Assembly (NCBI RefSeq): GCF_002931055.1
Contig: NZ_PSXX01000004.1
Location: 1 to 64,000 of the forward strand
DNA from: Pseudoclavibacter sp. AY1H1
GTDB lineage: Bacteria; Actinomycetota; Actinomycetes; Actinomycetales; Microbacteriaceae
Length of the DNA stretch: 64,000 bases
Reading direction: 5' to 3'
The position numbers and the translations under genes are program-made. Shown piece after piece: positions 1-64,000 of this stretch; the stretch's first letter is position 1, and every line of letters begins with the position of its first letter. Under the pieces are notes generated by a model, which was not told the origin of the DNA, did not search any database, and saw only the letters and a program-made list of their open reading frames with translations.

Positions 1-180
1 AATATGTTTCCAAAAGGAATCCTTACCCCCTCCAAAGGAAGAGGCACGGGATCAAATTGGCATTTGACATAGTGCACGCTGTTGAGTTCTCAAGAATCGG
101 ACGCTTCTCGTTTCCGGCCTATTCGACCATCTCCCGAGAGCAACCTCTCTAACCTACATCAGGTTTGGAACCTTGTCAAC
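1..180 (-). promoter_or_regulatory. rRNA operon leader and promoter P1 (16S gene lies beyond left edge)
   Basis: On the minus strand a TTGACA box (174-179) is followed after exactly 17 bp by TAGGTT (151-156), a near-consensus housekeeping promoter. Downstream, 72-93 reads TTGAGAACTCAACAGCGTGC on the minus strand, the antitermination/processing-type motif typical of actinobacterial 16S leaders and 16S-23S spacers. The sequence then becomes A+T-rich towards the edge. No mature 16S start is present. A leader is favoured over a 16S-23S spacer because a promoter sits directly upstream. Confidence 0.72.
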
Positions 181-288
181 TTGGGCTGTGCGAGATTCGC
201 AATTGCCACTGGACATTCCAGTTCCTGATGTTCAGTTTCGTTGTGCTCCTTCAAGCCGATTTCCCGGCCGCTCGGAAGCAACCTGTGT

Positions 289-318
289 AACTTACCCTCG
301 CGCCGATCCTGGGGTCAA
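289..318 (-). promoter_or_regulatory. second upstream rRNA promoter P2
   Basis: On the minus strand TTGACC (313-318) is followed after 18 bp by TAAGTT (289-294), about 140 bp upstream of P1. The sequence after each -10 box is similar (both run into a GGTTGCT-containing stretch), suggesting a duplicated promoter, as is usual for rRNA operons. Nothing protein-coding is convincing in 1-420. Confidence 0.5.
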
Positions 319-429
319 ACCAGGCCACACCCCGGGCGTGTCGCGCACCACACGAGTCACGGGCTCGGCCGTTGAGTGCCGAGCAGGAACGCCGAGCCAG
401 CAGACGATGCCCGCATGACGGAGAGCGAG

Positions 430-1296
430 TCAGCCCCGAGAAGACGCATCCGCCCTCACGAGACCGTGGCGCGCAAATGCGTCGAAGATGCCGTTCTCCA
501 GCACCGTTGACGTGACTTCATCCGCGAGCTCCTGCAGCTCAGGAGCAGCGTTGCCCATCGCGACACCGACGCCGCACACCTCGAACATCTCGACGTCGTT
601 CCAGCTGTCGCCGATGCCGATGGCATCAGCACGGTCGAGTCCGAGGTGCTCGAGCACCTTCTCGATTGCGGCGCCCTTCGTCGTTCCGCGCAACCCGATC
701 TCGCCATCCGAACCACCAGGCAGGGGCATGCTCCCACGCACGATGTGGAACCGCTCGCCGAACTCCTGCCGCGCGCGCTCCACAGCACCGGCTTCCTCGG
801 TGAAGAAGACGGCCTTCGCGATCTCGTCGAGCGGGGCGTCCTCGATCGGCTCTGCAGAGAAGCCGGCCTGCGGCGACGTCTGCGGCTCCGGCTTGTCGGC
901 AGGGGCAGCCGCGAGGTGCTCCTGGATTGCACCTCGAGTACGGGCCGAGGCGTACACCCGCCGGTTGGTCTGCAGGAGGTAGTGGAGCTCGTGCTCCTCG
1001 AAGTGGGCGAGCAGCGCGTCGAGCTCTTCCCTCGGCATGGTCTCTCCGTGTACGAGCACGTCACCCACCATGGCGAACGCACCCCCGTTCGTCACGGCAC
1101 CGTCGAAGCCGATCTCGAGAACCGACTCAGGGATGTGGCCCGCTGCTCGCCCCGTGCACAGGTAGACGAGATGGCCGGCGGCACGAGCCTCCCGAATCGC
1201 TCGAACGGTGGAAGGCGCGATCCGGCGACCGTGGTCGAGGATCGTGCCGTCGACATCGAGGAAGGCGATCTTGGGAGTGGACGAGCGTTCTGGCAT
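430..1296 (-). CDS. HAD-superfamily Cof-type sugar phosphatase
   Basis: A 288-residue cytoplasmic phosphatase of the HAD IIB (Cof/YidA) group. Seen directly: the nucleophile motif DVDGT near residue 14, a threonine in CTGRA near 48 and the acidic Mg-binding motif GDSWND near 228, in family order and spacing, with the cap domain between them. The length is normal for the family. Members dephosphorylate sugar phosphates, phosphoglycolate-like compounds or flavin precursors; the substrate cannot be read from sequence. The ATG at 1296 gives a standard N-terminus. It is followed by the leftward rRNA promoter region and is probably transcribed alone. Confidence 0.85.
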   Translation of the reverse strand: MPERSSTPKIAFLDVDGTILDHGRRIAPSTVRAIREARAAGHLVYLCTGRAAGHIPESVLEIGFDGAVTNGGAFAMVGDVLVHGETMPREELDALLAHFEEHELHYLLQTNRRVYASARTRGAIQEHLAAAPADKPEPQTSPQAGFSAEPIEDAPLDEIAKAVFFTEEAGAVERARQEFGERFHIVRGSMPLPGGSDGEIGLRGTTKGAAIEKVLEHLGLDRADAIGIGDSWNDVEMFEVCGVGVAMGNAAPELQELADEVTSTVLENGIFDAFARHGLVRADASSRG

Positions 1297-1329
1297 GTGA
1301 CCTCACGATGATTCAGCGGAGAGGGGACT

Positions 1330-1500
1330 CGGCCACACAAGCCTATGCCGCCCGGAACGCAGAGGACCCGGCCGGAATGCCGAGGAGCGTACCGGAACGC
1401 GACGCACCATGTCGGAATGCGGAAGTGCGGTCTGAATGCAGGAAGGCGACGAGTGCAGAAAGGCACCGGGAATGCAGAAGACCCGGGAATGCAGAAGACC
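1330..1500. repeat. degenerate GGAAYGC repeats with a 17-bp tandem pair
   Basis: Between the HAD gene and tRNA-Met the motif GGAATGC/GGAACGC recurs about seven times. It ends in two perfect tandem copies of CGGGAATGCAGAAGACC (1467-1483 and 1484-1500). No start with a ribosome site precedes it, so it is read as a non-coding simple repeat. Confidence 0.6.
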
Positions 1501-1527
1501 CGGTGGCCAGAAGGGCAACCGGGTCTT
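1495..1527 (-). terminator. hairpin terminator after tRNA-Met
   Basis: AAGACCCGGT (1495-1504) and ACCGGGTCTT (1518-1527) form a perfect 10-bp stem with a 13-nt loop, 7 nt past the 3' end of tRNA-Met on the minus strand. It overlaps the 17-bp tandem repeats. There is no strong U-run, which is common in actinobacteria. Confidence 0.6.
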
Positions 1528-1533
1528 GATCTG

Positions 1534-1607
1534 TAGCTGGAGAGAGATTCGAACTCTCGACCTCACGATTATGAGTCGTGCGCTCTCACCAACTGAGCTA
1601 CCCAGCC
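1534..1607 (-). tRNA. tRNA-Met (anticodon CAT), elongator type
   Basis: Full cloverleaf of 74 nt. The 5' arm GGCTGGG pairs with TCCAGCT (G-T wobbles at both ends), D-stem GCTC/GAGC, anticodon stem CACGA/TCGTG around CAT, T-stem GAGAG/CTCTC with loop TTCGAAT, discriminator A. The closed 1-72 pair argues for elongator rather than initiator tRNA. CCA is not encoded. Confidence 0.95.
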
Positions 1608-1642
1608 ATGGGTGTCGAGGATGCTTTCGCACCCACGATCAG

Positions 1643-1714
<72 letters not shown>

Positions 1715-1765
1715 AAGATGCCAATCGAGCTTGTGGCTCGGAATGGCACCAGATGAGGATAGCAC

Positions 1766-1802
1766 CTCACGGAACCCCGTGAGTACACCACCCTCGTGGT
1801 GT
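1766..1802 (-). terminator. double hairpin after the M23 peptidase gene
   Basis: Two adjacent perfect 7-bp stems with 4-nt loops: CTCACGG/CCGTGAG (1766-1772 with 1777-1783) and ACACCAC/GTGGTGT (1785-1791 with 1796-1802). They lie just beyond the peptidase stop and before tRNA-Thr, where the peptidase transcript should end. Confidence 0.6.
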
Positions 1803-1810
1803 GCCGCGTG

Positions 1811-3070
1811 TTACGCGCCGGCGCTTTCGCCGGGCATCGTGACGACCGTGGAAACGTTGTTGAACTGCGTGAGGAAGGCAATCGGGTCGATCTTGTTGCC
1901 ATCCGCCGTGTGCACCTCGAGGTGCAGGTGGGGGCCAGTGGATGCGCCCGTGTTCCCGACCTTGCCGAGCTCGTCGCCGACCTTGACGACGTCGCCGACC
2001 TTGACCCCGATGGAGCCGGTCAGCATGTGACCGTAGACGCTCTCGTAGCTCTGTCCGTTGATGACGTGCTGCACGATGACGTGCACGCCGAGGCCGCCGT
2101 TGTCGGTCGGGGTGACGCTCGTGACCGTGCCGCCGGCGATCGCGCCGATCGGCGTGCCCTGCGCAGGTGCGAAGTCGATGCCCATGTGGTTCGTGCTGCC
2201 GATGCCGCCGGGCGAGACGCGAGGACCGAAGTCGTCGGTGATGGCGACGCCGACCGGGAAGGGCCACTGGACCGTCGCGGACAGGTCGTTCTTGTAGGTG
2301 CCGCGGTCGACGAGGCTCATGAGGTTGGCCGCCGTGGCCGACCCCATGGTCGTGACGGCGTAGGCGTCTTCGCGCTCGACCGTGGTGGCTTCGCCGCCGG
2401 CGACCGTGAGGGTCTGGCCGGGGACCGAGGAGACGGCGTCGGCGAGCGCTGCAGAGCTGTCGCCTGCGACCTGGTCTTCCTGCGTGGAGGTGGCGTTCGC
2501 GGGCATCGTCGAGACGACGGCGATGGTTGCGGCGAAGCCGAGCGCCGTGACGCCAGCTGCACCGCGGAGGAGCGCGCCGCGCTTCTTGTGCGACTTCTCC
2601 GAGTTCTTGACACGGACGAGTCCGCGACGGCCTGTCTTGCTGTCGACCTCGGGGCGGAGCGCCTCTTCGTTGCGAGCGAAGCTCAGCGGAACCTCGAGCA
2701 CCGCGACCGAAGCCCGCTCGATGCGTGCCGTCGACTCGGTGTCGTCCGAACGGATCTGGGCAACCTCGGCGATGCTCGGCGTGGAGATGGACGCCGGGGC
2801 CGGAGCGGGTGCGGAGACGACCGGAGCAGTCTCGGCCTGGCCGGCCGAGACGATCTTCGGCGCGAGCGCTGCCGTGATGACTGGGGCCGACGCGACGGGA
2901 GCCGTCGTGCGCTCCGCCTCACGCCGAGCGCGGCGCGAGCTGAAGGCCTCTGGAGTTGCCGCCGGTGCGATGGTCGCGAGCGATGCGAGACGCTCTGCTT
3001 CGCGGAGTTCTCGACGGGTCATGGGCGCCGGCAGAGCCTGCTCCTGGCCCGATGTGAGAAGGGAAGTCAA
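1811..3070 (-). CDS. membrane-anchored M23 peptidoglycan endopeptidase
   Basis: A 419-residue cell-wall hydrolase of the M23 (LytM-like) family that cuts peptide cross-links in peptidoglycan. Residues 1-168 are a basic Ala/Pro-rich cytoplasmic region, about 170-190 form one membrane segment, and the M23 domain occupies about 265-400. Zinc ligands are visible as H295 and D299 in NHMGIDF and H383 in HLHLEVH, with H381 as the partner catalytic histidine, so the enzyme looks active. The gene is preceded by a long untranslated region that may hold a structured leader. The downstream double hairpin isolates it from the tRNAs. Confidence 0.88.
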   Translation of the reverse strand: MTSLLTSGQEQALPAPMTRRELREAERLASLATIAPAATPEAFSSRRARREAERTTAPVASAPVITAALAPKIVSAGQAETAPVVSAPAPAPASISTPSIAEVAQIRSDDTESTARIERASVAVLEVPLSFARNEEALRPEVDSKTGRRGLVRVKNSEKSHKKRGALLRGAAGVTALGFAATIAVVSTMPANATSTQEDQVAGDSSAALADAVSSVPGQTLTVAGGEATTVEREDAYAVTTMGSATAANLMSLVDRGTYKNDLSATVQWPFPVGVAITDDFGPRVSPGGIGSTNHMGIDFAPAQGTPIGAIAGGTVTSVTPTDNGGLGVHVIVQHVINGQSYESVYGHMLTGSIGVKVGDVVKVGDELGKVGNTGASTGPHLHLEVHTADGNKIDPIAFLTQFNNVSTVVTMPGESAGA

Positions 3071-3089
3071 CGATTCATATCCTTACCGC

Positions 3090-3335
3090 GGTTTATAACG
3101 AACTGGTAAATAGTAACGCGCAGGTCACGGAAACTTCAAGGTCTCCAGGGAATCCTACGCGGTCATGGCCGACCTAGGCGACTGCCCCCTGGGCCGCCTC
3201 GCCCGGAATCACGCGGGAGAGGGGCAGGACGGGACTCACCGGATCTCGTCCGAATTCACCCCGTACCCGGGCGAGCCGAGTTCAGTCTGGGCCGTTACCA
3301 ACCACGCCGAGCCGTCAGGAGCCACGTGGGAGAGG
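3090..3335 (-). promoter_or_regulatory. possible structured RNA leader of the M23 peptidase
   Basis: The roughly 250 bp upstream of the peptidase hold no gene. On the minus strand they contain GGGGTGAATTCGG followed by GATCCGGTGAGTCCCG, which resembles the central part of actinobacterial c-di-AMP (ydaO-type) riboswitches; these often precede cell-wall hydrolase genes. The diagnostic 3' segment CAGCTAACCTC is not present, so the assignment is tentative. A short A+T-rich stretch (3100-3115) near the start could hold a promoter instead. Confidence 0.3.
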
Positions 3336-3340
3336 GAGAG

Positions 3341-4240
3341 CTACTCGTCCGCCAGGACCGAGACGTAGCGCATGAGCTCCTGCTCCAGCCCCGGCCTCGC
3401 GGCGATGATCAGCCGACGCCCTTCGCGCCCGAGCCCCTCACCCACGACGACCGCTCCAGCCTCACGGGCGACCAGAGCAGCTCCGGCGTGATCCCAGGGG
3501 TTCAGCCCCGACTCGTAGTACGCATCCAGCCGGTTGATCGCGATGTTGCACAGATCGAGGGAGGCGGCCCCCACGCGGCGCAGGTCGCGCACGCGCCCAG
3601 CCAGCGTCATCCACTGCTCCGCCTGCTGCACCCGGCGCTTGGCGGAGTAGCTGAACCCCGTGCCGACAAGCGCGAGCTCGAGAGGAGGGGCAGCATCCAC
3701 GTGCAGCCGCTCGCCGTTGCACCACGCACCCTGACCTCGCACTGCTGTGAAGGCTTCGCGCCCCTCAGGATTCACGACGGCCGCGGCGAGGGTCGTGAAG
3801 CTCGAGGGCTCCGACCCCGGGTCGCCGACGACCACGGCGACGCTCACCGCGTAGTTGGGGTACCCGTATAAGTAATTGACGGTGCCATCGATGGGGTCGA
3901 CCACCCAGGTGAGCCCCGTCGTGCTCGCAGACGCGTCCGACTCCTCGCCGAAGAACCCGTCGCCGGGGCGCAGCCCCTCGAGACGACGACGGATGTGCGC
4001 CTCGGACTCCCTGTCGGAGGCGGTGACGATGTCGACCGACGACGACTTCGTGTCGGCGACGGCCACTCCCTCCCGACGGCGAGCAGCGACGAGCTCGGCG
4101 GCCTCCGTCGCCACCGTCACCGCGATGTCGAGGAGCCCTCGGAGCTCTTCGGGAGTGAACTGGTCGGCGTCGTGAACGGTCTGAGCATCGTCGAGTTCTG
4201 GCACGCCCTGGAGCGTAGCAATGCCTGCCTCCCGTCCCAT
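3341..4240 (-). CDS. inositol-monophosphatase-family phosphatase
   Basis: A 299-residue Mg-dependent phosphatase of the IMPase/histidinol-phosphatase (HisN)/FBPase-like family. Seen: a GEES-type acidic motif, the DPIDGT metal-binding motif and the C-terminal NPWDHAGA motif, all intact. Substrates in this family include inositol phosphate, histidinol phosphate and fructose bisphosphate; divergence from a fructose operon makes a sugar phosphate attractive but unproven. The ATG at 4240 lacks a ribosome site and sits about 5 nt after a TAAACA box, suggesting a leaderless message. A GTG at 4204 is an alternative start. Confidence 0.8.
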   Translation of the reverse strand: MGREAGIATLQGVPELDDAQTVHDADQFTPEELRGLLDIAVTVATEAAELVAARRREGVAVADTKSSSVDIVTASDRESEAHIRRRLEGLRPGDGFFGEESDASASTTGLTWVVDPIDGTVNYLYGYPNYAVSVAVVVGDPGSEPSSFTTLAAAVVNPEGREAFTAVRGQGAWCNGERLHVDAAPPLELALVGTGFSYSAKRRVQQAEQWMTLAGRVRDLRRVGAASLDLCNIAINRLDAYYESGLNPWDHAGAALVAREAGAVVVGEGLGREGRRLIIAARPGLEQELMRYVSVLADE

Positions 4241-4273
4241 TTCTGTGTTTATCTTTGCTTCTCTTGTTTTACG
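4241..4273. promoter_or_regulatory. A+T-rich operator candidate between phosphatase and fructose operon
   Basis: A short A+T-rich island in G+C-rich DNA contains two direct half-sites, TGTTTA (4246-4251) and TGTTTTA (4265-4271), 19 bp apart, i.e. about two helical turns. DeoR-type fructose repressors bind such repeats. It sits about 60 bp upstream of the regulator gene, so autoregulation and control of the divergent phosphatase are both possible. Confidence 0.4.
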
Positions 4274-4331
4274 TCCGTTTGCCGCGTACGCTCTCCACCA
4301 GAACCAACACCCGGATCGCACAGGAGCATCC

Positions 4332-5117
4332 ATGTACGCAACGGAGCGGCACGCGCTCATCCTCGAACGCATCACGCAGCACGGGAAAGTCGCCGTGCGA
4401 GAACTCGCGAGCGACCTCGACGTCACCCCCGAGACCATCCGCCGAGACCTCGACCAGCTCGAGCTCGAGAGCCTCGTCAGGCGAGTCCACGGCGGCGCCG
4501 TCGGCAACTCCCTCGGCAGCCTCGCCGAGACCGCAGTCGCCGAACGCCAGCCCCTCAACCACGACGCCAAGGTCCGCATCGGCGAAGCCGCAGAGCGGCT
4601 CATCCCCCGCGGATTCAACGGATCCATCCTCATCGATGCCGGAACGACGACCGCCGAGATCGCCGCCGCCCTCGTCCGACGCCCCGCCGACGAACTCGCC
4701 AAGCTGCAGGTCATCAGCAACTCGCTCCCCATCCTCGCGCTCCTCGCAGCACGCAGCGAACTCACCACGATCGCCATCGGCGGCCGCGTGCGAGGCCTCA
4801 CCAGCGCTGCTGTCGGCCCCAGTGCCCTCACGCAACTCGCCGCGCTCCGCCCGGACCTCGCCTTCATCGGCACCAACGGCATCAGCGCCGAATTCGGGCT
4901 CAGCACCCCGGACCCCGACGAAGCAGCCGTGAAATCCGCCATGTGCCGGGGCGCCAGACGCGTCGTCGTCGCCGTCGACGCCTCCAAGTTCGACCAAGAC
5001 GCCCTCACCCACATCGCAGCGCTCTCCAGCGTCGATGCACTGGTCACGGACCAGCCCCCGCGAACGGCACTCGCCGCCGCGCTCACCGAGAACGACGTGG
5101 AAGCAGTGCTCGCATGA
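4332..5117 (+). CDS. fruR: DeoR-family transcriptional regulator of the fructose operon
   Basis: A 261-residue DeoR-type regulator. An N-terminal helix-turn-helix (about residues 5-55, containing VRELASDLDVTPETIRRDL) is followed by the sugar-phosphate-sensing DeoR C domain with DAGTTTAEIA and TNGI motifs. The ATG at 4332 has AGGAG 7 nt upstream; longer in-frame starts would only add an unlikely hydrophobic leader. Its stop overlaps the fruK start (ATGA), so it is made with the genes it likely controls. The probable effector is fructose 1-phosphate, by family knowledge. Confidence 0.87.
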   Translation: MYATERHALILERITQHGKVAVRELASDLDVTPETIRRDLDQLELESLVRRVHGGAVGNSLGSLAETAVAERQPLNHDAKVRIGEAAERLIPRGFNGSILIDAGTTTAEIAAALVRRPADELAKLQVISNSLPILALLAARSELTTIAIGGRVRGLTSAAVGPSALTQLAALRPDLAFIGTNGISAEFGLSTPDPDEAAVKSAMCRGARRVVVAVDASKFDQDALTHIAALSSVDALVTDQPPRTALAAALTENDVEAVLA

Positions 5118-6091
5118 TCGTCACCGTCACCGCCAACCCGGCAATCGACAGAACCCTCGCCCTCCCCCACGAGCTCGCTCGTGGGGACGTCCAGCGCCTC
5201 ACCGGAAGCGAATCGCAGGCAGGCGGCAAGGGCATCAACGTGTCCCGCGCGCTCCGCGCCTCCAAGCTCGACAACCTCGCCGTCTTCCCGGCCTCCGCCG
5301 ACGACGACTTCACGAACCTCGTCGAAGCCGAAGGCCTGCGGATGCTGCCCGTGCCCATCGAAGGCAGAGTGCGCACCAACTTCGCCATCACCGAGAGCGA
5401 CGGAACCACCACCAAGCTCAACGAGCCAGGGCCCCACCTCAGCGCAGACGAAGCAGACGCCCTCGTCGCAGCTGTCATCGCAGCATCCCGCGACGCCGAA
5501 TGGCTTGTCCTCGCAGGCTCGCTGCCACGTGGCCTCGACTCCTCCTTCTACGCAGCCCTCATCGAGGCCGTCCGCGCAGAGCTCGGCGAGGCCGCACCAC
5601 GCGTCGCCGTCGACAGCTCCGACGCACCGCTCAAGGCGCTCCTCGCATCCGGCACCCGCGTGCAGCTCATCAAGCCGAATGCCTTCGAGCTCGCCGAGCT
5701 GAGCGGCATCGCCGACGGAGACGCCCTCGAAGCTGACCCGCAGCTCGCCGCCGACGCGGCAGGCTGGGCCCTCGAGAACGGAGCCGACGCCGTCCTCGCC
5801 ACCCTCGGCGGGGCAGGCGCCATCTACCGCGACGCCACGACCAGCCTCTTCGCCGCCCCGCCACCCACTCGCGTGCGCAGCACCGTCGGAGCGGGCGACT
5901 CGTCGCTCGCCGGCTACCTGCTCGCGAGCGTCACCGGGGCACCCCCCGAACGCGCCCTCGCCCAAGCCGTCGCCCACGGAAGCGCCGCCGCTTCCCTGCC
6001 GGGCAGCGGAGTCCCCTCCCCAGAACAGACACGACCGGACCTCGTCCGCATCACCCACCTCGCAAGCAGCACCAAGGAGAACGCATCATGA
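5114..6091 (+). CDS. fruK: 1-phosphofructokinase
   Basis: A 325-residue PfkB-family kinase that phosphorylates fructose 1-phosphate to fructose 1,6-bisphosphate. Seen: the N-terminal TVTANPAIDRT typical of FruK/LacC, the GGKGINVSRA substrate motif near residue 40, and the C-terminal anion-hole/catalytic motif GAGDS near 260. It overlaps fruR upstream (ATGA at 5114) and the PTS gene downstream (ATGA at 6088), so the three are translationally coupled. Confidence 0.93.
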   Translation: MIVTVTANPAIDRTLALPHELARGDVQRLTGSESQAGGKGINVSRALRASKLDNLAVFPASADDDFTNLVEAEGLRMLPVPIEGRVRTNFAITESDGTTTKLNEPGPHLSADEADALVAAVIAASRDAEWLVLAGSLPRGLDSSFYAALIEAVRAELGEAAPRVAVDSSDAPLKALLASGTRVQLIKPNAFELAELSGIADGDALEADPQLAADAAGWALENGADAVLATLGGAGAIYRDATTSLFAAPPPTRVRSTVGAGDSSLAGYLLASVTGAPPERALAQAVAHGSAAASLPGSGVPSPEQTRPDLVRITHLASSTKENAS

Positions 6092-8124
6092 CCACCTACA
6101 TCACGCCAGGGCTCGTCGCCCTCGACGTCGACCTGGGTGCGGACAAGACCGATGTCATCCGCAACCTGGCCGAACGCGTCGTCTCGCAAGGCCGCGCGAC
6201 CGACGCAGCAGCGCTCGCCGCCGACGCCCTCGCCCGCGAAGAGCAGGGCGCCACGGGCGTCCCCGGCGGTATCGCCATCCCCCACTGCCGCTCCGGCGCC
6301 GTCACCGAGGCCACCCTCGCCATGTCGCGCCTCACGCCAGGCGTCGACTTCGGCGCTCACGACGGCCCGAGCGACCTTGTCTTCTTCATCGCTGCCCCGG
6401 ACGGCGCCCACGACGAGCACCTCCAGATGCTCTCGAAGCTCGCCCGCTCCCTCATGGTCCCCGAGTTCAACGACTCGCTCCGCGCCGCGACCACCCCGGA
6501 AGAGATCGTCGCGATCGTCGAGAAGGCCCTCGAGCCGGAGGAAGAGAAGCCAGCAGCGGCAGCCGCAGAGGCAGCCCCCGCCGCGGGCGGCGCATCCACC
6601 GGCCCCGTCATCGTCGCCGTCACCTCCTGCGCCACCGGCATCGCCCACACCTTCATGTCCGCGGATGCGCTCACGGCGAAGGCCAAGGAGATGGGCATCG
6701 AGTTCTACGTCGAGCCGCAGGGTTCCTCGAAGGTCACGCCGCTCGACCCCGCCATCATCAAGCGCGCCGACGCCGTCATCTTCGCCAACGACGTCGACGT
6801 GCGCGACCGCGGCCGATTCGCCGGCAAGCCCGTCGTGCAGTCGCCCGTGAAGCGCGGCATCGACCACCCGGACGAGCTGCTCAACGAGGCCGTCGCCGCC
6901 GCCAAGGACCCGAACGCGAAGCGCGTCCCCGCAGCGGACTCCAGCGAAGCCTCCCAGAACACCGCAAACGAGAGCGTCGGCGCCCGCATCAAGCGCTGGC
7001 TGCTGACCGGCGTCAGCTACATGATCCCGTTCGTCGCAGGTGGCGGCCTCCTCATCGCCCTCGGATTCCTCCTCGGCGGCTACGACATCGTCAGCGATGG
7101 CCGCAACACGGACATCATCCTGCAGAACTCCCTCTTCAACCTGCCCCCGGACGAGGCAACCCGCTCGGGCCTCCTCGTCTACCTCGGCGCCGTCGCATCC
7201 GCCATCGGGCAGGCCTCGATGGGCTTCCTCGTGCCAGCCCTCGCCGGCTACATCGCCTACGCCATCGCGGACCGACCAGGTATCGCACCCGGATTCGTCG
7301 CCGGTGCCGTCGCAGGCATCATGGGCGCCGGCTTCATCGGCGGCATCGTCGGTGGCCTCATCGCAGGTGGCGCGGCCTACTGGATCGGCTCGTGGAACGT
7401 ACCGCGGTGGATGCGCGGCCTCATGCCGGTCGTCATCATCCCGCTGATCGCCTCCATCATCGCCTCCGGACTCATGGTCATCCTCCTCGGCGGACCCATC
7501 GCAGCCCTCACCAACGGCCTCAACAGCTGGCTCACGGGCCTCACCGGCGCAAGCGCGGTCCTCCTCGGCATCATCCTCGGCACCATGATGTGCTTCGACC
7601 TCGGAGGCCCCGTCAACAAGGTCGCCTACGCGTTCGCCGTCGCCGGCCTCGGTGCGGGTTCGTTCGACAACCAGGCACCGTGGATGATCATGGCAACCGT
7701 CATGGCAGCCGGCATGGTCCCGCCGCTCGCCATGGCACTCGCGACGTCCATCGCGCCCCGCCTCTTCTCCCCCGTGGAGAAGGAGAACGGTCGCGCGGCC
7801 TGGCTGCTCGGTGCCGCCTTCATCTCCGAAGGCGCCATCCCGTTCGCCGCAGCCGACCCGCTGCGTGTGATCCCCGCGAGCATGCTCGGCGGCGCGGCAA
7901 CCGGCGCCATCACCATGGCCATGGGCGTCACCTCGCAGGCACCCCACGGCGGAATCTTCGTGTTCTTCGCCATCGGCAACCTGCTCTGGTTCGTCCTCGC
8001 CATCATCATCGGCATGGTCATCTCGGCCCTCACCGTCGTTGCCCTCAAGAAGTGGGTGCGCAAGGCGCCCGTCGACGCCGACGTACCGGTCGCCGCATCG
8101 CTCCAGGGCGAGATGGCGCACTAG
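6088..8124 (+). CDS. fruA: PTS fructose transporter EIIABC
   Basis: A 678-residue phosphotransferase permease that imports fructose as fructose 1-phosphate. Domain order A-B-C is seen. The EIIA part (1-150) has phospho-accepting H66 in IPHCRS, an Ala/Glu-rich linker spans about 148-172, the EIIB part has phospho-accepting C181 in VTSCATGIAHT, and the EIIC part (about 300-670) is polytopic with glycine-rich membrane segments. EI and HPr are not encoded here and must be elsewhere. It is the last gene of the operon and is followed by a strong terminator. Confidence 0.93.
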   Translation: MTTYITPGLVALDVDLGADKTDVIRNLAERVVSQGRATDAAALAADALAREEQGATGVPGGIAIPHCRSGAVTEATLAMSRLTPGVDFGAHDGPSDLVFFIAAPDGAHDEHLQMLSKLARSLMVPEFNDSLRAATTPEEIVAIVEKALEPEEEKPAAAAAEAAPAAGGASTGPVIVAVTSCATGIAHTFMSADALTAKAKEMGIEFYVEPQGSSKVTPLDPAIIKRADAVIFANDVDVRDRGRFAGKPVVQSPVKRGIDHPDELLNEAVAAAKDPNAKRVPAADSSEASQNTANESVGARIKRWLLTGVSYMIPFVAGGGLLIALGFLLGGYDIVSDGRNTDIILQNSLFNLPPDEATRSGLLVYLGAVASAIGQASMGFLVPALAGYIAYAIADRPGIAPGFVAGAVAGIMGAGFIGGIVGGLIAGGAAYWIGSWNVPRWMRGLMPVVIIPLIASIIASGLMVILLGGPIAALTNGLNSWLTGLTGASAVLLGIILGTMMCFDLGGPVNKVAYAFAVAGLGAGSFDNQAPWMIMATVMAAGMVPPLAMALATSIAPRLFSPVEKENGRAAWLLGAAFISEGAIPFAAADPLRVIPASMLGGAATGAITMAMGVTSQAPHGGIFVFFAIGNLLWFVLAIIIGMVISALTVVALKKWVRKAPVDADVPVAASLQGEMAH

Positions 8125-8133
8125 TCCACGACC

Positions 8134-8167
8134 GCCGGGCGCGGAGGCCAACGCCTCCGCGCCCGGC
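8134..8167 (+). terminator. strong terminator of the fructose operon
   Basis: A perfect 15-bp G+C-rich stem (8134-8148 with 8153-8167) with a CAAC loop, 10 bp after the PTS stop codon. No U-run follows. Confidence 0.8.
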
Positions 8168-8177
8168 CCGCACGACT

Positions 8178-8245
8178 TCTCGGGATGGGTTTCGCGCTTC
8201 GGGATGGGTAGCTTCCCATCCCGAAGCGCGAAACCCATCCCGAGA
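8178..8245. repeat. perfect 31-bp palindrome, GGGATGGGTT repeat family
   Basis: Arms 8178-8208 and 8215-8245 are perfectly complementary with a 6-nt loop TAGCTT. Each arm contains CGGGATGGGTTTCGCGCTT followed by CGGGATGGG. It lies between convergent genes (PTS and nhaA). Related sequence recurs near 42667-43240 and 57370-57940, so this is a family of intergenic palindromes in this genome rather than a one-off terminator. Confidence 0.85.
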
Positions 8246-8324
8246 GTCGTTGGTCACGAGGCCGGGCCCGCATCCACTGTCACGTGGATGCGGGCCCGGC
8301 CTGTCTCTGCTCGGAGCTCGGCGG

Positions 8325-9650
8325 TCAGCTCTCCCTGGTGTGCGGTTGCGCGTCACGCCCGTCGACCTGCGCGTCGATGGCAGCCTCGTCGGCTTCGCTT
8401 CCGATCGGCGTCCGGTCGATGTCGGGGACGCCGTCCTCGTTCATGTCGTCGTTGCGAGCGCGCTTCGCGTCGTGGCGGAGGGTGATCGCGGCCAGCACCG
8501 CCGCGAGGAGGCTGCCGCCGAGCACCGCGAGCTTCGCAGCCGCCGTGTGCTCCGAGTCGGGGAACGACAGCTCGGCGATGAGCAGGGAGACCGTGAAGCC
8601 GATTCCGGTGAGGAAGCCCACTGGGAGCAGGTCTCTGACGCCGATCGCGTCGGGGAGGCGGAGCGGTGTGAGCTTCACGACGAGTGCGGTCATGCCGAGC
8701 ACGCCGATGAGCTTTCCGAGCACGAGCGCCGCTGCGATCGCCACGAACACGGGCTGGGAGAGCACCGCCCCGAGCCCATCTCCATCCACGATGTTCACTC
8801 CGGCGGCGAAGAACGCGAAGACGGGCAGTGCGAATCCCGAGGAGAACGGGCCGATCTTGTCGCCGAACCGGTGCGTGCGCGAATCGGCTTCACCGTGGAT
8901 CTTCTTGGACGGCACGCAGAAGCCCAGGAGCACTCCCGCGATGGTCGCGTGCACGCCTGCTTCGTGCATGAGCACCCAGGCGACAAGGGCGATCGGCAGC
9001 AGCAGCCACCAGGAAGGCCGCTTGGAGCGGACGACCAGCAGGAAGACGGCGACGGCGACGAGCGATCCGAGCAGCGCGAGCAGGTTGATGCCCGCCGTGT
9101 AGAAGATGGCGATGATGACGATCGCGAGCAGGTCGTCGACGACCGCGAGTGTCAAGAGGAAGGTGCGCACTCCCCGTGGAAGTCCTCGCCCGAAGATGGC
9201 GAGGACTCCGAGTGCGAAGGCGATGTCCGTCGCCGTCGGGATCGCCCAACCGTGGAGCGCAGAGGTGTCGCCGAGGACGGACACCGCGATCACGTAGAAG
9301 ATGGCCGGCATCGCCATTCCCGCGACAGCGCCGAGAACGGGGACAGCTGCTTCCTTCGGCTTGCGGAGACTGCCCGAGACGAACTCGTGCTTGAGCTCCA
9401 CGCCCACGGTGAAGAAGAAGACCGCGAGCAGGCCGTCGGCCGCCCACGTGGCGAGCGACAGGTCGAGGTGAATGGCGGCGGGCCCGATCGTGATCGCGCT
9501 GAGCGCCTCGTAGCCACCGCGCCACGGCGAGTTGGCCCAGATGAGGGCGATTGCGGCGGCGAAGAGGAGAAGCGCTCCCCCAGTGGTCTCGCGCATGATC
9601 CACGCGTTCAGTCGCGCGAAGCCTGTCGGTCGTGTGGCGGGTGCAGTCAT
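8325..9650 (-). CDS. nhaA: Na+/H+ antiporter NhaA
   Basis: A 441-residue inner-membrane antiporter exchanging sodium for protons. Seen: about 11-12 hydrophobic segments, the TDIAFALG motif (equivalent to E. coli D133) and the paired acidic motif VVDDLLAI (equivalent to D163/D164) that binds the ion. A hydrophilic C-terminal tail rich in Asp/Glu follows residue 395. The ATG at 9650 is preceded by AGGAGAACC; longer in-frame extensions run into the neighbour's shadow frame. It probably forms a single-gene unit ending at the 31-bp palindrome. Confidence 0.92.
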   Translation of the reverse strand: MTAPATRPTGFARLNAWIMRETTGGALLLFAAAIALIWANSPWRGGYEALSAITIGPAAIHLDLSLATWAADGLLAVFFFTVGVELKHEFVSGSLRKPKEAAVPVLGAVAGMAMPAIFYVIAVSVLGDTSALHGWAIPTATDIAFALGVLAIFGRGLPRGVRTFLLTLAVVDDLLAIVIIAIFYTAGINLLALLGSLVAVAVFLLVVRSKRPSWWLLLPIALVAWVLMHEAGVHATIAGVLLGFCVPSKKIHGEADSRTHRFGDKIGPFSSGFALPVFAFFAAGVNIVDGDGLGAVLSQPVFVAIAAALVLGKLIGVLGMTALVVKLTPLRLPDAIGVRDLLPVGFLTGIGFTVSLLIAELSFPDSEHTAAAKLAVLGGSLLAAVLAAITLRHDAKRARNDDMNEDGVPDIDRTPIGSEADEAAIDAQVDGRDAQPHTRES

Positions 9651-9740
9651 GGTTCTCCTGACGTCTGAGACCGGCCGGCGAATCCCGACTCGGCCGCCGA
9701 CCAGACTTCCCGGCACACCGAGAGTAGATCCTACCGCCAA

Positions 9741-9785
9741 GCGCCGCCTGCCGAAGCGCCGCCTGCCGAAGCGCCGCTCCGGAAC
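9741..9785. repeat. 15-bp tandem repeat
   Basis: GCGCCGCCTGCCGAA occurs at 9741-9755 and 9756-9770, followed by a partial third copy. It is non-coding, between nhaA and the aminotransferase gene. Confidence 0.6.
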
Positions 9786-9806
9786 ACCTCGCCGGAATCG
9801 CTGCCA

Positions 9807-9848
9807 GCCGAAGTGCCGCTCCGAAGGCGGCGTGGAGGGCACTTCGGC
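9807..9848 (-). terminator. hairpin after the aminotransferase fusion
   Basis: GCCGAAGTGCC (9807-9817) pairs perfectly with GGCACTTCGGC (9838-9848) over a 20-nt loop, some 36 bp past the stop of the minus-strand gene at 9884. It is the likely end of that transcript. Confidence 0.5.
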
Positions 9849-9883
9849 GGGCAGTGATCGCCCTGGCGGGGCAGTCGCCGCGG

Positions 9884-12800
9884 CTAGAGGCCGCGCGTGA
9901 GGACCTCGTCGAGCGTCGCCACGAACCTGTCCGCGCTCTCCTTCGTGAAGCAGAGCGGGGGCTTCACCTTGAGCACGTTCCCGCGGTCGCCCGTTGGCTG
10001 CACGATGACGCCGAGCGCGAGCATCCGGTCGCAGAGCGCCTGCGTCTCGGACGTGGCGGGCTCGAGGGTCTCGCGGTCGCGCACGAGCTCGATGCCCTGG
10101 TAGAGCCCTCGCCCATGCAGCGCGCCGATGAGCGGCTGCCGTTCGGCGAGCGCCACCAGCTGCTCCCGGAGGTAGCCGCCGACCTCGTGCGCGTTCTCCT
10201 GCAGGCGGTCGTCGCGCATGATGTCGAGCACGGTCACGCCGAGCCTCGCGCTCAGCGTCGAACCGCCGGCCGACGAGAAGAAGGTGCCCTGGTCGGCGAG
10301 GGCCTGCGCGATCTCGGAGCGCGTGATGACGGCACCGAGCGGATGCCCGTTGCCCATGGCCTTCGCGACGGTCACGACGTCGGGAATGATCGGATCGCCG
10401 CCCGGCCCCGCGTGCTGCTCGAAGCCCCAGAACACGTCGCCCTGGCGTCCATAGCCGACCTGGACCTCGTCGGCGATGACGGCGCCCCCGCCGGCGCGCA
10501 CGGCGTCGTAGACCGCGGCGAGGTAGCCGGCGGGCACCTCGATGGCGCCAGCGTTGCCGTTGCGGGGCTCGGCGATGAACGTGCCGATGGGGGTGCCGGC
10601 CGCGGCGAGGCGCTCGATCTCCGCGATCGCGTCGGCCGCATAGCGCTCGCCGGCGTCCGCTCCGCGGTGGGTGCCGCGGTACGCGTTCGGGGCGTCGAAG
10701 GCGTGCACCCAGGGGGCGCGGAGCTCGGCCGCGAGGGGGTTGTCGGAGGTGGAGGTCGAGACCGCATCCGAGGCGTAGGACCAGCCGTGGTACGACTCCT
10801 CGACGCAGGCCACGTCGTCGCGGCCCGTGTAGGCCTTCGTCAGCCGCAGCGCGAGGTCGACGGCCTCGGTGCCGCTGTTGACGAGCAGCACGGTGTCGAA
10901 GCTGTCCGGGAGCGTCTCGAGGAGGCGCTCGCTGAACTCGGCGACCGACGCGTAGTTGAACCGCGAGTTGGTGTTGAGCATGCGCCACTGCTGGGCCACC
11001 CTGTCGGCGAGCACGGGGTGCCCGTGACCGAGCGCCGTCACGTTGTTGACCATGTCGAGGTAGTGGCGGCCGTCGGTATCGATGAGCATCTCGCGCCAGC
11101 CGCGCTCGATCTGCGGCGGATGCGCGTAGTAGTGGCCCTGCAGCGGCGCGTAGGCGTCGAGTCGCGCGCGGAGCGTCTCGTCGGCCCCGGCCCCGCCGAC
11201 GCTGCTCGGAGCGAGCCCGATGAGTTCGCTCGGGTCGCCGAGGACGGCGAGCCAGGCCGGGAACTCCTCGGCCGTCACGAAGCGTGGCAGGGGCGCGGCA
11301 GCGGCATCCAGAGCGGAGATCTCGCCCGCCTGGAGCGTGACCTGCGCCCAGCCCGCGATCTCGGCGAGCGGCTCGCCGGACTCGAGTCGAGTGGGCGCGG
11401 AGGCGCTCTCGCCGTCCAGCGTTCGCGCTTCCGTGAGCCCGCGGGCTCCCGCGATGACGAGAGTGCGCGCGCCGTCGGAGATGGTGACGTGGCCCTCCGC
11501 CGCGGAGACGAGCCCGCTGAAGGGCGCCGTGAGCGCGAGGTCGCTCGCGCTGTACAGCTCCACCCCGGCCGCGACGTTGACGGGCGCATCGTGGGAGACG
11601 CCGAGCGAGCGCGTGAGGCGGGCTTCCCCGAAGCGGGTCGCTGCGACTCCGCCGCTGCGGGCGGCGAGCAGGAGCAGCTGCGCTTCCGCCTCGGCCCCTT
11701 CTTCACCGAGCCAGGAGCCGTCGCGCAGCGCCGTGCTCGTGTGGTCGAGGGTGATGACGCGCGCGCGGCGGGCGAGGTCCGCGTCGAGGAGCGCGGCGCC
11801 GCCGTCAGGCGAGGAGATGGGGCCGGCTGCGGCCTCGCGGCCGAGGGCGCGGCGGATGGCGGCCGTCGCGACCCGCGCATCCAGGGCCGCAGGGACGGCG
11901 AAGATCGTCCATTCCCGTTCGAGGGCCGCCTCGGCGTAGTCGTTGCCCTCGTCGATGGAGACCTGCTGCAGCCCGCTGACGACGAGCGTCGCTCCGCGGA
12001 GCACGATGAGCGGCCAGAGCGCGTCGATCTCGGCGTCGGTGAGGGGCACGACCGCGTCGAACGCGCGGATGAGCGGCAGCACAGCGAGTGGTCGCGCGGG
12101 GTCGTGGTGGAACACGGCCGTGCAGGCCACGGCCAGCTCGGCGACGCGCCATCCGGTGCCGACATCGCCGAAGTCGATGATGCCGGAGAGCTCGGGGCGG
12201 CCGAGCGCGCCGGAGGTCGCGACGAGGTTGTCGTCGGTGAGGTCTCCGTGGATGGCCTGCACTGGCAGGTGGCCCTTCAGCGGAGCCAGCGCCGCGGCGG
12301 TCGCCTCGAGCGCGGCGAGGACAAGCGCCTGCCGCTCAGGGTCGGTCACGTGGCCGATGAGCTCGTCGACCAGCCGCTCGCCGACGCGAAGGTCCCACTG
12401 GAGCTCGCGCTCGAGGCCGGGATGCTCGAAACCGTCGAGCGCCTGGACGACCTGGCCGACGAGCGTGCCCATGGCTCGGATGGTCGCCGCCGAGAAGTGC
12501 TCGAAATCGATGAGCGGCGTGCCGTCGACGAAGGTCAGCAGGCGGATGCTGTGGGGCGCGCCGTCGACGTCGGCCGTCTCGATGTCGAGGCCGGCGAGGC
12601 TGGCGACGGGGGCTGGCGACGGGTGGCCCGCGGCGTGCATGCGCCGCATGGCCTCGTTCTGCGCCTCGATCTCGTCGCGGCGCACCGCGCGGTTGCTGAC
12701 TTTGAAGAGCACCCGACGGCCGGCGGGCTGGGCGGGCGAGGCTGGCTCGGTGAAGAGGAAGTTGCGGTCCTGCTGACTGCCGAGCTCGCGCACCTCACCG

Positions 12801-12907
12801 GAGACCCCGTAGAGCTCAGCTGCGAGGCGCCGAACCTCGTCGATGGCGATGTTCGGGCGCGGCAGGCCCTCAGAGAACGATGAAGGACCTACGTGGGATT
12901 CGAGCAT
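9884..12907 (-). CDS. three-part kinase / middle domain / class-III aminotransferase fusion
   Basis: A 1007-residue cytoplasmic protein. Residues 1-330 are an APH-like small-molecule kinase with IHGDLTDDN (H220, D222) and the metal motif IDFGD (D245). Residues about 340-600 are a middle region with a beta-rich patch resembling the biotinyl/M23-like fold found in such fusions. Residues about 620-1007 are a PLP-dependent class-III aminotransferase with SGTEAVDLA, ADEVQVGYGR and the PLP lysine K849 in AKAMGNGHP. The architecture resembles a hydroxylysine/ethanolamine-phosphate-type pair (kinase plus phospho-lyase) in one chain; the substrate is unknown. AGGAG precedes the ATG, and a TetR gene lies 93 bp upstream. 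Confidence 0.85.
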   Translation of the reverse strand: MLESHVGPSSFSEGLPRPNIAIDEVRRLAAELYGVSGEVRELGSQQDRNFLFTEPASPAQPAGRRVLFKVSNRAVRRDEIEAQNEAMRRMHAAGHPSPAPVASLAGLDIETADVDGAPHSIRLLTFVDGTPLIDFEHFSAATIRAMGTLVGQVVQALDGFEHPGLERELQWDLRVGERLVDELIGHVTDPERQALVLAALEATAAALAPLKGHLPVQAIHGDLTDDNLVATSGALGRPELSGIIDFGDVGTGWRVAELAVACTAVFHHDPARPLAVLPLIRAFDAVVPLTDAEIDALWPLIVLRGATLVVSGLQQVSIDEGNDYAEAALEREWTIFAVPAALDARVATAAIRRALGREAAAGPISSPDGGAALLDADLARRARVITLDHTSTALRDGSWLGEEGAEAEAQLLLLAARSGGVAATRFGEARLTRSLGVSHDAPVNVAAGVELYSASDLALTAPFSGLVSAAEGHVTISDGARTLVIAGARGLTEARTLDGESASAPTRLESGEPLAEIAGWAQVTLQAGEISALDAAAAPLPRFVTAEEFPAWLAVLGDPSELIGLAPSSVGGAGADETLRARLDAYAPLQGHYYAHPPQIERGWREMLIDTDGRHYLDMVNNVTALGHGHPVLADRVAQQWRMLNTNSRFNYASVAEFSERLLETLPDSFDTVLLVNSGTEAVDLALRLTKAYTGRDDVACVEESYHGWSYASDAVSTSTSDNPLAAELRAPWVHAFDAPNAYRGTHRGADAGERYAADAIAEIERLAAAGTPIGTFIAEPRNGNAGAIEVPAGYLAAVYDAVRAGGGAVIADEVQVGYGRQGDVFWGFEQHAGPGGDPIIPDVVTVAKAMGNGHPLGAVITRSEIAQALADQGTFFSSAGGSTLSARLGVTVLDIMRDDRLQENAHEVGGYLREQLVALAERQPLIGALHGRGLYQGIELVRDRETLEPATSETQALCDRMLALGVIVQPTGDRGNVLKVKPPLCFTKESADRFVATLDEVLTRGL

Positions 12908-13000
12908 GGCTACTCCTCTTCGAGTCGGCGACCGGCGAGCGGTCAGATCAGTGCAGTGCGAGTGGATGGATGCGGGCGCCGCCGCGCGTGACGGAGGTCT

Positions 13001-13618
13001 TCACCGCGCCAGGCCGCGCACGAGTGCGGCGAGCCCGAGCTCGAAGGCCGGGCCGGCGACGGGGTCGTCGAGCCCCTCCTTGGTCACGCGCGCGACGGCG
13101 GAGGCGAAGGCGGGCACCTCGGTCTCCTGACCGCTCGGGTCGAAGAGCACGCTCGGGCCAGACATGTCGAGCACCGAGCCGAGGATGAACGACTCGTAGG
13201 CCGTGAGCATCCGCACGATCTCCTCCTCGGGCCAGCCCGCGGCGAGCGCGCCCTTCGTGAAGCTCTCGTGCACGCGGAGTATCGCGGGAGAGCGCACCTG
13301 CGACGACATGAGAAGGGGAATGCTGCGCGGATGCGCGGCGAACGCGTCGCGGTAGGAGTGCGCCCAGACGAGGACGGCGTCCTCCCACGGCAGCCGGTCG
13401 AACGCCTCGCCGTCGATGCGGCCGCAGATGCGCGTGCGCACCTCCTCGATGAGCTCGAGGCGCGAGCCGATGTGGTTGTAGAGCGACGAGGGGGCGACGC
13501 CGAAGTGCGACGCGATGCGGCGCATGCTCACTGCCTCGGAGCCCTCCCGGTCGATGAGGCGCACGGCAGCGTCGACGATGCCGTCTCTCGTCAGGATGCT
13601 CGTTGTGGGTCGCCCCAT
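13001..13618 (-). CDS. TetR-family transcriptional regulator
   Basis: A 205-residue repressor with an N-terminal HTH (about residues 8-55, including MRRIASHFGVAPSSLYNHI) and a helical ligand-binding C-terminal half. The ATG at 13618 is chosen because GGCGGAG precedes it; a GTG at 13681 would add 21 residues without a ribosome site. The gene reads towards the kinase-aminotransferase fusion and may control it. A candidate operator lies at 13746-13769. Confidence 0.82.
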   Translation of the reverse strand: MGRPTTSILTRDGIVDAAVRLIDREGSEAVSMRRIASHFGVAPSSLYNHIGSRLELIEEVRTRICGRIDGEAFDRLPWEDAVLVWAHSYRDAFAAHPRSIPLLMSSQVRSPAILRVHESFTKGALAAGWPEEEIVRMLTAYESFILGSVLDMSGPSVLFDPSGQETEVPAFASAVARVTKEGLDDPVAGPAFELGLAALVRGLAR

Positions 13619-13745
13619 GTCTCCGCCTTTCGCTGCGTCGAGGCTCAGCGGCCTGTTCCGGGACTCGCTGCTGCCGCTCACGCCGAGAGCTCGCAGAACG
13701 GATTCGTTCCGCAGCCCGGATCCTGCGTTTTCCTACTCTAGCGCC

Positions 13746-13769
13746 ATAAAACGAACGGTGTACGTTTAT
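13746..13769. promoter_or_regulatory. candidate TetR operator
   Basis: ATAAAACG (13746-13753) and CGTTTAT (13763-13769) form an imperfect inverted repeat around AACGGTGTA, about 130 bp upstream of the TetR start, in an A+T-richer patch. The symmetry and size fit a TetR-type site. Confidence 0.35.
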
Positions 13770-13833
13770 CTCCTGCCGGTTCCACCGAGCGGATCACCCT
13801 CGCCGGCGGCGCGCGGAGCCCAGCATCCGTGAA

Positions 13834-14088
13834 TCATGCAGCGCGGTCGTGACTCGCCGGGCCAACGCTCGTGTCGTCCGGGTTGTCCGAACCATCGCCC
13901 CGATAGAACAGGACGCTGGTCAGGACAGAGGCGACGAACATTCCTGCACTTATGGACGCGACCGCTGCCCAGTCAAGGCCGAGGAACGATTCCCCGAGGA
14001 CCCCAGCGGCGAACAACGCTTGGATGATCGTCTTCAGCGCGCGTTCTCCGGCGTAGTCCAGGAAAGTGATGGACCAATATTTCAACAT
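13834..14088 (-). CDS. phage holin, r1t-like
   Basis: An 84-residue protein with two predicted membrane segments (about 22-38 and 43-62) and a charged C-terminus. The N-terminal pattern FLDYAGERALKTIIQALFA matches r1t-type holins, which make pores that release endolysins at the end of a phage cycle. The ATG has AAAGGGA upstream. It is the last gene of the minus-strand lysis cassette. Confidence 0.75.
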   Translation of the reverse strand: MLKYWSITFLDYAGERALKTIIQALFAAGVLGESFLGLDWAAVASISAGMFVASVLTSVLFYRGDGSDNPDDTSVGPASHDRAA

Positions 14089-14142
14089 GATGCTCCCTTT
14101 AGATCTTTGAGATGTTGCGGCCCCGGCAGAGGTGGCCTCGGC

Positions 14143-14460
14143 TCACTTCGGCAGCTGAGACGGCCACACCGGAGGGGGCGGCTCCTTGCCGTCCCAAATG
14201 TGGGCGCGCAGCTCATGAGCGTGCGTGCGGTACCCGTCCACGTAGGTATCGAGCCTGTTGAGGCGCTCGACATCGGATGCACGGATGGCGGCCTGCTGCT
14301 CGCGGTAGCTGGCGAGCTCTTCCTGAAGTTGGTCGACGAGGTCCTGGGCGTCCGCCCTGCGCGCTGACCGCCCGGCCGTCGCATGCCCGAAGATGGCACC
14401 GACCGCAGTGAAGCCCGCCGCTATGGCGATCGCAGCCTCCGGCCCAACCCAGCCGATCAT
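14143..14460 (-). CDS. small membrane coiled-coil protein, DUF2746-like phage protein
   Basis: A 105-residue protein. Residues 5-27 form a membrane segment; about 35-85 are charged and heptad-like (DLVDQLQEELASYREQQ), a probable coiled coil; the tail is Pro-rich. This layout matches the DUF2746 proteins found beside actinophage lysins, whose function is uncertain (second holin, Rz-like or minor structural protein). The ATG overlaps the amidase stop (ATGA), so the two are coupled. The family assignment is by resemblance only. Confidence 0.6.
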   Translation of the reverse strand: MIGWVGPEAAIAIAAGFTAVGAIFGHATAGRSARRADAQDLVDQLQEELASYREQQAAIRASDVERLNRLDTYVDGYRTHAHELRAHIWDGKEPPPPVWPSQLPK

Positions 14461-15257
14461 CGGATCCCTCGGATCTGCGCCGCGAGCTCGAGCAGTTCGC
14501 GCTCGCCGCTCAGCGCACTGTCGTCGGCATTGCCTGCGTTGATCTCCTGCCACATCGCGAAGAACTCAGCGAATCCCAACCTCACGATCGGACGGCCGGT
14601 CAGCTTGACGATGCCGGATACGGCCTCGGGGCTCCCCGTCCACCTCACGAAGTTCGCGGTGACGATGTACTGGCGCCCGAGTTCGGGCACTTCTGCTATC
14701 CACATTTCCTTGTCCTGTTCTGCGTTGCCTCCGCCCCCTTCGCTCTCATTTGATCCCCCCGCGGCATGCATCTTCGCGAGCTCCACAACTCGATCGAGGT
14801 CGATACCTCCGGGGCAGACAGTCGCGTAGGAGCCGCCGTGCCTCTGGAAGACTTCTCGATGGCCGAGCACAGCGACACGATCGATGGGGAAGCCGAAGCG
14901 CTGCGCGCAGTCCGCGACCAGCGATGCCAACGACGTGTAGCTCGCCTCAGAGATCGGCCAGCCACTCGCGTCCCCCGTGCGTTCGTTGCACACCTCCACG
15001 GTGATTGCCCTGGCATCCCACTCAGGGCTCGCCAGCGACCACGCGCGGAATTCTTCGGGCACGACGCCGACGATCTGCTGATCTTTGATCACGTAGTTCG
15101 AGCTCACTTCGCGCGATCTGGTGCCCATCATGCTGAGCACAGCGGAAAGTGACTCGGTTGCAGCGTGGTGCACGACGAACCGGTCGACCTGCACGCGTCT
15201 GGGGCCGAGCTGATCGGCGTGCGGTGAGCTATTCGTGGTGAGTTCTGAGAAGGTCAT
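14457..15257 (-). CDS. phage endolysin, N-acetylmuramoyl-L-alanine amidase (copy 1)
   Basis: A 266-residue Amidase_2/PGRP-type lysin that cleaves the sugar-peptide bond of peptidoglycan. Zinc-site residues are visible: H30-H31 in FVVHHAA and a later GHREVF; CPGGID closes the domain near residue 160. The C-terminal ~90 residues differ from the domain shared by its two neighbours. The N-terminal domain is clearly paralogous to the next lysin (shared MTFS(E/K)LTT start, HHAA, ISEASY and VCPGG/ACPGG stretches). No signal peptide is seen, so export would need the holin. Confidence 0.85.
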   Translation of the reverse strand: MTFSELTTNSSPHADQLGPRRVQVDRFVVHHAATESLSAVLSMMGTRSREVSSNYVIKDQQIVGVVPEEFRAWSLASPEWDARAITVEVCNERTGDASGWPISEASYTSLASLVADCAQRFGFPIDRVAVLGHREVFQRHGGSYATVCPGGIDLDRVVELAKMHAAGGSNESEGGGGNAEQDKEMWIAEVPELGRQYIVTANFVRWTGSPEAVSGIVKLTGRPIVRLGFAEFFAMWQEINAGNADDSALSGERELLELAAQIRGIR

Positions 15258-15356
15258 TGAACGCTCTCGATCGTTGGGCTCTGCCCAGTGACGCGGGCGA
15301 AGGCCCGTGGGGGCCGGGGCGATTGCGGCGCCCCGGCCCCCACGAGTTCCGTCGAA

Positions 15357-16151
15357 CTACTCAGCGGTGCCGAGCTCGCGGTAGACGGAGAACATCCACG
15401 CGAGGTTGTCCTTGTGGACGGTCTCGATCGCGTCCTGCCCTGGGATGATCCCGAGGATGTTGAGCGAGTTGAGAGCTGCCGGGCTCGGAACGTGCCAGTA
15501 GCCTCCCGCGATCGGGTTGACCGCGTAGATAGCACCGGTCTGCTCGTTCTTCAGGAGCCGGAACCCCGTGATCTTCTTGATCGCGGCCACATCGGCCTTG
15601 AGCTTGTTCTGTTCTGCATCGGTCAGTGCCATGAGGAATCCTCCGTTGTTGTTCTGCTGGATGCCGATCGCCAGGTTGACGAGTCGGTCGAGGTTGATGC
15701 CACCGGGGCACGCGGTGGCGTACGAGGCGCCGTGGCGCGTGTACACCTCCTTGTGCCCGATGACGGTGTTGCGGTTGATGGGGAACCCGTACCTGGTCGC
15801 GCAGTCGGCGATCAGTCGTGCGAGTGATTGATACGAGGCCTCCGAGATCGGCCAGCCGGATGCGTCCCCGGTTGCCGAGTTGCAGGTCTCGACGGTGATC
15901 GAGCGCCCATCCCACTCATCGCTGCCCAGCGACCAGGCCCGGTGCTCCTCGGGAACGACACCGACGATCTGGGCGTCTTTCACGACGTAGTTCGCGCTGA
16001 CCTGTCGCGAGCCGGACGACATCATCGCGAGCACGTTGGCGAGCGATGAGTCGGCCGCATGGTGCACGACGAAGTGGTCGACGGCCCGCGAGCGGGCGTT
16101 GAACTGGTTGCCGTTGCCGGAAGTCGAGGTCGTGAGCTTCGAGAAGGTCAT
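15357..16151 (-). CDS. phage endolysin, amidase (copy 2) with shared C-terminal domain
   Basis: A 264-residue amidase paralogous to the gene at 14457 (H30-H31, GHKEVY and CPGGIN conserved). From M174 (MALTDAEQNKLK) to the end it carries a ~90-residue domain almost identical to the C-terminus of the M15 lysin at 16204, probably a wall-binding module. Genes 12-14 of the lysis region thus form a mix-and-match set: two amidase domains, one peptidase domain and one shared tail. A 99-bp gap separates it from copy 1. Confidence 0.85.
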   Translation of the reverse strand: MTFSKLTTSTSGNGNQFNARSRAVDHFVVHHAADSSLANVLAMMSSGSRQVSANYVVKDAQIVGVVPEEHRAWSLGSDEWDGRSITVETCNSATGDASGWPISEASYQSLARLIADCATRYGFPINRNTVIGHKEVYTRHGASYATACPGGINLDRLVNLAIGIQQNNNGGFLMALTDAEQNKLKADVAAIKKITGFRLLKNEQTGAIYAVNPIAGGYWHVPSPAALNSLNILGIIPGQDAIETVHKDNLAWMFSVYRELGTAE

Positions 16152-16203
16152 ACGCGACGCTCCTCTCTCTTCCGCGAGCGGTGCGCCCGCTGGTAGCTGC
16201 GGG

Positions 16204-16905
16204 TCACTCGGGGGTGCCGAGTTCGCGGTAGACGGAGAACATCCAGGCGAGGTTGTCCTTGTGGACCGTCTCGATCGCCTCCGCTCCGGGGATGATCCCG
16301 AGCATGTTCAGCGAGCTGAGGGCGGCGGGACTCGGGATGTGCCAGTAGCCTCCCGCGATCGGATTGACCGCGTAGGTCTCCCCGGTCTGCTCGTTGCGCA
16401 GGAGTCGGAACCCGGTGATCTTCTTGATCGCGACCACGTCGGACTTGAGCTTGTTCTGTTCGGCATCGGTAAGTGCCATGAGGAATCCCCCTTCTTCGGG
16501 AATGTTGACGAGAGGCGGGCCGACGATTGCGGCATGCCATGATTCGGATGCGATGGTCTGGCCGAGTCCGGCGAGGCGCATGTACTCGGAGCGGACGGCC
16601 ATGTTGTTGGTGTCCCAGTCGACGGCTTCGCCGCGACCGTGTGGTGAAGTGCCGGGGTACGCCGCTTCCGGCGTCTCCCCGCGGTTCATGCGACCCCACT
16701 GGAACCACTGGTTGGAGCCGCCCGTCGAGGTCTTGGACTCGACGAGGACGTATTGGTCAGCTGGGACACCGACGGGGCGGTAGCCCTCGGTGATCTTGAG
16801 GGTGAACCCCCTCGAGCGGACCTGTGCTGCGACCCAGCGGACTCGGCGTGCGAGATCTCTGGTGAACAGGTGCCCCTCGACACTGACGAGGGTGGAAATA
16901 TCCAT
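16204..16905 (-). CDS. phage endolysin, M15-type peptidase with shared C-terminal domain
   Basis: A 233-residue lysin. An M15 (VanY/D-Ala-D-Ala peptidase-like) domain covers about residues 15-130, with zinc ligands H89 and D96 in SPHGRGEAVDWD and H124 in ESWH. It cuts peptide bonds in peptidoglycan. Residues 143-233 are the tail shared with the amidase at 15357. The ATG at 16905 has an excellent AAAGGAGG site; upstream in-frame codons are not needed. It is first in the minus-strand lysis cassette. Confidence 0.85.
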   Translation of the reverse strand: MDISTLVSVEGHLFTRDLARRVRWVAAQVRSRGFTLKITEGYRPVGVPADQYVLVESKTSTGGSNQWFQWGRMNRGETPEAAYPGTSPHGRGEAVDWDTNNMAVRSEYMRLAGLGQTIASESWHAAIVGPPLVNIPEEGGFLMALTDAEQNKLKSDVVAIKKITGFRLLRNEQTGETYAVNPIAGGYWHIPSPAALSSLNMLGIIPGAEAIETVHKDNLAWMFSVYRELGTPE

Positions 16906-17126
16906 TGATGCCTCCTTTGGGCATGGGAATAGACGGGTAGGCCGATCAGCCCGTTCGGTCGATCGACGGGACGGGCACGAGTGCCCGGAATCAGTTCGCA
17001 GAATGCGAACGGATGCACGCGAGAGGTGACGCTTCACCCTGCTCTGCGTGGACGTGATCCATGAGGATCAGTGCGACGGCGGTGACTCGCACACCGCTGG
17101 GGCTCTCCGCGTCGCTGGTGCTCGAG

Positions 17127-17402
17127 CTACCCGGTGGAGCTTCGGCCGGCGCCGCTGTGGTGCGGAGTCAGCATCGGACTGACCGGGTCGTCATCGGTCA
17201 TGAACTGACTGGGCGAGATGCCGAGTGCTTCCGCGAGGAGCAGGAGCTCCCGAAGACCGAAGTGGGCGCCGAACGCGAGTTTCCTGTTGATGGTCGAGTA
17301 CGGGATCCCAACCTGCTCGGCCACGAATCTCCTGGATCGACCGGTCTGGTCGATCGTCTTCTTGACTCTCACTGCACACCCCCTCGGTCCGTCGTTGCTC
17401 AT
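17127..17402 (-). CDS. small XRE/Cro-like HTH protein
   Basis: A 91-residue protein with one helix-turn-helix (about residues 12-65, containing RRFVAEQVGIPYSTINRKL) and a short disordered tail. It is divergent from the repressor gene at 17498 and separated from it by a 95-bp control region, the classic Cro/CI layout of temperate phages. It reads towards the lysis genes, so it may be the first gene of the leftward transcript. Confidence 0.7.
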   Translation of the reverse strand: MSNDGPRGCAVRVKKTIDQTGRSRRFVAEQVGIPYSTINRKLAFGAHFGLRELLLLAEALGISPSQFMTDDDPVSPMLTPHHSGAGRSSTG

Positions 17403-17497
17403 ATGAACAATCTACATACCCAAACGAACATGCACAAGCCACGGGTGTTATCGGATCGAGCATTGCTGTTGCTGATTCGGGGACATAGACTGCCCTT
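17400..17497. promoter_or_regulatory. divergent immunity control region with leaderless repressor promoter
   Basis: On the plus strand TTGCTG (17463-17468) is followed after 17 bp by TAGACT (17486-17491). The repressor ATG begins only 7 nt after this -10 box with no ribosome site, so the message is probably leaderless. ATGAACA/GAACATG-like motifs recur at 17402, 17426 and 17497 and are candidate operator half-sites shared by the two HTH proteins. Confidence 0.55.
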
Positions 17498-17893
17498 ATG
17501 AACATGCAGCAGCGAGCGGAGACGTTCACGACCTATGTGGGACTCGCACTCAAGGGCGCCATCGTCGAGCGAGGAATGAGCGCAACGCACGTTGCGACCA
17601 CCATGAAGCGCTCCCCTGCGGCCTTCAGCCGGTGGCTCAACGGCCACGTGGCCATTCCCCTCGCGGTGCTCTACGAAGCCAGCGAGATCGTCGGCGTCGA
17701 CCCAGCGCAACTCGTCGAGAACGCCCACCGACGACTCACCGCAGCCATGGGCGCCCCTACAGCCACAGTCACCCCCCTGGCCGAGGCGTCTGCGCGGCGC
17801 ACGAAACGCGCGGGCAGCGAACCCGTCTCAGCACAGCCATTCGCGGCGCACAGCACCGACATCGGCGGAGACCTCGACGACGACCTGGTCTGA
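17498..17893 (+). CDS. HTH repressor, phage immunity type
   Basis: A 131-residue protein with an XRE-type helix-turn-helix in the first ~80 residues (THVATTMKRSPAAFSRWLNG is the likely recognition region) and a low-complexity acidic tail. It is followed 29 bp later by an ImmA-like protease gene, the ImmR-ImmA arrangement in which the protease inactivates the repressor to induce the element. That relation is inferred from gene order and family knowledge. Confidence 0.72.
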   Translation: MNMQQRAETFTTYVGLALKGAIVERGMSATHVATTMKRSPAAFSRWLNGHVAIPLAVLYEASEIVGVDPAQLVENAHRRLTAAMGAPTATVTPLAEASARRTKRAGSEPVSAQPFAAHSTDIGGDLDDDLV

Positions 17894-17922
17894 ATGTCGG
17901 TGGCCCGTCGCACGATGGACAC

Positions 17923-18339
17923 ATGACCAACTGGGAGCCATTCGAGTGCGCACGTGATCTGGGAATCAGCGTTCAGTTCTGCCGTGAGCTCGGTGGGGAC
18001 CTCGGGCGCTGGTACCCGAAGCAGACCACGATCCTGATCCTCGACTCACTGCCGTTCTTCATCGAGCGCTCTGTTCTCGCGCACGAGATCGCTCACGCCG
18101 TGCTCGGCCACGACTCCTCGACCCCGAAGGCAGAACGGCAGGCGGACCGGTGGGCGGCTCGGAGGCTCATCAGCATCGAGGACTTCCGGGCCGTCGCCGC
18201 TCAGTCGCCTGATCCGGGGCAGTGGTGCGTCGATCTGCAGGTCACACCGCGACTCCTCGTCACCGCAGCAGATCTCTACGCTTCGCGACGCCACGCTCGC
18301 CACGACGCCGCCACCGGCGAGGCCGAGCTCGCTGGCTAG
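17923..18339 (+). CDS. ImmA/IrrE-family metallopeptidase
   Basis: A 138-residue protein with the zinc motif HEIAH in SVLAHEIAHAVLGH and a downstream ERQADRWAA helix supplying the third ligand, both typical of ImmA/IrrE (COG2856) proteases. Family members cleave phage or ICE repressors. The ATG at 17923 gives a complete small domain; longer in-frame codons overlap the repressor gene out of frame and are spurious. It ends before the bidirectional palindrome at 18386. Confidence 0.82.
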   Translation: MTNWEPFECARDLGISVQFCRELGGDLGRWYPKQTTILILDSLPFFIERSVLAHEIAHAVLGHDSSTPKAERQADRWAARRLISIEDFRAVAAQSPDPGQWCVDLQVTPRLLVTAADLYASRRHARHDAATGEAELAG

Positions 18340-18385
18340 GCCGCGAGCCGGCCCTGCCTCCAGAGGAGCATCCGCTCCCAACGAA

Positions 18386-18441
18386 AATGGGCTTCTCGGT
18401 TCGGGATGAGGAAGAACCCATCCGGAACCGAGAAGCCCATT
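18386..18441. terminator. palindrome between convergent ImmA and GMC genes
   Basis: AATGGGCTTCTCGGTTC (18386-18402) pairs perfectly with its complement at 18425-18441. The loop contains a smaller GGATG/CATCC stem and the words GGGATG and CCCATCC of the genome's palindrome family. It is suitably placed to terminate both transcripts. Confidence 0.7.
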
Positions 18442-18465
18442 CCGAGCCTCCCGTGGAGTTTCGCG

Positions 18466-20046
18466 CTACGCCAGTTCTTCCGCGAGCTTCCTGGCTCCGC
18501 GGACCGCGATGGCGACGCTCATGAGGGTGGGGTTCATGGTCGTCGCGGTGGGGATGAGGGCGTTGCCGCCGACGTAGAGGTTGTCGATGCCCCAGACGCG
18601 CGAGTACGGGTCGGCGACGGTGGTGCCGTCGTCGTTCGCGCCGGCGCGCATCGTGCCCTGGTAGTGGAGGCTCGAGCCGTTGGGGAGGAGGCGCGGCTCG
18701 GCGATGAACGTGCCGAGCGCCTCCCCGGCCCGTCTCAGGTGCGCCTCGCCGTCGGCGATCTCCGCCTTCTCGACGTCGGTGAGCGCGTACTCGACGGTCA
18801 TGTTGGGGAAGCCGCGGTAGTCGAGCTCGTCGTCGTGGAACGTGATGCCGTCTTCGACGCGCGGGTGCTTGCGCATGCCGTACCCCATGTTGACGTAGCC
18901 CCAGCGGTTGCCGGCGTGGGGGTGCGCGGGGTCGAGCGGGAATGGCGGGTTCTCGGCGTACATGACCTGCAGGGAGAAGGGGTGGTCTGGCTCGGAGAAG
19001 GGGATGCGGTTGACGGCACCCACCGGGTCGGCCGGGTTGAGGGCTCGGCGGGCGAGCTCCTCCTCGAGGTCGGCGTCGGTGGCGAAGCGGCTCATGCCGG
19101 CGGGGTCGAGGGCGACCGTCGAGATGACGACGGGGTGCTCGGTGAGGTAGCGGCCGAGAGCTGCCGGGCGAATGCCGGATGCCCAGAGGAGCTGCGGGGA
19201 TCGGAACGCGTCGGCCGCGACGACCACGGCGTCCGCGGGGAAGAAGCTCGTCGCTCCGGTGCGGAGGTCTTCGACGGTGACGCCCGTGACGCGGGCGTCG
19301 GCTCCGTCGCCGTCGCGCTCGACGCGGCGCACGAGGTGGAGGTCGCGCAGCTCGAAGCGCTCGGCGAGAGGGTTGCCCGCTTCGACGAGCGGCCCGAAGA
19401 CGACGTCGGCGCCGGCCCAGCGGACAGTGCCGTCGGGCTGCGCGTCTCCCGCCACGGGGAGCGTGCCCGGGCCGAAGCCCTCCGGCAGCTCGGCGGCGAA
19501 CTCCTCGGAGAGGATCGAGCGGATGGCGCCGCCGACGCCGGAGTCGGCGAACGCGGCGGACTGCACGTGCAGCAGCAGCTCTGCGTTCGCGAGCAGGTCA
19601 TCCCACTCGCCGCTCTCGATGAAGTCGACGCGTTCGCTGAACTCGGGGGCCGGGGTCGCGCAGGTCCAGTGCGCGCCCATGCCGCCGACGTTGGTCGACG
19701 CGGCCGCCGCGGGGAACGTGTCCGTGTGGGCCGACCCCTCGCCGCCGAAGTCGAGGAGGTGCGTGCCCTGGCGGGCCGTGAACATCCCCTCCACAACGGC
19801 CGATCTCGGAATGCCCAGTGAGTCGCGGAAGTCGCCGGCCTGCGGCCCCTGCGACCGCTCGCGGGCGCGCTCCTTCTCGTCGGGGTCGGCGATGTTGCGC
19901 ACGCTCTCGCCCGGGATGTCGGTGAGCTGTGGGCCCGCCTCGAACATGGTGACGCGCACGTCCGGGTTCTGCTCGAGGAGGGTCCGCGCGTAGGCGGCCC
20001 CGATGGGTCCGCTGCCGACGATCGCGACGACTGGATTGGTGGTCAT
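18466..20046 (-). CDS. GMC-family FAD oxidoreductase, glycoside 3-oxidase-like
   Basis: A 526-residue flavoprotein. Seen: the Rossmann FAD motif VGSGPIGAAYA at residue 10, the GGMGAHWTCATP substrate-cap motif typical of pyranose-2-oxidase/C-glycoside 3-oxidase (CarA-like) proteins, and the C-terminal catalytic SLHYQGTMR with NPTLMSVAIA. Family enzymes oxidise C3 (or C2) of a glycoside, the step that makes a C-glycoside cleavable. AAGGAGG precedes the ATG. It lies 49 bp behind the MFS gene and is probably co-transcribed with it. A paralogue is at 31939. Confidence 0.82.
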   Translation of the reverse strand: MTTNPVVAIVGSGPIGAAYARTLLEQNPDVRVTMFEAGPQLTDIPGESVRNIADPDEKERARERSQGPQAGDFRDSLGIPRSAVVEGMFTARQGTHLLDFGGEGSAHTDTFPAAAASTNVGGMGAHWTCATPAPEFSERVDFIESGEWDDLLANAELLLHVQSAAFADSGVGGAIRSILSEEFAAELPEGFGPGTLPVAGDAQPDGTVRWAGADVVFGPLVEAGNPLAERFELRDLHLVRRVERDGDGADARVTGVTVEDLRTGATSFFPADAVVVAADAFRSPQLLWASGIRPAALGRYLTEHPVVISTVALDPAGMSRFATDADLEEELARRALNPADPVGAVNRIPFSEPDHPFSLQVMYAENPPFPLDPAHPHAGNRWGYVNMGYGMRKHPRVEDGITFHDDELDYRGFPNMTVEYALTDVEKAEIADGEAHLRRAGEALGTFIAEPRLLPNGSSLHYQGTMRAGANDDGTTVADPYSRVWGIDNLYVGGNALIPTATTMNPTLMSVAIAVRGARKLAEELA

Positions 20047-20095
20047 GTGCTTCCTCCTTGGAAGAGCGGCTGGTGAGTGGATGCGGCGGACGCGG

Positions 20096-21634
20096 TCAGG
20101 CGCGCGACGCCGGGAGGCTCTGCGGTTCGACGACGGGGATGCTCCCCGTCTCGTTGGACAGGCGGCCGGGCGGCAGCAGCAGCGCCGCGACGAAGCCGAT
20201 GGCGTAGGCGATCGAGAGGCCGATGAAGATGGGCGCGAACACGTCGCGGTAGATCTCCGCGACGGTCGCCTGGAAGGCGGGGTCGCTCGCGTGCACGAGC
20301 TGCGGGGTGAGGTTGGCGGCGTCGAAGCCGATGGGGAGCAGCGCCGCGACACCCGCGCCGATGACGCCGCCGATAATGGCGGTCGTCACGGTGGAGCCGA
20401 CCTGGCGGACGATGTTGACGCTCGCGGTGACGGCGCCCGTCGCGTTCTTGGGGGCAGCGCTCTGCACGACGGCGACGATGAGGCTCATGAAGGAGCCCGT
20501 GCCGAGTCCGACGCCGAACATGACGACCATGGGCACCCAGAGCGGGAGCCCGACGGGGAGCGTGGCCATGATGAGCAGGCCCACCGCCCCGAGGGCGGTG
20601 CCGACGATCGGGTAGACGCGGTAACGACCCGATCGGCTGGCGAGGAAGCCCGTGAGGAGGTTGCTCACGAGCATCCCCATGACGGTCGCGATGGGCACGA
20701 GCCCGGAGACGGTCGCCGTGGTGCTGTAGGCCATCTGCACGTAGGTGGGCAGGTAGGCGGTGATGGAGAAGAGGCCGACGCCGATGATGGCGGAGAGTGC
20801 CGTGCCGGCCGCGACGGTGCGGTTCTTGAAGATGTGCAGGGGCACGACCGGGTTCTCGGCGCGCACCTCCGCCCAGGAGAAGAGCGCGAACGATGCCAGG
20901 GCGATGCCGAAGGCCGCGAGCGCTGATGTGAGGAGCTCGGCGTCGGAGACCCAGCTCACGCCGAGCACGAGCGTGACGAGCGCGATCGTGAAGGCGAGCG
21001 AGCCGAGCACGTCGAAGCGCGGGGCGGACGTGCGGGGGATGCTCGGGATCGCGACGAGCGCGAAGATCAGCGCGGCGACGCCGACGGGGAGGTTCACCCA
21101 GAACACCCACTGCCAGCCCCAGTTGTCGGCGATGAGGCCGCCGAGCAACGGGCCGATGAGGATGGCGACGGGGAACGCCGCTCCGATGACGGCCATGTAC
21201 TTGGGCCGAGCCCTCGGGCTCGTGACCTGGGCGATGATCGTCTGCGACATGAGCTGCAGGCCGGCCGAGCTCATCCCCTGGAAGACGCGGGCGACGATGA
21301 GCAGGCCCATGTTCGGCGCGAAGCCGCAGGCGAGCGAGGCGAGCAGGAAGAGCACGAGGGAGGTCAGGAACACCGCTCGGGGGCCGACGATGTCGCCGAG
21401 CTTGCCGAGCACGGGCAGGAGCACGGTGCTGGCGAGGGTGTAGCTGACGACGACCCAGCCCATCTGCTCGAGCGCGCCGAGGTCGCCGGCGATGGTCGCG
21501 AGCGATGTCGACACGACCGTGTGGTCGAGCGCGCCCAGGAAGGAGACGGTGAGGAGGGAAGCAACAAGAAGGCGGAGTCTCGCCGGTGAGAGTGGCATAA
21601 AAGGGCCCGAACGATCGGACGATCTACGCGACAT
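20096..21634 (-). CDS. MFS transporter, DHA2 (EmrB/QacA-like) family
   Basis: A 512-residue membrane protein with about 14 predicted helices and the family signature LDHTVVSTSLATIAGDLG in helix 1. DHA2 proteins are usually proton-driven exporters of drugs or metabolites; some import aromatic compounds. Its pairing with the glycoside oxidase suggests transport of the glycoside, aglycone or a toxic product. The ATG at 21634 has GGAGG upstream, and a good promoter lies at 21698-21726. Confidence 0.85.
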   Translation of the reverse strand: MSRRSSDRSGPFMPLSPARLRLLVASLLTVSFLGALDHTVVSTSLATIAGDLGALEQMGWVVVSYTLASTVLLPVLGKLGDIVGPRAVFLTSLVLFLLASLACGFAPNMGLLIVARVFQGMSSAGLQLMSQTIIAQVTSPRARPKYMAVIGAAFPVAILIGPLLGGLIADNWGWQWVFWVNLPVGVAALIFALVAIPSIPRTSAPRFDVLGSLAFTIALVTLVLGVSWVSDAELLTSALAAFGIALASFALFSWAEVRAENPVVPLHIFKNRTVAAGTALSAIIGVGLFSITAYLPTYVQMAYSTTATVSGLVPIATVMGMLVSNLLTGFLASRSGRYRVYPIVGTALGAVGLLIMATLPVGLPLWVPMVVMFGVGLGTGSFMSLIVAVVQSAAPKNATGAVTASVNIVRQVGSTVTTAIIGGVIGAGVAALLPIGFDAANLTPQLVHASDPAFQATVAEIYRDVFAPIFIGLSIAYAIGFVAALLLPPGRLSNETGSIPVVEPQSLPASRA

Positions 21635-21697
21635 GGTGTGCCTCCGGTCGCTGCGTCGCGGCCGGTGACGGGTTCGTGGAACCCCTGCGTCGAGGTC

Positions 21698-21726
21698 AGC
21701 CTACCCAGGCTTATGTCTGAAATCAA
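21698..21726 (-). promoter_or_regulatory. promoter with GACATAAGCCTG motif in the spacer
   Basis: On the minus strand TTGATT (21721-21726), 17-bp spacer, TAGGCT (21698-21703). GACATAAGCCTG lies inside the spacer at 21706-21717, an ideal repressor position. The same 12-mer occupies the same place in the promoter at 25056-25084. Confidence 0.6.
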
Positions 21727-21759
21727 CTAAAGAGTGCGCAGGAGCGGCAATTGCGGGCG

Positions 21760-22599
21760 TCACGCCGACGAGCACCCGCGTTCGATCTGCCAACTCAGCT
21801 CGAGATCCTCGAGCAGGGGCGACAGCTCGTCGGGCCACTCGGATGCACGCGGCGCCTTGATGGCACACCGCAGCTCCAGACGGGCACGGCCCTCGAACCC
21901 CTGCCGAATAACTCGCTCCCCCTCCGCGGAGCGACTCGTGATGCGTGCGACCCCGGCCCCGGGATCGATGGCGACCTCGACCTCGACCGCGCCGAACGCC
22001 GAGACCCGCAGCCACGGCACCCCCGCGACCGGGACCCAGGAGAAGAGGACGGGGATGCCGTCGTGCGATTCGAGCAGATGGGACACGGTCGGGGCACTCT
22101 CGTTCTCCGGATGCGCGACTCCCAGCCTGAGCTCGCCCCCACCGGTCAGCACACGCGCCCAGCCCAGCGCGTCCCGCAGCACCCCGCTCGAGGATGGACC
22201 GCCGGCCTCGACCGTGACGAGGACACCCTCCGCCCCGGGCGGGGCCACGAACGCCCGAGCCGCTTCCACGAGATCCCTCGGGAGGAAGCGCCGCGCGGCC
22301 AGAACGGGCGCGGCACCTGCTGGCAGTCGATCGCGGCGACCGACATCAGGCACGACGGCCTCGTCGACGACCACACCTCGGGCGCCGTCGGCCAGCGCCG
22401 CCTCGACCGCGGACAGCCAGCCCCCGGAACTGCGAGCGTCGATCACGACGACCGCGCCGGTCGCGCCGGTCGCGCTCGAGGCGAGCTGCGCACTCAGCGG
22501 CAGCTCGGCAACCGCGACGCGATAGGACGCCAGCCGGTCACTATCCACCCCTCGCGGGCCCGGCACACTCGACACCAGGACGGGAATTCGAAGACTCAC
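21760..22599 (-). CDS. unknown protein coupled to a Gfo/Idh dehydrogenase
   Basis: A 279-residue soluble protein with no family recognised. The first ~100 residues alternate hydrophobic strands and helices (for example GAVVVIDARSSGG and ARGVVVDEAVVPDVG), suggesting an alpha/beta fold. The C-terminal third is beta-rich (VPWLRVSAFGAVEVEVAID). It starts at a GTG overlapping the stop of the dehydrogenase gene (GTGA), so the two are made together and may act together on an oxidised sugar. No signal peptide or membrane segment is seen. Confidence 0.7.
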   Translation of the reverse strand: MSLRIPVLVSSVPGPRGVDSDRLASYRVAVAELPLSAQLASSATGATGAVVVIDARSSGGWLSAVEAALADGARGVVVDEAVVPDVGRRDRLPAGAAPVLAARRFLPRDLVEAARAFVAPPGAEGVLVTVEAGGPSSSGVLRDALGWARVLTGGGELRLGVAHPENESAPTVSHLLESHDGIPVLFSWVPVAGVPWLRVSAFGAVEVEVAIDPGAGVARITSRSAEGERVIRQGFEGRARLELRCAIKAPRASEWPDELSPLLEDLELSWQIERGCSSA

Positions 22600-23633
22600 G
22601 ACGAAGCCCCCTCGATGTGGGCGGCGACTGCCTCGGCGAGCACGATGGCGTAGCGCGTGTCCTCGAGCTGCTCCTCGTACTCGAGCGGCGCCTCCCCCGA
22701 GAGCAGCTCGGCAAGCGCCAGCCACTCCGCCTCGTAGCCGTCGAGCTGTGACCTCGGGGGCACCGCCACCCCGCCTTCCGGCCCGCGAACACTGACACTC
22801 GCCGCACCGTCGTGCACAAACGCCGGCGGGAAGTCGACGTCGACGCGCGACTCCCCCGCCGAGACCGTGAGACGCCAGCGAGCATCCGCCCCCTCTGCGC
22901 GCATGACGGCACCGAGTTGCACTCGGGCGCGGCCCGCTCGGTACCCGACGGCATAGCCGAGCGGTGCGACGAAGCGAGCGAAGTCGACGCCATCGAACCC
23001 CGGCACGAGATCGCGGATGGCGGGCAGGTCATGCACCGCGAGGCCGGCGACGAGCTGCCGCACGATGCCGGCCTGCACGTGTGCGGGCAGTCCAGACGGG
23101 GGATGTCGAACTGGAGACCCGCCACCCTCGGCGAACTCGGTGACGAGCCGGTGGTACCGCCTGTTCGGCGGGAGCGACAGCGTGACCCGCACGCTGTCGA
23201 CGGGAGCCCGCAGCTCGCCGATGAGTCGTCGCGCCTGTACCCAGCCGGTGTCGTAGAGGTGGTTGGTGCCGATGAGCAGCGCCACTCCCCGATCCCGGCA
23301 GGCGACGACCAGTGCTTCGGCCTCGGCGACGGTCGTCGCGAGCGGCTTCTCGCACAGGATGCCAGCGACCCCCGCATCGAGCGCGGCACGCACGTGACTC
23401 GCGTGCTCGGCCGGCGGCGAGCAGATCAGGGCCAGCTGCACCCGTTCGTCCTGGAACACCTCGCCGACGCCGGAGCTGCTGCGCGCGCCGATGCGCCGAG
23501 CGAGCTCGTCCGCACGGCCGCTCCCCGAGTCCGCGATGTGGACAACCCGGAACAGCTCGGGGAGACGCGCGAGCGTGGGGAGGTGGAGCGCGGAGACGCC
23601 CGGCCCGGCCCCGATGACGCCGACTGACCACAT
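22596..23633 (-). CDS. Gfo/Idh/MocA-family oxidoreductase (copy 1)
   Basis: A 345-residue NAD(P)-dependent sugar dehydrogenase-like protein. The Rossmann motif VGVIGAGPGVSALH opens the protein, and ILCEKPLATTVAEAEAL near residue 90 is the family's EKP signature. The C-terminal half is the usual beta-sheet substrate domain. Substrates in this family are sugars, inositols or keto-glycosides. The ATG at 23633 has AAGGAAG upstream. It is divergent from the ROK regulator, which likely controls it. Confidence 0.83.
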   Translation of the reverse strand: MWSVGVIGAGPGVSALHLPTLARLPELFRVVHIADSGSGRADELARRIGARSSSGVGEVFQDERVQLALICSPPAEHASHVRAALDAGVAGILCEKPLATTVAEAEALVVACRDRGVALLIGTNHLYDTGWVQARRLIGELRAPVDSVRVTLSLPPNRRYHRLVTEFAEGGGSPVRHPPSGLPAHVQAGIVRQLVAGLAVHDLPAIRDLVPGFDGVDFARFVAPLGYAVGYRAGRARVQLGAVMRAEGADARWRLTVSAGESRVDVDFPPAFVHDGAASVSVRGPEGGVAVPPRSQLDGYEAEWLALAELLSGEAPLEYEEQLEDTRYAIVLAEAVAAHIEGASS

Positions 23634-23652
23634 GCGACCACTTCCTTGTGCG

Positions 23653-23675
23653 CTTTTGTATGTTTGATGCAAAAG
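23653..23675. promoter_or_regulatory. candidate operator between Gfo/Idh and ROK genes
   Basis: A perfect inverted repeat CTTTTG (23653-23658) and CAAAAG (23670-23675) spaced by 11 bp, in an A+T-rich patch within the divergent control region. The size and symmetry fit a ROK or LacI-type site. Confidence 0.45.
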
Positions 23676-23744
23676 TTTGCTGTGCACGAACGTATCTGGG
23701 CGTTCCCTGCGGCGCAAGGTCGACATATTGGGTACAGTTCGGCC

Positions 23745-25022
23745 ATGAGAGAGTCAACGTTGCGCTTCGGTGCCCAGACCGATGAGGTCACGAGCCTTCT
23801 CCGAGTCGTCAACCTCGTGCGCATGGGCGAGGCACTGACCCGCCCGCAGATCGGCACCGTCACCGGCCTCGGCCGTGGCGTCGTCACCCAGCGCGTCGAG
23901 CAGGCCATCAGCATGGGCTACCTGGAAGAGGGCGACGTCGGCCCCTCCTCAGGAGGGCGAGCCCCACGCACACTGCGCTTCCGAGGAGAGAACGGACTCA
24001 TCGTCGTCTGCGCCCTCGGCGCGCTCCACATCCACGTCGGCCTCGCACAGCTCGAAGGCGATGTCATCGCACAAGCGCACCTCGACTGGGAGATCTCGCG
24101 CGGGCCAGCCGCAACCCTCGACGCGGCTCTCGAGCTCGTCGAAGAGCTCCTCGCCGCAGACACCCAGAGCCGAGGCAGCGAGCTCCCCGTCTGGGGCATC
24201 GCAGTCGGTGTCCCTGGCCCCGTCGACTTCGAGTCCGGCAGGCCCGTTGCACCACCCATCATGCCCGGGTGGAACGGCTTCGACATCCGCCGCCGCTTCG
24301 AGCAGCGCTTCGACGCGCCCGTCTGGGTGGACAACGACGCCAACCTGCTTGCGCTCAACGAACGCACCAACCGCCAGGTCCCGTCGGTCGATCTCATCTA
24401 CGTCAAGGTCGGCTCGGGAATCGGCGCCGGCCTCGTCTCGCGGGGGCGCATCCACCGTGGCGCGAACGGCGCGGCGGGAGACATCGGGCACGTGAAGGTG
24501 TTCGGGTCGACCTCGCAGTGCCGTTGCGGGAAGATCGGCTGCCTCGAGGCGGAGGCTGGCGGATGGGCCCTCGTTCGGGATGCCCAACTCGCGATCGAAG
24601 CCGGTGACGACGGGCTCCTCGCGCGACGCTCAAAGGAGGGCGAGGAGCTCAACCCGGAGCTCATCGCACTGTGCGCCGAAGACGGCGACGCGCTGGCGAT
24701 CCAGCTCGCGCAGCGCTCGGCGAAGATCATCGGCGAGTCGATCTCCGCGCTCGTCAACATGTTCAACCCGAAGGTCATCGTCGTCGGCGGCGCCCTCGCC
24801 TCGGCCGGCGAGATCTTCCTCGCCGAGGTCCGGCAGCGCGTCTACGAGCACTCGCTCCCACTCGCGACCCGCGACCTCAACATCGTGGTCTCAGCGAACG
24901 ACGTCCGCGAGCCACTGCGCGGGGGTGCCGCGATGGTGCGCGAGCAGCTCTTCGAGGAGACGTTCACGCGCTGGTTCGCGGATGGGCGCCCCACGATCGC
25001 GGGGCTCGCCCTCGGCCGCTGA
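23745..25022 (+). CDS. ROK-family transcriptional regulator
   Basis: A 425-residue repressor: N-terminal winged HTH (about residues 15-70) and a ROK sugar-kinase-like domain. The latter shows VGVPGPVDFESG, the WVDNDANLLAL motif and the zinc motif CRCGKIGCLE near residue 260. Sugar binding by the ROK domain releases DNA in known members. The ATG at 23745 lies 7 nt after a TACAGT box (23733-23738) with no ribosome site, suggesting a leaderless message. It sits between two sugar operons and may control both. Confidence 0.86.
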   Translation: MRESTLRFGAQTDEVTSLLRVVNLVRMGEALTRPQIGTVTGLGRGVVTQRVEQAISMGYLEEGDVGPSSGGRAPRTLRFRGENGLIVVCALGALHIHVGLAQLEGDVIAQAHLDWEISRGPAATLDAALELVEELLAADTQSRGSELPVWGIAVGVPGPVDFESGRPVAPPIMPGWNGFDIRRRFEQRFDAPVWVDNDANLLALNERTNRQVPSVDLIYVKVGSGIGAGLVSRGRIHRGANGAAGDIGHVKVFGSTSQCRCGKIGCLEAEAGGWALVRDAQLAIEAGDDGLLARRSKEGEELNPELIALCAEDGDALAIQLAQRSAKIIGESISALVNMFNPKVIVVGGALASAGEIFLAEVRQRVYEHSLPLATRDLNIVVSANDVREPLRGGAAMVREQLFEETFTRWFADGRPTIAGLALGR

Positions 25023-25055
25023 CACCGGTACACAGCCGGGCACATTCGGCACTTC

Positions 25056-25084
25056 TTCCGATTTTCGACATAAGCCTGTAGGTT
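25056..25084 (+). promoter_or_regulatory. promoter with GACATAAGCCTG motif
   Basis: TTCCGA (25056-25061), a 17-bp spacer, then TAGGTT (25079-25084). GACATAAGCCTG (25067-25078) fills the spacer end, matching the arrangement upstream of the MFS-oxidase pair at 21698. It probably drives the deglycosidase-like pair at 25171-26585. Confidence 0.55.
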
Positions 25085-25123
25085 CACTCCTAAAGCCGGT
25101 ATCGGCCGTCACAAAGGAGTGTC

Positions 25124-25174
25124 ATGCCCAGAATCGACCCGTGCAGCCCCGACCGCCGGGGAGCACGCCCGTGA
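25124..25174 (+). CDS. 16-codon leader ORF coupled to the beta-subunit gene
   Basis: An ATG at 25124 with a strong AAAGGAG site opens a frame of only 16 codons (MPRIDPCSPDRRGARP). Its stop overlaps the GTG of the next gene (GTGA at 25171). The peptide resembles no known family. It may be a translational leader delivering ribosomes to the GTG start, or the remnant of a longer gene. Confidence 0.45.
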   Translation: MPRIDPCSPDRRGARP

Positions 25175-25572
25175 GCCTCGCGATCCTGCTCGACGACGCC
25201 CTCCGCAGCGATGGCGACGGCTTCTCGCTGCGCGTCTCCCTGCCCTGGATCCGATCCCTCCCCCTCGCCAGCCTCCACGAGCTGCGCGTCACGATCGACG
25301 GACAGAGCGCCCCGCTCCCCGAGCTGGCGCCGAGCCCCACGTGGTGGTTCGTGCAGGACCGCATCGTCGTGCACTCGAACGTGCGGCTCGAGCCCGGCCA
25401 GCACGAGGTGCTCGTGGGCTTCAAGCTCCTCATCCCCAATATGGGCGCAGGCCCGAACCAGCCGCTCATCCTGCCCTTCGCCGCCGCCCGTCGCCTGGAG
25501 CTGGACGCGCCGCTGGCCGCGCCGCGCGCATCCCGCGACCTGCCGCTCGAAGCCGTCGGGAACCCCGCGTGA
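25171..25572 (+). CDS. C-glycoside deglycosidase beta-subunit-like protein (DUF6379), set 1
   Basis: A 133-residue all-beta protein. The pattern SLRVSLPWIRSLPL, then a VTIDG strand, a WWFVQDR motif and a LLIPNM strand matches the small beta subunits of C-C bond-cleaving C-glycoside lyases (CarB/DfgB/DgpC-type). In those complexes the beta subunit caps the TIM-barrel alpha subunit. It is followed immediately by its alpha partner (GTGA overlap at 25569). The GTG start is supported by GGGGAG upstream and by coupling to the leader ORF. Confidence 0.75.
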   Translation: MSLAILLDDALRSDGDGFSLRVSLPWIRSLPLASLHELRVTIDGQSAPLPELAPSPTWWFVQDRIVVHSNVRLEPGQHEVLVGFKLLIPNMGAGPNQPLILPFAAARRLELDAPLAAPRASRDLPLEAVGNPA

Positions 25573-26585
25573 GCACGCAGCTGCCCGAGGGGTGGACGCT
25601 CGCCGCCTCGGCGTTCAACTGGTCGCCCGAGCTCATGGTCGCCGACCGCACCTCCCCCGAGATCGCGGCCTCCATCGGGGCATCCGGCGTCGCGAACGTC
25701 ATCGAGCTCGAGGCCGCCCAGACGTGGCGCACGTTCCCTGATCCGACGGATGCGGAGACCTCCAGCATCCGCTCCGCCCTCGACGCCACGGACACCTCGG
25801 TGAGCATCGTCGGCGCGAGCCTCGACGACTGGCTCACGGCCACCACACGCCGCTCGGAGGATGAGCGCTACGAGTTCCTGCTCCCCCAGCTTCGGGCAGC
25901 GGAGCGGCTCGGCGCGGAGGGCATCCGGCTTCCGCTGGGACAGGCGGGCCCTGCCCTCCTCGAGCGCCTCCTCCCCCGCCTGCACGAGCACGGCCTCACG
26001 CTCTACGAGGAGCTGCAGGGCCAGCAGTCGCTCGACAAGCCGCAGAACGCGGCTGCCGTCGAGGCCGTCGCGGCGATGGACGACACGAGCATCCGCCTGC
26101 TCCTCGACATCAGCATGCTCATGCCGTCGCTGCCGCCCAGCTACCTCGCGAGGCTGCGCGCGGGCGGGGTGGATGCGTCACTCGTGGACGCGCTCGAGCA
26201 CGACTGGCGGAGCCCGGCGACGCTCGACGCCGTCCAGGCCTCGCTCCGCGGCGGGACCGTGCCGCCGCAGGTGCACACCCTGTTCATGAACCTCGTCATC
26301 CGATTTGGGCGGTCGGACGCGCGCGAGCTGCGGGAGATCCTGCCCCTCGTCGGCGGCGTGCACCTGAAGTTCTGGGACCTCGACGACACCGGTGGCCGCA
26401 TCTCGAACCCCATCCGCGAGACCTCCGCCGAGCTTGCCGCCGTCGGCTTCACGGGCACGCTCTGCAGCGAGTGGGGCGGCCACGAGTGGATCGACTCGCT
26501 CACGCCGGAGCAGGCAACCCGCGCCCACCTGGCCCTCGCCCGCGAGGCCATCTCGGAAGGCGCCTCCGCGCCGGCGCCTGCCTGA
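25569..26585 (+). CDS. TIM-barrel C-deglycosidase alpha-subunit-like protein, set 1
   Basis: A 338-residue protein of the AP-endonuclease-2/sugar-isomerase fold. Candidate metal ligands appear in order: E in LYEELQG, D in LLLDISM, H in VHLKFWDLD and E in SEWGGHEW. Alpha subunits of this type use the metal for beta-elimination of a 3-keto C-glycoside, releasing the aglycone. It is the most divergent alpha copy here, so another sugar substrate is possible. GTG start, coupled to the beta gene. Confidence 0.75.
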   Translation: MSTQLPEGWTLAASAFNWSPELMVADRTSPEIAASIGASGVANVIELEAAQTWRTFPDPTDAETSSIRSALDATDTSVSIVGASLDDWLTATTRRSEDERYEFLLPQLRAAERLGAEGIRLPLGQAGPALLERLLPRLHEHGLTLYEELQGQQSLDKPQNAAAVEAVAAMDDTSIRLLLDISMLMPSLPPSYLARLRAGGVDASLVDALEHDWRSPATLDAVQASLRGGTVPPQVHTLFMNLVIRFGRSDARELREILPLVGGVHLKFWDLDDTGGRISNPIRETSAELAAVGFTGTLCSEWGGHEWIDSLTPEQATRAHLALAREAISEGASAPAPA

Positions 26586-26606
26586 GCTGCCCAGCCCACG
26601 CAGAGA

Positions 26607-26656
26607 AGTGCGGCAGATGCAGGCTCCCGTTCCCGGGAGCATGCATCTGCCGCACT
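26607..26656. terminator. bidirectional hairpin between convergent sugar genes
   Basis: A 15-bp perfect stem (26607-26621 with 26642-26656) capped by an inner GCTCCC/GGGAGC stem. It lies between convergent genes ending at 26585 and 26679. Confidence 0.75.
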
Positions 26657-26678
26657 CTTGTGGCCGGGCAGGGGCTGC

Positions 26679-27689
26679 CTAGTCCTGCTTCGTGGAGAAC
26701 GCCGAGTCGAACGCCGCCTCCGACGGACGATACGTCGACAGCTTGCGCACGAACCCCAACGCCTCCGGAGCACCCACGAGACGGTCCATACCCGCGTCCT
26801 CCCACTCCACCGACAGCGGACCCTCGTAGCCGATCGCGTTCAGCATGCGGAAGCAGTCCTCCCACGGCACGTCCCCGTGCCCGGTCGAGATGAAGTCCCA
26901 CCCCCGGCGCGGATCCGCCCACGGCAGATGCGACGACAACCGCCCGTTGCGGCCGTTGCTGAGGCGCTTCTTCGTGTCCTTGCAATGCACGTGATAGATG
27001 CGGTCCTGGAAGTCCCACAAGAACCCCACCGGGTCGATGTCCTGCCACACCATGTGCGACGGATCCCAGTTCAGGCCGAACGACTCCCTGTGCCCGATCG
27101 CCTCCAACGCACGCTTCGTGGTCCAGTAGTCATACGCGATCTCCGACGGGTGCACCTCGTGCGCGAACCGGACCCCGACTTCCTCGAACACATCCAAGAT
27201 CGGGTTCCACCGATCCGCGAAGTCCTGATACCCCGCATCCACCATCGCCTCCGTCGCGGGAGGGAACATCGCCACGTACTTCCAGATGCTCGAGCCCGTG
27301 AAACCCGTGACGGTCTTCACGCCCAGCGCCGCCGCGAGGCGGGCCGTGTTCTTCAGCTCCTCCGCAGCACGCTGCCGCACCCCTTCCGGCTCACCGTCGC
27401 CCCACACCCGGTCGGACACGATGTCCCGGTGCCGCTGATCGATCGGGTCGTCACACACCACCTGCCCCTTGAGATGGTTCGAGATCGTCCACACTTTGAG
27501 ACCATTGCGCTCAAGGACGTCGAGCTTGCCCTGGACGTACTCGGCGTCATCCCACCGCCACGGATCGAGGTGATCACCCCAGCAGGCGATCTCCAAGCCG
27601 TCATACCCCCACTCCCCCGCAAGACGCGCAACCTCCTCGAACGGCAGATCGGCCCACTGACCGGTGAACAACGTGACAGGACGAGACAT
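26679..27689 (-). CDS. sugar isomerase/epimerase-family TIM-barrel protein
   Basis: A 336-residue protein of the xylose-isomerase-like fold (IolE/IolI relatives). Seen: FAHEVHPSE (Glu ligand), GLNWDPSH (Asp), YHVHCKD (His) and LSVEWED (Glu), a complete metal site. It lacks the features of the deglycosidase alpha group and matches the ~335-residue isomerases that accompany Gfo/Idh dehydrogenases in actinobacterial sugar operons, so it probably handles the released keto-sugar. AGAGGAGA precedes the ATG. It is the last gene of the long minus-strand operon, after a tandem-repeat spacer. Confidence 0.83.
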
Positions 27690-27701
27690 GCTTCTCCTCT
27701 T

Positions 27702-27764
27702 AACTAACGTTCTCGAATGCTGAACTAACGTTCTCGAATGCTGAACTAACGTTCTCGAATGCTT
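27702..27764. repeat. three 21-bp tandem repeats
   Basis: Units at 27702-27722, 27723-27743 and 27744-27764 begin AACTAACGTTCTCGAATGCT and are identical apart from the last base of unit 3. They occupy most of the spacer between the Gfo/Idh gene (stop at 27777) and the isomerase gene (start at 27689). The palindromic AACGTT core recurs every two helical turns. A regulatory array or slippage product is possible. Confidence 0.85.
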
Positions 27765-27776
27765 GGGCCGCGCTGC

Positions 27777-28931
27777 TCAGACGCCGACGGCGGAGCGGGT
27801 CTCGACCCACGCGCTCTCCGCTGCCGAGCTGCGCTCGACGGCGTCGAGCACACGCTGCACGCTGAGCCCCTCTTCGAAGCTCGAGTGCAGCGGGGTGCCG
27901 TCTGCGATGGCGGTGACGAGGTCGACGACCTGGTGAGTGAAGCCGTGCTCGTAGCCGAGCATGTGACCGGCCGGCCACCAGGCTGAGACGTACGGATGCT
28001 CGGGCTCGGTCACGAGGACCTGCGCGAACCCCTGCGCCCGGCTGTCCGCCGTGCGGTCGTAGTACTGCAGCGAGTTGAGGTCCTCGAAGTTCCAGGCGAG
28101 GGCGCCGAACTCGCCGGAGACCTCGATGGCGAGCGCGTTCTTGCGGCCCGTGGCGAAGCGGCTCGCGTCGAACGAGGCGAGCGCCCCGCCCGAGAGCCGT
28201 CCGGTGAAGATCGCGATGTCGTCGACGGTCACCGCCCCAGTGCCAGAGCCGTCGGCGAGCGGACGCTCGGCGATGATCGTGTCGATCGTGCCGGAGACCC
28301 GGTCGACGCTCTGGCCCGTGACGAACTGCGTGAGGTCGATGGCGTGCGCCCCGATGTCGCCGAGCGCGCCCGAACCCGCGAGCTCCTTCTGCAGGCGCCA
28401 CGAGAGCGGTGCATCCGGGTCGACCAGCCAGTCCTGCTGGTAGGACGCACGCACCCGGTGGATGCGCCCGATCCTGCCCTCGGCGATGAGGTCGCGGAGC
28501 AGGGTCACGGCCGGCACGCGGCGGTAGGTGAAGCCGACCATCGACCTCACGCCGCGCTCTGCTGCGCGCGCAGCCGCATCCGCCATCGCCTCGCCCTCGG
28601 CGACCGTGTTGGAGAGCGGCTTCTCGACGATGACGTGCTTGCCCGCCTCGAGCGCCGCGATGGCGATCTCGGCATGCGAGTCACCGGGCGTGACGATGTC
28701 GACGATGTCGATGTCGTCTCGCCCGATGACCTCACGCCAGTCGGTGGCCGACTCCTGCCAGCCCCACTGCTTCGCGGCATCCGCGACCGCGTTGCCGTTG
28801 CGCCCGACCACAACCGCCATCTCGACCTCGGCTGGCAGGCCGAAGACGCGAGGCGCCTGCCGCCAGCCGACCGAGTGAGCGGCTCCCATGAAGCCGTAGC
28901 CGATCATGGCCACGCGCAACGGCCGGGTCAT
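27777..28931 (-). CDS. Gfo/Idh/MocA-family oxidoreductase (copy 2)
   Basis: A 384-residue NAD(P)-dependent dehydrogenase. The Rossmann motif VAMIGYGFMGAAHS is at the N-terminus and VIVEKPLSNTVAEGE near residue 100; the substrate domain contains GDIGAHAIDL with the conserved catalytic-region His. It probably reduces or oxidises the keto-sugar produced by glycoside cleavage. The ATG overlaps the upstream beta-subunit stop (ATGA at 28928). Confidence 0.87.
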   Translation of the reverse strand: MTRPLRVAMIGYGFMGAAHSVGWRQAPRVFGLPAEVEMAVVVGRNGNAVADAAKQWGWQESATDWREVIGRDDIDIVDIVTPGDSHAEIAIAALEAGKHVIVEKPLSNTVAEGEAMADAAARAAERGVRSMVGFTYRRVPAVTLLRDLIAEGRIGRIHRVRASYQQDWLVDPDAPLSWRLQKELAGSGALGDIGAHAIDLTQFVTGQSVDRVSGTIDTIIAERPLADGSGTGAVTVDDIAIFTGRLSGGALASFDASRFATGRKNALAIEVSGEFGALAWNFEDLNSLQYYDRTADSRAQGFAQVLVTEPEHPYVSAWWPAGHMLGYEHGFTHQVVDLVTAIADGTPLHSSFEEGLSVQRVLDAVERSSAAESAWVETRSAVGV

Positions 28932-29326
28932 GCGAGAACCACTTCGCGCTCGACGGGGACGCGGTTGGTGACATAGCGGCCCGGCGCGATCTGCATGTAG
29001 AGGAGTCGCATCGTGAGCACGACCTCGACCGTGAGCTTGTCGCCGGCGGCCGGCACCTCATCTAGCTGGATGACGATGTCGGGCCGGTCGGAGAGGAACC
29101 AGAGGGTCTCCGACTGCTCGGGCAGCTCGTCGATCGTGTATGAGCGCCCGACGAGATCGAAGCGCAGCTTGTCCTTCGGGACGGACACCCCGTTGACGTT
29201 GACTTCGACGTTGTCGACGGCCGACAGCCAGAGGCTGCGGTACCAGGGGATCTGCACGGAGACGCTGATGCCGTCCTCGCGCCGGGTGACGTCCTTCTCG
29301 GCGAAGAGCGAATTGTGTGTTGCCAT
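28928..29326 (-). CDS. C-glycoside deglycosidase beta subunit-like (DUF6379), set 2
   Basis: A 132-residue beta-sandwich protein. The core SVQIPWYRSLWLSAVDNVEV, then VNGVSVP, SYTIDELPEQ, LWFLSDRPD and LLYMQIAPG, is the canonical beta-subunit pattern. It lies 17 bp behind its presumed partner alpha gene at 29344. Its closest relative in the window is the N-terminal domain of the fusion at 36824 (shared MAT(H/Q) start, PWYRS(L/V)WLS, EQSE(T/V)LWFL and YMQI). Cytoplasmic. Confidence 0.82.
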   Translation of the reverse strand: MATHNSLFAEKDVTRREDGISVSVQIPWYRSLWLSAVDNVEVNVNGVSVPKDKLRFDLVGRSYTIDELPEQSETLWFLSDRPDIVIQLDEVPAAGDKLTVEVVLTMRLLYMQIAPGRYVTNRVPVEREVVLA

Positions 29327-29343
29327 GTGTCTGTTCCCTAGCC

Positions 29344-30387
29344 TCAGGCGACCGTGAGGCTGTTCGCCTCGGCCGCGGTCTCTTCGATGGCACGGCGCAT
29401 GAGCGCGTGCTGCTGGCGCACCTGCTCGACCGGGTCGCTCTCGCCGAGGTCGGCGAACGCGTGGCCCTCCCACTCGCTGGAGAGGTAGCCCTGGTAGCCG
29501 CCCTTGACGAACTGGCGCACGATGCGCGCCGTGTCCATGGCCGGCTCCTCGCCGTGCTCGTCGATGTCGTAGAACTTCGCGTGCACGTGGAACATCTGCG
29601 GCATGATGTCGAGCCATTCCTCCGGCTCGACGAGGCCGTGCATGTTGAAGGCCAGGCGCGTGAACGGGCCGAGGCGGGCGAAGTCGAACTTCTCCTCCGT
29701 GAGGAAGTCCTCGAAGGCCTGGTTGCGCACGTGCATCGGCTGCGGGCGGCGCCAGATCTCGTCCATGACGGGGAAGTACTCCTCCGGCATGCCCATGCTG
29801 CTCAGGGTGCGCAGCAGCCGCGGCGAGAGGCTGTGCATCGTCGAGCTGAAGTCGGCGGTGAAGCCGAGGCGGTCGCTGCCGAGGTCCTCGTACATCTCGC
29901 GGATCGCGTGGATCTGCGGGGCGTTCGGGCCGGAGGGGGCGTGGATCTCGTAACCGAGACGCTGGTCGTACTTCTCTGCGAGCGGCAGGAGCCGCGCGAG
30001 CAGCTCCTTGCCTGCTGAGCGGATGACGACGGTGCGGAACCCGAAGTCGTTGGCCGTCGCGAGCTGGCGCGCGAAGAACTCGTACTCCTCGTCCGGCGTC
30101 ATGTCGCGGTCCTTGCGGCGCCCCATGTCGAGGTTGGTGCCGACGGCGCTGGGCTCGAGGCCGTCGCGCTCGAGGGTGTCGCGCCAGAACTTCACGAACT
30201 CCTTGTCGGTGTCCGGGTAGGTGCGCAGCAGCTGCGCGATGTTGAACTCGACGCCAGTGCCGAGGCCCTCCTTGTGCACCGCCTCGACAAGCGTCTCCGG
30301 CGTGTAGAGGCCGGCCGCGAACTCCGAGGTCAGCGAGTAGAGGGTGATGCCGAGCTTGATGCCCGTTCCTGCGATTCCATCTGTCAT
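29344..30387 (-). CDS. C-glycoside deglycosidase alpha subunit-like TIM-barrel lyase, set 2
   Basis: A 347-residue TIM-barrel protein. Metal ligands are visible in order: GYEIHAP (Glu), FTADFSS (Asp), FHVHAKFYDID (His) and SSEWEGHAF (Glu). With the adjacent DUF6379 gene this matches the CarC/DfgA-type alpha subunits that cleave the sugar-aglycone C-C bond of 3-keto-C-glycosides. The ATG at 30387 follows AGAAGGAGA; upstream codons are spurious. The 25-bp gap to another alpha gene makes an alpha-alpha junction in the operon. Confidence 0.82.
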   Translation of the reverse strand: MTDGIAGTGIKLGITLYSLTSEFAAGLYTPETLVEAVHKEGLGTGVEFNIAQLLRTYPDTDKEFVKFWRDTLERDGLEPSAVGTNLDMGRRKDRDMTPDEEYEFFARQLATANDFGFRTVVIRSAGKELLARLLPLAEKYDQRLGYEIHAPSGPNAPQIHAIREMYEDLGSDRLGFTADFSSTMHSLSPRLLRTLSSMGMPEEYFPVMDEIWRRPQPMHVRNQAFEDFLTEEKFDFARLGPFTRLAFNMHGLVEPEEWLDIMPQMFHVHAKFYDIDEHGEEPAMDTARIVRQFVKGGYQGYLSSEWEGHAFADLGESDPVEQVRQQHALMRRAIEETAAEANSLTVA

Positions 30388-30412
30388 GGTGTTCTCCTTC
30401 TGGTCCCGGCGG

Positions 30413-31516
30413 TCAGCTGCGTACGGGCAGCGCATGGTGGGCGGCGAGGATGCGGCGCGCCTCGGCGGGGTCGGTGATCATGCGCGATCCCGCATCCGCT
30501 GCAGCGGAGCGCTGCACGGCGTGTTCGGCGCGGATGATGTCGAACGGGCTCTGCCAGTGGTTCCAGTGCCAGCCCTCGTACTCGCTCGAGACGGCGCCCG
30601 AGTAGCCCTGCTCGACAAGCAGCGCGATGAGCTCGCGCACGGGAACCGAGGGCTCCTCGCCGTGCTCGTCGATGCCGAAGAACTTGCCGTGCACGTGCTT
30701 GACCCACGGCATGATCTCGAGCCAGTCCTCGACGCGGGCCGGGCCGAAGAGGCCGGTGCCGTTGATGGCGAAGTCGATGCCGAAGTCTGGACGGCCGTGC
30801 TTGGCGGCGAGGCCGATGAACGAGCCGAAGCGCTTGCCGTGCACGCCCTGGTCGGCCGGCGGGCCCTCGGCGTAGTAGCCGTCCCACAGCTCGACGAGCT
30901 CGGTGAGCAGCTCCTCCGAGGCGCCGCGGCGGCGGTAGGCCTCGACGGCGGACGGGGCGAACGCCTTGGTGGTGGCGCCCCAATCGGCGGTGAAGCCGAG
31001 GTACGGGGAGCCGACCTGCTCGAAGCGGTCGCGGAGCGCGAGGATGCGGGGGTGCGAGGCGTACTGGTCGGCGTGCACCTCGAGGGCCAGCGTCACGCCG
31101 TGCTTCTCGGCGATCGGCGCGAGCTGCTCCATCGAGTCCGGCGTGATGGAGATCTGCACGCGGGCGACGGGGAAGCCGAGCTTGGCGGCCGCCTCGATCT
31201 GCCGCGTCATGTACTCGACGAGCTCGTCCTGCGAAAGCAGGCGGTCGCGGTGGATGCCGATGTCGGCGTTGACCGCGAGCGAGGTGCGGACCAGGTCGAG
31301 CTCCTCGACGAGGTCGGAGAACCAGCCGGCGAACTCGTCGGTGATGTTCGGGAAGCCTCGGATGCTCGAGAACCCGATGAGCTCGAGGCCGGGTCCGAAG
31401 CCCTCGGCCGCGACCTTGCGGATGAGCCCTTCGAGGTCGTACTCGCGCCCGTGGAACGCGCGGGTGAAGCTGTAGAGGGTGACCCCCTGGATGGGGGTGC
31501 CGAGCTCGCTGCTCAT
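30413..31516 (-). CDS. C-glycoside deglycosidase alpha subunit-like TIM-barrel lyase, set 3
   Basis: A 367-residue paralogue of the gene at 29344. The metal set is ALEVHAD (Glu), FTADWG (Asp), KHVHGKFFGID (His) and SSEYEGWHW (Glu). An extra ~25-residue C-terminal tail (ITDPAEARRILAAHHAL) is not shared with the other alpha proteins. The ATG overlaps the stop of its beta partner (ATGA at 31513), giving a beta-then-alpha order opposite to set 2. Confidence 0.82.
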   Translation of the reverse strand: MSSELGTPIQGVTLYSFTRAFHGREYDLEGLIRKVAAEGFGPGLELIGFSSIRGFPNITDEFAGWFSDLVEELDLVRTSLAVNADIGIHRDRLLSQDELVEYMTRQIEAAAKLGFPVARVQISITPDSMEQLAPIAEKHGVTLALEVHADQYASHPRILALRDRFEQVGSPYLGFTADWGATTKAFAPSAVEAYRRRGASEELLTELVELWDGYYAEGPPADQGVHGKRFGSFIGLAAKHGRPDFGIDFAINGTGLFGPARVEDWLEIMPWVKHVHGKFFGIDEHGEEPSVPVRELIALLVEQGYSGAVSSEYEGWHWNHWQSPFDIIRAEHAVQRSAAADAGSRMITDPAEARRILAAHHALPVRS

Positions 31517-31908
31517 GCGGAGACCGCCTTCATCGTCTTGGAGTTGTGTTCTTCGATGCGGAGCACCCCGTGGTCGGTGATGATGTACGGGATGTAGAGC
31601 TTCAGGTCGACGTCGACGGTGTGGTCTCCGTCGCCCGCTGTGATGGGGATGTCGCCTTCGACCACGACGGAGTCGGTCGGGAACCACCACTCGCTCGTGT
31701 CGCTGGCGAGCTCATCCGGTGCGTAGGTCCTGCCGTTCATGGTCCAGCGCAGCGACTCGAGTGGGGCGGCGATGCCGTCGACCGAGAGGCCGAACTCGGA
31801 GATGCATGATGCGGGGAGCGAGCGGTACCAGGGCAGGCGCACCTCCACCGAGGTGCGTGTGCCGTTCGTCTTGAGCGTGTCCTGCTCGATGATCCGATCA
31901 GGAATCAT
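31513..31908 (-). CDS. C-glycoside deglycosidase beta subunit-like (DUF6379), set 3
   Basis: A 131-residue beta protein: VEVRLPWYRSLPASCISEF, LSVDGIA, TYAPDEL, WWFPTDS and LYIPYI follow the family pattern. It is translationally coupled to its alpha partner downstream. It lies 30 bp after the second GMC oxidase gene, so oxidase, beta and alpha form one unit. Confidence 0.82.
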   Translation of the reverse strand: MIPDRIIEQDTLKTNGTRTSVEVRLPWYRSLPASCISEFGLSVDGIAAPLESLRWTMNGRTYAPDELASDTSEWWFPTDSVVVEGDIPITAGDGDHTVDVDLKLYIPYIITDHGVLRIEEHNSKTMKAVSA

Positions 31909-31938
31909 GGTGGCCTCCTAGCCAGTTGTCAGTCATGG

Positions 31939-33525
31939 TCAGTGCTCGGTCGTCTGCGACGCGAGCGCTGGTGCGGTGGTGAGCCTCGCCGCGACGTCGC
32001 GGGCGCCCTTCACGGCGAGCGCGACGCTCGTGAGGGTGGGGTTGCAGGCGGTCGAGGTCGGGATGACGCCGTTGCCGGCGACGTAGAGCCCCGGCACGCC
32101 CCAGACCTCGCTCGTCGGCGAGCAGACGCTCTCGCCGTCGTCGGTCTCGCCCATGCGGGTTGTGCCCTGGTAGTGCAGGGATGCGCCGAAGGGGAGGCGG
32201 ATGACGCGCTCGTCGAGGGGTTCGCCGACGGCGTCGCCGAGCACGCGCAGCTCGGCCTCCGCCGCATCCATCACCGCTCGGTCCTTGTCGGTGGCGGTGT
32301 AGTGGATGCGCACGGCGGGCATCCCGTAGCTGTCGAGGTGCCCTTCGGTGAAGAGCACGCGGTCGTCGCGCTGCAGCTCCTTCGCGCAGAACATGCCGAG
32401 CCCCACGATGGAGCCGGGGATGACGGCGTCGTCGACCGCGACCGGCACGGGGGACGCGTCGAGCTGCATGACCTGCCCGTGGAACGGCTTCGCGTCGGTG
32501 TACGGCACCCAGCTGACGCCACTCGTCTCGCTGATGGCGCCAGCGGCCTTGTCCTGCACCGTGTCCGCAGATACCTCCGGCGCTTCGATGCCCGTGATCC
32601 GGGCGGCGAAGACGACCTGCGACTGGTCGTTGAGGTAGCGGCCGAGCGCATCGGGTCGGATCCCGGAGGCCCACAGGACCTGCGGGGTGCGGAGCGCGTC
32701 GGCGGCCACGACGACCACTCCGGCCGCGACCACGCTGAGCTGCGCTGCGCCGGCCTCGCTGAGGTCGCGCACCTCGACTCCCGCGACCGCGCCGTCGTCG
32801 CCGAGCACGGTCCGGGTGACGAGGGACTCATCGAAGAGCTCGAAGTTGGGGTTCTCGCGTGTCACGCCGCCGAGGACGACGTCGGAGCCCGACCAGACGA
32901 GGCGCCCGTCGTCACGGCGCCGCACGGCGAGCGGCATCCGCTGCACGCGGGCGGCAGGCTCGCGGCCCCCGTCGACCACCGGCGAGAGCCGGTCGCGGAT
33001 GAGCTGGCTGAAGGGGGCACCCTCGAACGCGTCGGTCGTGACGCCGAGCAGGCGCTCGGCCTCACCGAGGAGTTCGTCGAGCTCGCCCGTCGCGTCGAGG
33101 AAGCTGATGCGCTCGCTCTCGCCCGGGCGCGGGCAGGCGCCCGTCCAGTGGGCGGACATGCCGCCCACGTTGCTCGACATGGCCGCGACGGGCATCCCGT
33201 CACCGCCGTCGACCGAGAAGTCGTCGTCGGGAAGGATGTACGTGCCCGGGCGCGACTGCCGCTTCCCCTGCGCGAGGGCGACGGGACTGTTGAGCTTGGA
33301 GGCCGCTTCGCCCGGCCCCTCGGAGCGCCGCTGGGCGGAGCTCCGAGCTTCGAGGTCCTCGATGTTCTTGACGTGCGCGCCCGGCGGGTTCGAGACGGTC
33401 GGCCCGACCTCGAACATCGCGATGCGCAGCTCGGGTGCCGTCTCGCTCAGGATGCGCGCGTAGCTCGCGCCGGCTGGTCCGCTGCCGACGATGGCGACGT
33501 CGACGCGCTCCGGGTAGCGGCTCAT
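31939..33525 (-). CDS. GMC-family FAD oxidoreductase, C-glycoside 3-oxidase-like (second copy)
   Basis: A 528-residue flavoprotein paralogous to the gene at 18466: VDVAIVGSGPAGASYA at the N-terminus, GGMSAHWTGACP in the cap region, and the C-terminal catalytic ASLHYQGTTRMG with NPTLTSVALAV. It is embedded between the alpha/beta lyase genes, the arrangement known for CarA with CarBC, so oxidation of the sugar C3 before C-C cleavage is the likely role. The ATG overlaps the upstream isomerase-like gene (ATGA at 33522). Confidence 0.85.
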   Translation of the reverse strand: MSRYPERVDVAIVGSGPAGASYARILSETAPELRIAMFEVGPTVSNPPGAHVKNIEDLEARSSAQRRSEGPGEAASKLNSPVALAQGKRQSRPGTYILPDDDFSVDGGDGMPVAAMSSNVGGMSAHWTGACPRPGESERISFLDATGELDELLGEAERLLGVTTDAFEGAPFSQLIRDRLSPVVDGGREPAARVQRMPLAVRRRDDGRLVWSGSDVVLGGVTRENPNFELFDESLVTRTVLGDDGAVAGVEVRDLSEAGAAQLSVVAAGVVVVAADALRTPQVLWASGIRPDALGRYLNDQSQVVFAARITGIEAPEVSADTVQDKAAGAISETSGVSWVPYTDAKPFHGQVMQLDASPVPVAVDDAVIPGSIVGLGMFCAKELQRDDRVLFTEGHLDSYGMPAVRIHYTATDKDRAVMDAAEAELRVLGDAVGEPLDERVIRLPFGASLHYQGTTRMGETDDGESVCSPTSEVWGVPGLYVAGNGVIPTSTACNPTLTSVALAVKGARDVAARLTTAPALASQTTEH

Positions 33526-34316
33526 GCCGACGCCGCGGCTTCCTTCACGAAGGCCACCGATGCAGCCGACTCCGTGGTCGGGTAGTACTCGAGGCCGATG
33601 GGGCCGTCGTAGCCGGATGCGCGCAGCACGGAGAACTTCTCGGCCCAGTCGAGCGAGCCGCTGCCGGGCTCGCCGCGGCCCGGCGCATCCGCCAACTGCA
33701 CGTACTTGACGATGTCTCCGGCGTTGGCGAGCTCGGCCGCCATGTCCTCGCCCTCGACGGCAGAGTGGTAGATGTCGTAGAGCACGCCGAAGTTCGGGGA
33801 GTCGACGCCGCGGGCGACGTAGACGGCCTCCGAGGTGCGGTCGAGGAGCGAGCCGGGGTGGTCGACGCGGACGTTGACCGGCTCGAGCACCAGCGTGATG
33901 CCGGAGCCCTCGATCTGGGCGATCGCCTTCTCGTAGATGGCGATGAGCTCGTCGAGCTGCGTCTGACGCTTCGAGCCGCCGAAGCCCGTGCCGCTGCCGA
34001 CGACGATGCGCGGGCAGCCGAGGTCCTGCGCGATGGCGACGCCCTCGTCCAGGCACTGGTAGAAGAAGGAGTGGTCCTTCGGCGGGATCATGAACTGCGT
34101 GCGCGGCTCGGCGAGCTGCGCCGTGAGCTGCGTGCCCGTCTCCTCCAGAGCCGCCTTGAGCGCGGGGAGGTCCTTGGGCTTGGCGGGTGCATCCTTGCCC
34201 GTCGGCCCCCACATCTCGACGGCGTCGAAGCCGGCTGCCGAGGCAGCGCGGACTCGGTCGTGGTAGTCGCCGGCTTCGGTGAAGAGGAGTTCGATGTTCG
34301 GTGCGAGCTGGTACAT
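33522..34316 (-). CDS. hydroxypyruvate-isomerase-family (Hyi-like) TIM-barrel protein
   Basis: A 264-residue protein of the Hyi/xylose-isomerase-like group. Seen: the N-terminal APNIELLFTE, the metal Glu in LVLEPVN, Asp in LYDIYHS, a VQLADAPGRGEPG loop and Glu in IGLEYYP, the layout of hydroxypyruvate isomerases and erythrulose or keto-sugar isomerases. It probably isomerises a small keto-sugar from the glycone. It is coupled to the GMC gene downstream and lies 72 bp behind the fusion at 34389. Confidence 0.82.
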   Translation of the reverse strand: MYQLAPNIELLFTEAGDYHDRVRAASAAGFDAVEMWGPTGKDAPAKPKDLPALKAALEETGTQLTAQLAEPRTQFMIPPKDHSFFYQCLDEGVAIAQDLGCPRIVVGSGTGFGGSKRQTQLDELIAIYEKAIAQIEGSGITLVLEPVNVRVDHPGSLLDRTSEAVYVARGVDSPNFGVLYDIYHSAVEGEDMAAELANAGDIVKYVQLADAPGRGEPGSGSLDWAEKFSVLRASGYDGPIGLEYYPTTESAASVAFVKEAAASA

Positions 34317-34388
34317 GGCTGGTCCTTTGCGGGGTTCGAAGAGTGAGGGGTCGACGCGTGGAGGTCGAAGCCCGAGGCGGGCGATGCG

Positions 34389-35690
34389 CTAGAGGCGGTC
34401 TGCGAGCTGACGGATGAGGGAGTGCTGGCGGCGGACCTGCTCGATGGAGCGCCACGGTTCGCGCTCGCCCTCGTATTCGCTCGAGAGGTAGCCCGTGTAC
34501 CCGGCGTCCTTGAGGGCCTTGAGCACCGGCTCCCAGGGGATCTGCTGGTCCTCGAGGCGCTCGTCGATGTCGTGGAACTTGGCCTGGATGAACACGACGT
34601 GCTCGATGATTCCGGCGATGTCGGCCGGGTCGACGCCGATGCCGTCGAGGAAGTCGGGGCGCTTGCCCGGCAGCTCGCCCGGACGCAGCGGTATCGGCCT
34701 GTCCTGGAAGATGCCGGTGTCGAGGAGCAGCCCGAAGTGCTTCGTGCCGGTGCGCGTGATGAGCGCGATGTAGTCATCCACGACCTCGTGCTTGATGGGC
34801 GTCGGCGAGTGGATCTCCGGGCAGATGATGACGTCGAGTTCCTCGGCGAGGGGAAGGCTCAGCTCGACGGCTTCCGTCCAGCTGTGGTGCGGCACGAGGT
34901 CGCTCGTGACGACCCCGATCTTCGGGCGCACGAACCTGAAGCCGAGCCGCTTGGCGAGGCGCAGGTCGCGCTGCAGGATCTCGGCGCCCTCCGCCGCGGT
35001 GAGGTCGCGCGCCTGCGCTCCGCTCGAGAAGAGCCGCGTGTCGATCCAGGAGCCGTAGTTCGTCGGCTCGAGCGAGTACTTGTCGAGCAGCGCGAACCAC
35101 TCGTCGACCCAGTCGTCGCTCGGGTTGGGGTAGTTGGGGATGTGCCCCTCGCCGAGGATCTCGACGCCGGTGGCGCCGAGGTCGGCGATCGAGCGCAGCG
35201 CGGTCTCGAGGTCCATGACGGTGCCGTAGTCGCCCATGTAGCTGTAAAGGGAGACGCCGTATGCGAACTGGGCGCCTTCTGCCTCGGGCGTGAGGGTGAC
35301 GTGCTTCGTCACCTGGTAGCGGCTCGGCTGGTGCTCGAGCGGGATGTACGACATCCGCAGGCGCAGGTCGACCGAGAGCTCGTGCACGCCGTCCGGCAGG
35401 CCACCCTCGAGGGGGACGGTGACGGTGGCGGGTTCGTCGAGCTGCCAGCGCACATCCTTCGACACCCACAGCTCCTCGAGCGTGTACGTGTTCCCCTGGA
35501 GCGTCCAGAGCGGGACGGTCGGGTCCACGTCGACGACGCCGGGGATCTCAACGCCGACCCCGTCGATGAGCGAGGCCGCCATGCCGCGGTACGACGGCAT
35601 GCGGAGCTGGAATTGGAACCCGGTGACCGTGTCGCCCTCGCGCACGTTGCGGAAGCCGACGGACTGGATGAGGTCTCTCTCGAGAAGCAT
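34389..35690 (-). CDS. natural beta-alpha fusion of a C-deglycosidase-like enzyme (fusion A)
   Basis: A 433-residue single chain. Residues 1-135 are a DUF6379 beta domain (FQLRMPSYRGMAASLIDGV, TYTLEEL, MSYIPLEHQ); 140-433 are a TIM-barrel alpha domain starting at FAYGVSLYSYMGDYG. Metal-site residues: Glu in ICPEIHSP, Asp in LLLDTGIF and Glu in SSEYEGE. The usual VHAKF histidine is replaced by Gln (FIQAKFHDID), which may alter metal binding or specificity. It heads the 35690-26679 operon, with a CTTATG/CATAAG inverted repeat just upstream. Confidence 0.8.
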   Translation of the reverse strand: MLLERDLIQSVGFRNVREGDTVTGFQFQLRMPSYRGMAASLIDGVGVEIPGVVDVDPTVPLWTLQGNTYTLEELWVSKDVRWQLDEPATVTVPLEGGLPDGVHELSVDLRLRMSYIPLEHQPSRYQVTKHVTLTPEAEGAQFAYGVSLYSYMGDYGTVMDLETALRSIADLGATGVEILGEGHIPNYPNPSDDWVDEWFALLDKYSLEPTNYGSWIDTRLFSSGAQARDLTAAEGAEILQRDLRLAKRLGFRFVRPKIGVVTSDLVPHHSWTEAVELSLPLAEELDVIICPEIHSPTPIKHEVVDDYIALITRTGTKHFGLLLDTGIFQDRPIPLRPGELPGKRPDFLDGIGVDPADIAGIIEHVVFIQAKFHDIDERLEDQQIPWEPVLKALKDAGYTGYLSSEYEGEREPWRSIEQVRRQHSLIRQLADRL

Positions 35691-35719
35691 CGTTGCTCAC
35701 TCTCTGTGTCTGTGCGTCC

Positions 35720-35752
35720 ACTCTACGCACTTATGTCGGTTTCAGTCATAAG
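35720..35752 (-). promoter_or_regulatory. promoter region with CTTATG-N11-CATAAG inverted repeat
   Basis: An inverted repeat CTTATG (35730-35735) and CATAAG (35747-35752) surrounds the likely promoter of the fusion-A operon. On the minus strand GACATAAG is followed by TAGAGT (35720-35725), a fair -10 box. No good -35 is visible, which fits an activator- or repressor-controlled promoter. GACATAAG is shared with other catabolic promoters in the window. Confidence 0.5.
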
Positions 35753-35889
35753 AAAGACTGATGCGCGCCTTAGGTGCTGCGGATGCGGGCGGGCCGGCCG
35801 CAAGAGCGGCGCCCGAGCATCCGGAATCCGCCGCCGCACGGCCGCCGCCCGGCCGCCCTCGCCTCAGTCGGTCCGCACACCTGGGGCTT

Positions 35890-36665
35890 GTGCACCTGCG
35901 GCTTGTGCACCTGCGGGCGCCCTTTCGCCTGCGCAACCCCCAGGCCTGCGCAGCACCCCGCCCACGCGCTCACAGACCTGTGCCTTCCGCACCTGCGGGC
36001 ACCCCTCCGCCTCCACAACCCCCAGGTCTACGCAGAACCCCGTCCACGCGCCCACAGACCTGGGCCATGCGCACCTTCGGGAGCCCCACAGCCTGCGCAA
36101 CCCCCAGGTCTGCGCAGAACCCCATCCACGCGCCCACAGACCTGGGCCCTGCGCACCTTCGGGAGCCCCACAGCCTGCACAACGCCCAGGTCTACGCAGA
36201 TCCCTGCCCGCGCGCCCACGCGCCCAGCAGACCTGGGCCACGCGCACCTCCGGGAGCGCCACAGCCTGCACAACACCCAGGTCTACGCAGATCCCTGCCC
36301 GCGCGCCCACGCGCCCAGCAGACCTGGGCCACGCGCACCTCCGGGAGCGCCCCACAGCCTGCACAACCCCCAGGTCTGCGCAGCACCCCGCCCACGCGCC
36401 CACAGACCTGGGCCACGCGCACCTCCGGGAGCGCCCCACAGCCTGCACAACCCTCAGGTCTCCGCAGAACCCCGCCCACGCGCGCGCCTCCCCGCGCCCA
36501 CACGCCCACAGACCTTGGCCTTGCGCACTTACCGGAGCCCCACAGCCTGCGCAACCCCCAGGTCTCCGCAGATCCCTGCCCGCGCGCACACGCGCCCGGC
36601 AGACCTGGGCCTTGCGCACCTCCGGGAGCCCCACAGCCTGCACAACCCCCAGGTCTGCGCGACGC
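35890..36665. repeat. nine-copy intergenic array, basic period 82 bp
   Basis: The unit core CCCAGGTCT recurs with AGGTCT-type anchors at 35942, 36024, 36106, 36188, 36279, 36372, 36456, 36560 and 36651 (intervals 82, 82, 82, 91, 93, 84, 104, 91). Most units also carry AGACCTGGG further on, so each can fold into a stem of about 9 bp extended by TGCGCA/TGCGCA. The 1133 bp between the two fusion genes hold no convincing gene. Long open frames here are artefacts of G+C-rich repeats. Confidence 0.85.
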
Positions 36666-36739
36666 CCGAGACCACACATACCTGCACCTCCACCCACTCC
36701 CGGCATCTCCGCCCGCGCCTCCGCCCACTCCCTCCAAGC

Positions 36740-36799
36740 GCAGATGTGGGGGTTGCGCATGTGAATCACCGGATTCACGTACGCAACCCCCACATCTGC
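36740..36799 (-). terminator. 18-bp perfect palindrome at the end of the ABC-fusion operon
   Basis: GCAGATGTGGGGGTTGCG (36740-36757) pairs perfectly with 36782-36799; an inner GTGAATC/GATTCAC stem (36761-36767 with 36772-36778) tops it. It lies 25 bp past the stop at 36824. Its arm CGCAACCCCCA.ATCTGC resembles the unit of the adjacent nine-copy array, which may have arisen from it. Confidence 0.8.
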
Positions 36800-36823
36800 T
36801 CAGCTCAGAGTGCGGCTGGCGGC

Positions 36824-38326
36824 TCAGGCCAGCGCCTGCACCTCCCGCATGCTGCGGCGGATGAGCGCGTGCTGGCGCTGCACGAGCACAAGCGGGTCGA
36901 CCTCGCCGAGGTCAGCGAAGGCGTGGCCCTCCCACTCGCTCGACATGTAGCCGGAGAAGCCGCCGCGCACGAACTCCTCGGTGATCGCGCGGTAGTCAAT
37001 CGCCGGCTCGTCGCCGTGCTCGTCGATGTCGTAGAACTTGGCGTGCACGTGCAGGATCTGCGGCATGATGTCCGACCACTCGCGCACATCCACGCGGCCC
37101 TGCATGTTGAAGGACAGGTGCGCGAGCGAGCCGAGGATGCCCGGGTTGATGCCACGCCCCTCGAGGTACGCGATGAACGCCTGCTGGCGCTCGCGCATGG
37201 GCACATCGGTGCGCCAGATCTCCTGGAGCTTCTCCACCGCGGCGTCGTCGAGGCCGCGCTTCTTCACCGAGCGCAGCAGCGTCGGCGCCATGCTGTGCAT
37301 CGTCGACGAGAAGTCGGCGACGAAGCCGAGCAGCGGGGAGTCGAACTCCTCGAAGACCTCGCGCACCTTCACGATGGGCTCGGCGTTCGGCCCGAGGGGC
37401 GCGTGGATCTCGTAGCCGAGCTTGAGGTTCAAGCGCTCCGCGATGGGCAGGATGCGCCGCAGCAGCTCCGGCTTCGCGCTCTGGATGCGCACGAGCGGGA
37501 AGTCGAGCTTCTTCGCCGACTGCAGCAGCGTCTCGGTGAACTCGAACTCCTCGTCGAGGCTCATGTCGCGCGACCGGTTGCGGCCCATGTCGAGGTTCGC
37601 GCCGAACGAGCTGGCGTCGAAGCCGTACTTGTCGAACGCGCTGCGCCACTTCGCGACGAACTCGTCGGAGACGTGCGGGTACGTGGGCACCATCTGGGAG
37701 GCGACGATCTCGATGCCGGGCCCGATGCCGAGCTCGGCGACGCGCGCCAGAAGGGAGTCGAAGTCGTACCAGCCCGCCGCGAACTCGGCCGTTGCCGAGT
37801 AGAGGGTGAGGCCGAGCTTGAAGGGGTCGCTGTCGCGGGGCTCGGCGAACTCGCCGAGTGCATCCGCCGCCGACGCCTCGAAGTACGGGGTGGTCGCAGC
37901 CTCGACGGCCTCGCTCGCGACGAGCGTGCGGGTCACGTCGACGTGGTTCGGGACGTAGAGGCCCGGCTCGGTCTCGCTGCCCGGCTTGATCTGCATGTAC
38001 GGCAGTCGCAGGTCGGCGACGAGGCGGACCTCGTGCTCGCTGCCATCCGCGATCGGCTCGTCGAGTTCGACGACGAGGCGCGGGCGGTCCTGCAGGAACC
38101 ACAGCACCTCCGACTGCTCGGCGATCTCGTCGAGGCGGTAGCTCTCGCCACGGTGCTCGAGGCGCAGCTTCGAGGCGTCGATCGCGGCGCCGTCGATCTC
38201 AAGGGCGAGGCCCGTGACCGAGGAGAGCCAAACGCTGCGGTACCAGGGCAGCTGCAGGCTGAGCGCTGCGCCATCCGGGTGGGGGAAGAGGCTCTGCTCG
38301 CTGAGCAGGGTGTCTTGCGTTGCCAT
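36824..38326 (-). CDS. natural beta-alpha fusion of a C-deglycosidase-like enzyme (fusion B)
   Basis: A 500-residue chain: beta domain at 1-130 (LQLPWYRSVWLSSVTGLAL, LWFLQDRPR, LPYMQIKPG), an Ala/Glu-rich linker at about 132-165, and an alpha domain at 166-500. The alpha domain has the full metal set GYEIHAP, FVADFSS, LHVHAKFYDID and SSEWEGHAF. It is clearly paralogous over its whole length to the separate genes at 28928 and 29344. It follows the ABC permeases by 15 bp, linking uptake and cleavage. The linker suggests an established two-domain enzyme rather than a frameshift accident. Confidence 0.82.
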   Translation of the reverse strand: MATQDTLLSEQSLFPHPDGAALSLQLPWYRSVWLSSVTGLALEIDGAAIDASKLRLEHRGESYRLDEIAEQSEVLWFLQDRPRLVVELDEPIADGSEHEVRLVADLRLPYMQIKPGSETEPGLYVPNHVDVTRTLVASEAVEAATTPYFEASAADALGEFAEPRDSDPFKLGLTLYSATAEFAAGWYDFDSLLARVAELGIGPGIEIVASQMVPTYPHVSDEFVAKWRSAFDKYGFDASSFGANLDMGRNRSRDMSLDEEFEFTETLLQSAKKLDFPLVRIQSAKPELLRRILPIAERLNLKLGYEIHAPLGPNAEPIVKVREVFEEFDSPLLGFVADFSSTMHSMAPTLLRSVKKRGLDDAAVEKLQEIWRTDVPMRERQQAFIAYLEGRGINPGILGSLAHLSFNMQGRVDVREWSDIMPQILHVHAKFYDIDEHGDEPAIDYRAITEEFVRGGFSGYMSSEWEGHAFADLGEVDPLVLVQRQHALIRRSMREVQALA

Positions 38327-38341
38327 GTGGGGTCTCGATTC

Positions 38342-39178
38342 CTAGTGCTTGAGTCCGCCTGCGAAGCCCTGCATGAACTGCTTCTGGGCGACGAGGTAGA
38401 AGATGAGGATCGGCACCATCGAGATGATGACGATGGAGAAGATCTGGTTCCACTGCGAGACGAGCGCGCCGACGTAGTAGTACATCGCCACGGGCAACGT
38501 CTGGAAGTCGGAGCCGCCGAGGAAGATGAGCGACGTGAAGAAGTCGTTCCACACGATGAGGCCGGCGAGGATCGCGACCGTTCCGGTGGCCGGCGCCATG
38601 AGGGGGAGGATGATCTGGAAGAACACCTGCGTGGGGCTCGCCCCGTCGAGGGCCGCAGCCTCCTCGTAGTCGGTGCCGAGTCCGCGGAAGAAGTTGGCGT
38701 ACAGGAAGATCGCGAGCGGGAGGAGCATCCCCGTGTAGAGCACGATCATGCCCCACAGCGAACCGGTCAGGCCGAGCGCGCGGGCCCCCATGTACAGGGG
38801 AACGGTGCCGAGCTGCGTTGGCAGGATGATCGCGATGAGGAAGATGTAGTACGACACCTGGGTCCAGCGGCGGGTGCTGCGCGTGATGACGTAGCCCGCG
38901 AGCGCCCCGAGGATCACCATGCAGAGGATCGTGCCGCCCGTGATGATGATGCTGTTGAGCAGGCCGATGAGCACGTTCGACTGCCCCGTCGCCGTCATGA
39001 CGTTGGCGAAGTTCTCGACCGTCCACGTTGCGGGGAGCTCGGTGGCAGAGGTTGAGAAGACCTCCTGGTCGCTCTTGAACGCAGTGATGACGAGGAAGTA
39101 GAACGGCAGCAGGAACACGATGGCGACGAGCCAGACCGCGACTTCCCTGATCAGCGTGAGCTTGGTGTACCTGAACAT
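38342..39178 (-). CDS. ABC sugar transporter permease (MalG/inner-membrane component 2)
   Basis: A 278-residue integral membrane protein with six predicted helices and the ATPase-contact EAA loop seen as EEAAALDGASPTQVFFQIILP. It belongs to the carbohydrate-uptake CUT1 group. It starts 2 bp after the companion permease stop. No ATPase gene is in the window; CUT1 systems of actinobacteria commonly borrow a shared MsiK-type ATPase. Confidence 0.9.
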   Translation of the reverse strand: MFRYTKLTLIREVAVWLVAIVFLLPFYFLVITAFKSDQEVFSTSATELPATWTVENFANVMTATGQSNVLIGLLNSIIITGGTILCMVILGALAGYVITRSTRRWTQVSYYIFLIAIILPTQLGTVPLYMGARALGLTGSLWGMIVLYTGMLLPLAIFLYANFFRGLGTDYEEAAALDGASPTQVFFQIILPLMAPATGTVAILAGLIVWNDFFTSLIFLGGSDFQTLPVAMYYYVGALVSQWNQIFSIVIISMVPILIFYLVAQKQFMQGFAGGLKH

Positions 39179-39179
39179 G

Positions 39180-40154
39180 TCAGCGTCCCTTCTCGGGGCG
39201 TTCGGCCGTGAGCTTCTGCTGGAGGACGGCGAAGATGAGGATGATGACGGTGAGGATGAGCGCGAGCGCCGCTCCGTAGCCGAAGTTGCCGAGCGAGAAG
39301 GTCTGCTTGTAGACCTCCGTCGCGAGCGTCTCCGTGGCGCCTGCCGGCCCTCCGCCCGTGAGGGCCATGACCTGGTCGAAGATGCGCAGCCCGTTGACGA
39401 GTCCGAGCGTCGTCGCGATGGCGACGGCCGAGCGGATCGAGGGGAGCGTGATGTACCAGAAGCGCTGGAGCATGCTGGCGCCGTCGATGGCGGCGGCCTC
39501 TTCGATCTCGACGGGCACGCTGGCGAGGCCGGCGATGTAGATGACCATCGTGAAGCCCGTGTTCTGCCAGACGATGACGATGAGGACCGCCCAGATCGAC
39601 CACTGCGGGTCTGCCAGCCAGGCCTTCTGGTATTCGGCGAAGCCGAGCATCCCGAGGAACGCGTTGAGCGGGCCGTTGAACTCGAAGATGAACTTCCAGA
39701 TGTAGGCGACCGCGAGCGGGCTGAGCACCACCGGCATGAAGAACAGGGTGCGGAGGATGTAGCGCGTCTTGAGCCCGCGGTTGAGTGCGAGGGCCAGGAT
39801 GAGGCCGGCGATGTTGGTGAGGATGACCGAGCCGAACGCGAGGAACAGCGTGTTGCCGACGGCGCCGATCTTGCTCGGGTCGGCGAAGATGTCGGCGAAG
39901 TTGTCGAACCCGACGAACGTGAACGAGCCGATGCCAGACCAGTTCGTGAACGCGAAGAAGCCTCCGGCGGCGGTCGCGGCGTAGTGGATGAACGCCACGA
40001 GCACGAGGCCGGGCAGCACCCACCACCAGTGACCGAATTGGAGAAGGGGACGCCCCTTGCGGGGGAGGGCGGCTTTCTTGCCACCCTCCCCCGTGGGCGA
40101 CTGGTCTTCAGCAGCTGACTCGGTCTTGCCGTCGCTGTGCAGTGTCGCAGTCAT
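39180..40154 (-). CDS. ABC sugar transporter permease (MalF/UgpA component 1)
   Basis: A 324-residue membrane protein. A hydrophilic N-terminus of about 40 residues precedes six helices, and the EAA loop is EEAAAIDGASMLQRFWYITLP. It is the CUT1 partner of the gene at 38342. The ATG lies 51 bp after the binding-protein gene in the same operon. Confidence 0.9.
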   Translation of the reverse strand: MTATLHSDGKTESAAEDQSPTGEGGKKAALPRKGRPLLQFGHWWWVLPGLVLVAFIHYAATAAGGFFAFTNWSGIGSFTFVGFDNFADIFADPSKIGAVGNTLFLAFGSVILTNIAGLILALALNRGLKTRYILRTLFFMPVVLSPLAVAYIWKFIFEFNGPLNAFLGMLGFAEYQKAWLADPQWSIWAVLIVIVWQNTGFTMVIYIAGLASVPVEIEEAAAIDGASMLQRFWYITLPSIRSAVAIATTLGLVNGLRIFDQVMALTGGGPAGATETLATEVYKQTFSLGNFGYGAALALILTVIILIFAVLQQKLTAERPEKGR

Positions 40155-40205
40155 GAACTGGCTCCTTTGCTACGTGTGGATGCGGTGGGTGCCTGACCTT
40201 GGAGG

Positions 40206-41498
40206 TCAGCTGTCCCAGGCCGCATCCATTGCCGAGAGGACGCCGTCGACCGTGGTCTGACCGGTGAAGAGGCCCTGGACGCCCTTCTGCAGCTCGTCGT
40301 AGACGGCCTGGTTCGGCCAGAGGCTGTTCGGCAGCGGCGTGTAGGAGCCGTCGGTGAGGACCTGCTCGACGCTCGCGTACGCGGAGCCTTCGAATTGGTA
40401 GTTCTCGATGCCGGAGACGGGGAGCGCACCGGACACGTCGGAGAAGAGCTTCGCGCCCTCGTCACCCGCGACCCAGTCGAGGAACGCCTGGGCGGCCTCC
40501 TGCTTGTCGCTTGCCGCGTTGATGGAGAGCGAGTAGTTGGAGCTGGCGAGCACGTACGGCTTGCCGCCGTCAGCGGACGGGAAGGGCTCGATGGAGAAGT
40601 CGAGGTCCGGGTTGGCCTCGGCCAGCTCGTTGGCGGAGGAACCGGGGAGGAAACCACCGAGCGACGTGCCCTGCGTGATGTTGTTCGTGATGACGTCGAA
40701 GCCAGCACCCTCGGCACCAGGCTGGAAGCAGCCCGCATCCTTGAGGTCGATGATCGTCTCGAGCGTGTCCTTCCAGCCCTGCGAGTCGGCGAAGGTGACG
40801 TCGCCGGCTTCGCGCTGCTCGTTCCAGTCGGGAGTCTCCGCGTAGACGCGGGTGGCCGAGATCGACATGGCGGTCATCCCCGTGTTGGGGCCTGCGGCAC
40901 CGGCGATGACGATCATCGACTTGCCCTGCGAGGTGAGGTCGCCGCACTTGCCGATGAGCTCGGCCGTGTCCGCGGGGTAGCTGGTCACGCCAGCGGCCTC
41001 CGCCGAGGAGTTGCTGTAGACGAAGCCTGCGACGGTGAAGTCGACGGGCTGCGCGAGCACCTGGTCCTCGTAGGTGTAGAGCGCCTCGCTGCCGTCGGGG
41101 ATGACACCGGATGCGGTCTCGCCGAGGGGTGCGAGGAAGCCCGCCTCGCCGAGGCTGAGGACCGCCTGGCCCTGGCCCGATCCGGGGGCCGTCTGGATGA
41201 CGTCCGGGGCGTTGCCCGCCTGGAGCTGCGTGCGGAGCGTCTCGCCGTAGCGGTCGTTCGGCTGCGGGTTGAGCGTGATCGTCACGTCCGGGTTGGCTTC
41301 CATGTACGCGTTGGCGAGCGCCTCGTACGGGTTCTCGAGGTTGTTCGAGGTTGCGTAGGTGAGGGAGAACTCGGTGGCGCCGCCGCCTGCGGTGTCGCCG
41401 CCGCCGCCGCTTGCGCAACCGGAGAGAGCGAGGACACCGGCAACCGGGAGGGCGAGTGCTGCGCTGAGGCGCATCCGCTGGTTACGGGAGTGAGACAT
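40206..41498 (-). CDS. sugar ABC transporter substrate-binding lipoprotein
   Basis: A 430-residue CUT1 solute-binding protein. The signal peptide has a basic start, a hydrophobic core and the lipobox LALSGC with lipidated C28, then a flexible Gly/Ser stretch. The mature part shows the usual N-terminal lobe (ALANAYMEANPDVTITLNPQ) and hinge segments. It captures the glycoside or sugar outside the cell. The ATG at 41498 has AAAGG upstream. First gene of the minus-strand operon SBP-permease-permease-fusion B. Confidence 0.9.
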   Translation of the reverse strand: MSHSRNQRMRLSAALALPVAGVLALSGCASGGGGDTAGGGATEFSLTYATSNNLENPYEALANAYMEANPDVTITLNPQPNDRYGETLRTQLQAGNAPDVIQTAPGSGQGQAVLSLGEAGFLAPLGETASGVIPDGSEALYTYEDQVLAQPVDFTVAGFVYSNSSAEAAGVTSYPADTAELIGKCGDLTSQGKSMIVIAGAAGPNTGMTAMSISATRVYAETPDWNEQREAGDVTFADSQGWKDTLETIIDLKDAGCFQPGAEGAGFDVITNNITQGTSLGGFLPGSSANELAEANPDLDFSIEPFPSADGGKPYVLASSNYSLSINAASDKQEAAQAFLDWVAGDEGAKLFSDVSGALPVSGIENYQFEGSAYASVEQVLTDGSYTPLPNSLWPNQAVYDELQKGVQGLFTGQTTVDGVLSAMDAAWDS

Positions 41499-41690
41499 TT
41501 TTTGCCTTTCTTGACAGCGTTGTCGAAGATCCTCCGGCCGTACCGGAGCTGGGTTCAGTCTGGCAGGCTTGTGCGCAAAACACACATAAGTAGTTGCGAT
41601 GCTCCGCATAACTCACGGCCCGGAACCCGCCGAGCGCATCACCGAGACGGATATGCTGGCGCCACACCCCCGATCCGGAGGCACAACGAC
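41499..41690. promoter_or_regulatory. divergent control region between the ABC operon and LysR
   Basis: It contains a CTCCGG-N5-CCGGAG inverted repeat (41532-41548) in the leader of the binding-protein gene and a CACATAAG element (41583-41590) related to the GACATAAG motif. A TATGCT box (41652-41657) could be the -10 of the LysR gene. Precise sites cannot be assigned. Confidence 0.35.
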
Positions 41691-42629
41691 GTGACCACAG
41701 AAACACCGCTCTCCAGGCTCGACCTCAACCTGCTCGTCTCACTCGACGCCCTCCTCACGGAACGCAGCGTCACCAGAGCGGCAGAGCGACTGCACCTCAG
41801 CCAACCCGCGCTCAGCGCATCCCTCGGTCGTCTTCGCACGCACTTCAACGACAAGATCCTCGCCCGCACCGGCAACACGTACGAGCTGACACCCCTCGCC
41901 GTGCGCCTCAGCGAGCTCACCGCCACAGCCCTCGACTCGGCCAGGCGCGTCTTCGACAGCCAAGCCGAATGGAACCCGACGCAGTCGACCCGCGAGTTCA
42001 CGGTGCTCGGCTCCGACTACGGCTTCGCGACCATCGGCGCCGCCGTCTCCAAGCTCGCCGCCGAGACCGCCCCGGGCGTGCGCTTCCGGTTCCGGATGCA
42101 CAACCCGTCCATCGTTGAGGACGCCATCGCGCAGCTCCGCTCGGTCGACGCCATGATGATCCCCCACGGCTTCCTCAGCGACCTCCCATACAACGACCTC
42201 TTCACCGACGAGTGGCGCATCATCTGCACCGACGACAACCCGCACGTCGGCGAGCAGATCACGATGGAGAACATCGCCGAGCTGCCGTGGGTGTTCAACT
42301 ACCTCTCCCGGTCGGCGTTCACCTCGGCGAGCAGGCAGATCCGCGAACTCGGCATCGAGCCGACCGTGGCCGCCGTCGTCGAGGGCTTCCACGTGCTCCC
42401 CCACTTCGTCGAAGGCACCAACCGGCTCGCCCTCATGCAGAAGCGGCTCACCGACGTGCTCATCCCGAGCGAGGGATTCCGCGTGCTCGAGCCGCCCTTC
42501 GACGCGACCCCCATCTCGGCCGCCCTCTGGTGGCATCCCACCCACAACAGCGACCCAGAGCACGCGTGGATGCGCCGCCTCTTCGCGCAAGCCGGCGAGG
42601 CCATGCAGGCGGAGGTCGGCGCGGCGTAG
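41691..42629 (+). CDS. LysR-family transcriptional regulator
   Basis: A 312-residue regulator: N-terminal winged HTH (about residues 8-67, with SVTRAAERLHLSQPALSASLGRL) and a periplasmic-binding-like effector domain. It resembles the NodD/PcpR-like branch that senses aromatic compounds. The GTG start at 41691 is supported by GGAGG 10 nt upstream; no ATG fits. It is divergent from the ABC importer and adjacent to the aromatic operon, so either or both may be targets. Confidence 0.85.
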   Translation: MTTETPLSRLDLNLLVSLDALLTERSVTRAAERLHLSQPALSASLGRLRTHFNDKILARTGNTYELTPLAVRLSELTATALDSARRVFDSQAEWNPTQSTREFTVLGSDYGFATIGAAVSKLAAETAPGVRFRFRMHNPSIVEDAIAQLRSVDAMMIPHGFLSDLPYNDLFTDEWRIICTDDNPHVGEQITMENIAELPWVFNYLSRSAFTSASRQIRELGIEPTVAAVVEGFHVLPHFVEGTNRLALMQKRLTDVLIPSEGFRVLEPPFDATPISAALWWHPTHNSDPEHAWMRRLFAQAGEAMQAEVGAA

Positions 42630-42666
42630 GCGGCAGGCCGGCGCGGCGCTTCCTCGAATCCACTGG

Positions 42667-43240
42667 TTTCGGGATGGGTTTCACGCTTGCAGATCGCTTG
42701 CAAGCCATCCCCAAGCGCGAAACCCATCCCGAGATTCGCTCGCCAACATCAACACCGCGCGGAAACTCCTCGGGATGGGATCCTCACCTCGGCGCAAAAG
42801 GCCACCCGCACGAAGCGCCAAACCCATCCCGAGAATCGCTCAGCCACTCCGCCAGCACCCGCCCCCTGTCTCGGGATGGCTTCCACGCACGCAGATGACT
42901 TGCAAGCCATCCCCAAGCGCGAAACCCATCCCGAGATTCGCTCGCCAACGTCAACACCGCGCGAAAACTCCTCGGGATGGGATCCTCACCTCGGCGCAAG
43001 AAGGCCACCCGCACGAAGCGCCAAACCCATCCCGAGACTTGCTCAGCCATTCCGCCAGCACCCGCCCGCAATTTCGGGATGGCTTCCACGCACGCAGATG
43101 ACTTGCAAGCCATCCCCAAGCGCGAAAACCATCCCGAGATTCGCTCGCCAACGTCAACACCGCGCGGAAACTCCTCGGCATGGGATCCTCACCTCGACGC
43201 AAGAAGGCCACCCGCACGAAGCGCCAAACCCATCCCGAAA
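42667..43240. repeat. palindrome array, period about 203 bp, three copies
   Basis: The word CAAGCCATCC recurs at 42701, 42903 and 43106 (intervals 202 and 203). Each unit contains two hairpins. One is an outer GGGATGG..AAGCGCGAAACCCATCCC palindrome (copy 1: 42669-42688 with 42713-42732, 19 of 20 paired) around a TTGCAA core. The other is bounded by CTCGGGATGGGATCC and CCAAACCCATCCCGAG. It fills the gap between convergent LysR and thiolase genes and shares sequence with 8178-8245 and 57370-57940. Confidence 0.85.
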
Positions 43241-43252
43241 CAGGAGTAGTCA

Positions 43253-43308
43253 GCGGATCGGCGGGTCGGCGGATCGGCGGATCGGCGGATCGGCGGGTCA
43301 GCGGGTCA
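43253..43308. repeat. 8-bp microsatellite of seven units running into the thiolase stop
   Basis: GCGGATCG/GCGGGTCG/GCGGGTCA units in perfect 8-bp register from 43253 to 43308. The thiolase stop codon (43298-43300) lies inside the sixth unit, so the repeat spans the 3' end of the gene. Confidence 0.85.
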
Positions 43309-44611
43309 GGATGAGGGCGTCGCCCTGGCCGCCTCCGCCGCAGAGGGCGACGGCCGCGGTTCCGCCGCCTCGGCGGGCGAGCTCGTGCACGGCGTGCACG
43401 ACGAGTCGGGCACCGGATGCTCCGATCGGGTGGCCGAGAGCGATCGCGCCGCCGTGCGGGTTAACCACCTCGTCGGACACACCGAGTTCGGCCTGCGACT
43501 GGACGACAACCGCGGCGAAGGCCTCGTTGATCTCGATGTGATCGAGCGTGGAAGCCGCGATCCCCTGCTTCTCGCAGGCGTGGGCGATGGCGCGCGACGG
43601 CTGCGACTGCAGCGACGCGTCGGGGCCGGCGACCTGGCCGGCCGCGCCGACGACGGCGAGCACGTCGTAGCCGTGCGCGTCCGCGAAGGCGCGGGTAGTG
43701 AGGACAACCGCCGAAGCGCCGTCGGAGATAGGCGAGGCGTTGCCAGCTGTGATGGTGCCGTCCGCGGCGAAGGCGGCGCGCAGCCCGGCAAGCGACTCAG
43801 CCGTGGTCGAGGGGCGGATGCCCTCATCGCGCGTCACTCGCACGGGCTCGCCGCGGCGCACTGGCACGTCGACGGCGACGATCTCGGCGTCGAAGAGGCC
43901 AGCATCCACGGCCGCGGCGGCACGCTGATGGGAGCGCGCGGCGACGGCATCCTGTGCCTCGCGCGTGATGCCGAGGCTCGTGTTGTGCTGCTCGGTGAGC
44001 AAGCCCATGCTCTGGCCGGAGGCCGCATCCGTCAGCCCGTCATGGGCCATGTGGTCGAGCGCCTCGACAGAGCCGTAGGCCCAGCCCTTGCGGGAACCGG
44101 CGAGGAGGTGCGGCGCCTGGCTCATCGACTCCATGCCGGCTGCGACGACGAGCTGCGCGTCGCCCGTCTTCAGCAGGCGAGCGGCGTCGATGACTGCCGT
44201 CAGGCCCGAGAGGCACACCTTGTTGATGGAAGCGACGTGCGCCGAGGCCGGGATGCCCGCGGCGAGCGCCGCCTGACGTCCCGCGTTCTGCCCGACGCCG
44301 GCGGACAGCACGTGCCCGATGAGGACGGCGTCGACTAGCGAGGTGCCGATGCCGGCCTGCTCGAGCGCGCCGCTGATCGCGGCGGCACCGAGCTGCGGAG
44401 CGGTCAGCGTCGAGAGCTGCCCATTGAGCTTGCCCTGCGGGGTGCGCGCGGCGGCGACGATGACGATGTCACTCGGACTCGGGACGCTCGCCATTCCACC
44501 AGCGGAAGGACCGCCCGCGATGTCGACGGAGCCGCCGGCTTCGCCGCCGATCGCACCGCTCCGGAGGGAGCCGCCTGCGTCGAGTCCGTCGTCGCGGTTC
44601 GTGCTGCTCAT
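43298..44611 (-). CDS. acetyl-CoA acetyltransferase family thiolase
   Basis: A 437-residue thiolase. Seen: nucleophile Cys in NKVCLSG, the GHPIGASG histidine motif and C-terminal CGGGGQG with the second active cysteine. The first ~45 residues are a Gly/Ser-rich extension absent from ordinary thiolases, which begin at IVIVAAARTPQGK; an internal ATG (M40) could be the real start, but the ATG at 44611 is coupled to the upstream FAH gene (ATGA). It performs the last thiolytic step of the pathway encoded by this operon. Confidence 0.85.
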   Translation of the reverse strand: MSSTNRDDGLDAGGSLRSGAIGGEAGGSVDIAGGPSAGGMASVPSPSDIVIVAAARTPQGKLNGQLSTLTAPQLGAAAISGALEQAGIGTSLVDAVLIGHVLSAGVGQNAGRQAALAAGIPASAHVASINKVCLSGLTAVIDAARLLKTGDAQLVVAAGMESMSQAPHLLAGSRKGWAYGSVEALDHMAHDGLTDAASGQSMGLLTEQHNTSLGITREAQDAVAARSHQRAAAAVDAGLFDAEIVAVDVPVRRGEPVRVTRDEGIRPSTTAESLAGLRAAFAADGTITAGNASPISDGASAVVLTTRAFADAHGYDVLAVVGAAGQVAGPDASLQSQPSRAIAHACEKQGIAASTLDHIEINEAFAAVVVQSQAELGVSDEVVNPHGGAIALGHPIGASGARLVVHAVHELARRGGGTAAVALCGGGGQGDALILTR

Positions 44612-45630
44612 GCGCTGACGCGTCCTCTCGTTCGTGCCCGCGACGCCGCCCGGGCGCGGGGAACCGGCACGGCTTCCACGGCCGCGCCGATGACATTGCT
44701 GACTTCGCCGATGCGCTCGACGCGCAGCTCGACGACGTCGCCCTCGGCGAGCGGGGGCGGTGTGAGGGAGCCCGCGCGGCCCCACAGCTCGGCGAGGCAC
44801 CCGCCGTTGCCGGCGGTGCCGGAGCCGAGCACATCGCCCGGCACGACCCTTGAATTGCGGGACGCGTAGACCAGAAGCTGAGGGAAGGACCAGCCCATGT
44901 TCGAGAGCAGGTCGCTGCCGATCAGCTCGCCGTTGACCAGCACCTGCAGCTCGAGTTCGAGGAAGCCGTCGGCGTCGTGCGCGTCCGAGAGCTCGTCTGC
45001 GGTGACGATCCACGGGCCGAGCGTCGCGGCGAAGTCCTTGCCCTTGCAGGGACCGAGGCGCACCTTCATCTCGCGCGACTGGATGTCCCTGGCCGACCAG
45101 TCGTTGAAGACGCTGTAGCCGAAGACGTGCCCGGCGGCGCTGGCCTCGTCGAGGTTCGCCCCGTCGCTGACGTCGACCGCGCCCACGATGACGGCTACCT
45201 CGAGCTCGAAGTCGAGCCGCTGCGTCACCGGCGGGCGGATGCTCGCCCCGCTGCCCACGAGCGAGTGCGGGTTCGTGAAGTAGAAGGTTGGCGCGTCGTA
45301 CCACTCGGCGACGACTCCCGAGTCGCCGTCGATGGACTTCACGACGCCCTCGACGTGCTCCTCGAACGCCACGAAGTCGCGCACGCTCGGCGCCTCGATG
45401 GGCGCGAGGAGTTCGACGTCGGACACCGACGGCGCGAGGCCGAGCGAGCCATCCGCCCAGGCCCGCTCGATGAGCGAGGTCGCGGCCGCGTTGGCGCGCT
45501 CGAGCCCGAGCCGGGTCGCCCCGAGCACGGTGAGCCCATCGGCGAAGGCGAGCAGCCGGTCGCCGCCCTCGTGCGCGACGACAACCCCGTCGTGTGCGCT
45601 GCCGTCGTGCATCCACCTGGCGTATCTCAC
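44608..45630 (-). CDS. FAH-family hydrolase (fumarylacetoacetate hydrolase-like), copy 1
   Basis: A 340-residue protein of the FAH superfamily: metal ligands in LDFELEVAVIVG (Glu-x-Glu), the VFNDWSARDIQ motif, GPCKGKDFAATLGPW and the C-terminal GSGTAGNGG loop. Members hydrolyse C-C bonds of acylpyruvates or isomerise and decarboxylate ring-cleavage products. The GTG at 45630 overlaps the amidohydrolase stop (GTGA) and has GGAGG upstream. Its exact substrate is unknown; it resembles the larger fumarylacetoacetase-like group. Confidence 0.83.
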   Translation of the reverse strand: MRYARWMHDGSAHDGVVVAHEGGDRLLAFADGLTVLGATRLGLERANAAATSLIERAWADGSLGLAPSVSDVELLAPIEAPSVRDFVAFEEHVEGVVKSIDGDSGVVAEWYDAPTFYFTNPHSLVGSGASIRPPVTQRLDFELEVAVIVGAVDVSDGANLDEASAAGHVFGYSVFNDWSARDIQSREMKVRLGPCKGKDFAATLGPWIVTADELSDAHDADGFLELELQVLVNGELIGSDLLSNMGWSFPQLLVYASRNSRVVPGDVLGSGTAGNGGCLAELWGRAGSLTPPPLAEGDVVELRVERIGEVSNVIGAAVEAVPVPRARAASRARTRGRVSA

Positions 45631-46688
45631 CGGGCCGCCTCCACGGAGTTCCACAGGCGCGGCAGTCGCGCGGCGTTGCCGAACAGGACCTGCGCTTCGT
45701 CGTCGAGGCCGAGCTCCGCGTCGTGCACACGCTCGACGGGGTTCTCGACGCCCATGTCGAACGGGTAGTCGGAGCCGAGGAGCACCCGGTCGGCGCCCAC
45801 GGCGGCGATGAGGTTCCGCAGCGCGGTCGGCGTGTGCACGAGCGAGTCGAAGCTCAGCTGCCTCAGGTACGTGGACGGCGCGCGCAGGCACGTGCGCGCT
45901 TCGGGCCGCACCTCCCAGGCGTGGTCGGAGCGGCCGATGAACGTCGGCAGGTAGCCGCCGCCGTGGGCCGCGATGAGCACGAGGTTCGGGAAGCGGTCGA
46001 GCACGCCACCGAAGATGAGGTGCGAGATCGCGGCCGCGTTCTCGGCGGGCTGGCCCACGGTGTTGGAGAGGTAGAAGCGGTCGAGGCGCTCGTCGAGGCT
46101 GCACCCGAACGGGTGGAGGAACACGATGGCCTCGAGCTCCTCGGCGCGGCGCCAGAAGTCGTCGAGGCGCGCGTCGCTCAGCTCGACATCGCCCGCGAAC
46201 GACGACAGCTCGACGCCGGCCAGGCCGTTGGCGAGCACGGCATCCTCGAGTAGCTCGACGAGGCGGTGCGGATGCTGGAGCGGCACGAGGCCGAGCCCGC
46301 GGAGGCGGTCGGGAGCACCTGCGACGTGCGCGGCGATGGCCACGTTAGCCTCCTTCGCCGCCCAGACGGCGAGCTCTTCGCCCGCCCACGGGTAGTAGTG
46401 GCTCGGTGAGGGGGACACGAGCTGCATGTCCACGCCCTGCGCATCCATGACCGCGAGGCGCTCCTCGAGCGAGATGAGCTTCGGGAAGCTCGACTTGATC
46501 ATGGCGCCGGAGGCGGCGAGGCTCTCTGGCCCGTTGCGCTTGGCTTCGAGCTCGCCGGCGGCGGCGAAGCCCTCCGGGTCGCGTCCCTGAACGGCGCCCT
46601 GGAGCGCGGGGAGGAGGAGGTGCGCGTGCACGTCGACGATCTGGCCGGCAGCGCCGGAAGCACGGCCGGGAACGGTCGCGGCGGTCAT
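45627..46688 (-). CDS. amidohydrolase of the ACMSD/resorcylate-decarboxylase group
   Basis: A 353-residue TIM-barrel metalloenzyme. The N-terminal zinc motif is VDVHAHLLL; FLHPFG (His), LIAAHGGGYLP (His) and LLGSDYPFDMG (Asp) follow in order. This branch (Amidohydro_2) includes decarboxylases of aromatic or muconate acids and hydratases, more often than true amidases. It is coupled to both neighbours by ATGA/GTGA overlaps, so it acts within the monooxygenase pathway. Confidence 0.85.
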   Translation of the reverse strand: MTAATVPGRASGAAGQIVDVHAHLLLPALQGAVQGRDPEGFAAAGELEAKRNGPESLAASGAMIKSSFPKLISLEERLAVMDAQGVDMQLVSPSPSHYYPWAGEELAVWAAKEANVAIAAHVAGAPDRLRGLGLVPLQHPHRLVELLEDAVLANGLAGVELSSFAGDVELSDARLDDFWRRAEELEAIVFLHPFGCSLDERLDRFYLSNTVGQPAENAAAISHLIFGGVLDRFPNLVLIAAHGGGYLPTFIGRSDHAWEVRPEARTCLRAPSTYLRQLSFDSLVHTPTALRNLIAAVGADRVLLGSDYPFDMGVENPVERVHDAELGLDDEAQVLFGNAARLPRLWNSVEAAR

Positions 46689-47818
46689 GCCGGCACTGCC
46701 ACGAGCTGCGCGACGCCGCCCATGAGGGCGGGCACGTTGCCGTCGCGTTTGCCGTCGAGCTGCCACTGGCCGAGGGTCGTGGACGCCTCGACGACGTGGG
46801 CCGCGCGAGGGAGACGGCGGGCGTGGAAGTCGTCCCAGAACGGCTGGTCGAGCTGCTCGCGCTCGAGCAGCATCGTGGCGAGCACGAGCCCGTCCTCGGC
46901 GGCCTGGGCCGCGCCCTGCGCGATCGTGGGAGGGCAGCTGTGGGCGGCGTCGCCGATGACGACGACTCGGCCGCGGTTCCACGCATCCGGCACGACGTGC
47001 GAGGTGAAGAGCGTGTAGTGCACGCGGGCCGACTCGGTGAGCGAGTCCCGGATCTCCTGCCACGGTCCGCCGTAGCTGCCGGCGAGGTCGCGCATGATCT
47101 CGACGCTCTCGGCGGGCGTGAGGCCGCTGCGGTCCTGTGCCTTCTCGACGAGGTACGCGTAGATGCTGTTCTCGCCTGTCGGGCAGTAGCCGGCGATGAA
47201 GCAGCGGCCGCCGTAGTAGAGGTCGGTGTGGGTGACCTCGGCGGGGCGGGCCACGAAGGCGCGCCAGATGCCCATGCCGGTGCGCTCCGGCTTCGTCTCG
47301 ATGCCGATGAGCGAGCGGGTCGGCGAGTTGAGGCCGTCGGCGCCGATGACGAGGTCGACGCGCGACGTGTCGCCTGCATCCGTCGTGAGGGTCACGCCGT
47401 CGGCGTCCTGCTCGAGGCCCGTGACCGTGGTGCCGTAGTGGATGCGCGCACCGACTTCGAGGGCGCGCTCGGCGAGGATCTTGGCCAGGTCCGGGCGGTA
47501 CATGCCAGCCGTCGCGGGGTACTCGGGGCCGCCGGTGCGGGTCTCGGTGAGGCTCGCGATGACCGTGCCAGCCGGGTCGGGGGCGCGCATGCTGACGTCG
47601 TCGAACGAGTAGGACTGCTCCTGGATGCGTTCCCAGACGCCGACCTGGTCGAAGACGCGCAGGGCGTTGCCCTGCAGGGTGATGCCGGAGCCGAGGGCCG
47701 TGATCTCGGACTTCGCCTCGTAGACGTCGACCTCGACGCCGCCGTCGGCGAGGATGATCGCGGAGACCATGCCCGCGACTCCGCCTCCGACGATGGCGAC
47801 CTTGGAAACTGCACTCAT
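46685..47818 (-). CDS. FAD-dependent aromatic monooxygenase
   Basis: A 377-residue flavoprotein hydroxylase of the PHBH/salicylate-hydroxylase fold: the GxGxxG motif IVGGGVAGMVSA, the DG motif VIGADGLNSPTR and the GD motif VVVIGDAAHSCPP. It uses NAD(P)H and O2 to hydroxylate an aromatic or heteroaromatic acid, possibly with decarboxylation. An 88-bp gap separates it from the cyclase gene upstream; downstream it is coupled to the amidohydrolase. Confidence 0.88.
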   Translation of the reverse strand: MSAVSKVAIVGGGVAGMVSAIILADGGVEVDVYEAKSEITALGSGITLQGNALRVFDQVGVWERIQEQSYSFDDVSMRAPDPAGTVIASLTETRTGGPEYPATAGMYRPDLAKILAERALEVGARIHYGTTVTGLEQDADGVTLTTDAGDTSRVDLVIGADGLNSPTRSLIGIETKPERTGMGIWRAFVARPAEVTHTDLYYGGRCFIAGYCPTGENSIYAYLVEKAQDRSGLTPAESVEIMRDLAGSYGGPWQEIRDSLTESARVHYTLFTSHVVPDAWNRGRVVVIGDAAHSCPPTIAQGAAQAAEDGLVLATMLLEREQLDQPFWDDFHARRLPRAAHVVEASTTLGQWQLDGKRDGNVPALMGGVAQLVAVPA

Positions 47819-47906
47819 GATGGTCCTGCTTTCTGCGTCTGCGTTGACGATGAAGGTGTCTGGGTCAGCGGCGGCGGGGCTGCCTCTGGGGTGGACGAGT
47901 GGGTGC

Positions 47907-48983
47907 TCAGCGGATGGCGATCGGGTTGACGGGCGAGCCGACGGCACCCGTGATGGGCAGCGGCGGTGCGACGAGCAGGAACTCGTACACGCCGTCGGCC
48001 TGGCACGCGGATGCGAGGGCTTCGAGGTCCCACATCTCGCCGATGGTGAGTCCCATGTTGGGGATGACCACCTGGTGGAGGGGCTGGAAGGCCTCGTCGA
48101 ACTCGTTGGGGCGCACCTCGAAGCCCCACGTGTCGGTTGCGATGGCCGCGATCTCGGAGCGGTGCAGCCAGCCGGCCGTCGTGAACGACAGCCCGGCGCT
48201 TGGCCCGCCGGCGTAGCCGTTCCAGCCGTCGCGTTGCGCGCGGGCGTAGCGGCCAGTGCGGACGAGCACGATGTCGCCGCGGCCGACCGCCGCCGTGGCG
48301 CCCTGCGCGTGGATGCACGCTTCGAGGTCAGCGGTCGTGATCGCGTAGCCGTCCTCGAGCTCCCCGCTGTCACGTAGGTGCCTGCCGAGGTCGAGGAGGA
48401 CGCCGCGGCTCACGATCTCGGCCGCCGTGTGCTCGATGCCCGTCACGAGGTCGCCCTCGCTCGTCACGACCTCGCCCGAGCGGCGGCCGTTCCACGCGTA
48501 GCCGTGGTCGAAAATGTGGCCGAGGCCGTCCCACTGGGTCGAGCACTGCAGCGGCATGGCGATGACGTCGTCGGCCCCGCCGAGACCGTGCGGGAACCCC
48601 TGGTTCGCGAGCTGCGCATCCGTGCCCGTGTCGAGCATCGTGTGCACGGGGTTCGTGCGGCGCCGCCACCCCATCTGGGGGCCGTTCATGTCGAAGGGCT
48701 GCGAGAGCGAGAAGCTGCGGCCCGCGCGCACGAGCTTCGCCGCGGCGGCGCGCTTGGCGTCGTCGATGAAGTTGAGCGTGCCGATGCGGTCGTCGTCGCC
48801 CCAACGGCCCCAGTTGCGGAAGGCCTTCGCCGCGCGGGCGACCTCGGTGGTGGGGTCGGTGCGGTCGAGCTCGGCAGGGTTCGCGGTTGGAGCTCCCGTG
48901 ACTTCAGGGGCTCCCCCAGCGTTGGCGGTGCCCCTGGTGTCGCCGGTGTCCGTGTTGTCGGCGGTGTCGGTGAGGGAGGTCAC
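47907..48983 (-). CDS. cyclase family protein (kynurenine formamidase-like fold)
   Basis: A 358-residue member of the putative cyclase family (PF04199-type). The metal-binding stretch QWDGLGHIFDHG replaces the shorter HxGTHxD of classical formamidases, as in the long-chain subgroup found in catabolic operons; a later VVIPNMGL loop and VAPPLPITGAVGSPVNP tail fit too. Residues 1-45 are a Thr/Asp/Gly-rich, probably disordered leader. It probably hydrolyses or lactonises an intermediate. The ATG overlaps the FAH stop (48980). Confidence 0.82.
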   Translation of the reverse strand: MTSLTDTADNTDTGDTRGTANAGGAPEVTGAPTANPAELDRTDPTTEVARAAKAFRNWGRWGDDDRIGTLNFIDDAKRAAAAKLVRAGRSFSLSQPFDMNGPQMGWRRRTNPVHTMLDTGTDAQLANQGFPHGLGGADDVIAMPLQCSTQWDGLGHIFDHGYAWNGRRSGEVVTSEGDLVTGIEHTAAEIVSRGVLLDLGRHLRDSGELEDGYAITTADLEACIHAQGATAAVGRGDIVLVRTGRYARAQRDGWNGYAGGPSAGLSFTTAGWLHRSEIAAIATDTWGFEVRPNEFDEAFQPLHQVVIPNMGLTIGEMWDLEALASACQADGVYEFLLVAPPLPITGAVGSPVNPIAIR

Positions 48984-49969
48984 GAGGAGACCGCTTCTGC
49001 GCGCACCCGCGTCGTCTGCGTCCCGAGACCCTCGATGACGCTCACCATGACGTCGCCATCACGGAGGAGGCGGCCGTGCACGATGCCGTTGCCGGCCGGG
49101 CTGCCGGTGAGGAGCAGGTCTCCGGGGAGGAGCGGCATGGTCTCGGATGCGGCCGAGATGAGCGCGGGGATGTCGAAGAGGAGGTCGTCGCTGACGGCGT
49201 CCTGCATGGTGTCGCCGTTGAGCGTGAGCTTCAGCGTGAGCGAGTGCGGGTCGGTCACGAACTGCGCTGGCACGAGGAAGGGTCCCGTCGGGAGGAAGCC
49301 CGGCGCGTTCTTGCCTCGGTACCAATCCGTGCCGATCTCCTTCATGTCCTTCCGGAAGATGAGGTCGCGCGTCGAGATGTCGTTCACGATCGTGTACCCG
49401 GCGACGTGGTCGAGAGCATCCTCGCGGGAGACGCGGTGTGCGCGCTTGCCGATGACCACGGCGAGCTCCAGCTCCCAGTCGTGCTGGTCGCTGTAGCCGG
49501 GCAGCTCGAGCTCGGCGTCGACACCGGCGACGGCCGTGGGGAGGCCGATGAAGAAGTACGGCTCGCCGTCCCTGGCGCGTGCATCCATCATCTCGGCCGC
49601 CCACTCGCGCAGCTCCTCGATGGGGCGCGGGTCGTTCTTCGCCCGGCCGGCAGCGACGAGGTCGATGACGTGCGTGCGGTAGTTGGCGCCCGTCTGCAGC
49701 ACCTGGCGTGGCTCGACGGGCGCTTCGAGGGTGACGTCGTCGAGGGCGAGCCAGTCGGCGACGTCACCCGCTGCTGCGAGCTGCGCGAGGCGGTCCCAGG
49801 AGGCGGGCGCTTCGGCGAGGAAGTCGTTGAGGGAGTCTGCGCCGAGCTCCTCGCTGCTCAGCGGGCGGATGCGGCCGGCCGCGACGAGTCCGAGCTGCGG
49901 CTTCCCCTCCCCCACGCTGAAGCGGGCAAGAGCGAAGTCGGCGGTCAGGCCTTCGGACGACGATGTCAC
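48980..49969 (-). CDS. FAH-family hydrolase (fumarylpyruvate hydrolase-like), copy 2
   Basis: A 329-residue FAH-superfamily enzyme: QTGANYRTH, WELELAVVIG (Glu-x-Glu metal site), YTIVNDISTRDL, FLPTGPFLVP and the terminal LTGSPAGNGIV. It hydrolyses a 2,4-diketo acid or acts as an isomerase. GTG at 49969 is preferred because GGAG precedes it and because the alternative ATG at 50011 lies inside a TTGACTTATGTC promoter-like element. It is first in the operon running to the thiolase at 43298. Confidence 0.85.
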   Translation of the reverse strand: MTSSSEGLTADFALARFSVGEGKPQLGLVAAGRIRPLSSEELGADSLNDFLAEAPASWDRLAQLAAAGDVADWLALDDVTLEAPVEPRQVLQTGANYRTHVIDLVAAGRAKNDPRPIEELREWAAEMMDARARDGEPYFFIGLPTAVAGVDAELELPGYSDQHDWELELAVVIGKRAHRVSREDALDHVAGYTIVNDISTRDLIFRKDMKEIGTDWYRGKNAPGFLPTGPFLVPAQFVTDPHSLTLKLTLNGDTMQDAVSDDLLFDIPALISAASETMPLLPGDLLLTGSPAGNGIVHGRLLRDGDVMVSVIEGLGTQTTRVRAEAVSS

Positions 49970-50006
49970 GGTTGGTCTCCAATTCACGACGCTTCGGTGC
50001 GTTCGT

Positions 50007-50018
50007 GACATAAGTCAA
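50007..50018 (-). promoter_or_regulatory. GACATAAG-type element upstream of the aromatic operon
   Basis: The minus strand reads TTGACTTATGTC: a TTGACT box fused to CTTATGTC, the complement of the GACATAAG word seen at three other catabolic promoters. No clear -10 box follows. Confidence 0.4.
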
Positions 50019-50033
50019 CCGTGTTCGGCGCCA

Positions 50034-50813
50034 TCAGCCAAGCGGGGATCCGTTATCCAGGGCATCAGGGCTGGTGATGGGGCCGCTCACGCTCTCGATC
50101 CAGGGGCGAACGTCGACGATCCCCTCCGGCAACAGGGCTCTGGCGGATGCGAAACCGTCTGGCAGCTGGGTCACCAGAGCGTGTGCGTAGCGTTCGCCTC
50201 GGTCGGTCGTTCCCTCCCCGATCTTCAGCACCTGATCATCCGGCACCGAGTCGACGAGGGCTCGCGCGTCTTCGAGCTGCGCCTCATTCCACCGGCTGGG
50301 GAAGACGACGACGGGGCCCGCCGGCCCCTGCGCCACAAGCGCCTCGACTCGCTCCGGCTCGGGTGAGGAGAAAACGTAGACCCGCCCGTGCTCGGCCAGG
50401 GCTACGTGAGTCATGGCGAGCACAGACGGATGCCGACCCAACCTGGCGGCGAATGCCTCGAAGTCTGGATGCTCTGCGTGCGTGGGCGTGTAAGCCTCCC
50501 GGACCCGCTGCGCAAGGACTCGGAGGGAGGCCACGGCCGGATCGACGGCAGCGTTCTTATTCCAGCGGGAAACCAGCAGGGCTTCTCCGTCCCAAGAGCC
50601 CTCTACTTCCACACTCCCCTCAAAGAGGGACAGCCCGACCCTCGCCGCCTCGTCGAGCCGGAGCGGCAGGAGACGCTCATCCCAGACGAACACCTCCGAT
50701 GGACGAAACGGAGTCAGATACGACGCTGCGCGCACCGGGTCGACCACGAGCCACCCACGCGCACGGAACCTGCCGCCAGTCACCAGCCCTGCGGACGCGC
50801 TCATGTCAGCCAT
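50034..50813 (-). CDS. unknown conserved-looking protein
   Basis: A 259-residue soluble protein, no family recognised. The central segment PSVLAMTHVALAEHGRVYVF and the later GPVVVFPSRWNEAQLEDARAL look like alpha/beta secondary structure; Trp and Arg content is high. Codon use and third-position G+C are typical of real genes here. It lies directly upstream of the FAH gene in the same direction and could belong to the same operon, but no overlap or strong ribosome site proves it. Confidence 0.6.
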   Translation of the reverse strand: MADMSASAGLVTGGRFRARGWLVVDPVRAASYLTPFRPSEVFVWDERLLPLRLDEAARVGLSLFEGSVEVEGSWDGEALLVSRWNKNAAVDPAVASLRVLAQRVREAYTPTHAEHPDFEAFAARLGRHPSVLAMTHVALAEHGRVYVFSSPEPERVEALVAQGPAGPVVVFPSRWNEAQLEDARALVDSVPDDQVLKIGEGTTDRGERYAHALVTQLPDGFASARALLPEGIVDVRPWIESVSGPITSPDALDNGSPLG

Positions 50814-50902
50814 ACCGATCCACGCTAGCTCGGGAATCCGCCCCGAACGCCGTCTCGCGTTGAACTTCGAAACAGGATTCGACGACTCGTCAATCTGTGA
50901 CC

Positions 50903-51253
50903 TTAGACATCAGCCTGCGCTCGTCGATCAAGCGCCGCCGCACGAACACGTGCCGGATGCCCGATTGAGATGAGGATCTTTCGAGCCGGAGACTCCCCGG
51001 CCAGCAGGGGGCTGTCCCTATATCCCCAAATATTCCGGATGGAACCGACGAGCACGCTCACGGTCACCAGAATCGGAATCACCAACGGCACATCAAGACC
51101 CAAATTGTCGTAGAGGAACCCGAACGAGATATTGGCAGCAATGAAACCGACTGTCGAGAGTCGTTCTTCTACATTCACCATCAGACCAAGCCCAACGGCG
51201 GCAAGGAGTACGCCGATGTAGGCGGCGGCATTACTCGAGAGAAAATCGATCAC
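50903..51253 (-). CDS. small membrane protein of unknown function
   Basis: A 116-residue protein with about three hydrophobic segments (AAAYIGVLLAAVGLGLMV, VGFIAANISFGFLY and PLVIPILVTVSVLVGSI) and a basic C-terminus. No family recognised. The GTG at 51253 has AAAGGA about 9 nt upstream; longer frames add a low-quality N-terminus. The gene and its flanks are more A+T-rich than neighbours, hinting at recent acquisition. Confidence 0.55.
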   Translation of the reverse strand: MIDFLSSNAAAYIGVLLAAVGLGLMVNVEERLSTVGFIAANISFGFLYDNLGLDVPLVIPILVTVSVLVGSIRNIWGYRDSPLLAGESPARKILISIGHPARVRAAALDRRAQADV

Positions 51254-51820
51254 CCTTGAGATTCCTTTCTGAGAGCTTCGACTCGAACCTCGTGAATTGG
51301 ACCCGAACTGACAACGATGCTTCAGCATGGATGTAGGCGCCGGAAACGCCACGAGCCCGGCCGTGACCACGCTCGCCGAGGCAGCCCACGACTGAAGCCA
51401 CGTCCGCTACACGACTTGTGGGCACCTCGGGAACAAGAGCCGAGACGAGGGCACCTCCGACCCGTCGCGACAGGAATCCGCGAGGGGTGAAAGCCGTATT
51501 CCAATGCAACATTCTCCCTAATTTCGTCGCCGCCGCGGAACGCAGCGAAGAGCAACTTAGCAGACAAAATCACCTCAGAAATCTCCCGACTCAATTGAGG
51601 AACACTTCTGGCACAGCCGCAGCCGAACTCACGCAAGTCCTATATCCCCTATTTCGAGAGATTCTGACTTATTTCACGTGCGATTGGTGGGTAGAGGGTA
51701 GGGGGACGAGCCCGCACGGAATCGTGCACCACCTCGTCACCAGACGCCTCGCACTCGGACGCGCACGTCCGCTGACGCCTGGCAACCGAGCAGGTGCCCG
51801 AAGCTCGAGCCTCGAGCCCG
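51254..51820. other. gene-poor spacer of lower G+C
   Basis: About 570 bp between the membrane-protein gene and the GntR gene. It is visibly richer in A+T than the rest of the window. Open frames here lack ribosome sites and plausible composition. Nothing recognisable was found, apart from a weak GCACG/CGTGC stem near 51714-51727 downstream of GntR. Confidence 0.5.
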
Positions 51821-52507
51821 CTAGGCAGGCAGGACCGGCGCGGCGAGCAGCGGCAGGGTCTCCGCCCGACTGCGCTCGACGTGTGCGAGCGCGAGCGCGG
51901 CCGCTCGTTCGACTTGGCCGCGCACGATCGCGTCGCAGAGGTCGCGATGCTCACGGTGGACGTCGTCGTCGTCGCGTTCGCTGGCGATGTGGAAGAGCCG
52001 CTTGACTCGCCCCTGCACGGGGAGGAGCAGGTCCCGAAGGAGACGACTGCCCGCGAGCGCGACGACGGCATCGTGGAAGTCAGAGGTGGCGTCGGCGATC
52101 CTCGACTCATCCGAGGAGTCGACGGCAGCGTCTGCGGCTGCAAGGGCCACCATGAGCCCCTCCCCCGACTCCCCGTCGGCGCATCGTGCGGCGGCGAGGC
52201 GCGCAGCGAGCACCTCGAGGGACGCGCGGACGTCGAACAGCTCGATCACGTCGGCGAGCTCCATTGGGGCCACCACGGCACCGCGACGCGGCAGCGTGCG
52301 AATGTACCCCTCGGCCTCGAGCCTGGGCAGCGCCTCTCGGATCGGGATGCGCGAGACGCCGAGGGCCTCGGCGACCTCGCGCTCACGCACCCGACTGCCC
52401 GTGGGGAATCGGCCGTCGATGATGCGATCGCGCACCCACTCGTACACCCGCTCGCCATGAGAGACCGAGGCCCCCGAGGGCTCCTCCGTCACGTTCGGAC
52501 TCGTCAT
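51821..52507 (-). CDS. GntR-family regulator with FCD domain
   Basis: A 228-residue repressor. The winged HTH covers about residues 20-85 (VREREVAEALGVSRIPIREAL is the recognition part), followed by an all-helical FCD ligand domain with metal-site residues in DFHDAVV and HREHRDLCDAI. ATG at 52507 or GTG at 52513 are both served by the GAGGAGGGG site; a GTG at 52534 would overlap that site. It is divergent from the permease-deaminase operon and very likely controls it through the two sites at 52618-52701. Confidence 0.85.
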   Translation of the reverse strand: MTSPNVTEEPSGASVSHGERVYEWVRDRIIDGRFPTGSRVREREVAEALGVSRIPIREALPRLEAEGYIRTLPRRGAVVAPMELADVIELFDVRASLEVLAARLAAARCADGESGEGLMVALAAADAAVDSSDESRIADATSDFHDAVVALAGSRLLRDLLLPVQGRVKRLFHIASERDDDDVHREHRDLCDAIVRGQVERAAALALAHVERSRAETLPLLAAPVLPA

Positions 52508-52617
52508 CGCCACGAACACCCCTCCTCGATCCACTGACTGGCTACGTTACGCACCCCACAGAGGCGGGGATGCTCGTGCATCCGCGGCCGATCCGACGAG
52601 TACCGCATCTCCACATT

Positions 52618-52701
52618 TTAGTATGCCAAAACTTGAACCAGGGTCGCCAGAGCCTCGAAAAGAATGGAAACAACTTCCCGTTCTCCAAGCTTTGGCATAC
52701 C
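52618..52701. promoter_or_regulatory. paired GntR/FCD operator candidates
   Basis: TATGCCAAA (52622-52630) and TTTGGCATA (52691-52699) are exact inverted copies 60 bp apart. In context each is a TGG(C/T)AT(A/G)CCA-like near-palindrome, the usual FCD-type operator. The spacing would allow DNA looping between the divergent GntR and permease promoters. Confidence 0.55.
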
Positions 52702-52761
52702 ATCACACGTGTTCGGGTTCAGCCCGACATCGGTGCATCCCCCACGCAAAGGAGCCTGAGC

Positions 52762-54147
52762 ATGACCGATACCGTCACACCAGTCGAGGAAGCGCGGCCG
52801 CGCACCCTCAAGCGCGCCCTCGGGCTGCCCGCCCTCATCGGGTACGGACTCGCCTCCATGGGCGTGCTCTCGGTCGTCTCCGTCTACGGCCCGGCCACCG
52901 AGCTCAGCGACGGGCACCTCCCCGCCGCGTACGTCGCGGCGATCATCATCATGCTGTTCACTGCCCACAGCTACGGACGCATGGCCGCGCACGTGCCGAT
53001 CACGGGTGGCGCCTACGCCTACGTGACGCGCGGCTTCGGACCTGCGGTCGGCTTCGTCACCGGCTGGGTGATGCTGCTCGACTACCTGTTCCTGCCGATG
53101 GTGAACTTCCTGCTCTTCGGCCTCTACTTCAACAGCCTCTTCACCGCGGTGCCGGCCTGGGTCGGCACGCTCGTGTGCATCCTGGTCGTCGCCCTGTTCA
53201 GCATCATCGGCGTCAAGTGGTTCAAGCGCATGAACTTCGTCGTGATCATCGCATCGGTGCTCGTGATCGTCGTCTTCCTCGTCCTGGCGGTGCTCAACGC
53301 CCCAGATCTGACCTTGGCTTCGCTGACCGGTCCGCTCTCGATCGGCGAAGGCGGGCTCGCGCCGATCCTCGCGGCGGCGGCGATCGTGGCGTTCGCCTTC
53401 CTCGGGTTCGACGGGGTCTCGACGCTTGCCGAGGAGACGCACGATCCGCGTCGCAAGGTGCCGAAGGGCATCGTGCTCGCGACGCTGTTCGCGGGCCTCG
53501 GCTACCTGGCCTTCTCGATCGCCGGCAGTCTCATCGCCCCCGACTGGACCCAGCTCGACAACCTCGACGCGGCCGGCACGGAGCTCATGCAGCAGGCTGG
53601 CGGTGACGTGCTGATGGTCGTGTTCGTGATCGTGAACACCGTCGGCATCGTGCTCTGCGGCACGGCGGCGCAGATGAGCGTGAGCCGGGTGCTGTTCGCG
53701 ATGGGCCGTGACGGCATCCTGCCCCCGGTGCTCGCGAAGCTGCACCGACGCTTCCGCACCCCATACGTTGCTGCCATCGTCGTCTCCGTCATCGCCCTGG
53801 TCGCGCTCTTCGTCACGCTTGACCAGGCCGTCTACATGATCAACTTCGGCGCACTCGTGGCGTTTGCCATGGTGAATCTCGCCACCGCCAAGGTGCTCTT
53901 CTTCGACCTCCGCCTGCGCAGCGGATGGGGGATGCTGCGGCACCTCATCATGCCGATCATCGGGTTCGTCTCCGTCGCCTGGCTGTGGACCTCGCTGGCC
54001 CCGTTCACCTTCGTGCTGGGCACGGCGTGGCTCCTCATCGGCGTCATGGTGTACCTCGTTCGCCGCAAGCGCCGGGGTGGACCCCTCGCGCTCCGGCTCG
54101 ACGGCTCATCGACGGAGGCCATGCCCACGATCCCCTACCAGCAGTGA
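52762..54147 (+). CDS. APC-superfamily amino acid/amine permease
   Basis: A 461-residue transporter with about 12 hydrophobic helices. APC landmarks are seen: GYGLASMGVLSVVSVYGP in helix 1, ITGGAYAYVTRGFGP in helix 3 and FAFLGFDGVSTLAEE in helix 6. It probably imports an amino acid, amine or nucleobase-like compound for the coupled deaminase-like enzyme. AAAGGAG precedes the ATG at 52762. Confidence 0.87.
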   Translation: MTDTVTPVEEARPRTLKRALGLPALIGYGLASMGVLSVVSVYGPATELSDGHLPAAYVAAIIIMLFTAHSYGRMAAHVPITGGAYAYVTRGFGPAVGFVTGWVMLLDYLFLPMVNFLLFGLYFNSLFTAVPAWVGTLVCILVVALFSIIGVKWFKRMNFVVIIASVLVIVVFLVLAVLNAPDLTLASLTGPLSIGEGGLAPILAAAAIVAFAFLGFDGVSTLAEETHDPRRKVPKGIVLATLFAGLGYLAFSIAGSLIAPDWTQLDNLDAAGTELMQQAGGDVLMVVFVIVNTVGIVLCGTAAQMSVSRVLFAMGRDGILPPVLAKLHRRFRTPYVAAIVVSVIALVALFVTLDQAVYMINFGALVAFAMVNLATAKVLFFDLRLRSGWGMLRHLIMPIIGFVSVAWLWTSLAPFTFVLGTAWLLIGVMVYLVRRKRRGGPLALRLDGSSTEAMPTIPYQQ

Positions 54148-54209
54148 CCCGGCCGCCAGCAGGCCAGGGCAGTCCGGGAGCTCACGACCATCCCGGGGAA
54201 AGCAGCACC

Positions 54210-55280
54210 ATGACCGATTCCACGCCCACGCAGACGCTGCGCACGCCCGGGCTCGTCGACGCGCACATCCATCCAGACAAGACCTCGTGGGGTCGGCCCT
54301 GGCAGTCGCGTCGAGGAGCGGCCACGCTCGCCGAGCTGATCGAGAACGACCGCGCGACGCAGACGGCCTACGACACGAGCGTCGAGGAGCGCGCGTTCAG
54401 CCTGTTCTCGCAGGCGCTCGCGAACGGCACGTTCGGGATGCGCGCCCACGTCGACGTCTCCTCGGAGCTGGGCATCGGGAACGTGGAAGGGGTTCGTGCC
54501 GCGGCCGAGCGCCTCGCCGGCGACCTGACCGTGCAGATCGTCGCGTTCCCCCAGTTCGGGCTCCTCTCGAACCCGGGCACCCTGGAGGCGATGGCGGCAT
54601 CGCTGCAGTCGGGCGCGGACCTCGTCGGGGGCATCGACCCCTCGGGGCTGGAAGGCGACCTGCACGGGCATCTCGACGCGATCTTCGGGCTCGCCGATCG
54701 CGCCGGACGCGAGCTGGACATCCACCTGCACGACGGCGGCGAGGAGGGCCTGGCGCAGATCCGGGAGATCGCGCGGCGCACGATCGCCGGCGGCCGGCAG
54801 GGCGGCGTGACCATCGGCCACGCCTTCGCGCTCTGCGATCCCACACTCGCGTCGCTCGGCGAGACACTCGATCTCGTCGCCGAGGCGGGCCTCTGGATCG
54901 CGGTGTGCGCGCTCGGCCCCGACCCGGTGCCCGACCTCGACCGCTTCGAAGCCCACGGCGTGCGGGCGGTTGCCGGCTCCGATGGGGTTCGGGATGCGTG
55001 GAGCCCGTTCGGCACGGGCAGCATGGTCGACCGCGCCCACCTCCTCGCCTACCGAACCGGTGCGATGACCGACGAAGAGCTGGAGCGGGCGTTCCGCATC
55101 GCCTCCATCTCGGGCGGCGAGATGATGGGCCTCGCGAGCGTCGCGGAGTGGGACGAGCGCAGTGGCACCCGACTCGAGTTCGCTGCCGAGAATCTCGCTC
55201 AGCTCGTCGTCGACCGACCGGCTCCCCTTCGCGTCCTCCGCGACGGCCGGGTGCTCCACGACGGCCGGGTGCTGCGGTGA
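54210..55280 (+). CDS. amidohydrolase related to cytosine deaminase
   Basis: A 356-residue metal-dependent hydrolase. The metal site HIHPDKT near residue 20 and GMRAHVDV, IHLHDGG, IGHAFAL and a C-terminal GSDGVRD follow the cytosine deaminase/isoguanine deaminase layout. It probably deaminates or hydrolyses a cyclic nitrogen compound. The tail ends in two short repeats (DGRVL). Translation of the MFS gene is coupled through GTGA at 55277. Confidence 0.82.
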   Translation: MTDSTPTQTLRTPGLVDAHIHPDKTSWGRPWQSRRGAATLAELIENDRATQTAYDTSVEERAFSLFSQALANGTFGMRAHVDVSSELGIGNVEGVRAAAERLAGDLTVQIVAFPQFGLLSNPGTLEAMAASLQSGADLVGGIDPSGLEGDLHGHLDAIFGLADRAGRELDIHLHDGGEEGLAQIREIARRTIAGGRQGGVTIGHAFALCDPTLASLGETLDLVAEAGLWIAVCALGPDPVPDLDRFEAHGVRAVAGSDGVRDAWSPFGTGSMVDRAHLLAYRTGAMTDEELERAFRIASISGGEMMGLASVAEWDERSGTRLEFAAENLAQLVVDRPAPLRVLRDGRVLHDGRVLR

Positions 55281-56563
55281 ACGCTCAGCGCCGACAGGGC
55301 GTCGCGGCCGGCATCCTCGTCATCGCCGTCGGGCTGAGCGTCAGGTTCCCGATCACGAACCCCTCCGCGCTGCTCGGTGAGATCGGGACCGGCTACTCGC
55401 TCTCGCCGTCGGCGCTCGCCGTCCTCAGCTCGATTCCGGTGCTCCTCTTCGCGCTCGCCGCGCCCCTCGCCCCGCTGATCGTCGGCCGGCTCGGACTGCC
55501 CAGATCGATCGCGCTGCTCCTCGCGGTGCTCGCGGGCGCGACCCTGCTGCGACCCCTCGGACCCGCGCCGCTGTTCGTGTCGACCGTCCTCATCGGCGCC
55601 TCCATCGCGATCCTCGGTATCCTCGCCCCGCAGATCATCCGGAGCGCGCTCGCCACGCGCGGCGGGTTCTGGACGGGCGTCTACACGGCATCGTTCGGCG
55701 TCAGCGCCGCGACCGGCGCAGCATTCTCGGTGCCGCTCTTCCACGCCCTGGGCGATGAGGTCGGGCCGGCGCTCGCAGCGTGGGGAGTCCCCCTCCTCAT
55801 CGCTCTCGCGTTCGCCCTCGCCTTCGGTCGCCGCATCGAGACCCGCGGCGCTGGGCCACGGCCGACCTCGGCTGGCGAGCGCCAGCCGATCCTGCGCGCC
55901 CGCGGGCTCTGGCCGGTGACGGGTTTCTTCGCCTGCCAGGCGCTCCTCTACTTCGCCATGACCGCGTGGCTCCCCACGATCGCGATGGACCGCGGGGCCA
56001 CCCCGGCGGCGGCCGGACTGCTGCTCGCGTGGATGAGCGTCGCCGGGCTCCCGGCGGCCCTGTTCGCGCCGATGCTTGCATCGCGAGCCGGCTGGCGCAC
56101 GCCGATGCTCGTCGTCACCGCGCTGCTCGGCGCCGCGAGCCTGCTTGGTCTCGCGATCGCACCCCTCGCGGCGATGACCGTGGTCGTCGCGGTGCTCGGC
56201 GTCGCCTTGAGCTCGGCGTTCGGGATCTCCGTCGCGCTCATCGTGCTCACGGCACCGAGCGGCGCATCCACTGCCGCGTTCTCGGCAGTGGTCCAGGGCA
56301 TCGGCTATGGGGCCGCGGCGGCCGGCCCCCTGCTGTCCGGCCTGCTTGCCGGAGCGGGCATCGGCTGGCCGGTCATCATCGGCGGCCTCGCTGTCGTCGC
56401 GCTGCTCGAGCTCGGGTTCGGCGTCGCGAGCTCCCGGGCGTCCCTGGCCGTTCAGCGCACGGGCGAGCTGTCCGCCTCAACTGATCGCGCGAGCGATCGG
56501 GAGGCCGACGCCGTGCGAGGTCAGGCCGCCGTCGATCGAGAGCTCGGCGCCCGTCACGAATGA
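55277..56563 (+). CDS. MFS transporter of the CynX/NimT type
   Basis: A 428-residue membrane protein with about 12 helices; the NPSALLGEIGTGYSLSPSALAVLSS start matches the cyanate/nitroimidazole (CP) group. Its last ~30 residues (from about STDRASDREAD) are hydrophilic and lie over the antisense 3' end of the SDR gene (56477-56563 overlap), suggesting loss of an earlier stop. The GTG start is coupled to the deaminase-like gene. Confidence 0.83.
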   Translation: MNAQRRQGVAAGILVIAVGLSVRFPITNPSALLGEIGTGYSLSPSALAVLSSIPVLLFALAAPLAPLIVGRLGLPRSIALLLAVLAGATLLRPLGPAPLFVSTVLIGASIAILGILAPQIIRSALATRGGFWTGVYTASFGVSAATGAAFSVPLFHALGDEVGPALAAWGVPLLIALAFALAFGRRIETRGAGPRPTSAGERQPILRARGLWPVTGFFACQALLYFAMTAWLPTIAMDRGATPAAAGLLLAWMSVAGLPAALFAPMLASRAGWRTPMLVVTALLGAASLLGLAIAPLAAMTVVVAVLGVALSSAFGISVALIVLTAPSGASTAAFSAVVQGIGYGAAAAGPLLSGLLAGAGIGWPVIIGGLAVVALLELGFGVASSRASLAVQRTGELSASTDRASDREADAVRGQAAVDRELGARHE

Positions 56564-57232
56564 GGTCTCGGGCGAGAGCAGGCTCGCGATGACGTCGGCG
56601 ACCTCACCCGGCGATCCCGTCCGGCCGAGCGGTGTCAGCTCGACGTTGATGTCGCGGAACACCGCCGAGGCGCTCGCCGTCATTGGCGTCTCGATGTACC
56701 CGGGATGCACGATGTTCACGCGGATCCCCCGCGGCCCCAGCTCCATCGCCGCGGTCTTCGTGATGCCGCGCAGCGCCCATTTGCTCGCCGCATACGCCAC
56801 CGCGTAGTGGGCCGTGACCGCCGCCGCGGAACCCACGTTGACGATGGATGCGCCGCTCGCCATGAGCGGGGCGAGCGCCTGGATTCCGAGCGCTGGGCCC
56901 GTCGCGTTGACCGCGAAGGCCACCTCGAAGTCCTCCGCGCTCGCTGCCTCGAGCCGGGCACGCCTCGTGATGCCGGCCGCGTTCACGAGACCCGCGAGCG
57001 CGCCGGTGGTCGCGGCGAGCTCGGCGAGCGACGCCCAGCCCTCCGGGTCGCGCACATCGAGGACAACGCGTCGCACGCCCGACGGCTGGGCGGCATCCGC
57101 GGGCCATGCCAGGTCGGCGGCAATGACCGGGACGTCGCCCTCGATGAGCCGCTCCACGACGGCCGCGCCGATACCGGAAGCGGCCCCCGTCACGACGACG
57201 GCTGCGGCGAACGCACTGGTGGTCTCAGGCAC
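56477..57232 (-). CDS. short-chain dehydrogenase/reductase
   Basis: A 251-residue classical SDR. Seen: cofactor motif TGAASGIG, NAAG in LVNAAGI, catalytic Ser in VNVGSAAA and YAASK (Tyr/Lys). A D in IAADLAWP after the second strand suggests NAD preference. The C-terminal GGLTSHG is normal. The substrate is unknown. It overlaps the convergent MFS gene by 87 bp and lies downstream of the 167-bp repeat array. Confidence 0.88.
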   Translation of the reverse strand: MPETTSAFAAAVVVTGAASGIGAAVVERLIEGDVPVIAADLAWPADAAQPSGVRRVVLDVRDPEGWASLAELAATTGALAGLVNAAGITRRARLEAASAEDFEVAFAVNATGPALGIQALAPLMASGASIVNVGSAAAVTAHYAVAYAASKWALRGITKTAAMELGPRGIRVNIVHPGYIETPMTASASAVFRDINVELTPLGRTGSPGEVADVIASLLSPETSFVTGAELSIDGGLTSHGVGLPIARAIS

Positions 57233-57369
57233 GGGGCTCCTCTCGGCGTGCGGCTCTGCGCATCCACCTCAACTCAAGCAGGGAGCGCGGCAGGCGGACA
57301 GCGGCAATCGCTGATCCGGCCCATCCGCTCCCTGGATGCGACGGCGACGACCACGGCCAGCCCCGATTC

Positions 57370-57940
57370 GAGATGGGTTACACGCCTGGGGATGGGTTGC
57401 AACCCATCCGCAAGCCAGGAACCCATCCCGAAACCGCAGGGGGCAGGCAGCGAGACGAAGGTGGGGCTGGGAAGACAGACGAGGAATCCATCCCGAAACG
57501 GACGCAGCCAGACAACGCGCCCCACCCCAGCTTCTCGAGATGGGTTACACGCCTCGGGGTGGGATGCAACCCATCCACAAGCGAGGAACCCATCCCGAAA
57601 CCGCAGGGGGCAGGCAGCGAGACGAAGGTGGGGCTGGGAAAGCAGACGAGGAATCCATCCCGAAACGGACGCAGCCAGACAACGCGCCCCACCCCAGCTT
57701 CTCGAGATGGGTTACACGCCTCGGGATGGGATGCAACCCATCCACAAGCGCGAAACCCATCCCGAAACCGCAGTGGGCAGGCAGCGAAACGAAGGTGGGG
57801 GTGGGAAGACAGACGAGGAATCCATCCCGAAACGGACGCAGCCAGACAACGCGCCCCACCCCAGCTTCTCGAGATGGGTTACACGCCTCGGGATGGGTTG
57901 CAACCCATCCGCAAGCGCGAAACCCATCCCGAAACGAAAG
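57370..57940. repeat. palindrome array, period exactly 167 bp, about 3.4 copies
   Basis: The word GAGATGGGTTACACGCC starts at 57370, 57537, 57704 and 57871, three intervals of exactly 167. Each unit holds a hairpin of GGGATGGGTT.CNCGC / GCGCGAAACCCATCCCG type around a GGGNTGCAACCC core, then a spacer ending ACAACGCGCCCCACCCC. Copies are nearly identical, so the array is young. Together with 57233-57369 it accounts for the 754-bp gap between SDR and pcaF; no gene is seen there. Confidence 0.9.
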
Positions 57941-57986
57941 TGGGTGGGCAGCGCGGCCCCGCCGCACCGCCGCACCGCCGCGCGCC

Positions 57987-59201
57987 CTACACGCGCTCGA
58001 AGACGGCGGCGAGCGCCTGGCCTCCGCCGATGCACATGGTCTCGAGGGCGAGGCTGGCGTCGAGGGCCGGCAGCTCGTTCGCGAGGGTCGCGAGCATGCG
58101 GATTCCGGTGGCGCCGATGGGGTGGCCGATGGAGATGCCGGAGCCGCGCGGGTTGAGGCGCGGGTCTTCGGCGTCGATGCCCCAGTCGGCGAGGCACGCG
58201 AGCACCTGCACGGCGAAGGCCTCGTTGAGCTCGATCACGTCGAGGTCCGCCAGGCCGATGCCTGCGCGCGCGAGCGCAAGCGACGTCGCCGGCACCGGCG
58301 CGACACCGAAGAGGCGCGGGTCGTTGCCCGCTACCGCCCACGAAACCAGCCGAACGGAAGCCGTGAGGCCAAGCGCAGCCGCCCGCTCTGGGGTCGTCAC
58401 GATGCAGGCTGCGGCCGCGTCGTTCTGTCCGCTCGAGTTACCGGCCGTGACGGTGGATGCCGGGTCCTTCTTCCCGAGGATCGGCCGCAGTCGGGCGAGG
58501 GCCTCGAGCGACGAGTCGGCGCGCGGATGCTCGTCCCGGTCGACGAGCACGTCGCCCTTCCGGCCAGGCACGGTGACGGGCACGAGCTCGGCGTCGAACG
58601 CGCCGGATTCCTGCGCGGCGACGGCGCGTTGGTGCGACTGCAGGGCGAAGCGGTCCTGCGCCTCACGGCTGATGCCGTACTCGGAACGCAGCAGCTCGGC
58701 GCTTCCCACGTTGCCGTCGGGGCTCGGGTAGTTGACGCCGCCGACGGTCTCCCGGCCGCGGGCCAGGGCGTCGTGGAGCATGAGTCCGGCGGGCGGGGTG
58801 CCGCGGCGTCCCTGCTCCGTATAGAGGGGAGCGTTCGACATCGATTCGGCGCCGAGGGCGACGACCACGTCGGCGACCCCCGTCTGCACCTCCATCGCCG
58901 CATTCATGACGGCCTGCAGTCCCGAGCCGCACCGGCGGTCGAGCTGGTACCCCGTCGTGGTGATGGGGAAGCCCGCATCCAGTGCCGCGACCCGCCCGAA
59001 GGCCGGAGACTCCATGGAGGGGTACCCCTGCGCGCCGATGACGGAGTCGACGGCGGTGACGTCGAGCCCGCTGCGCGCGACGAGCGCCTGGAGCACGGCG
59101 ACGCCGAGCGCTCGAGCCGAGAGCGGCGCGAGCGATCCGCCGAGCCGCCCGACGGGCGTGCGGAGCGGTGAGCAGATGACGACCTCGCGGAGCTCGGTCA
59201 T
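57987..59201 (-). CDS. pcaF: beta-ketoadipyl-CoA thiolase
   Basis: A 404-residue thiolase that splits 3-oxoadipyl-CoA into succinyl-CoA and acetyl-CoA. Seen: nucleophile Cys in [16 protein letters not shown] and the C-terminal ETMCIGGGQ. The identity as pcaF rests on its place at the end of a complete pca operon. The ATG overlaps the pcaJ stop (ATGA at 59198). Confidence 0.9.
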
Positions 59202-59854
59202 GCCGAGACCTCCTGCAGGGACTCGGCGACCGTGAAGGCGGCCCCGGTTGCGTCCCGAACCTCGTCGACCGTCACGCCGGGCGCGAGCTCGACGAGCACG
59301 AGCCCGGAGTCCGTCACGTCGAGGACGGCCAGGTCGGTGATGATGCGGTCGATGCAGCCCTTGCCGGTGAGGGGCAGGGTGCACTGCTCGACGATCTTCG
59401 GCGAGCCGTCCTTCGCGACGTGCTCCATGACGACGAGCACGTGCTCGGCGCCGTTGACGAGGTCCATCGCTCCGCCCATGCCCTTGACCATCTTGCCGGG
59501 CACGGCCCAGTTGGCGATGTCGCCCTGAGCGGAGACCTGCATGGCGCCGAGGACGGCGTTGGTGACGCGGCCGCCGCGGATCATGCCGAAGCTCGCTGCC
59601 GAGTCGAAGAAGGACGCGCCGGGCAGCACGGTGACGGTCTCCTTGCCGGCGTTGATGAGCTTCGGGTCTGCCTCGCCCTCCCACGGGTACGGGCCGACGC
59701 CGAGGATGCCGTTCTCGGAGTGCAGCACCACTTCGATGCCGTCGTCGATGTAGTTCGGGATGAGCGTCGGCAGTCCGATGCCGAGGTTCACGTACGAGCC
59801 GTCCTTGAGCTCCTTGGCGGCGCGGGCGGCCATCTCGTTCCTGGTCAGCGGCAT
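59198..59854 (-). CDS. pcaJ: 3-oxoadipate CoA-transferase subunit B
   Basis: A 218-residue CoA-transferase beta subunit. The catalytic glutamate motif SENGILG is present, with NLGIGLPTL at the N-terminus and GAMDLV mid-chain. With PcaI it moves CoA from succinyl-CoA to 3-oxoadipate. The start overlaps the pcaI stop (TGATG). Confidence 0.93.
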
Positions 59855-60669
59855 CAGGCGTGTCCCCTCGAGTCGGTGGATGCGGTCGTTCCGGCGGTTT
59901 CGCGCGGCCGGACGGTGGTCTTCTCGATGGGCAGCTCACCGGACTGCTCCGATGTGAGCACAACCACCCGGTCGACGTAGATGCCGGGCAGGTGGATCTC
60001 GTCGGGGTCGAGCTCGCCTGGCTCGACGAGTCGGTCGACCTCGGCGATCGTGATGCGCCCGGCCATGCCGGCGAGGGGGTTGAAGTTGCGGGTCGACTTC
60101 TCGAAGCGCAGGTTGCCGTGGCGGTCGCCGACAGCGGCGCGCACGAGCCCGAAGTCGGTGCTGATGGCGGTCTCGAGCACGTACTCCTTCGCGGCCCCGA
60201 ACACGTCGAAGGGGCGCTGCTCCTTGGGGTCGCTCACGAGGCCGACGGTGCCGTCGGAGTTGTAGCGGATGGGCATCCCACCCTCGGAGACCATGGTGCC
60301 GGCCCCGGTCGCCGTGTAGAAGGCCGGGACCCCGACGCCGCCAGCGCGCAGGCGCTCGGCGAGGGTGCCCTGCGGGGTGAGCTCGACCTCGATCTCGCCG
60401 GACAGGTACTGGCGCGCGAACTCCTTGTTCTCGCCGATGTAACTCGCGATGACGCGGCGGATGCGCCCTTTGGAGAGCAGCTCGCCGAGGCCCCAGCCGT
60501 CGACGCCGCAGTTGTTGGAGACGACCTCGAGGCCGTCGACGCCGAGCACTTGGATGGCGCGGATGAGGGTGATGGGCACGCCGGAGAGGCCGAATCCTCC
60601 GACCGCGAGCGATGCGCCCGCCGGGATGTCGGCGACGGCGTCGGCCGCCGAGGCGTAGGTCTTATCCAC
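59854..60669 (-). CDS. pcaI: 3-oxoadipate CoA-transferase subunit A
   Basis: A 271-residue CoA-transferase alpha subunit: GGFGLSGVP glycine motif at the N-terminus, [11 protein letters not shown], and [14 protein letters not shown]. The GTG at 60669 has GAAGGAG upstream and overlaps the end of pcaDC by 8 nt. The C-terminal 40 residues are variable and Thr/Arg-rich. Confidence 0.93.
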
Positions 60670-61918
60670 GTTCTGCTCCTTCGTTGGGGCTGGACTCTGC
60701 TGTGTCTGCGGTGCCGTCGGCACTGGCGGCGTCGAGGTCCGCGAAGACCTCCTTGGCGATGCCGAGGGCTGCGTTGGCGGGAGGCAGCCCGGCGTAGAGC
60801 GCGGTGTGCAGGATGACTTCGGCGATCTCGGCACGCGTGAGGCCGTTGGTGAGGGCGGCGCGCACGTGCATCCGGATCTCTGCCTCGTGCGATCCGGTGA
60901 CGAGGCTCGCGAGCGTCGCGATGGACCGCTCGCGGCGGGACAGCTCGTCGCGCGCCCAGATCTCGCCCCACGCGTAGCGGGTGATGAAGTCCTGGAACGG
61001 CGCGGTCTCTGCGGTCGTTCCGGCAACGGCGCGGTCGACGTGCGCGTCGCCGAGCACCTCGCGGCGCACTTGCATGCCCTGCTCGTGCGCGTTCGTCGCG
61101 CCGGGCTGCGCCGGCAACGCGGATGCGCGCAGGTGCGTCGTGAGGAGGCGGGCCGCGGCGTCCGGGTCTTCGAGCGCGGCCAGGTGGGCGGTGCCGGCGA
61201 TGGTGGAGTGGTAGCCGTTCGGGATGCGCTCGGTGAGCGTCTGCATGGCTTCCGGTGTCGTGACGGCGTCGTGTTCGCCGCTCACGACGAGCACGGGTGC
61301 GCGCAGCGAGCCGAGCGATGCGGTGCGGTCGAAGACGGCGAGCGCCTCGTTGCAGCGGGCGTAGGACTCGTCGTCGATGTCGATGAGCGTCGAGAGGGAT
61401 CGCGCGGCGGGAGAGAGCGGGTGCTGTTCGAGGAAGCCGGGCGCGAACCAACGTTGGGCGCTGCCCGTGACGAGCGACGCGGTTCCGGATGCGCGCACCG
61501 CGGCGGCCCGCTGCTCCCATCCCTCGGTGGTGCCGATCTTCGAGTCGGTGCAGAAGAGCGCGAGGCTCTTGACGCGCTCGGGGTGCGCGAGGGCCAGCTC
61601 GAGGGCGATGGCGCCGCCGAGGGAGAGCCCCGCGAGGTGGAATGCGCCGCCGCCGGCTTCCTCGACGACCCCGAGGACCGCATCCGCGAGCTCGGCGATC
61701 GTGAACGGCTCGGTGACGGCGGGGCTGGAGCCGTGGCCGGGGAGGTCGACGCGCAGGATGCGGAGCGTGCTGCCGGGTGTCGAGGCGCGCAGAGCTTCGA
61801 CGGTGCCGTCCCAGAGCGCCATGGTGGTGCCGAGCGATGGGAGCAGCACCAGCAGCTCGTTCTGGGCTGCGGGCTGCGTGCCGGGGGCGAAGGCGCCCCT
61901 GAGCCGTGGGATCGTCAT
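60662..61918 (-). CDS. pcaL: fused 3-oxoadipate enol-lactonase / 4-carboxymuconolactone decarboxylase
   Basis: A 418-residue bifunctional enzyme typical of actinobacteria. Residues 1-265 are the alpha/beta-hydrolase enol-lactonase (PcaD) with nucleophile elbow GLSLGG, acid D in GEHDAV and His in TAHLAALE. Residues about 280-400 are the decarboxylase (PcaC) with ITRYAWGEIWAR and the AEVILHTALYAGLP helix. It performs two successive steps from carboxymuconolactone to 3-oxoadipate. Coupled to pcaB (ATGA at 61915). Confidence 0.93.
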   Translation of the reverse strand: MTIPRLRGAFAPGTQPAAQNELLVLLPSLGTTMALWDGTVEALRASTPGSTLRILRVDLPGHGSSPAVTEPFTIAELADAVLGVVEEAGGGAFHLAGLSLGGAIALELALAHPERVKSLALFCTDSKIGTTEGWEQRAAAVRASGTASLVTGSAQRWFAPGFLEQHPLSPAARSLSTLIDIDDESYARCNEALAVFDRTASLGSLRAPVLVVSGEHDAVTTPEAMQTLTERIPNGYHSTIAGTAHLAALEDPDAAARLLTTHLRASALPAQPGATNAHEQGMQVRREVLGDAHVDRAVAGTTAETAPFQDFITRYAWGEIWARDELSRRERSIATLASLVTGSHEAEIRMHVRAALTNGLTRAEIAEVILHTALYAGLPPANAALGIAKEVFADLDAASADGTADTAESSPNEGAERG

Positions 61919-63144
61919 GCCGTCTCCTCGCTGTTCGTGCTGTCGTCCGCGTGGCTGTGGCTGTCGCTGTCGCTGTCCGCGTCGCTGTCCACGTCGCTGT
62001 CCGTATCCCGCTCCTGGCTGGCGTCCTGGTAGAGGAACCGGCTGATGGCGGCGTTGACGACGCGGTTCGCGGCCTGCAGCGTGACCTGGTCGGCGCCCGC
62101 GACGGCGGAGTCGGCGAGGTGGTGCCGCGCCGTCTCGCGCTCGACGGTGACGCGGTCGAGGGAAGCGGCGAGGCGTCGCGCAGACACGCTAGCGAGTTCG
62201 AGGAGCCGGCGCAGCGCATCCCATTCGGCGTGCCATTCGCCGGCCGGCCGTTCGTCCTGGGAGATGGCGGCGGAGGCGATGGTCGCGAGGAGGCCGGGCG
62301 CCTGGAGGGCGTTCGAGACGACCACGATGGGGGCGACGGGGTTTTGCTTGTGGGGCATCGCCGAGGAGGCGCCGCCGCCGGCGAGCGACAGTTCGCCGAC
62401 GCGTTCGCCGGAGGAGGTGACGAGGTCGCGTCCGATGCGCCCGAGGGCTGTGCACACGGCCGTCGCGGCGCTCGCGACGGCGAGCACCGGGGTGCGCTCG
62501 GCGTGCCAGGAGCGGCGGGGGTCGTCGAGGCCGAGGCCGGCCGCGAGGTGCGCCCGCAGGATGCTCGTGGTCTGCGCGCCGGACCCGAGCCGGTCGGCTG
62601 CCTCGCCGGTGCCGACGGCGCCGCCGAACTGCACGGGGTAGTCGAGGGCGTCGATGGCCGCGATGGCGGAGGTGACGCCGTCGAGCCAGCCCGCGAACTG
62701 CACGCCGAGTGTGCTCGCGGCGGCCTGCCGGCCGAGCGTGTAGGCGACGCGGGGTGAGCGGCGTTCGGCGTCGGCGAGGCCCTGGAGGCGGGTGCCGGTC
62801 GCGGCGAGGTCGGCCCGCACGGCGGCGAGCGCGTCGCGCGCGTGCAGCATGCTGGCGGAGTCGACGATGTCCTGGCTCGTCGCACCCGCGTGCAGGCGCG
62901 GGGCCTCGACGCCGGCGGTGGCGAGCGAGGCGCGCAGCTGGCGCACGAGCTCCGGAACCATCACGCCGTCCGACTCGAGGCCGTCGCGCAGCGCGTCGGC
63001 ATCGAGGTCGGCGGTCTCGACGGCACGTGCGGATGCGGTGGCGTCCTTCGTCTCGAGCGCCGCCCACGCGAGCAGCAGCTCGGCCTCGACGCGCAGCATG
63101 CCGCGCACGGGCGAGCCCTGCTCGTCCCCACCTTCCCGGCGCAC
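61915..63144 (-). CDS. pcaB: 3-carboxy-cis,cis-muconate cycloisomerase
   Basis: A 409-residue fumarase/aspartase-superfamily lactonising enzyme. Seen: GATSQDIVDSA and the signature SSAMPHKQNP. The GTG at 63144 is best spaced from AGGAGGT; a GTG at 63150 overlaps the pcaG stop (GTGA). The last ~36 residues are an Asp/Ser/His repeat tail (DSDVDSDADSDSDSHSH) encoded by a hexanucleotide-like repeat, unusual for this enzyme and probably disordered. Confidence 0.9.
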   Translation of the reverse strand: MRREGGDEQGSPVRGMLRVEAELLLAWAALETKDATASARAVETADLDADALRDGLESDGVMVPELVRQLRASLATAGVEAPRLHAGATSQDIVDSASMLHARDALAAVRADLAATGTRLQGLADAERRSPRVAYTLGRQAAASTLGVQFAGWLDGVTSAIAAIDALDYPVQFGGAVGTGEAADRLGSGAQTTSILRAHLAAGLGLDDPRRSWHAERTPVLAVASAATAVCTALGRIGRDLVTSSGERVGELSLAGGGASSAMPHKQNPVAPIVVVSNALQAPGLLATIASAAISQDERPAGEWHAEWDALRRLLELASVSARRLAASLDRVTVERETARHHLADSAVAGADQVTLQAANRVVNAAISRFLYQDASQERDTDSDVDSDADSDSDSHSHADDSTNSEETA

Positions 63145-63146
63145 GG

Positions 63147-63734
63147 TCACACCTCCTGGCCGAAGTCGAAGAAGACCGTCTCGCCGTCGCCCTGGAGGCG
63201 GATGTCGAAGCGGTAGCTGCCGGGCGCATCCGGGGTCGCGATGAGGGTGGCGCGGCGCTCGGGGGTCAGGCCGGCGAGCACGGGGTCCGTCTCGTTCTCG
63301 CCGGGCTGGTCGCCGAAGTAGGCGCGCGTGAAGAGGTGGTGGAGGAGGCCCCGCGCGAAGATCGTGACGAGCAGGTAGGGGGCGGCTCCCGCATCCCGTC
63401 GCCCTGGCTTGATGGTCGTGAACGAGTAGTGGCCGTCGCGGTCGGCCGGTGCGCGGCCGAAGCCCGTGAACGTGTAGCCGTCTCGTTCGAGGCTGCCACG
63501 CTGCGCGACCGGCTGGCCGTCGGCGTCGAGCCCCCACAGCTCGAGAATGGCATCCGGAACCGTCTCGCCCGCACCGTCGGTGACGGTGCCGTGGAGGCGG
63601 ATCGCGTCGGGCCGCCAGGGGGCGGCGATCTCGCCGCCGCGCTCGTAGGGCAGGGCGTAGCCGTAGAAGGGGCCGACGGTCTGCGACGGCGTCTGGCCGA
63701 GCGGTGCCGCCTCGGTGGTGGTGGGTTCAGGCAT
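63147..63734 (-). CDS. pcaG: protocatechuate 3,4-dioxygenase alpha subunit
   Basis: A 195-residue intradiol dioxygenase alpha chain: QTPSQTVGPFYGYALPY at the start, a LELWGLDADG core strand and FARGLLHHLFTRAYF near the end. The alpha chain carries no iron; the beta chain at 63727 does. The complex opens protocatechuate to 3-carboxymuconate. It overlaps pcaH by 8 nt. Confidence 0.93.
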   Translation of the reverse strand: MPEPTTTEAAPLGQTPSQTVGPFYGYALPYERGGEIAAPWRPDAIRLHGTVTDGAGETVPDAILELWGLDADGQPVAQRGSLERDGYTFTGFGRAPADRDGHYSFTTIKPGRRDAGAAPYLLVTIFARGLLHHLFTRAYFGDQPGENETDPVLAGLTPERRATLIATPDAPGSYRFDIRLQGDGETVFFDFGQEV

Positions 63735-64000
63735 GGTCGGTGTCCTCCGGTTCCATCCACGTGGACTTCGAGCCGGTGAGCACGATGTCCCACTTGTAGC
63801 CGATCGCCCACTCGTGCTCGCTGACGTCGTGGTCGTAGTTCGCGACGAGTCTTGCGCGTGCGGCTGGGTCGACGATGGACTGGTAGATGGGGTCGAGCGC
63901 GAAGAGCGGGTCGCCGGGGAAGTACATCTGCGTGATGAGGCGCTGCGTGAACTGCGTGCCGAACAGCGAGAAGTGGATGTGCGCGGGGCGCCACGCGTTG
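63727..64000 (-). CDS. pcaH: protocatechuate 3,4-dioxygenase beta subunit (3' part only)
   Basis: Only the C-terminal ~90 residues are inside the window; the 5' part lies beyond the right edge. The iron-binding HIHF motif in NAWRPAHIHFSLFG, TQMYFPGDPLF and the end segment IVLTGSKSTWMEPE are characteristic of the iron-carrying beta chain. It is the most upstream pca gene visible in this operon. Confidence 0.9.
   Translation of the reverse strand, partial: NAWRPAHIHFSLFGTQFTQRLITQMYFPGDPLFALDPIYQSIVDPAARARLVANYDHDVSEHEWAIGYKWDIVLTGSKSTWMEPEDTDHA

Follow-up and report, generated by a model that had tools for sequence, protein, structure and literature searches.

Why would one bacterial locus carry five protein sets resembling C-glycoside deglycosidases (CGDs), and would all five cut carbon–carbon bonds? 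The question is raised by DNA of Pseudoclavibacter sp. AY1H1 (GCF_002931055.1, contig NZ_PSXX01000004.1, positions 1–64,000 of the forward strand; this whole 64,000-nt stretch is the window), for which a preliminary description had read five α/β sets as lyases dividing a range of C-glycosides among them. The reading that we favor, with a probability of about 0.68, is that the island is an aromatic C-glycoside catabolic system with four canonical lyases and a further set (set 1) in another role.

Gene content of the island

Positions 25171–38326 hold five β modules, each adjoining or fused to a TIM-barrel α module; the α partners are at 25569–26585 (+), 29344–30387 and 30413–31516, and in the C-terminal parts of the open reading frames at 34389 and 36824. 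The island and its flanks contain the following genes.

18466..20043 (−), GMC1, a flavoenzyme of the C-glycoside-oxidase/pyranose-oxidase kind (GMC_oxred_C 49.6 bits)
20096..21634 (−), MFS transporter (MFS_1 182.9 bits), adjoining GMC1 in related loci
22596..23726 (−), Gfo1, a Gfo/Idh/MocA oxidoreductase (GFO_IDH_MocA 81.7 bits), matched in 69/80 set-1 loci
23646..25022 (+), ROK-family regulator, start codon uncertain (ROK 166.7 bits), matched in 77/80 set-1 loci
25171..25572 (+), β1 of the noncanonical set 1, Ile at the β Tyr39 position (CGDB 21.2 bits, under the cut-off; predicted fold)
25569..26585 (+), α1 of set 1, His149 to Gln and Glu307 to Gly, metal ligands kept (7dnm_A 96.5 bits)
26679..27689 (−), AP_endonuc_2/IolE-like protein, candidate 2-hydroxy-3-keto-glucal hydratase (AP_endonuc_2 145.8 bits)
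27777..28931 (−), Gfo2, a Gfo/Idh/MocA oxidoreductase, candidate 3-keto-glucose reductase (GFO_IDH_MocA 89.3 bits), matched in 66/80 set-1 loci
28928..29326 (−), β2 of set 2 (CGDB 54.3 bits)
29344..30387 (−), α2 of set 2, AgCGD2 orthologue (7dnm_A 617 bits; AgCGD2 clade 100/100)
30413..31516 (−), α3 of set 3, probably CarBC/MiCGD-type (7dnm_A 185.6 bits; His–Glu spacing)
31513..31908 (−), β3 of set 3 (CGDB 55.7 bits)
31939..33525 (−), GMC2, a C-glycoside 3-oxidase-type flavoenzyme (7qf8, PsG3Ox, 753 bits; 7dve, MtCarA, 709 bits)
33522..34316 (−), hydroxypyruvate-isomerase-like AP_endonuc_2 protein (AP_endonuc_2 137.3 bits; TIGR03234 160.3 bits, under the curated cut-off of 353.45)
34389..35690 (−), set 4, a β–α fusion, orthologue of the M. 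testaceum CGD (CGDB 116.8, AP_endonuc_2 65.9 bits; 8qrz)
36824..38326 (−), set 5, a β–α fusion, AgCGD2-like (CGDB 53.2, AP_endonuc_2 33.8; 7dnm_A 402, 7dnm_B 101 bits)
38342..39178 (−), ABC permease (BPD_transp_1 52.6 bits)
39180..40154 (−), ABC permease (BPD_transp_1 75.3 bits)
40206..41609 (−), extracellular solute-binding protein (SBP_bac_1 106.5 bits)
43298..50011 (−), aromatic-type catabolic genes: thiolase, FAA hydrolase, amidohydrolase_2, FAD monooxygenase, cyclase and FAA hydrolase (Pfam)

The genes at 43298..50011 are candidates for aglycone degradation; within flanks of ≤8 kb, the cyclase was matched in 50/80 and the second FAA hydrolase in 46/80 set-1 loci.

Family assignment

The β modules were compared with the Pfam CGDB profile (PF19906; C-glycoside deglycosidase beta; gathering cut-off 27.6 bits), which we take to be the DUF6379 family to which the preliminary description had assigned all five; PDB chains titled 'DUF6379 domain-containing protein' were among the structure-database matches. 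The assignment holds for sets 2–5 (54.3, 55.7, 116.8 and 53.2 bits), but β1 stays below the cut-off (21.2 bits, E 2.7e-4), although its predicted fold matches CGD β chains. α1 likewise misses its AP_endonuc_2 cut-off (25.8 vs 31.1 bits). Orthologues of β1 fall on both sides of the CGDB threshold: those in genomes G143, G321 and G028 exceed it (33.0, 33.2 and 28.7 bits), and those in G036, G308, G373, G007 and G103 score 21.5–27.2 bits. Chance or a frame artefact was rejected for β1 and α1, as the β1 match lies near α1 in 80/80 named loci and both models are CGD-folded. In sequence searches against solved structures all five α modules matched CGD α chains, with pairwise α identities in the window of 25–35% except for sets 2 and 5 (50%). 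Profiles and solved-chain matches thus confirm the five modular pairs described earlier, and the solved CGD relatives of all five bear out their description as CGD-type α/β sets.

Sets 2–5 match known deglycosidases

By their residues and relatives, sets 2–5 are probably canonical C-glycoside deglycosidases. In the alignment (AgCGD2 numbering throughout), the catalytic H149 is kept in 81/81 α rows of these sets and E307 in 79/81, the two exceptions being one frame-broken and one truncated row. The metal ligands E147, D179, H269, K271 and E305 are all kept in sets 2 and 3 (21/21 rows each); in set 5, E147 and D179 are present in 19/19 rows and the remaining three in 18/18 readable rows. Set 4 has Gln for H269 in 19/19 readable rows and keeps the other four ligands. 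Its solved orthologue 8qrz, titled CGD in the PDB, carries the same Gln, so that single-residue rules in the CGD family have exceptions. In the window β modules of sets 2–5, Tyr39 lies in PWYRS or PSYRG, as mapped by the 7bvr_B alignment of β3. Alanine mutants at the equivalents of H149 are reported to retain 10.4% (PuCGD) or 1.8% (MiCGD) activity, and those at E307 49.8% or 1.9%, respectively (PMC8563793); PuCGE Y39F is reported to lose ~12,000-fold on 3-keto-C-glucosides (PMC10628242).

Set 2 is the orthologue of AgCGD2 (AgCarB2-C2; PDB 7dnm/7dnn) of Arthrobacter globiformis NBRC12137, with all catalytic residues kept. Set 3 is two-gene, as are CarBC/MiCGD, AgCGD1 and MtCGD, and the catalytic His and Glu of α3 are 166 residues apart, the spacing reported for H147 and E313 of MiCGD (PMC8563793); this spacing and a process of elimination suggest that set 3 is CarBC-type. 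Set 4 is the orthologue of the Microbacterium testaceum C-glucosyl deglycosidase (PDB 8qrz/8un2), having the identical fusion and matching at 822 bits over residues 1–433, its whole length. Set 5 is a fused relative of AgCGD2.

Set 1 has lost the elimination residues

In set 1 the catalytic His149 is replaced by Gln and its partner Glu307 by Gly in 79/79 α sequences, and β Tyr39 by Ile in 79/79 loci covering the position. All five metal ligands (E147, D179, H269, K271, E305) are kept (79/79), and further polar residues (E46, D86, Q107, R120, R245) are invariant (79/79). This invariance led us to reject, for the family as a whole, the idea that set 1 is a decaying pseudogene. Separately, frame-broken single copies of set 1 occur in G226, G364, L115 and L132.

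Structure predictions indicate that both set 1 subunits carry the CGD fold. The α1 model (pLDDT 91.7) best matched 7dnm_A (TM 0.84), with CGDs taking all of ranks 1–16 and D-tagatose 3-epimerase and YcjR among the lower matches. For the β1 AlphaFold2 model (mean pLDDT 86.6), CGD β chains took ranks 1–15 and the fused M. testaceum CGD rank 16; rank 17 was unrelated (E 0.21). Without the His, Glu and β Tyr, set 1 should not cut C-glycosides by the published mechanism, and at most four sets would then do so by that mechanism. Set 1 is thus a conserved CGD-fold set probably doing something other than C–C cutting. The earlier view that five sets share out the C-glycosides is weakened to this extent; the separation of the α types into five old, distinct lineages fits a division of labor.

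Proposed pathway

The preliminary description had named two GMC oxidases as suppliers of the oxidized substrates. Both are real and related to C-glycoside oxidases, but only that at 31939–33525 (GMC2) lies inside 25171–38326. GMC2 has GMC domains and its nearest solved relatives are C-glycoside oxidases of the CarA/PsG3Ox type; those of GMC1 are more distant (8qve 364 bits; 7dve, MtCarA, 342 bits). With the oxidases and the genes listed above, the island has a candidate for each of the oxidation, hydration, reduction and import steps. The IolE-like protein at 26679..27689 matches 8ro4, a 2-hydroxy-3-keto-glucal hydratase, at 133 bits vs 548.5 bits for 2zds ('putative DNA-binding protein'), and being far nearer 2zds it is called a hydratase by homology only.

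A four-step route of oxidation, elimination, hydration and reduction has been published for related operons (PMC10628242). The island's plan is also that of two such operons, AtOGE/AtHYD in Agrobacterium tumefaciens and one for levoglucosan in Bacillus smithii; unlike the island's lyases, however, AtOGE is described as having no sequence similarity to CGDs, and the available text makes no mention of multiplied sets in either operon (PMC10628242).

Families, residues, gene order and phylogeny were observed; from these we infer the reactions, substrates and metals, and the set 1 heterodimer. The ABC importer would take up the glycoside, and the GMC flavo-oxidases would oxidize its sugar at C3. 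Sets 2–5, as metal-dependent α/β lyases each fitted to a different aglycone attachment, would break the C–C bond by β-elimination. The 2-hydroxy-3-keto-glucal set free in this way would be hydrated to 3-keto-glucose by the IolE-like protein and then reduced to glucose by a Gfo/Idh enzyme, and neighboring genes would break down the aglycone. The conserved island of this soil-type bacterium looks made for stripping sugars from tough plant and dye molecules.

Possible roles of set 1

Set 1 would be a CGD-fold heterodimer in which the elimination machinery has been swapped (His to Gln, Glu to Gly, β Tyr to Ile) and the metal site retained, most likely acting as an isomerase or epimerase on keto-sugar intermediates, not as a C–C lyase. 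In its specific form this is a tentative proposal of low probability: a new kind of enzyme, a two-subunit metal-dependent keto-glycoside isomerase/epimerase built on a C-glycoside lyase frame, which would return dead-end 2-keto-C-glycosides to the 3-keto forms cuttable by sets 2–5. Two metal-bound Glu would shuttle the proton, with the substrate held by an invariant Arg where the aglycone pocket used to be. One point against such a role is that 2- and 3-keto-puerarin are reported to interconvert rapidly without an enzyme (PMC10628242), so that the need for an isomerase would hinge on the substrate. Set 1 could instead rely on a different base, or bind a ligand without catalyzing a reaction.

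Another base is what the earlier view of five C–C lyases for different aglycones would demand. The predicted CGD fold of both subunits, the five metal ligands and the occurrence of set 1 only alongside canonical sets (21/21 in the 398-genome sample) agree with that view, but His149, Glu307 and β Tyr39 are replaced without exception among readable sequences, and mutating these residues in other CGDs is reported to remove most or nearly all C–C cleavage, the PuCGD Glu mutant with its 49.8% aside; we consider it improbable. Elimination of 3-keto-O-glycosides, or of other glycosides with better leaving groups, is a speculative option. PuCGE Y39F is reported to lose only 2.4-fold on the O-glycoside 3-keto-phlorizin (PMC10628242) and the set 1 metal site is intact; however, the general base His is gone, a His base (H134) has also been described for the O-eliminase AtOGE, and oxidized O-glycosides reportedly shed their sugar without an enzyme (PMC12724307), so one would be less needed. 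It is also doubtful that set 1 binds a ligand as a complex devoid of catalysis, perhaps acting as a sensor alongside the nearby ROK regulator, as the loss of elimination residues and the frequency of the ROK gene in set-1 loci might suggest: invariant metal ligands and polar residues seem more than binding alone demands, and in G143 set 1 sits ~14 kb from the ROK gene. That all the sets are sugar epimerases devoid of lyase activity is very improbable. The α fold is a xylose-isomerase-like TIM barrel, and the epimerase-type hits of α1 belong here, but sets 2–5 are nearest to solved CGDs, with β modules and intact lyase residues. The strict conservation of set 1 poses a puzzle: either cleavage does not depend on the residues accepted as catalytic, or C-glycoside breakdown includes a further step that has escaped notice.

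Distribution and evolution

CGDB matches were found in 26 of 398 sampled Microbacteriaceae genomes; 21 of the 26 have three to six each, mostly clustered. The set-1 α is present in 21/398, all of which also carry canonical CGDB modules. Gene order is largely common to the fetched related loci; this and the multiple matches per genome led us to reject chance co-occurrence of the sets. In the AY1H1 genome itself, a profile search at E 0.001 gave no CGDB match outside the window. All five sets recur in A. globiformis NBRC 12137, Pseudarthrobacter siccitolerans 4J27 and Microbacterium trichothecenolyticum; the first two are the strains behind AgCGD1/AgCGD2 and PsG3Ox. The available literature names only AgCGD1 and AgCGD2 from the A. 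globiformis strain, whose genome carries the same five-set island. For P. siccitolerans, two CGD sets were reported beside PsG3Ox (PMC10646112), whereas we find five, set 1 and the two fusions among them; of the solved structures, PsG3Ox (7qf8) comes nearest to GMC2.

The idea that the locus is unique to this genome was therefore rejected, the island being found in other Microbacteriaceae and in Arthrobacter and Pseudarthrobacter. The earlier suggestion that no locus had been described with so many sets survives as a statement about the literature: a search, mainly of titles and abstract openings and largely outside subscription journals, found no paper on five sets in one locus, on set 1 or on a CGD without the catalytic His, and the published CGD-family C–C lyases, as far as the available texts go, are single enzymes or come as one or two sets per locus.

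A tree including solved CGDs separated the five α types into distinct old lineages (58 rows, midpoint root; the program warns of long branches, that of set 1 among them). The set 1 α sequences form a separate group (11/58 rows, support 100/99) outside which the five solved enzymes fall. Each α type groups with its Arthrobacter, Pseudarthrobacter and Microbacterium orthologues and not with its neighbors, so recent tandem duplication was rejected. Five old, distinct α/β lineages thus travel together as one catabolic island in Microbacteriaceae and Micrococcaceae, including strains with published enzymes, and offer a ready enzyme panel for comparing aglycone selectivity.

In a same-phylum census outside the family, 3/396 genomes (AY1H1 included) exceeded the CGDB cut-off and 5/396 had matches at E 0.001; in one of them, G576, a stretch of 4 kb contains four CGDB modules. 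In a plasmid collection α1 matched six records, that of Arthrobacter sp. StoSoilB13 at 57% identity and the other five at 22–25%.

Structure of the C-glycoside deglycosidase island

The C-glycoside deglycosidase (CGD) island is real and represents a known kind of system. Profile searches placed it at 18466-41609 of the window, in a host genome of 4.2 Mb (25 contigs), and gene and profile calls across this span confirmed the coordinates reported for the five sets in the preliminary description. The nearest named relative found was Pseudoclavibacter terrae THG-MD12; BLAST matches between the island proteins of the two (locus L054) show 81-99% identity.

Gene order of the island (sets are paired beta and alpha modules)
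18466 onward, (-): GMC oxidase 1 (18466-20043), MFS transporter, Gfo/Idh enzyme
next, (+): ROK regulator, beta1 (25171-25572), alpha1 (25569-26585)
next, (-): IolE-like TIM barrel (26679-27689), second Gfo/Idh enzyme (Gfo2, 27777-28931), beta2 (28928-29326), alpha2 (29344-30387), alpha3 (30413-31516), beta3 (31513-31908), GMC oxidase 2 (31939-33525)
next, (-): hydroxypyruvate-isomerase-like TIM barrel, beta-alpha fusions of set 4 (34389-35690) and set 5 (36824-38326)
last, to 41609, (-): two ABC permeases, solute-binding protein

The two fusion genes are separated by 1.1 kb in the window versus about 0.5 kb in P. terrae genome G274; the gap contains a tandem repeat array (35878-36660) with a repeat unit of some 82-104 bases and as many as 6.8 copies, and long open frames on both strands, without Pfam match.

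Four beta modules passed the Pfam CGDB cut-off of 27.6 bits (54.3, 55.7, 116.8 and 53.2 bits) and beta1, at 21.2 bits, fell below it, so that the family placement expected for all the beta modules held for four, the CGD fold of beta1 being predicted from its model. A profile search of all 25 contigs found no CGDB match elsewhere in the genome. The top 16 structural matches to the beta1 model (pLDDT 86.6) were CGD beta chains and the fused CGD, the next match having an E value of 0.21; those to the alpha1 model (pLDDT 91.7) were CGD alpha chains, the best being AgCGD2 (7dnm, TM 0.84). As modeled, both set 1 subunits have the CGD fold, so that this fold is common to all five sets, in set 1 by prediction.

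Set 1 lacks known catalytic residues of the lyases

In published accounts of characterized CGDs, His149 serves as the base (residues numbered as in AgCGD2), Glu307 keeps a water in place, and E147, D179, H269, K271 and E305 bind the metal; residual activity was 10.4% (PuCGD) and 1.8% (MiCGD) after His-to-Ala replacement, and 49.8% and 1.9%, respectively, after Glu-to-Ala replacement (PMC8563793). Tyr39 of the beta subunit is described as conserved across known enzymes, and the Y39F change caused an about 12,000-fold loss on C-glycosides versus 2.4-fold on an O-glycoside (PMC10628242).

Aligning 79 set 1 alpha sequences (the window plus 78 of the 80 loci listed from 88 matches) showed His149 replaced by Gln and Glu307 by Gly in 79/79, with all five metal ligands retained. 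The beta Tyr position, located via alignment to 7bvr_B, is Ile in all 79 listed loci that cover it (one does not), in the motifs PWIRS (75), SWIRS (2) and PWIRA (2); by comparison, beta2 has PWYRS in 59/62 (the other three having PWRRA, PGYRV and no motif) and beta3 has PWYR in 37/37. Arg245 of set 1, which aligns with the aglycone-pocket residue Met249 of AgCGD2, is invariant in 79/79 and occurs in 2 of the 47 non-set-1 rows of the alpha tree. Distant set 1 relatives (L037, L051, L134, L136; 29-33% identity) have the same Gln and Gly.

In the alpha tree (58 rows, including five solved enzymes; midpoint root), set 1 forms a single group of 11 rows with support of 100/99. Gln and Gly are present in 11/11 of these, and His and Glu in the other 47/47, the five solved enzymes among them. 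The tree program flagged long branches; given this warning and the midpoint root, the basal position of set 1 is uncertain. The residue pattern is independent of the tree.

We assign a probability of roughly 0.68 to the reading that the island is a catabolic system for aromatic C-glycosides in which set 1 is a keto-sugar enzyme that does not cleave C-C bonds. Keto-sugar chemistry without such cleavage, most likely as an isomerase or epimerase, is the favored role of set 1. The lower fold matches to the alpha1 model include D-tagatose 3-epimerase and the 3-keto-glucoside 4-epimerase YcjR (xylose-isomerase-like), and in relatives of this type proton transfer is performed by metal-bound Glu residues. 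A more specific task that would be attractive, although it seems rather unlikely, is to turn 2-keto-C-glycosides back into their 3-keto forms. 3-Keto-nothofagin converts spontaneously to a 2-keto form, which PuCGE does not use (PMC10628242; PMC13273386). On the other hand, 2- and 3-keto-puerarin interconvert rapidly without enzyme (PMC10628242), so that such an activity would be useful for some substrates only; this slightly reduces confidence in both this specific task and the main reading of the island.

Canonical sets and proposed pathway

Set 2 is an orthologue of AgCGD2 (617 bits; clade support 100/100). The His-to-Glu spacing of set 3, 166 residues, equals that of MiCGD (catalytic H147 and E313; PMC8563793) and differs from that of AgCGD2 (158); because of this spacing, set 3 probably belongs with the CarBC/AgCGD1 type. 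Set 4 is an orthologue of the solved Microbacterium testaceum CGD (822 bits, full length); its metal His is Gln in 19/19 readable relatives, as in the M. testaceum structure, and it is fused in 12/19 and split in 7/19. Set 5, an AgCGD2-like fusion (402 bits), is fused in all 18 genes counted, one of which is cut by the locus end.

An oxidation, an elimination, a hydration and a reduction make up the published route (PMC10628242) by which related operons break down glycosides. Candidates for these steps would be GMC2 (closest solved relatives PsG3Ox and MtCarA) and GMC1; sets 2-5; the IolE-like protein, which scores 133 bits to the solved 2-hydroxy-3-keto-glucal hydratase versus 548.5 bits to 2zds; and Gfo2, respectively. 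Breakdown of the aglycone may fall to neighboring aromatic-type genes (43298-50011) for a monooxygenase, FAA hydrolases, a cyclase, an amidohydrolase and a thiolase; of these, the cyclase was matched in 50/80 and the second FAA hydrolase in 46/80 listed set 1 loci (of 88; flanks ≤8 kb). Counterparts of the IolE-like protein in Arthrobacter, Pseudarthrobacter, Subtercola and Salinibacterium share 88-93% identity with it, and those of Microbacterium mostly 75-80%, which may reflect unusually strong conservation or exchange between genera.

Distribution

CGDB matches occurred in 26/398 sampled Microbacteriaceae genomes: 3-6 in 21, one in four, and 11 in one, in which some are duplicated at contig ends. 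Set 1 alpha (>200 bits, intact or as broken pieces) was present in 21/398, with canonical modules in 21/21; five CGDB genomes lacked it (G045, G055, G073, G171, G188). A scan of named genomes gave 88 loci with set 1, and the 80 listed come from Microbacterium, Agromyces, Arthrobacter, Leifsonia, Subtercola and further taxa. Their flanks (≤8 kb) contained matches to the beta1 (80/80), ROK (77/80), Gfo2 (66/80), IolE-like (63/80) and beta2 (63/80) genes. Whole-genome searches of eleven with few or no other sets in the flanks found at least four CGDB matches above cut-off in 11/11. The beta1 match was on the opposite strand from alpha1 in 16/80 (L070, L073, L083 and others).

All five sets are present in Arthrobacter globiformis NBRC 12137, Pseudarthrobacter siccitolerans 4J27 and Microbacterium trichothecenolyticum DSM 8608, so that the locus is not unique. 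An AgCGD2 sequence fragment lies inside the A. globiformis island; MtCGD came from strain NBRC15077, presumably the same strain as DSM 8608. The available published texts describe two sets in A. globiformis (PMC8563793) and two alongside PsG3Ox in its source, P. siccitolerans 4J27 (PMC10646112), versus five found here in each. Our literature search, in the text available, found no account of five sets, nor of a CGD set without the catalytic His. The arrangement is broader than the published descriptions found, and its new element is the noncanonical, strictly conserved set 1.

In Arthrobacter sp. StoSoilB13, a 1.0-Mb plasmid bears most of the island, which suggests horizontal movement. Contigs labeled Stenotrophomonas maltophilia P13 (L079) and Planococcus sp. 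APC 4015 (L082) carry it with Microbacterium-like identities, possibly from contamination or mislabelling. Another locus from the same phylum (L138, genome G576) has four CGDB modules inside 4 kb, with adjacent transporter genes and three alpha parts, each with a different best match.
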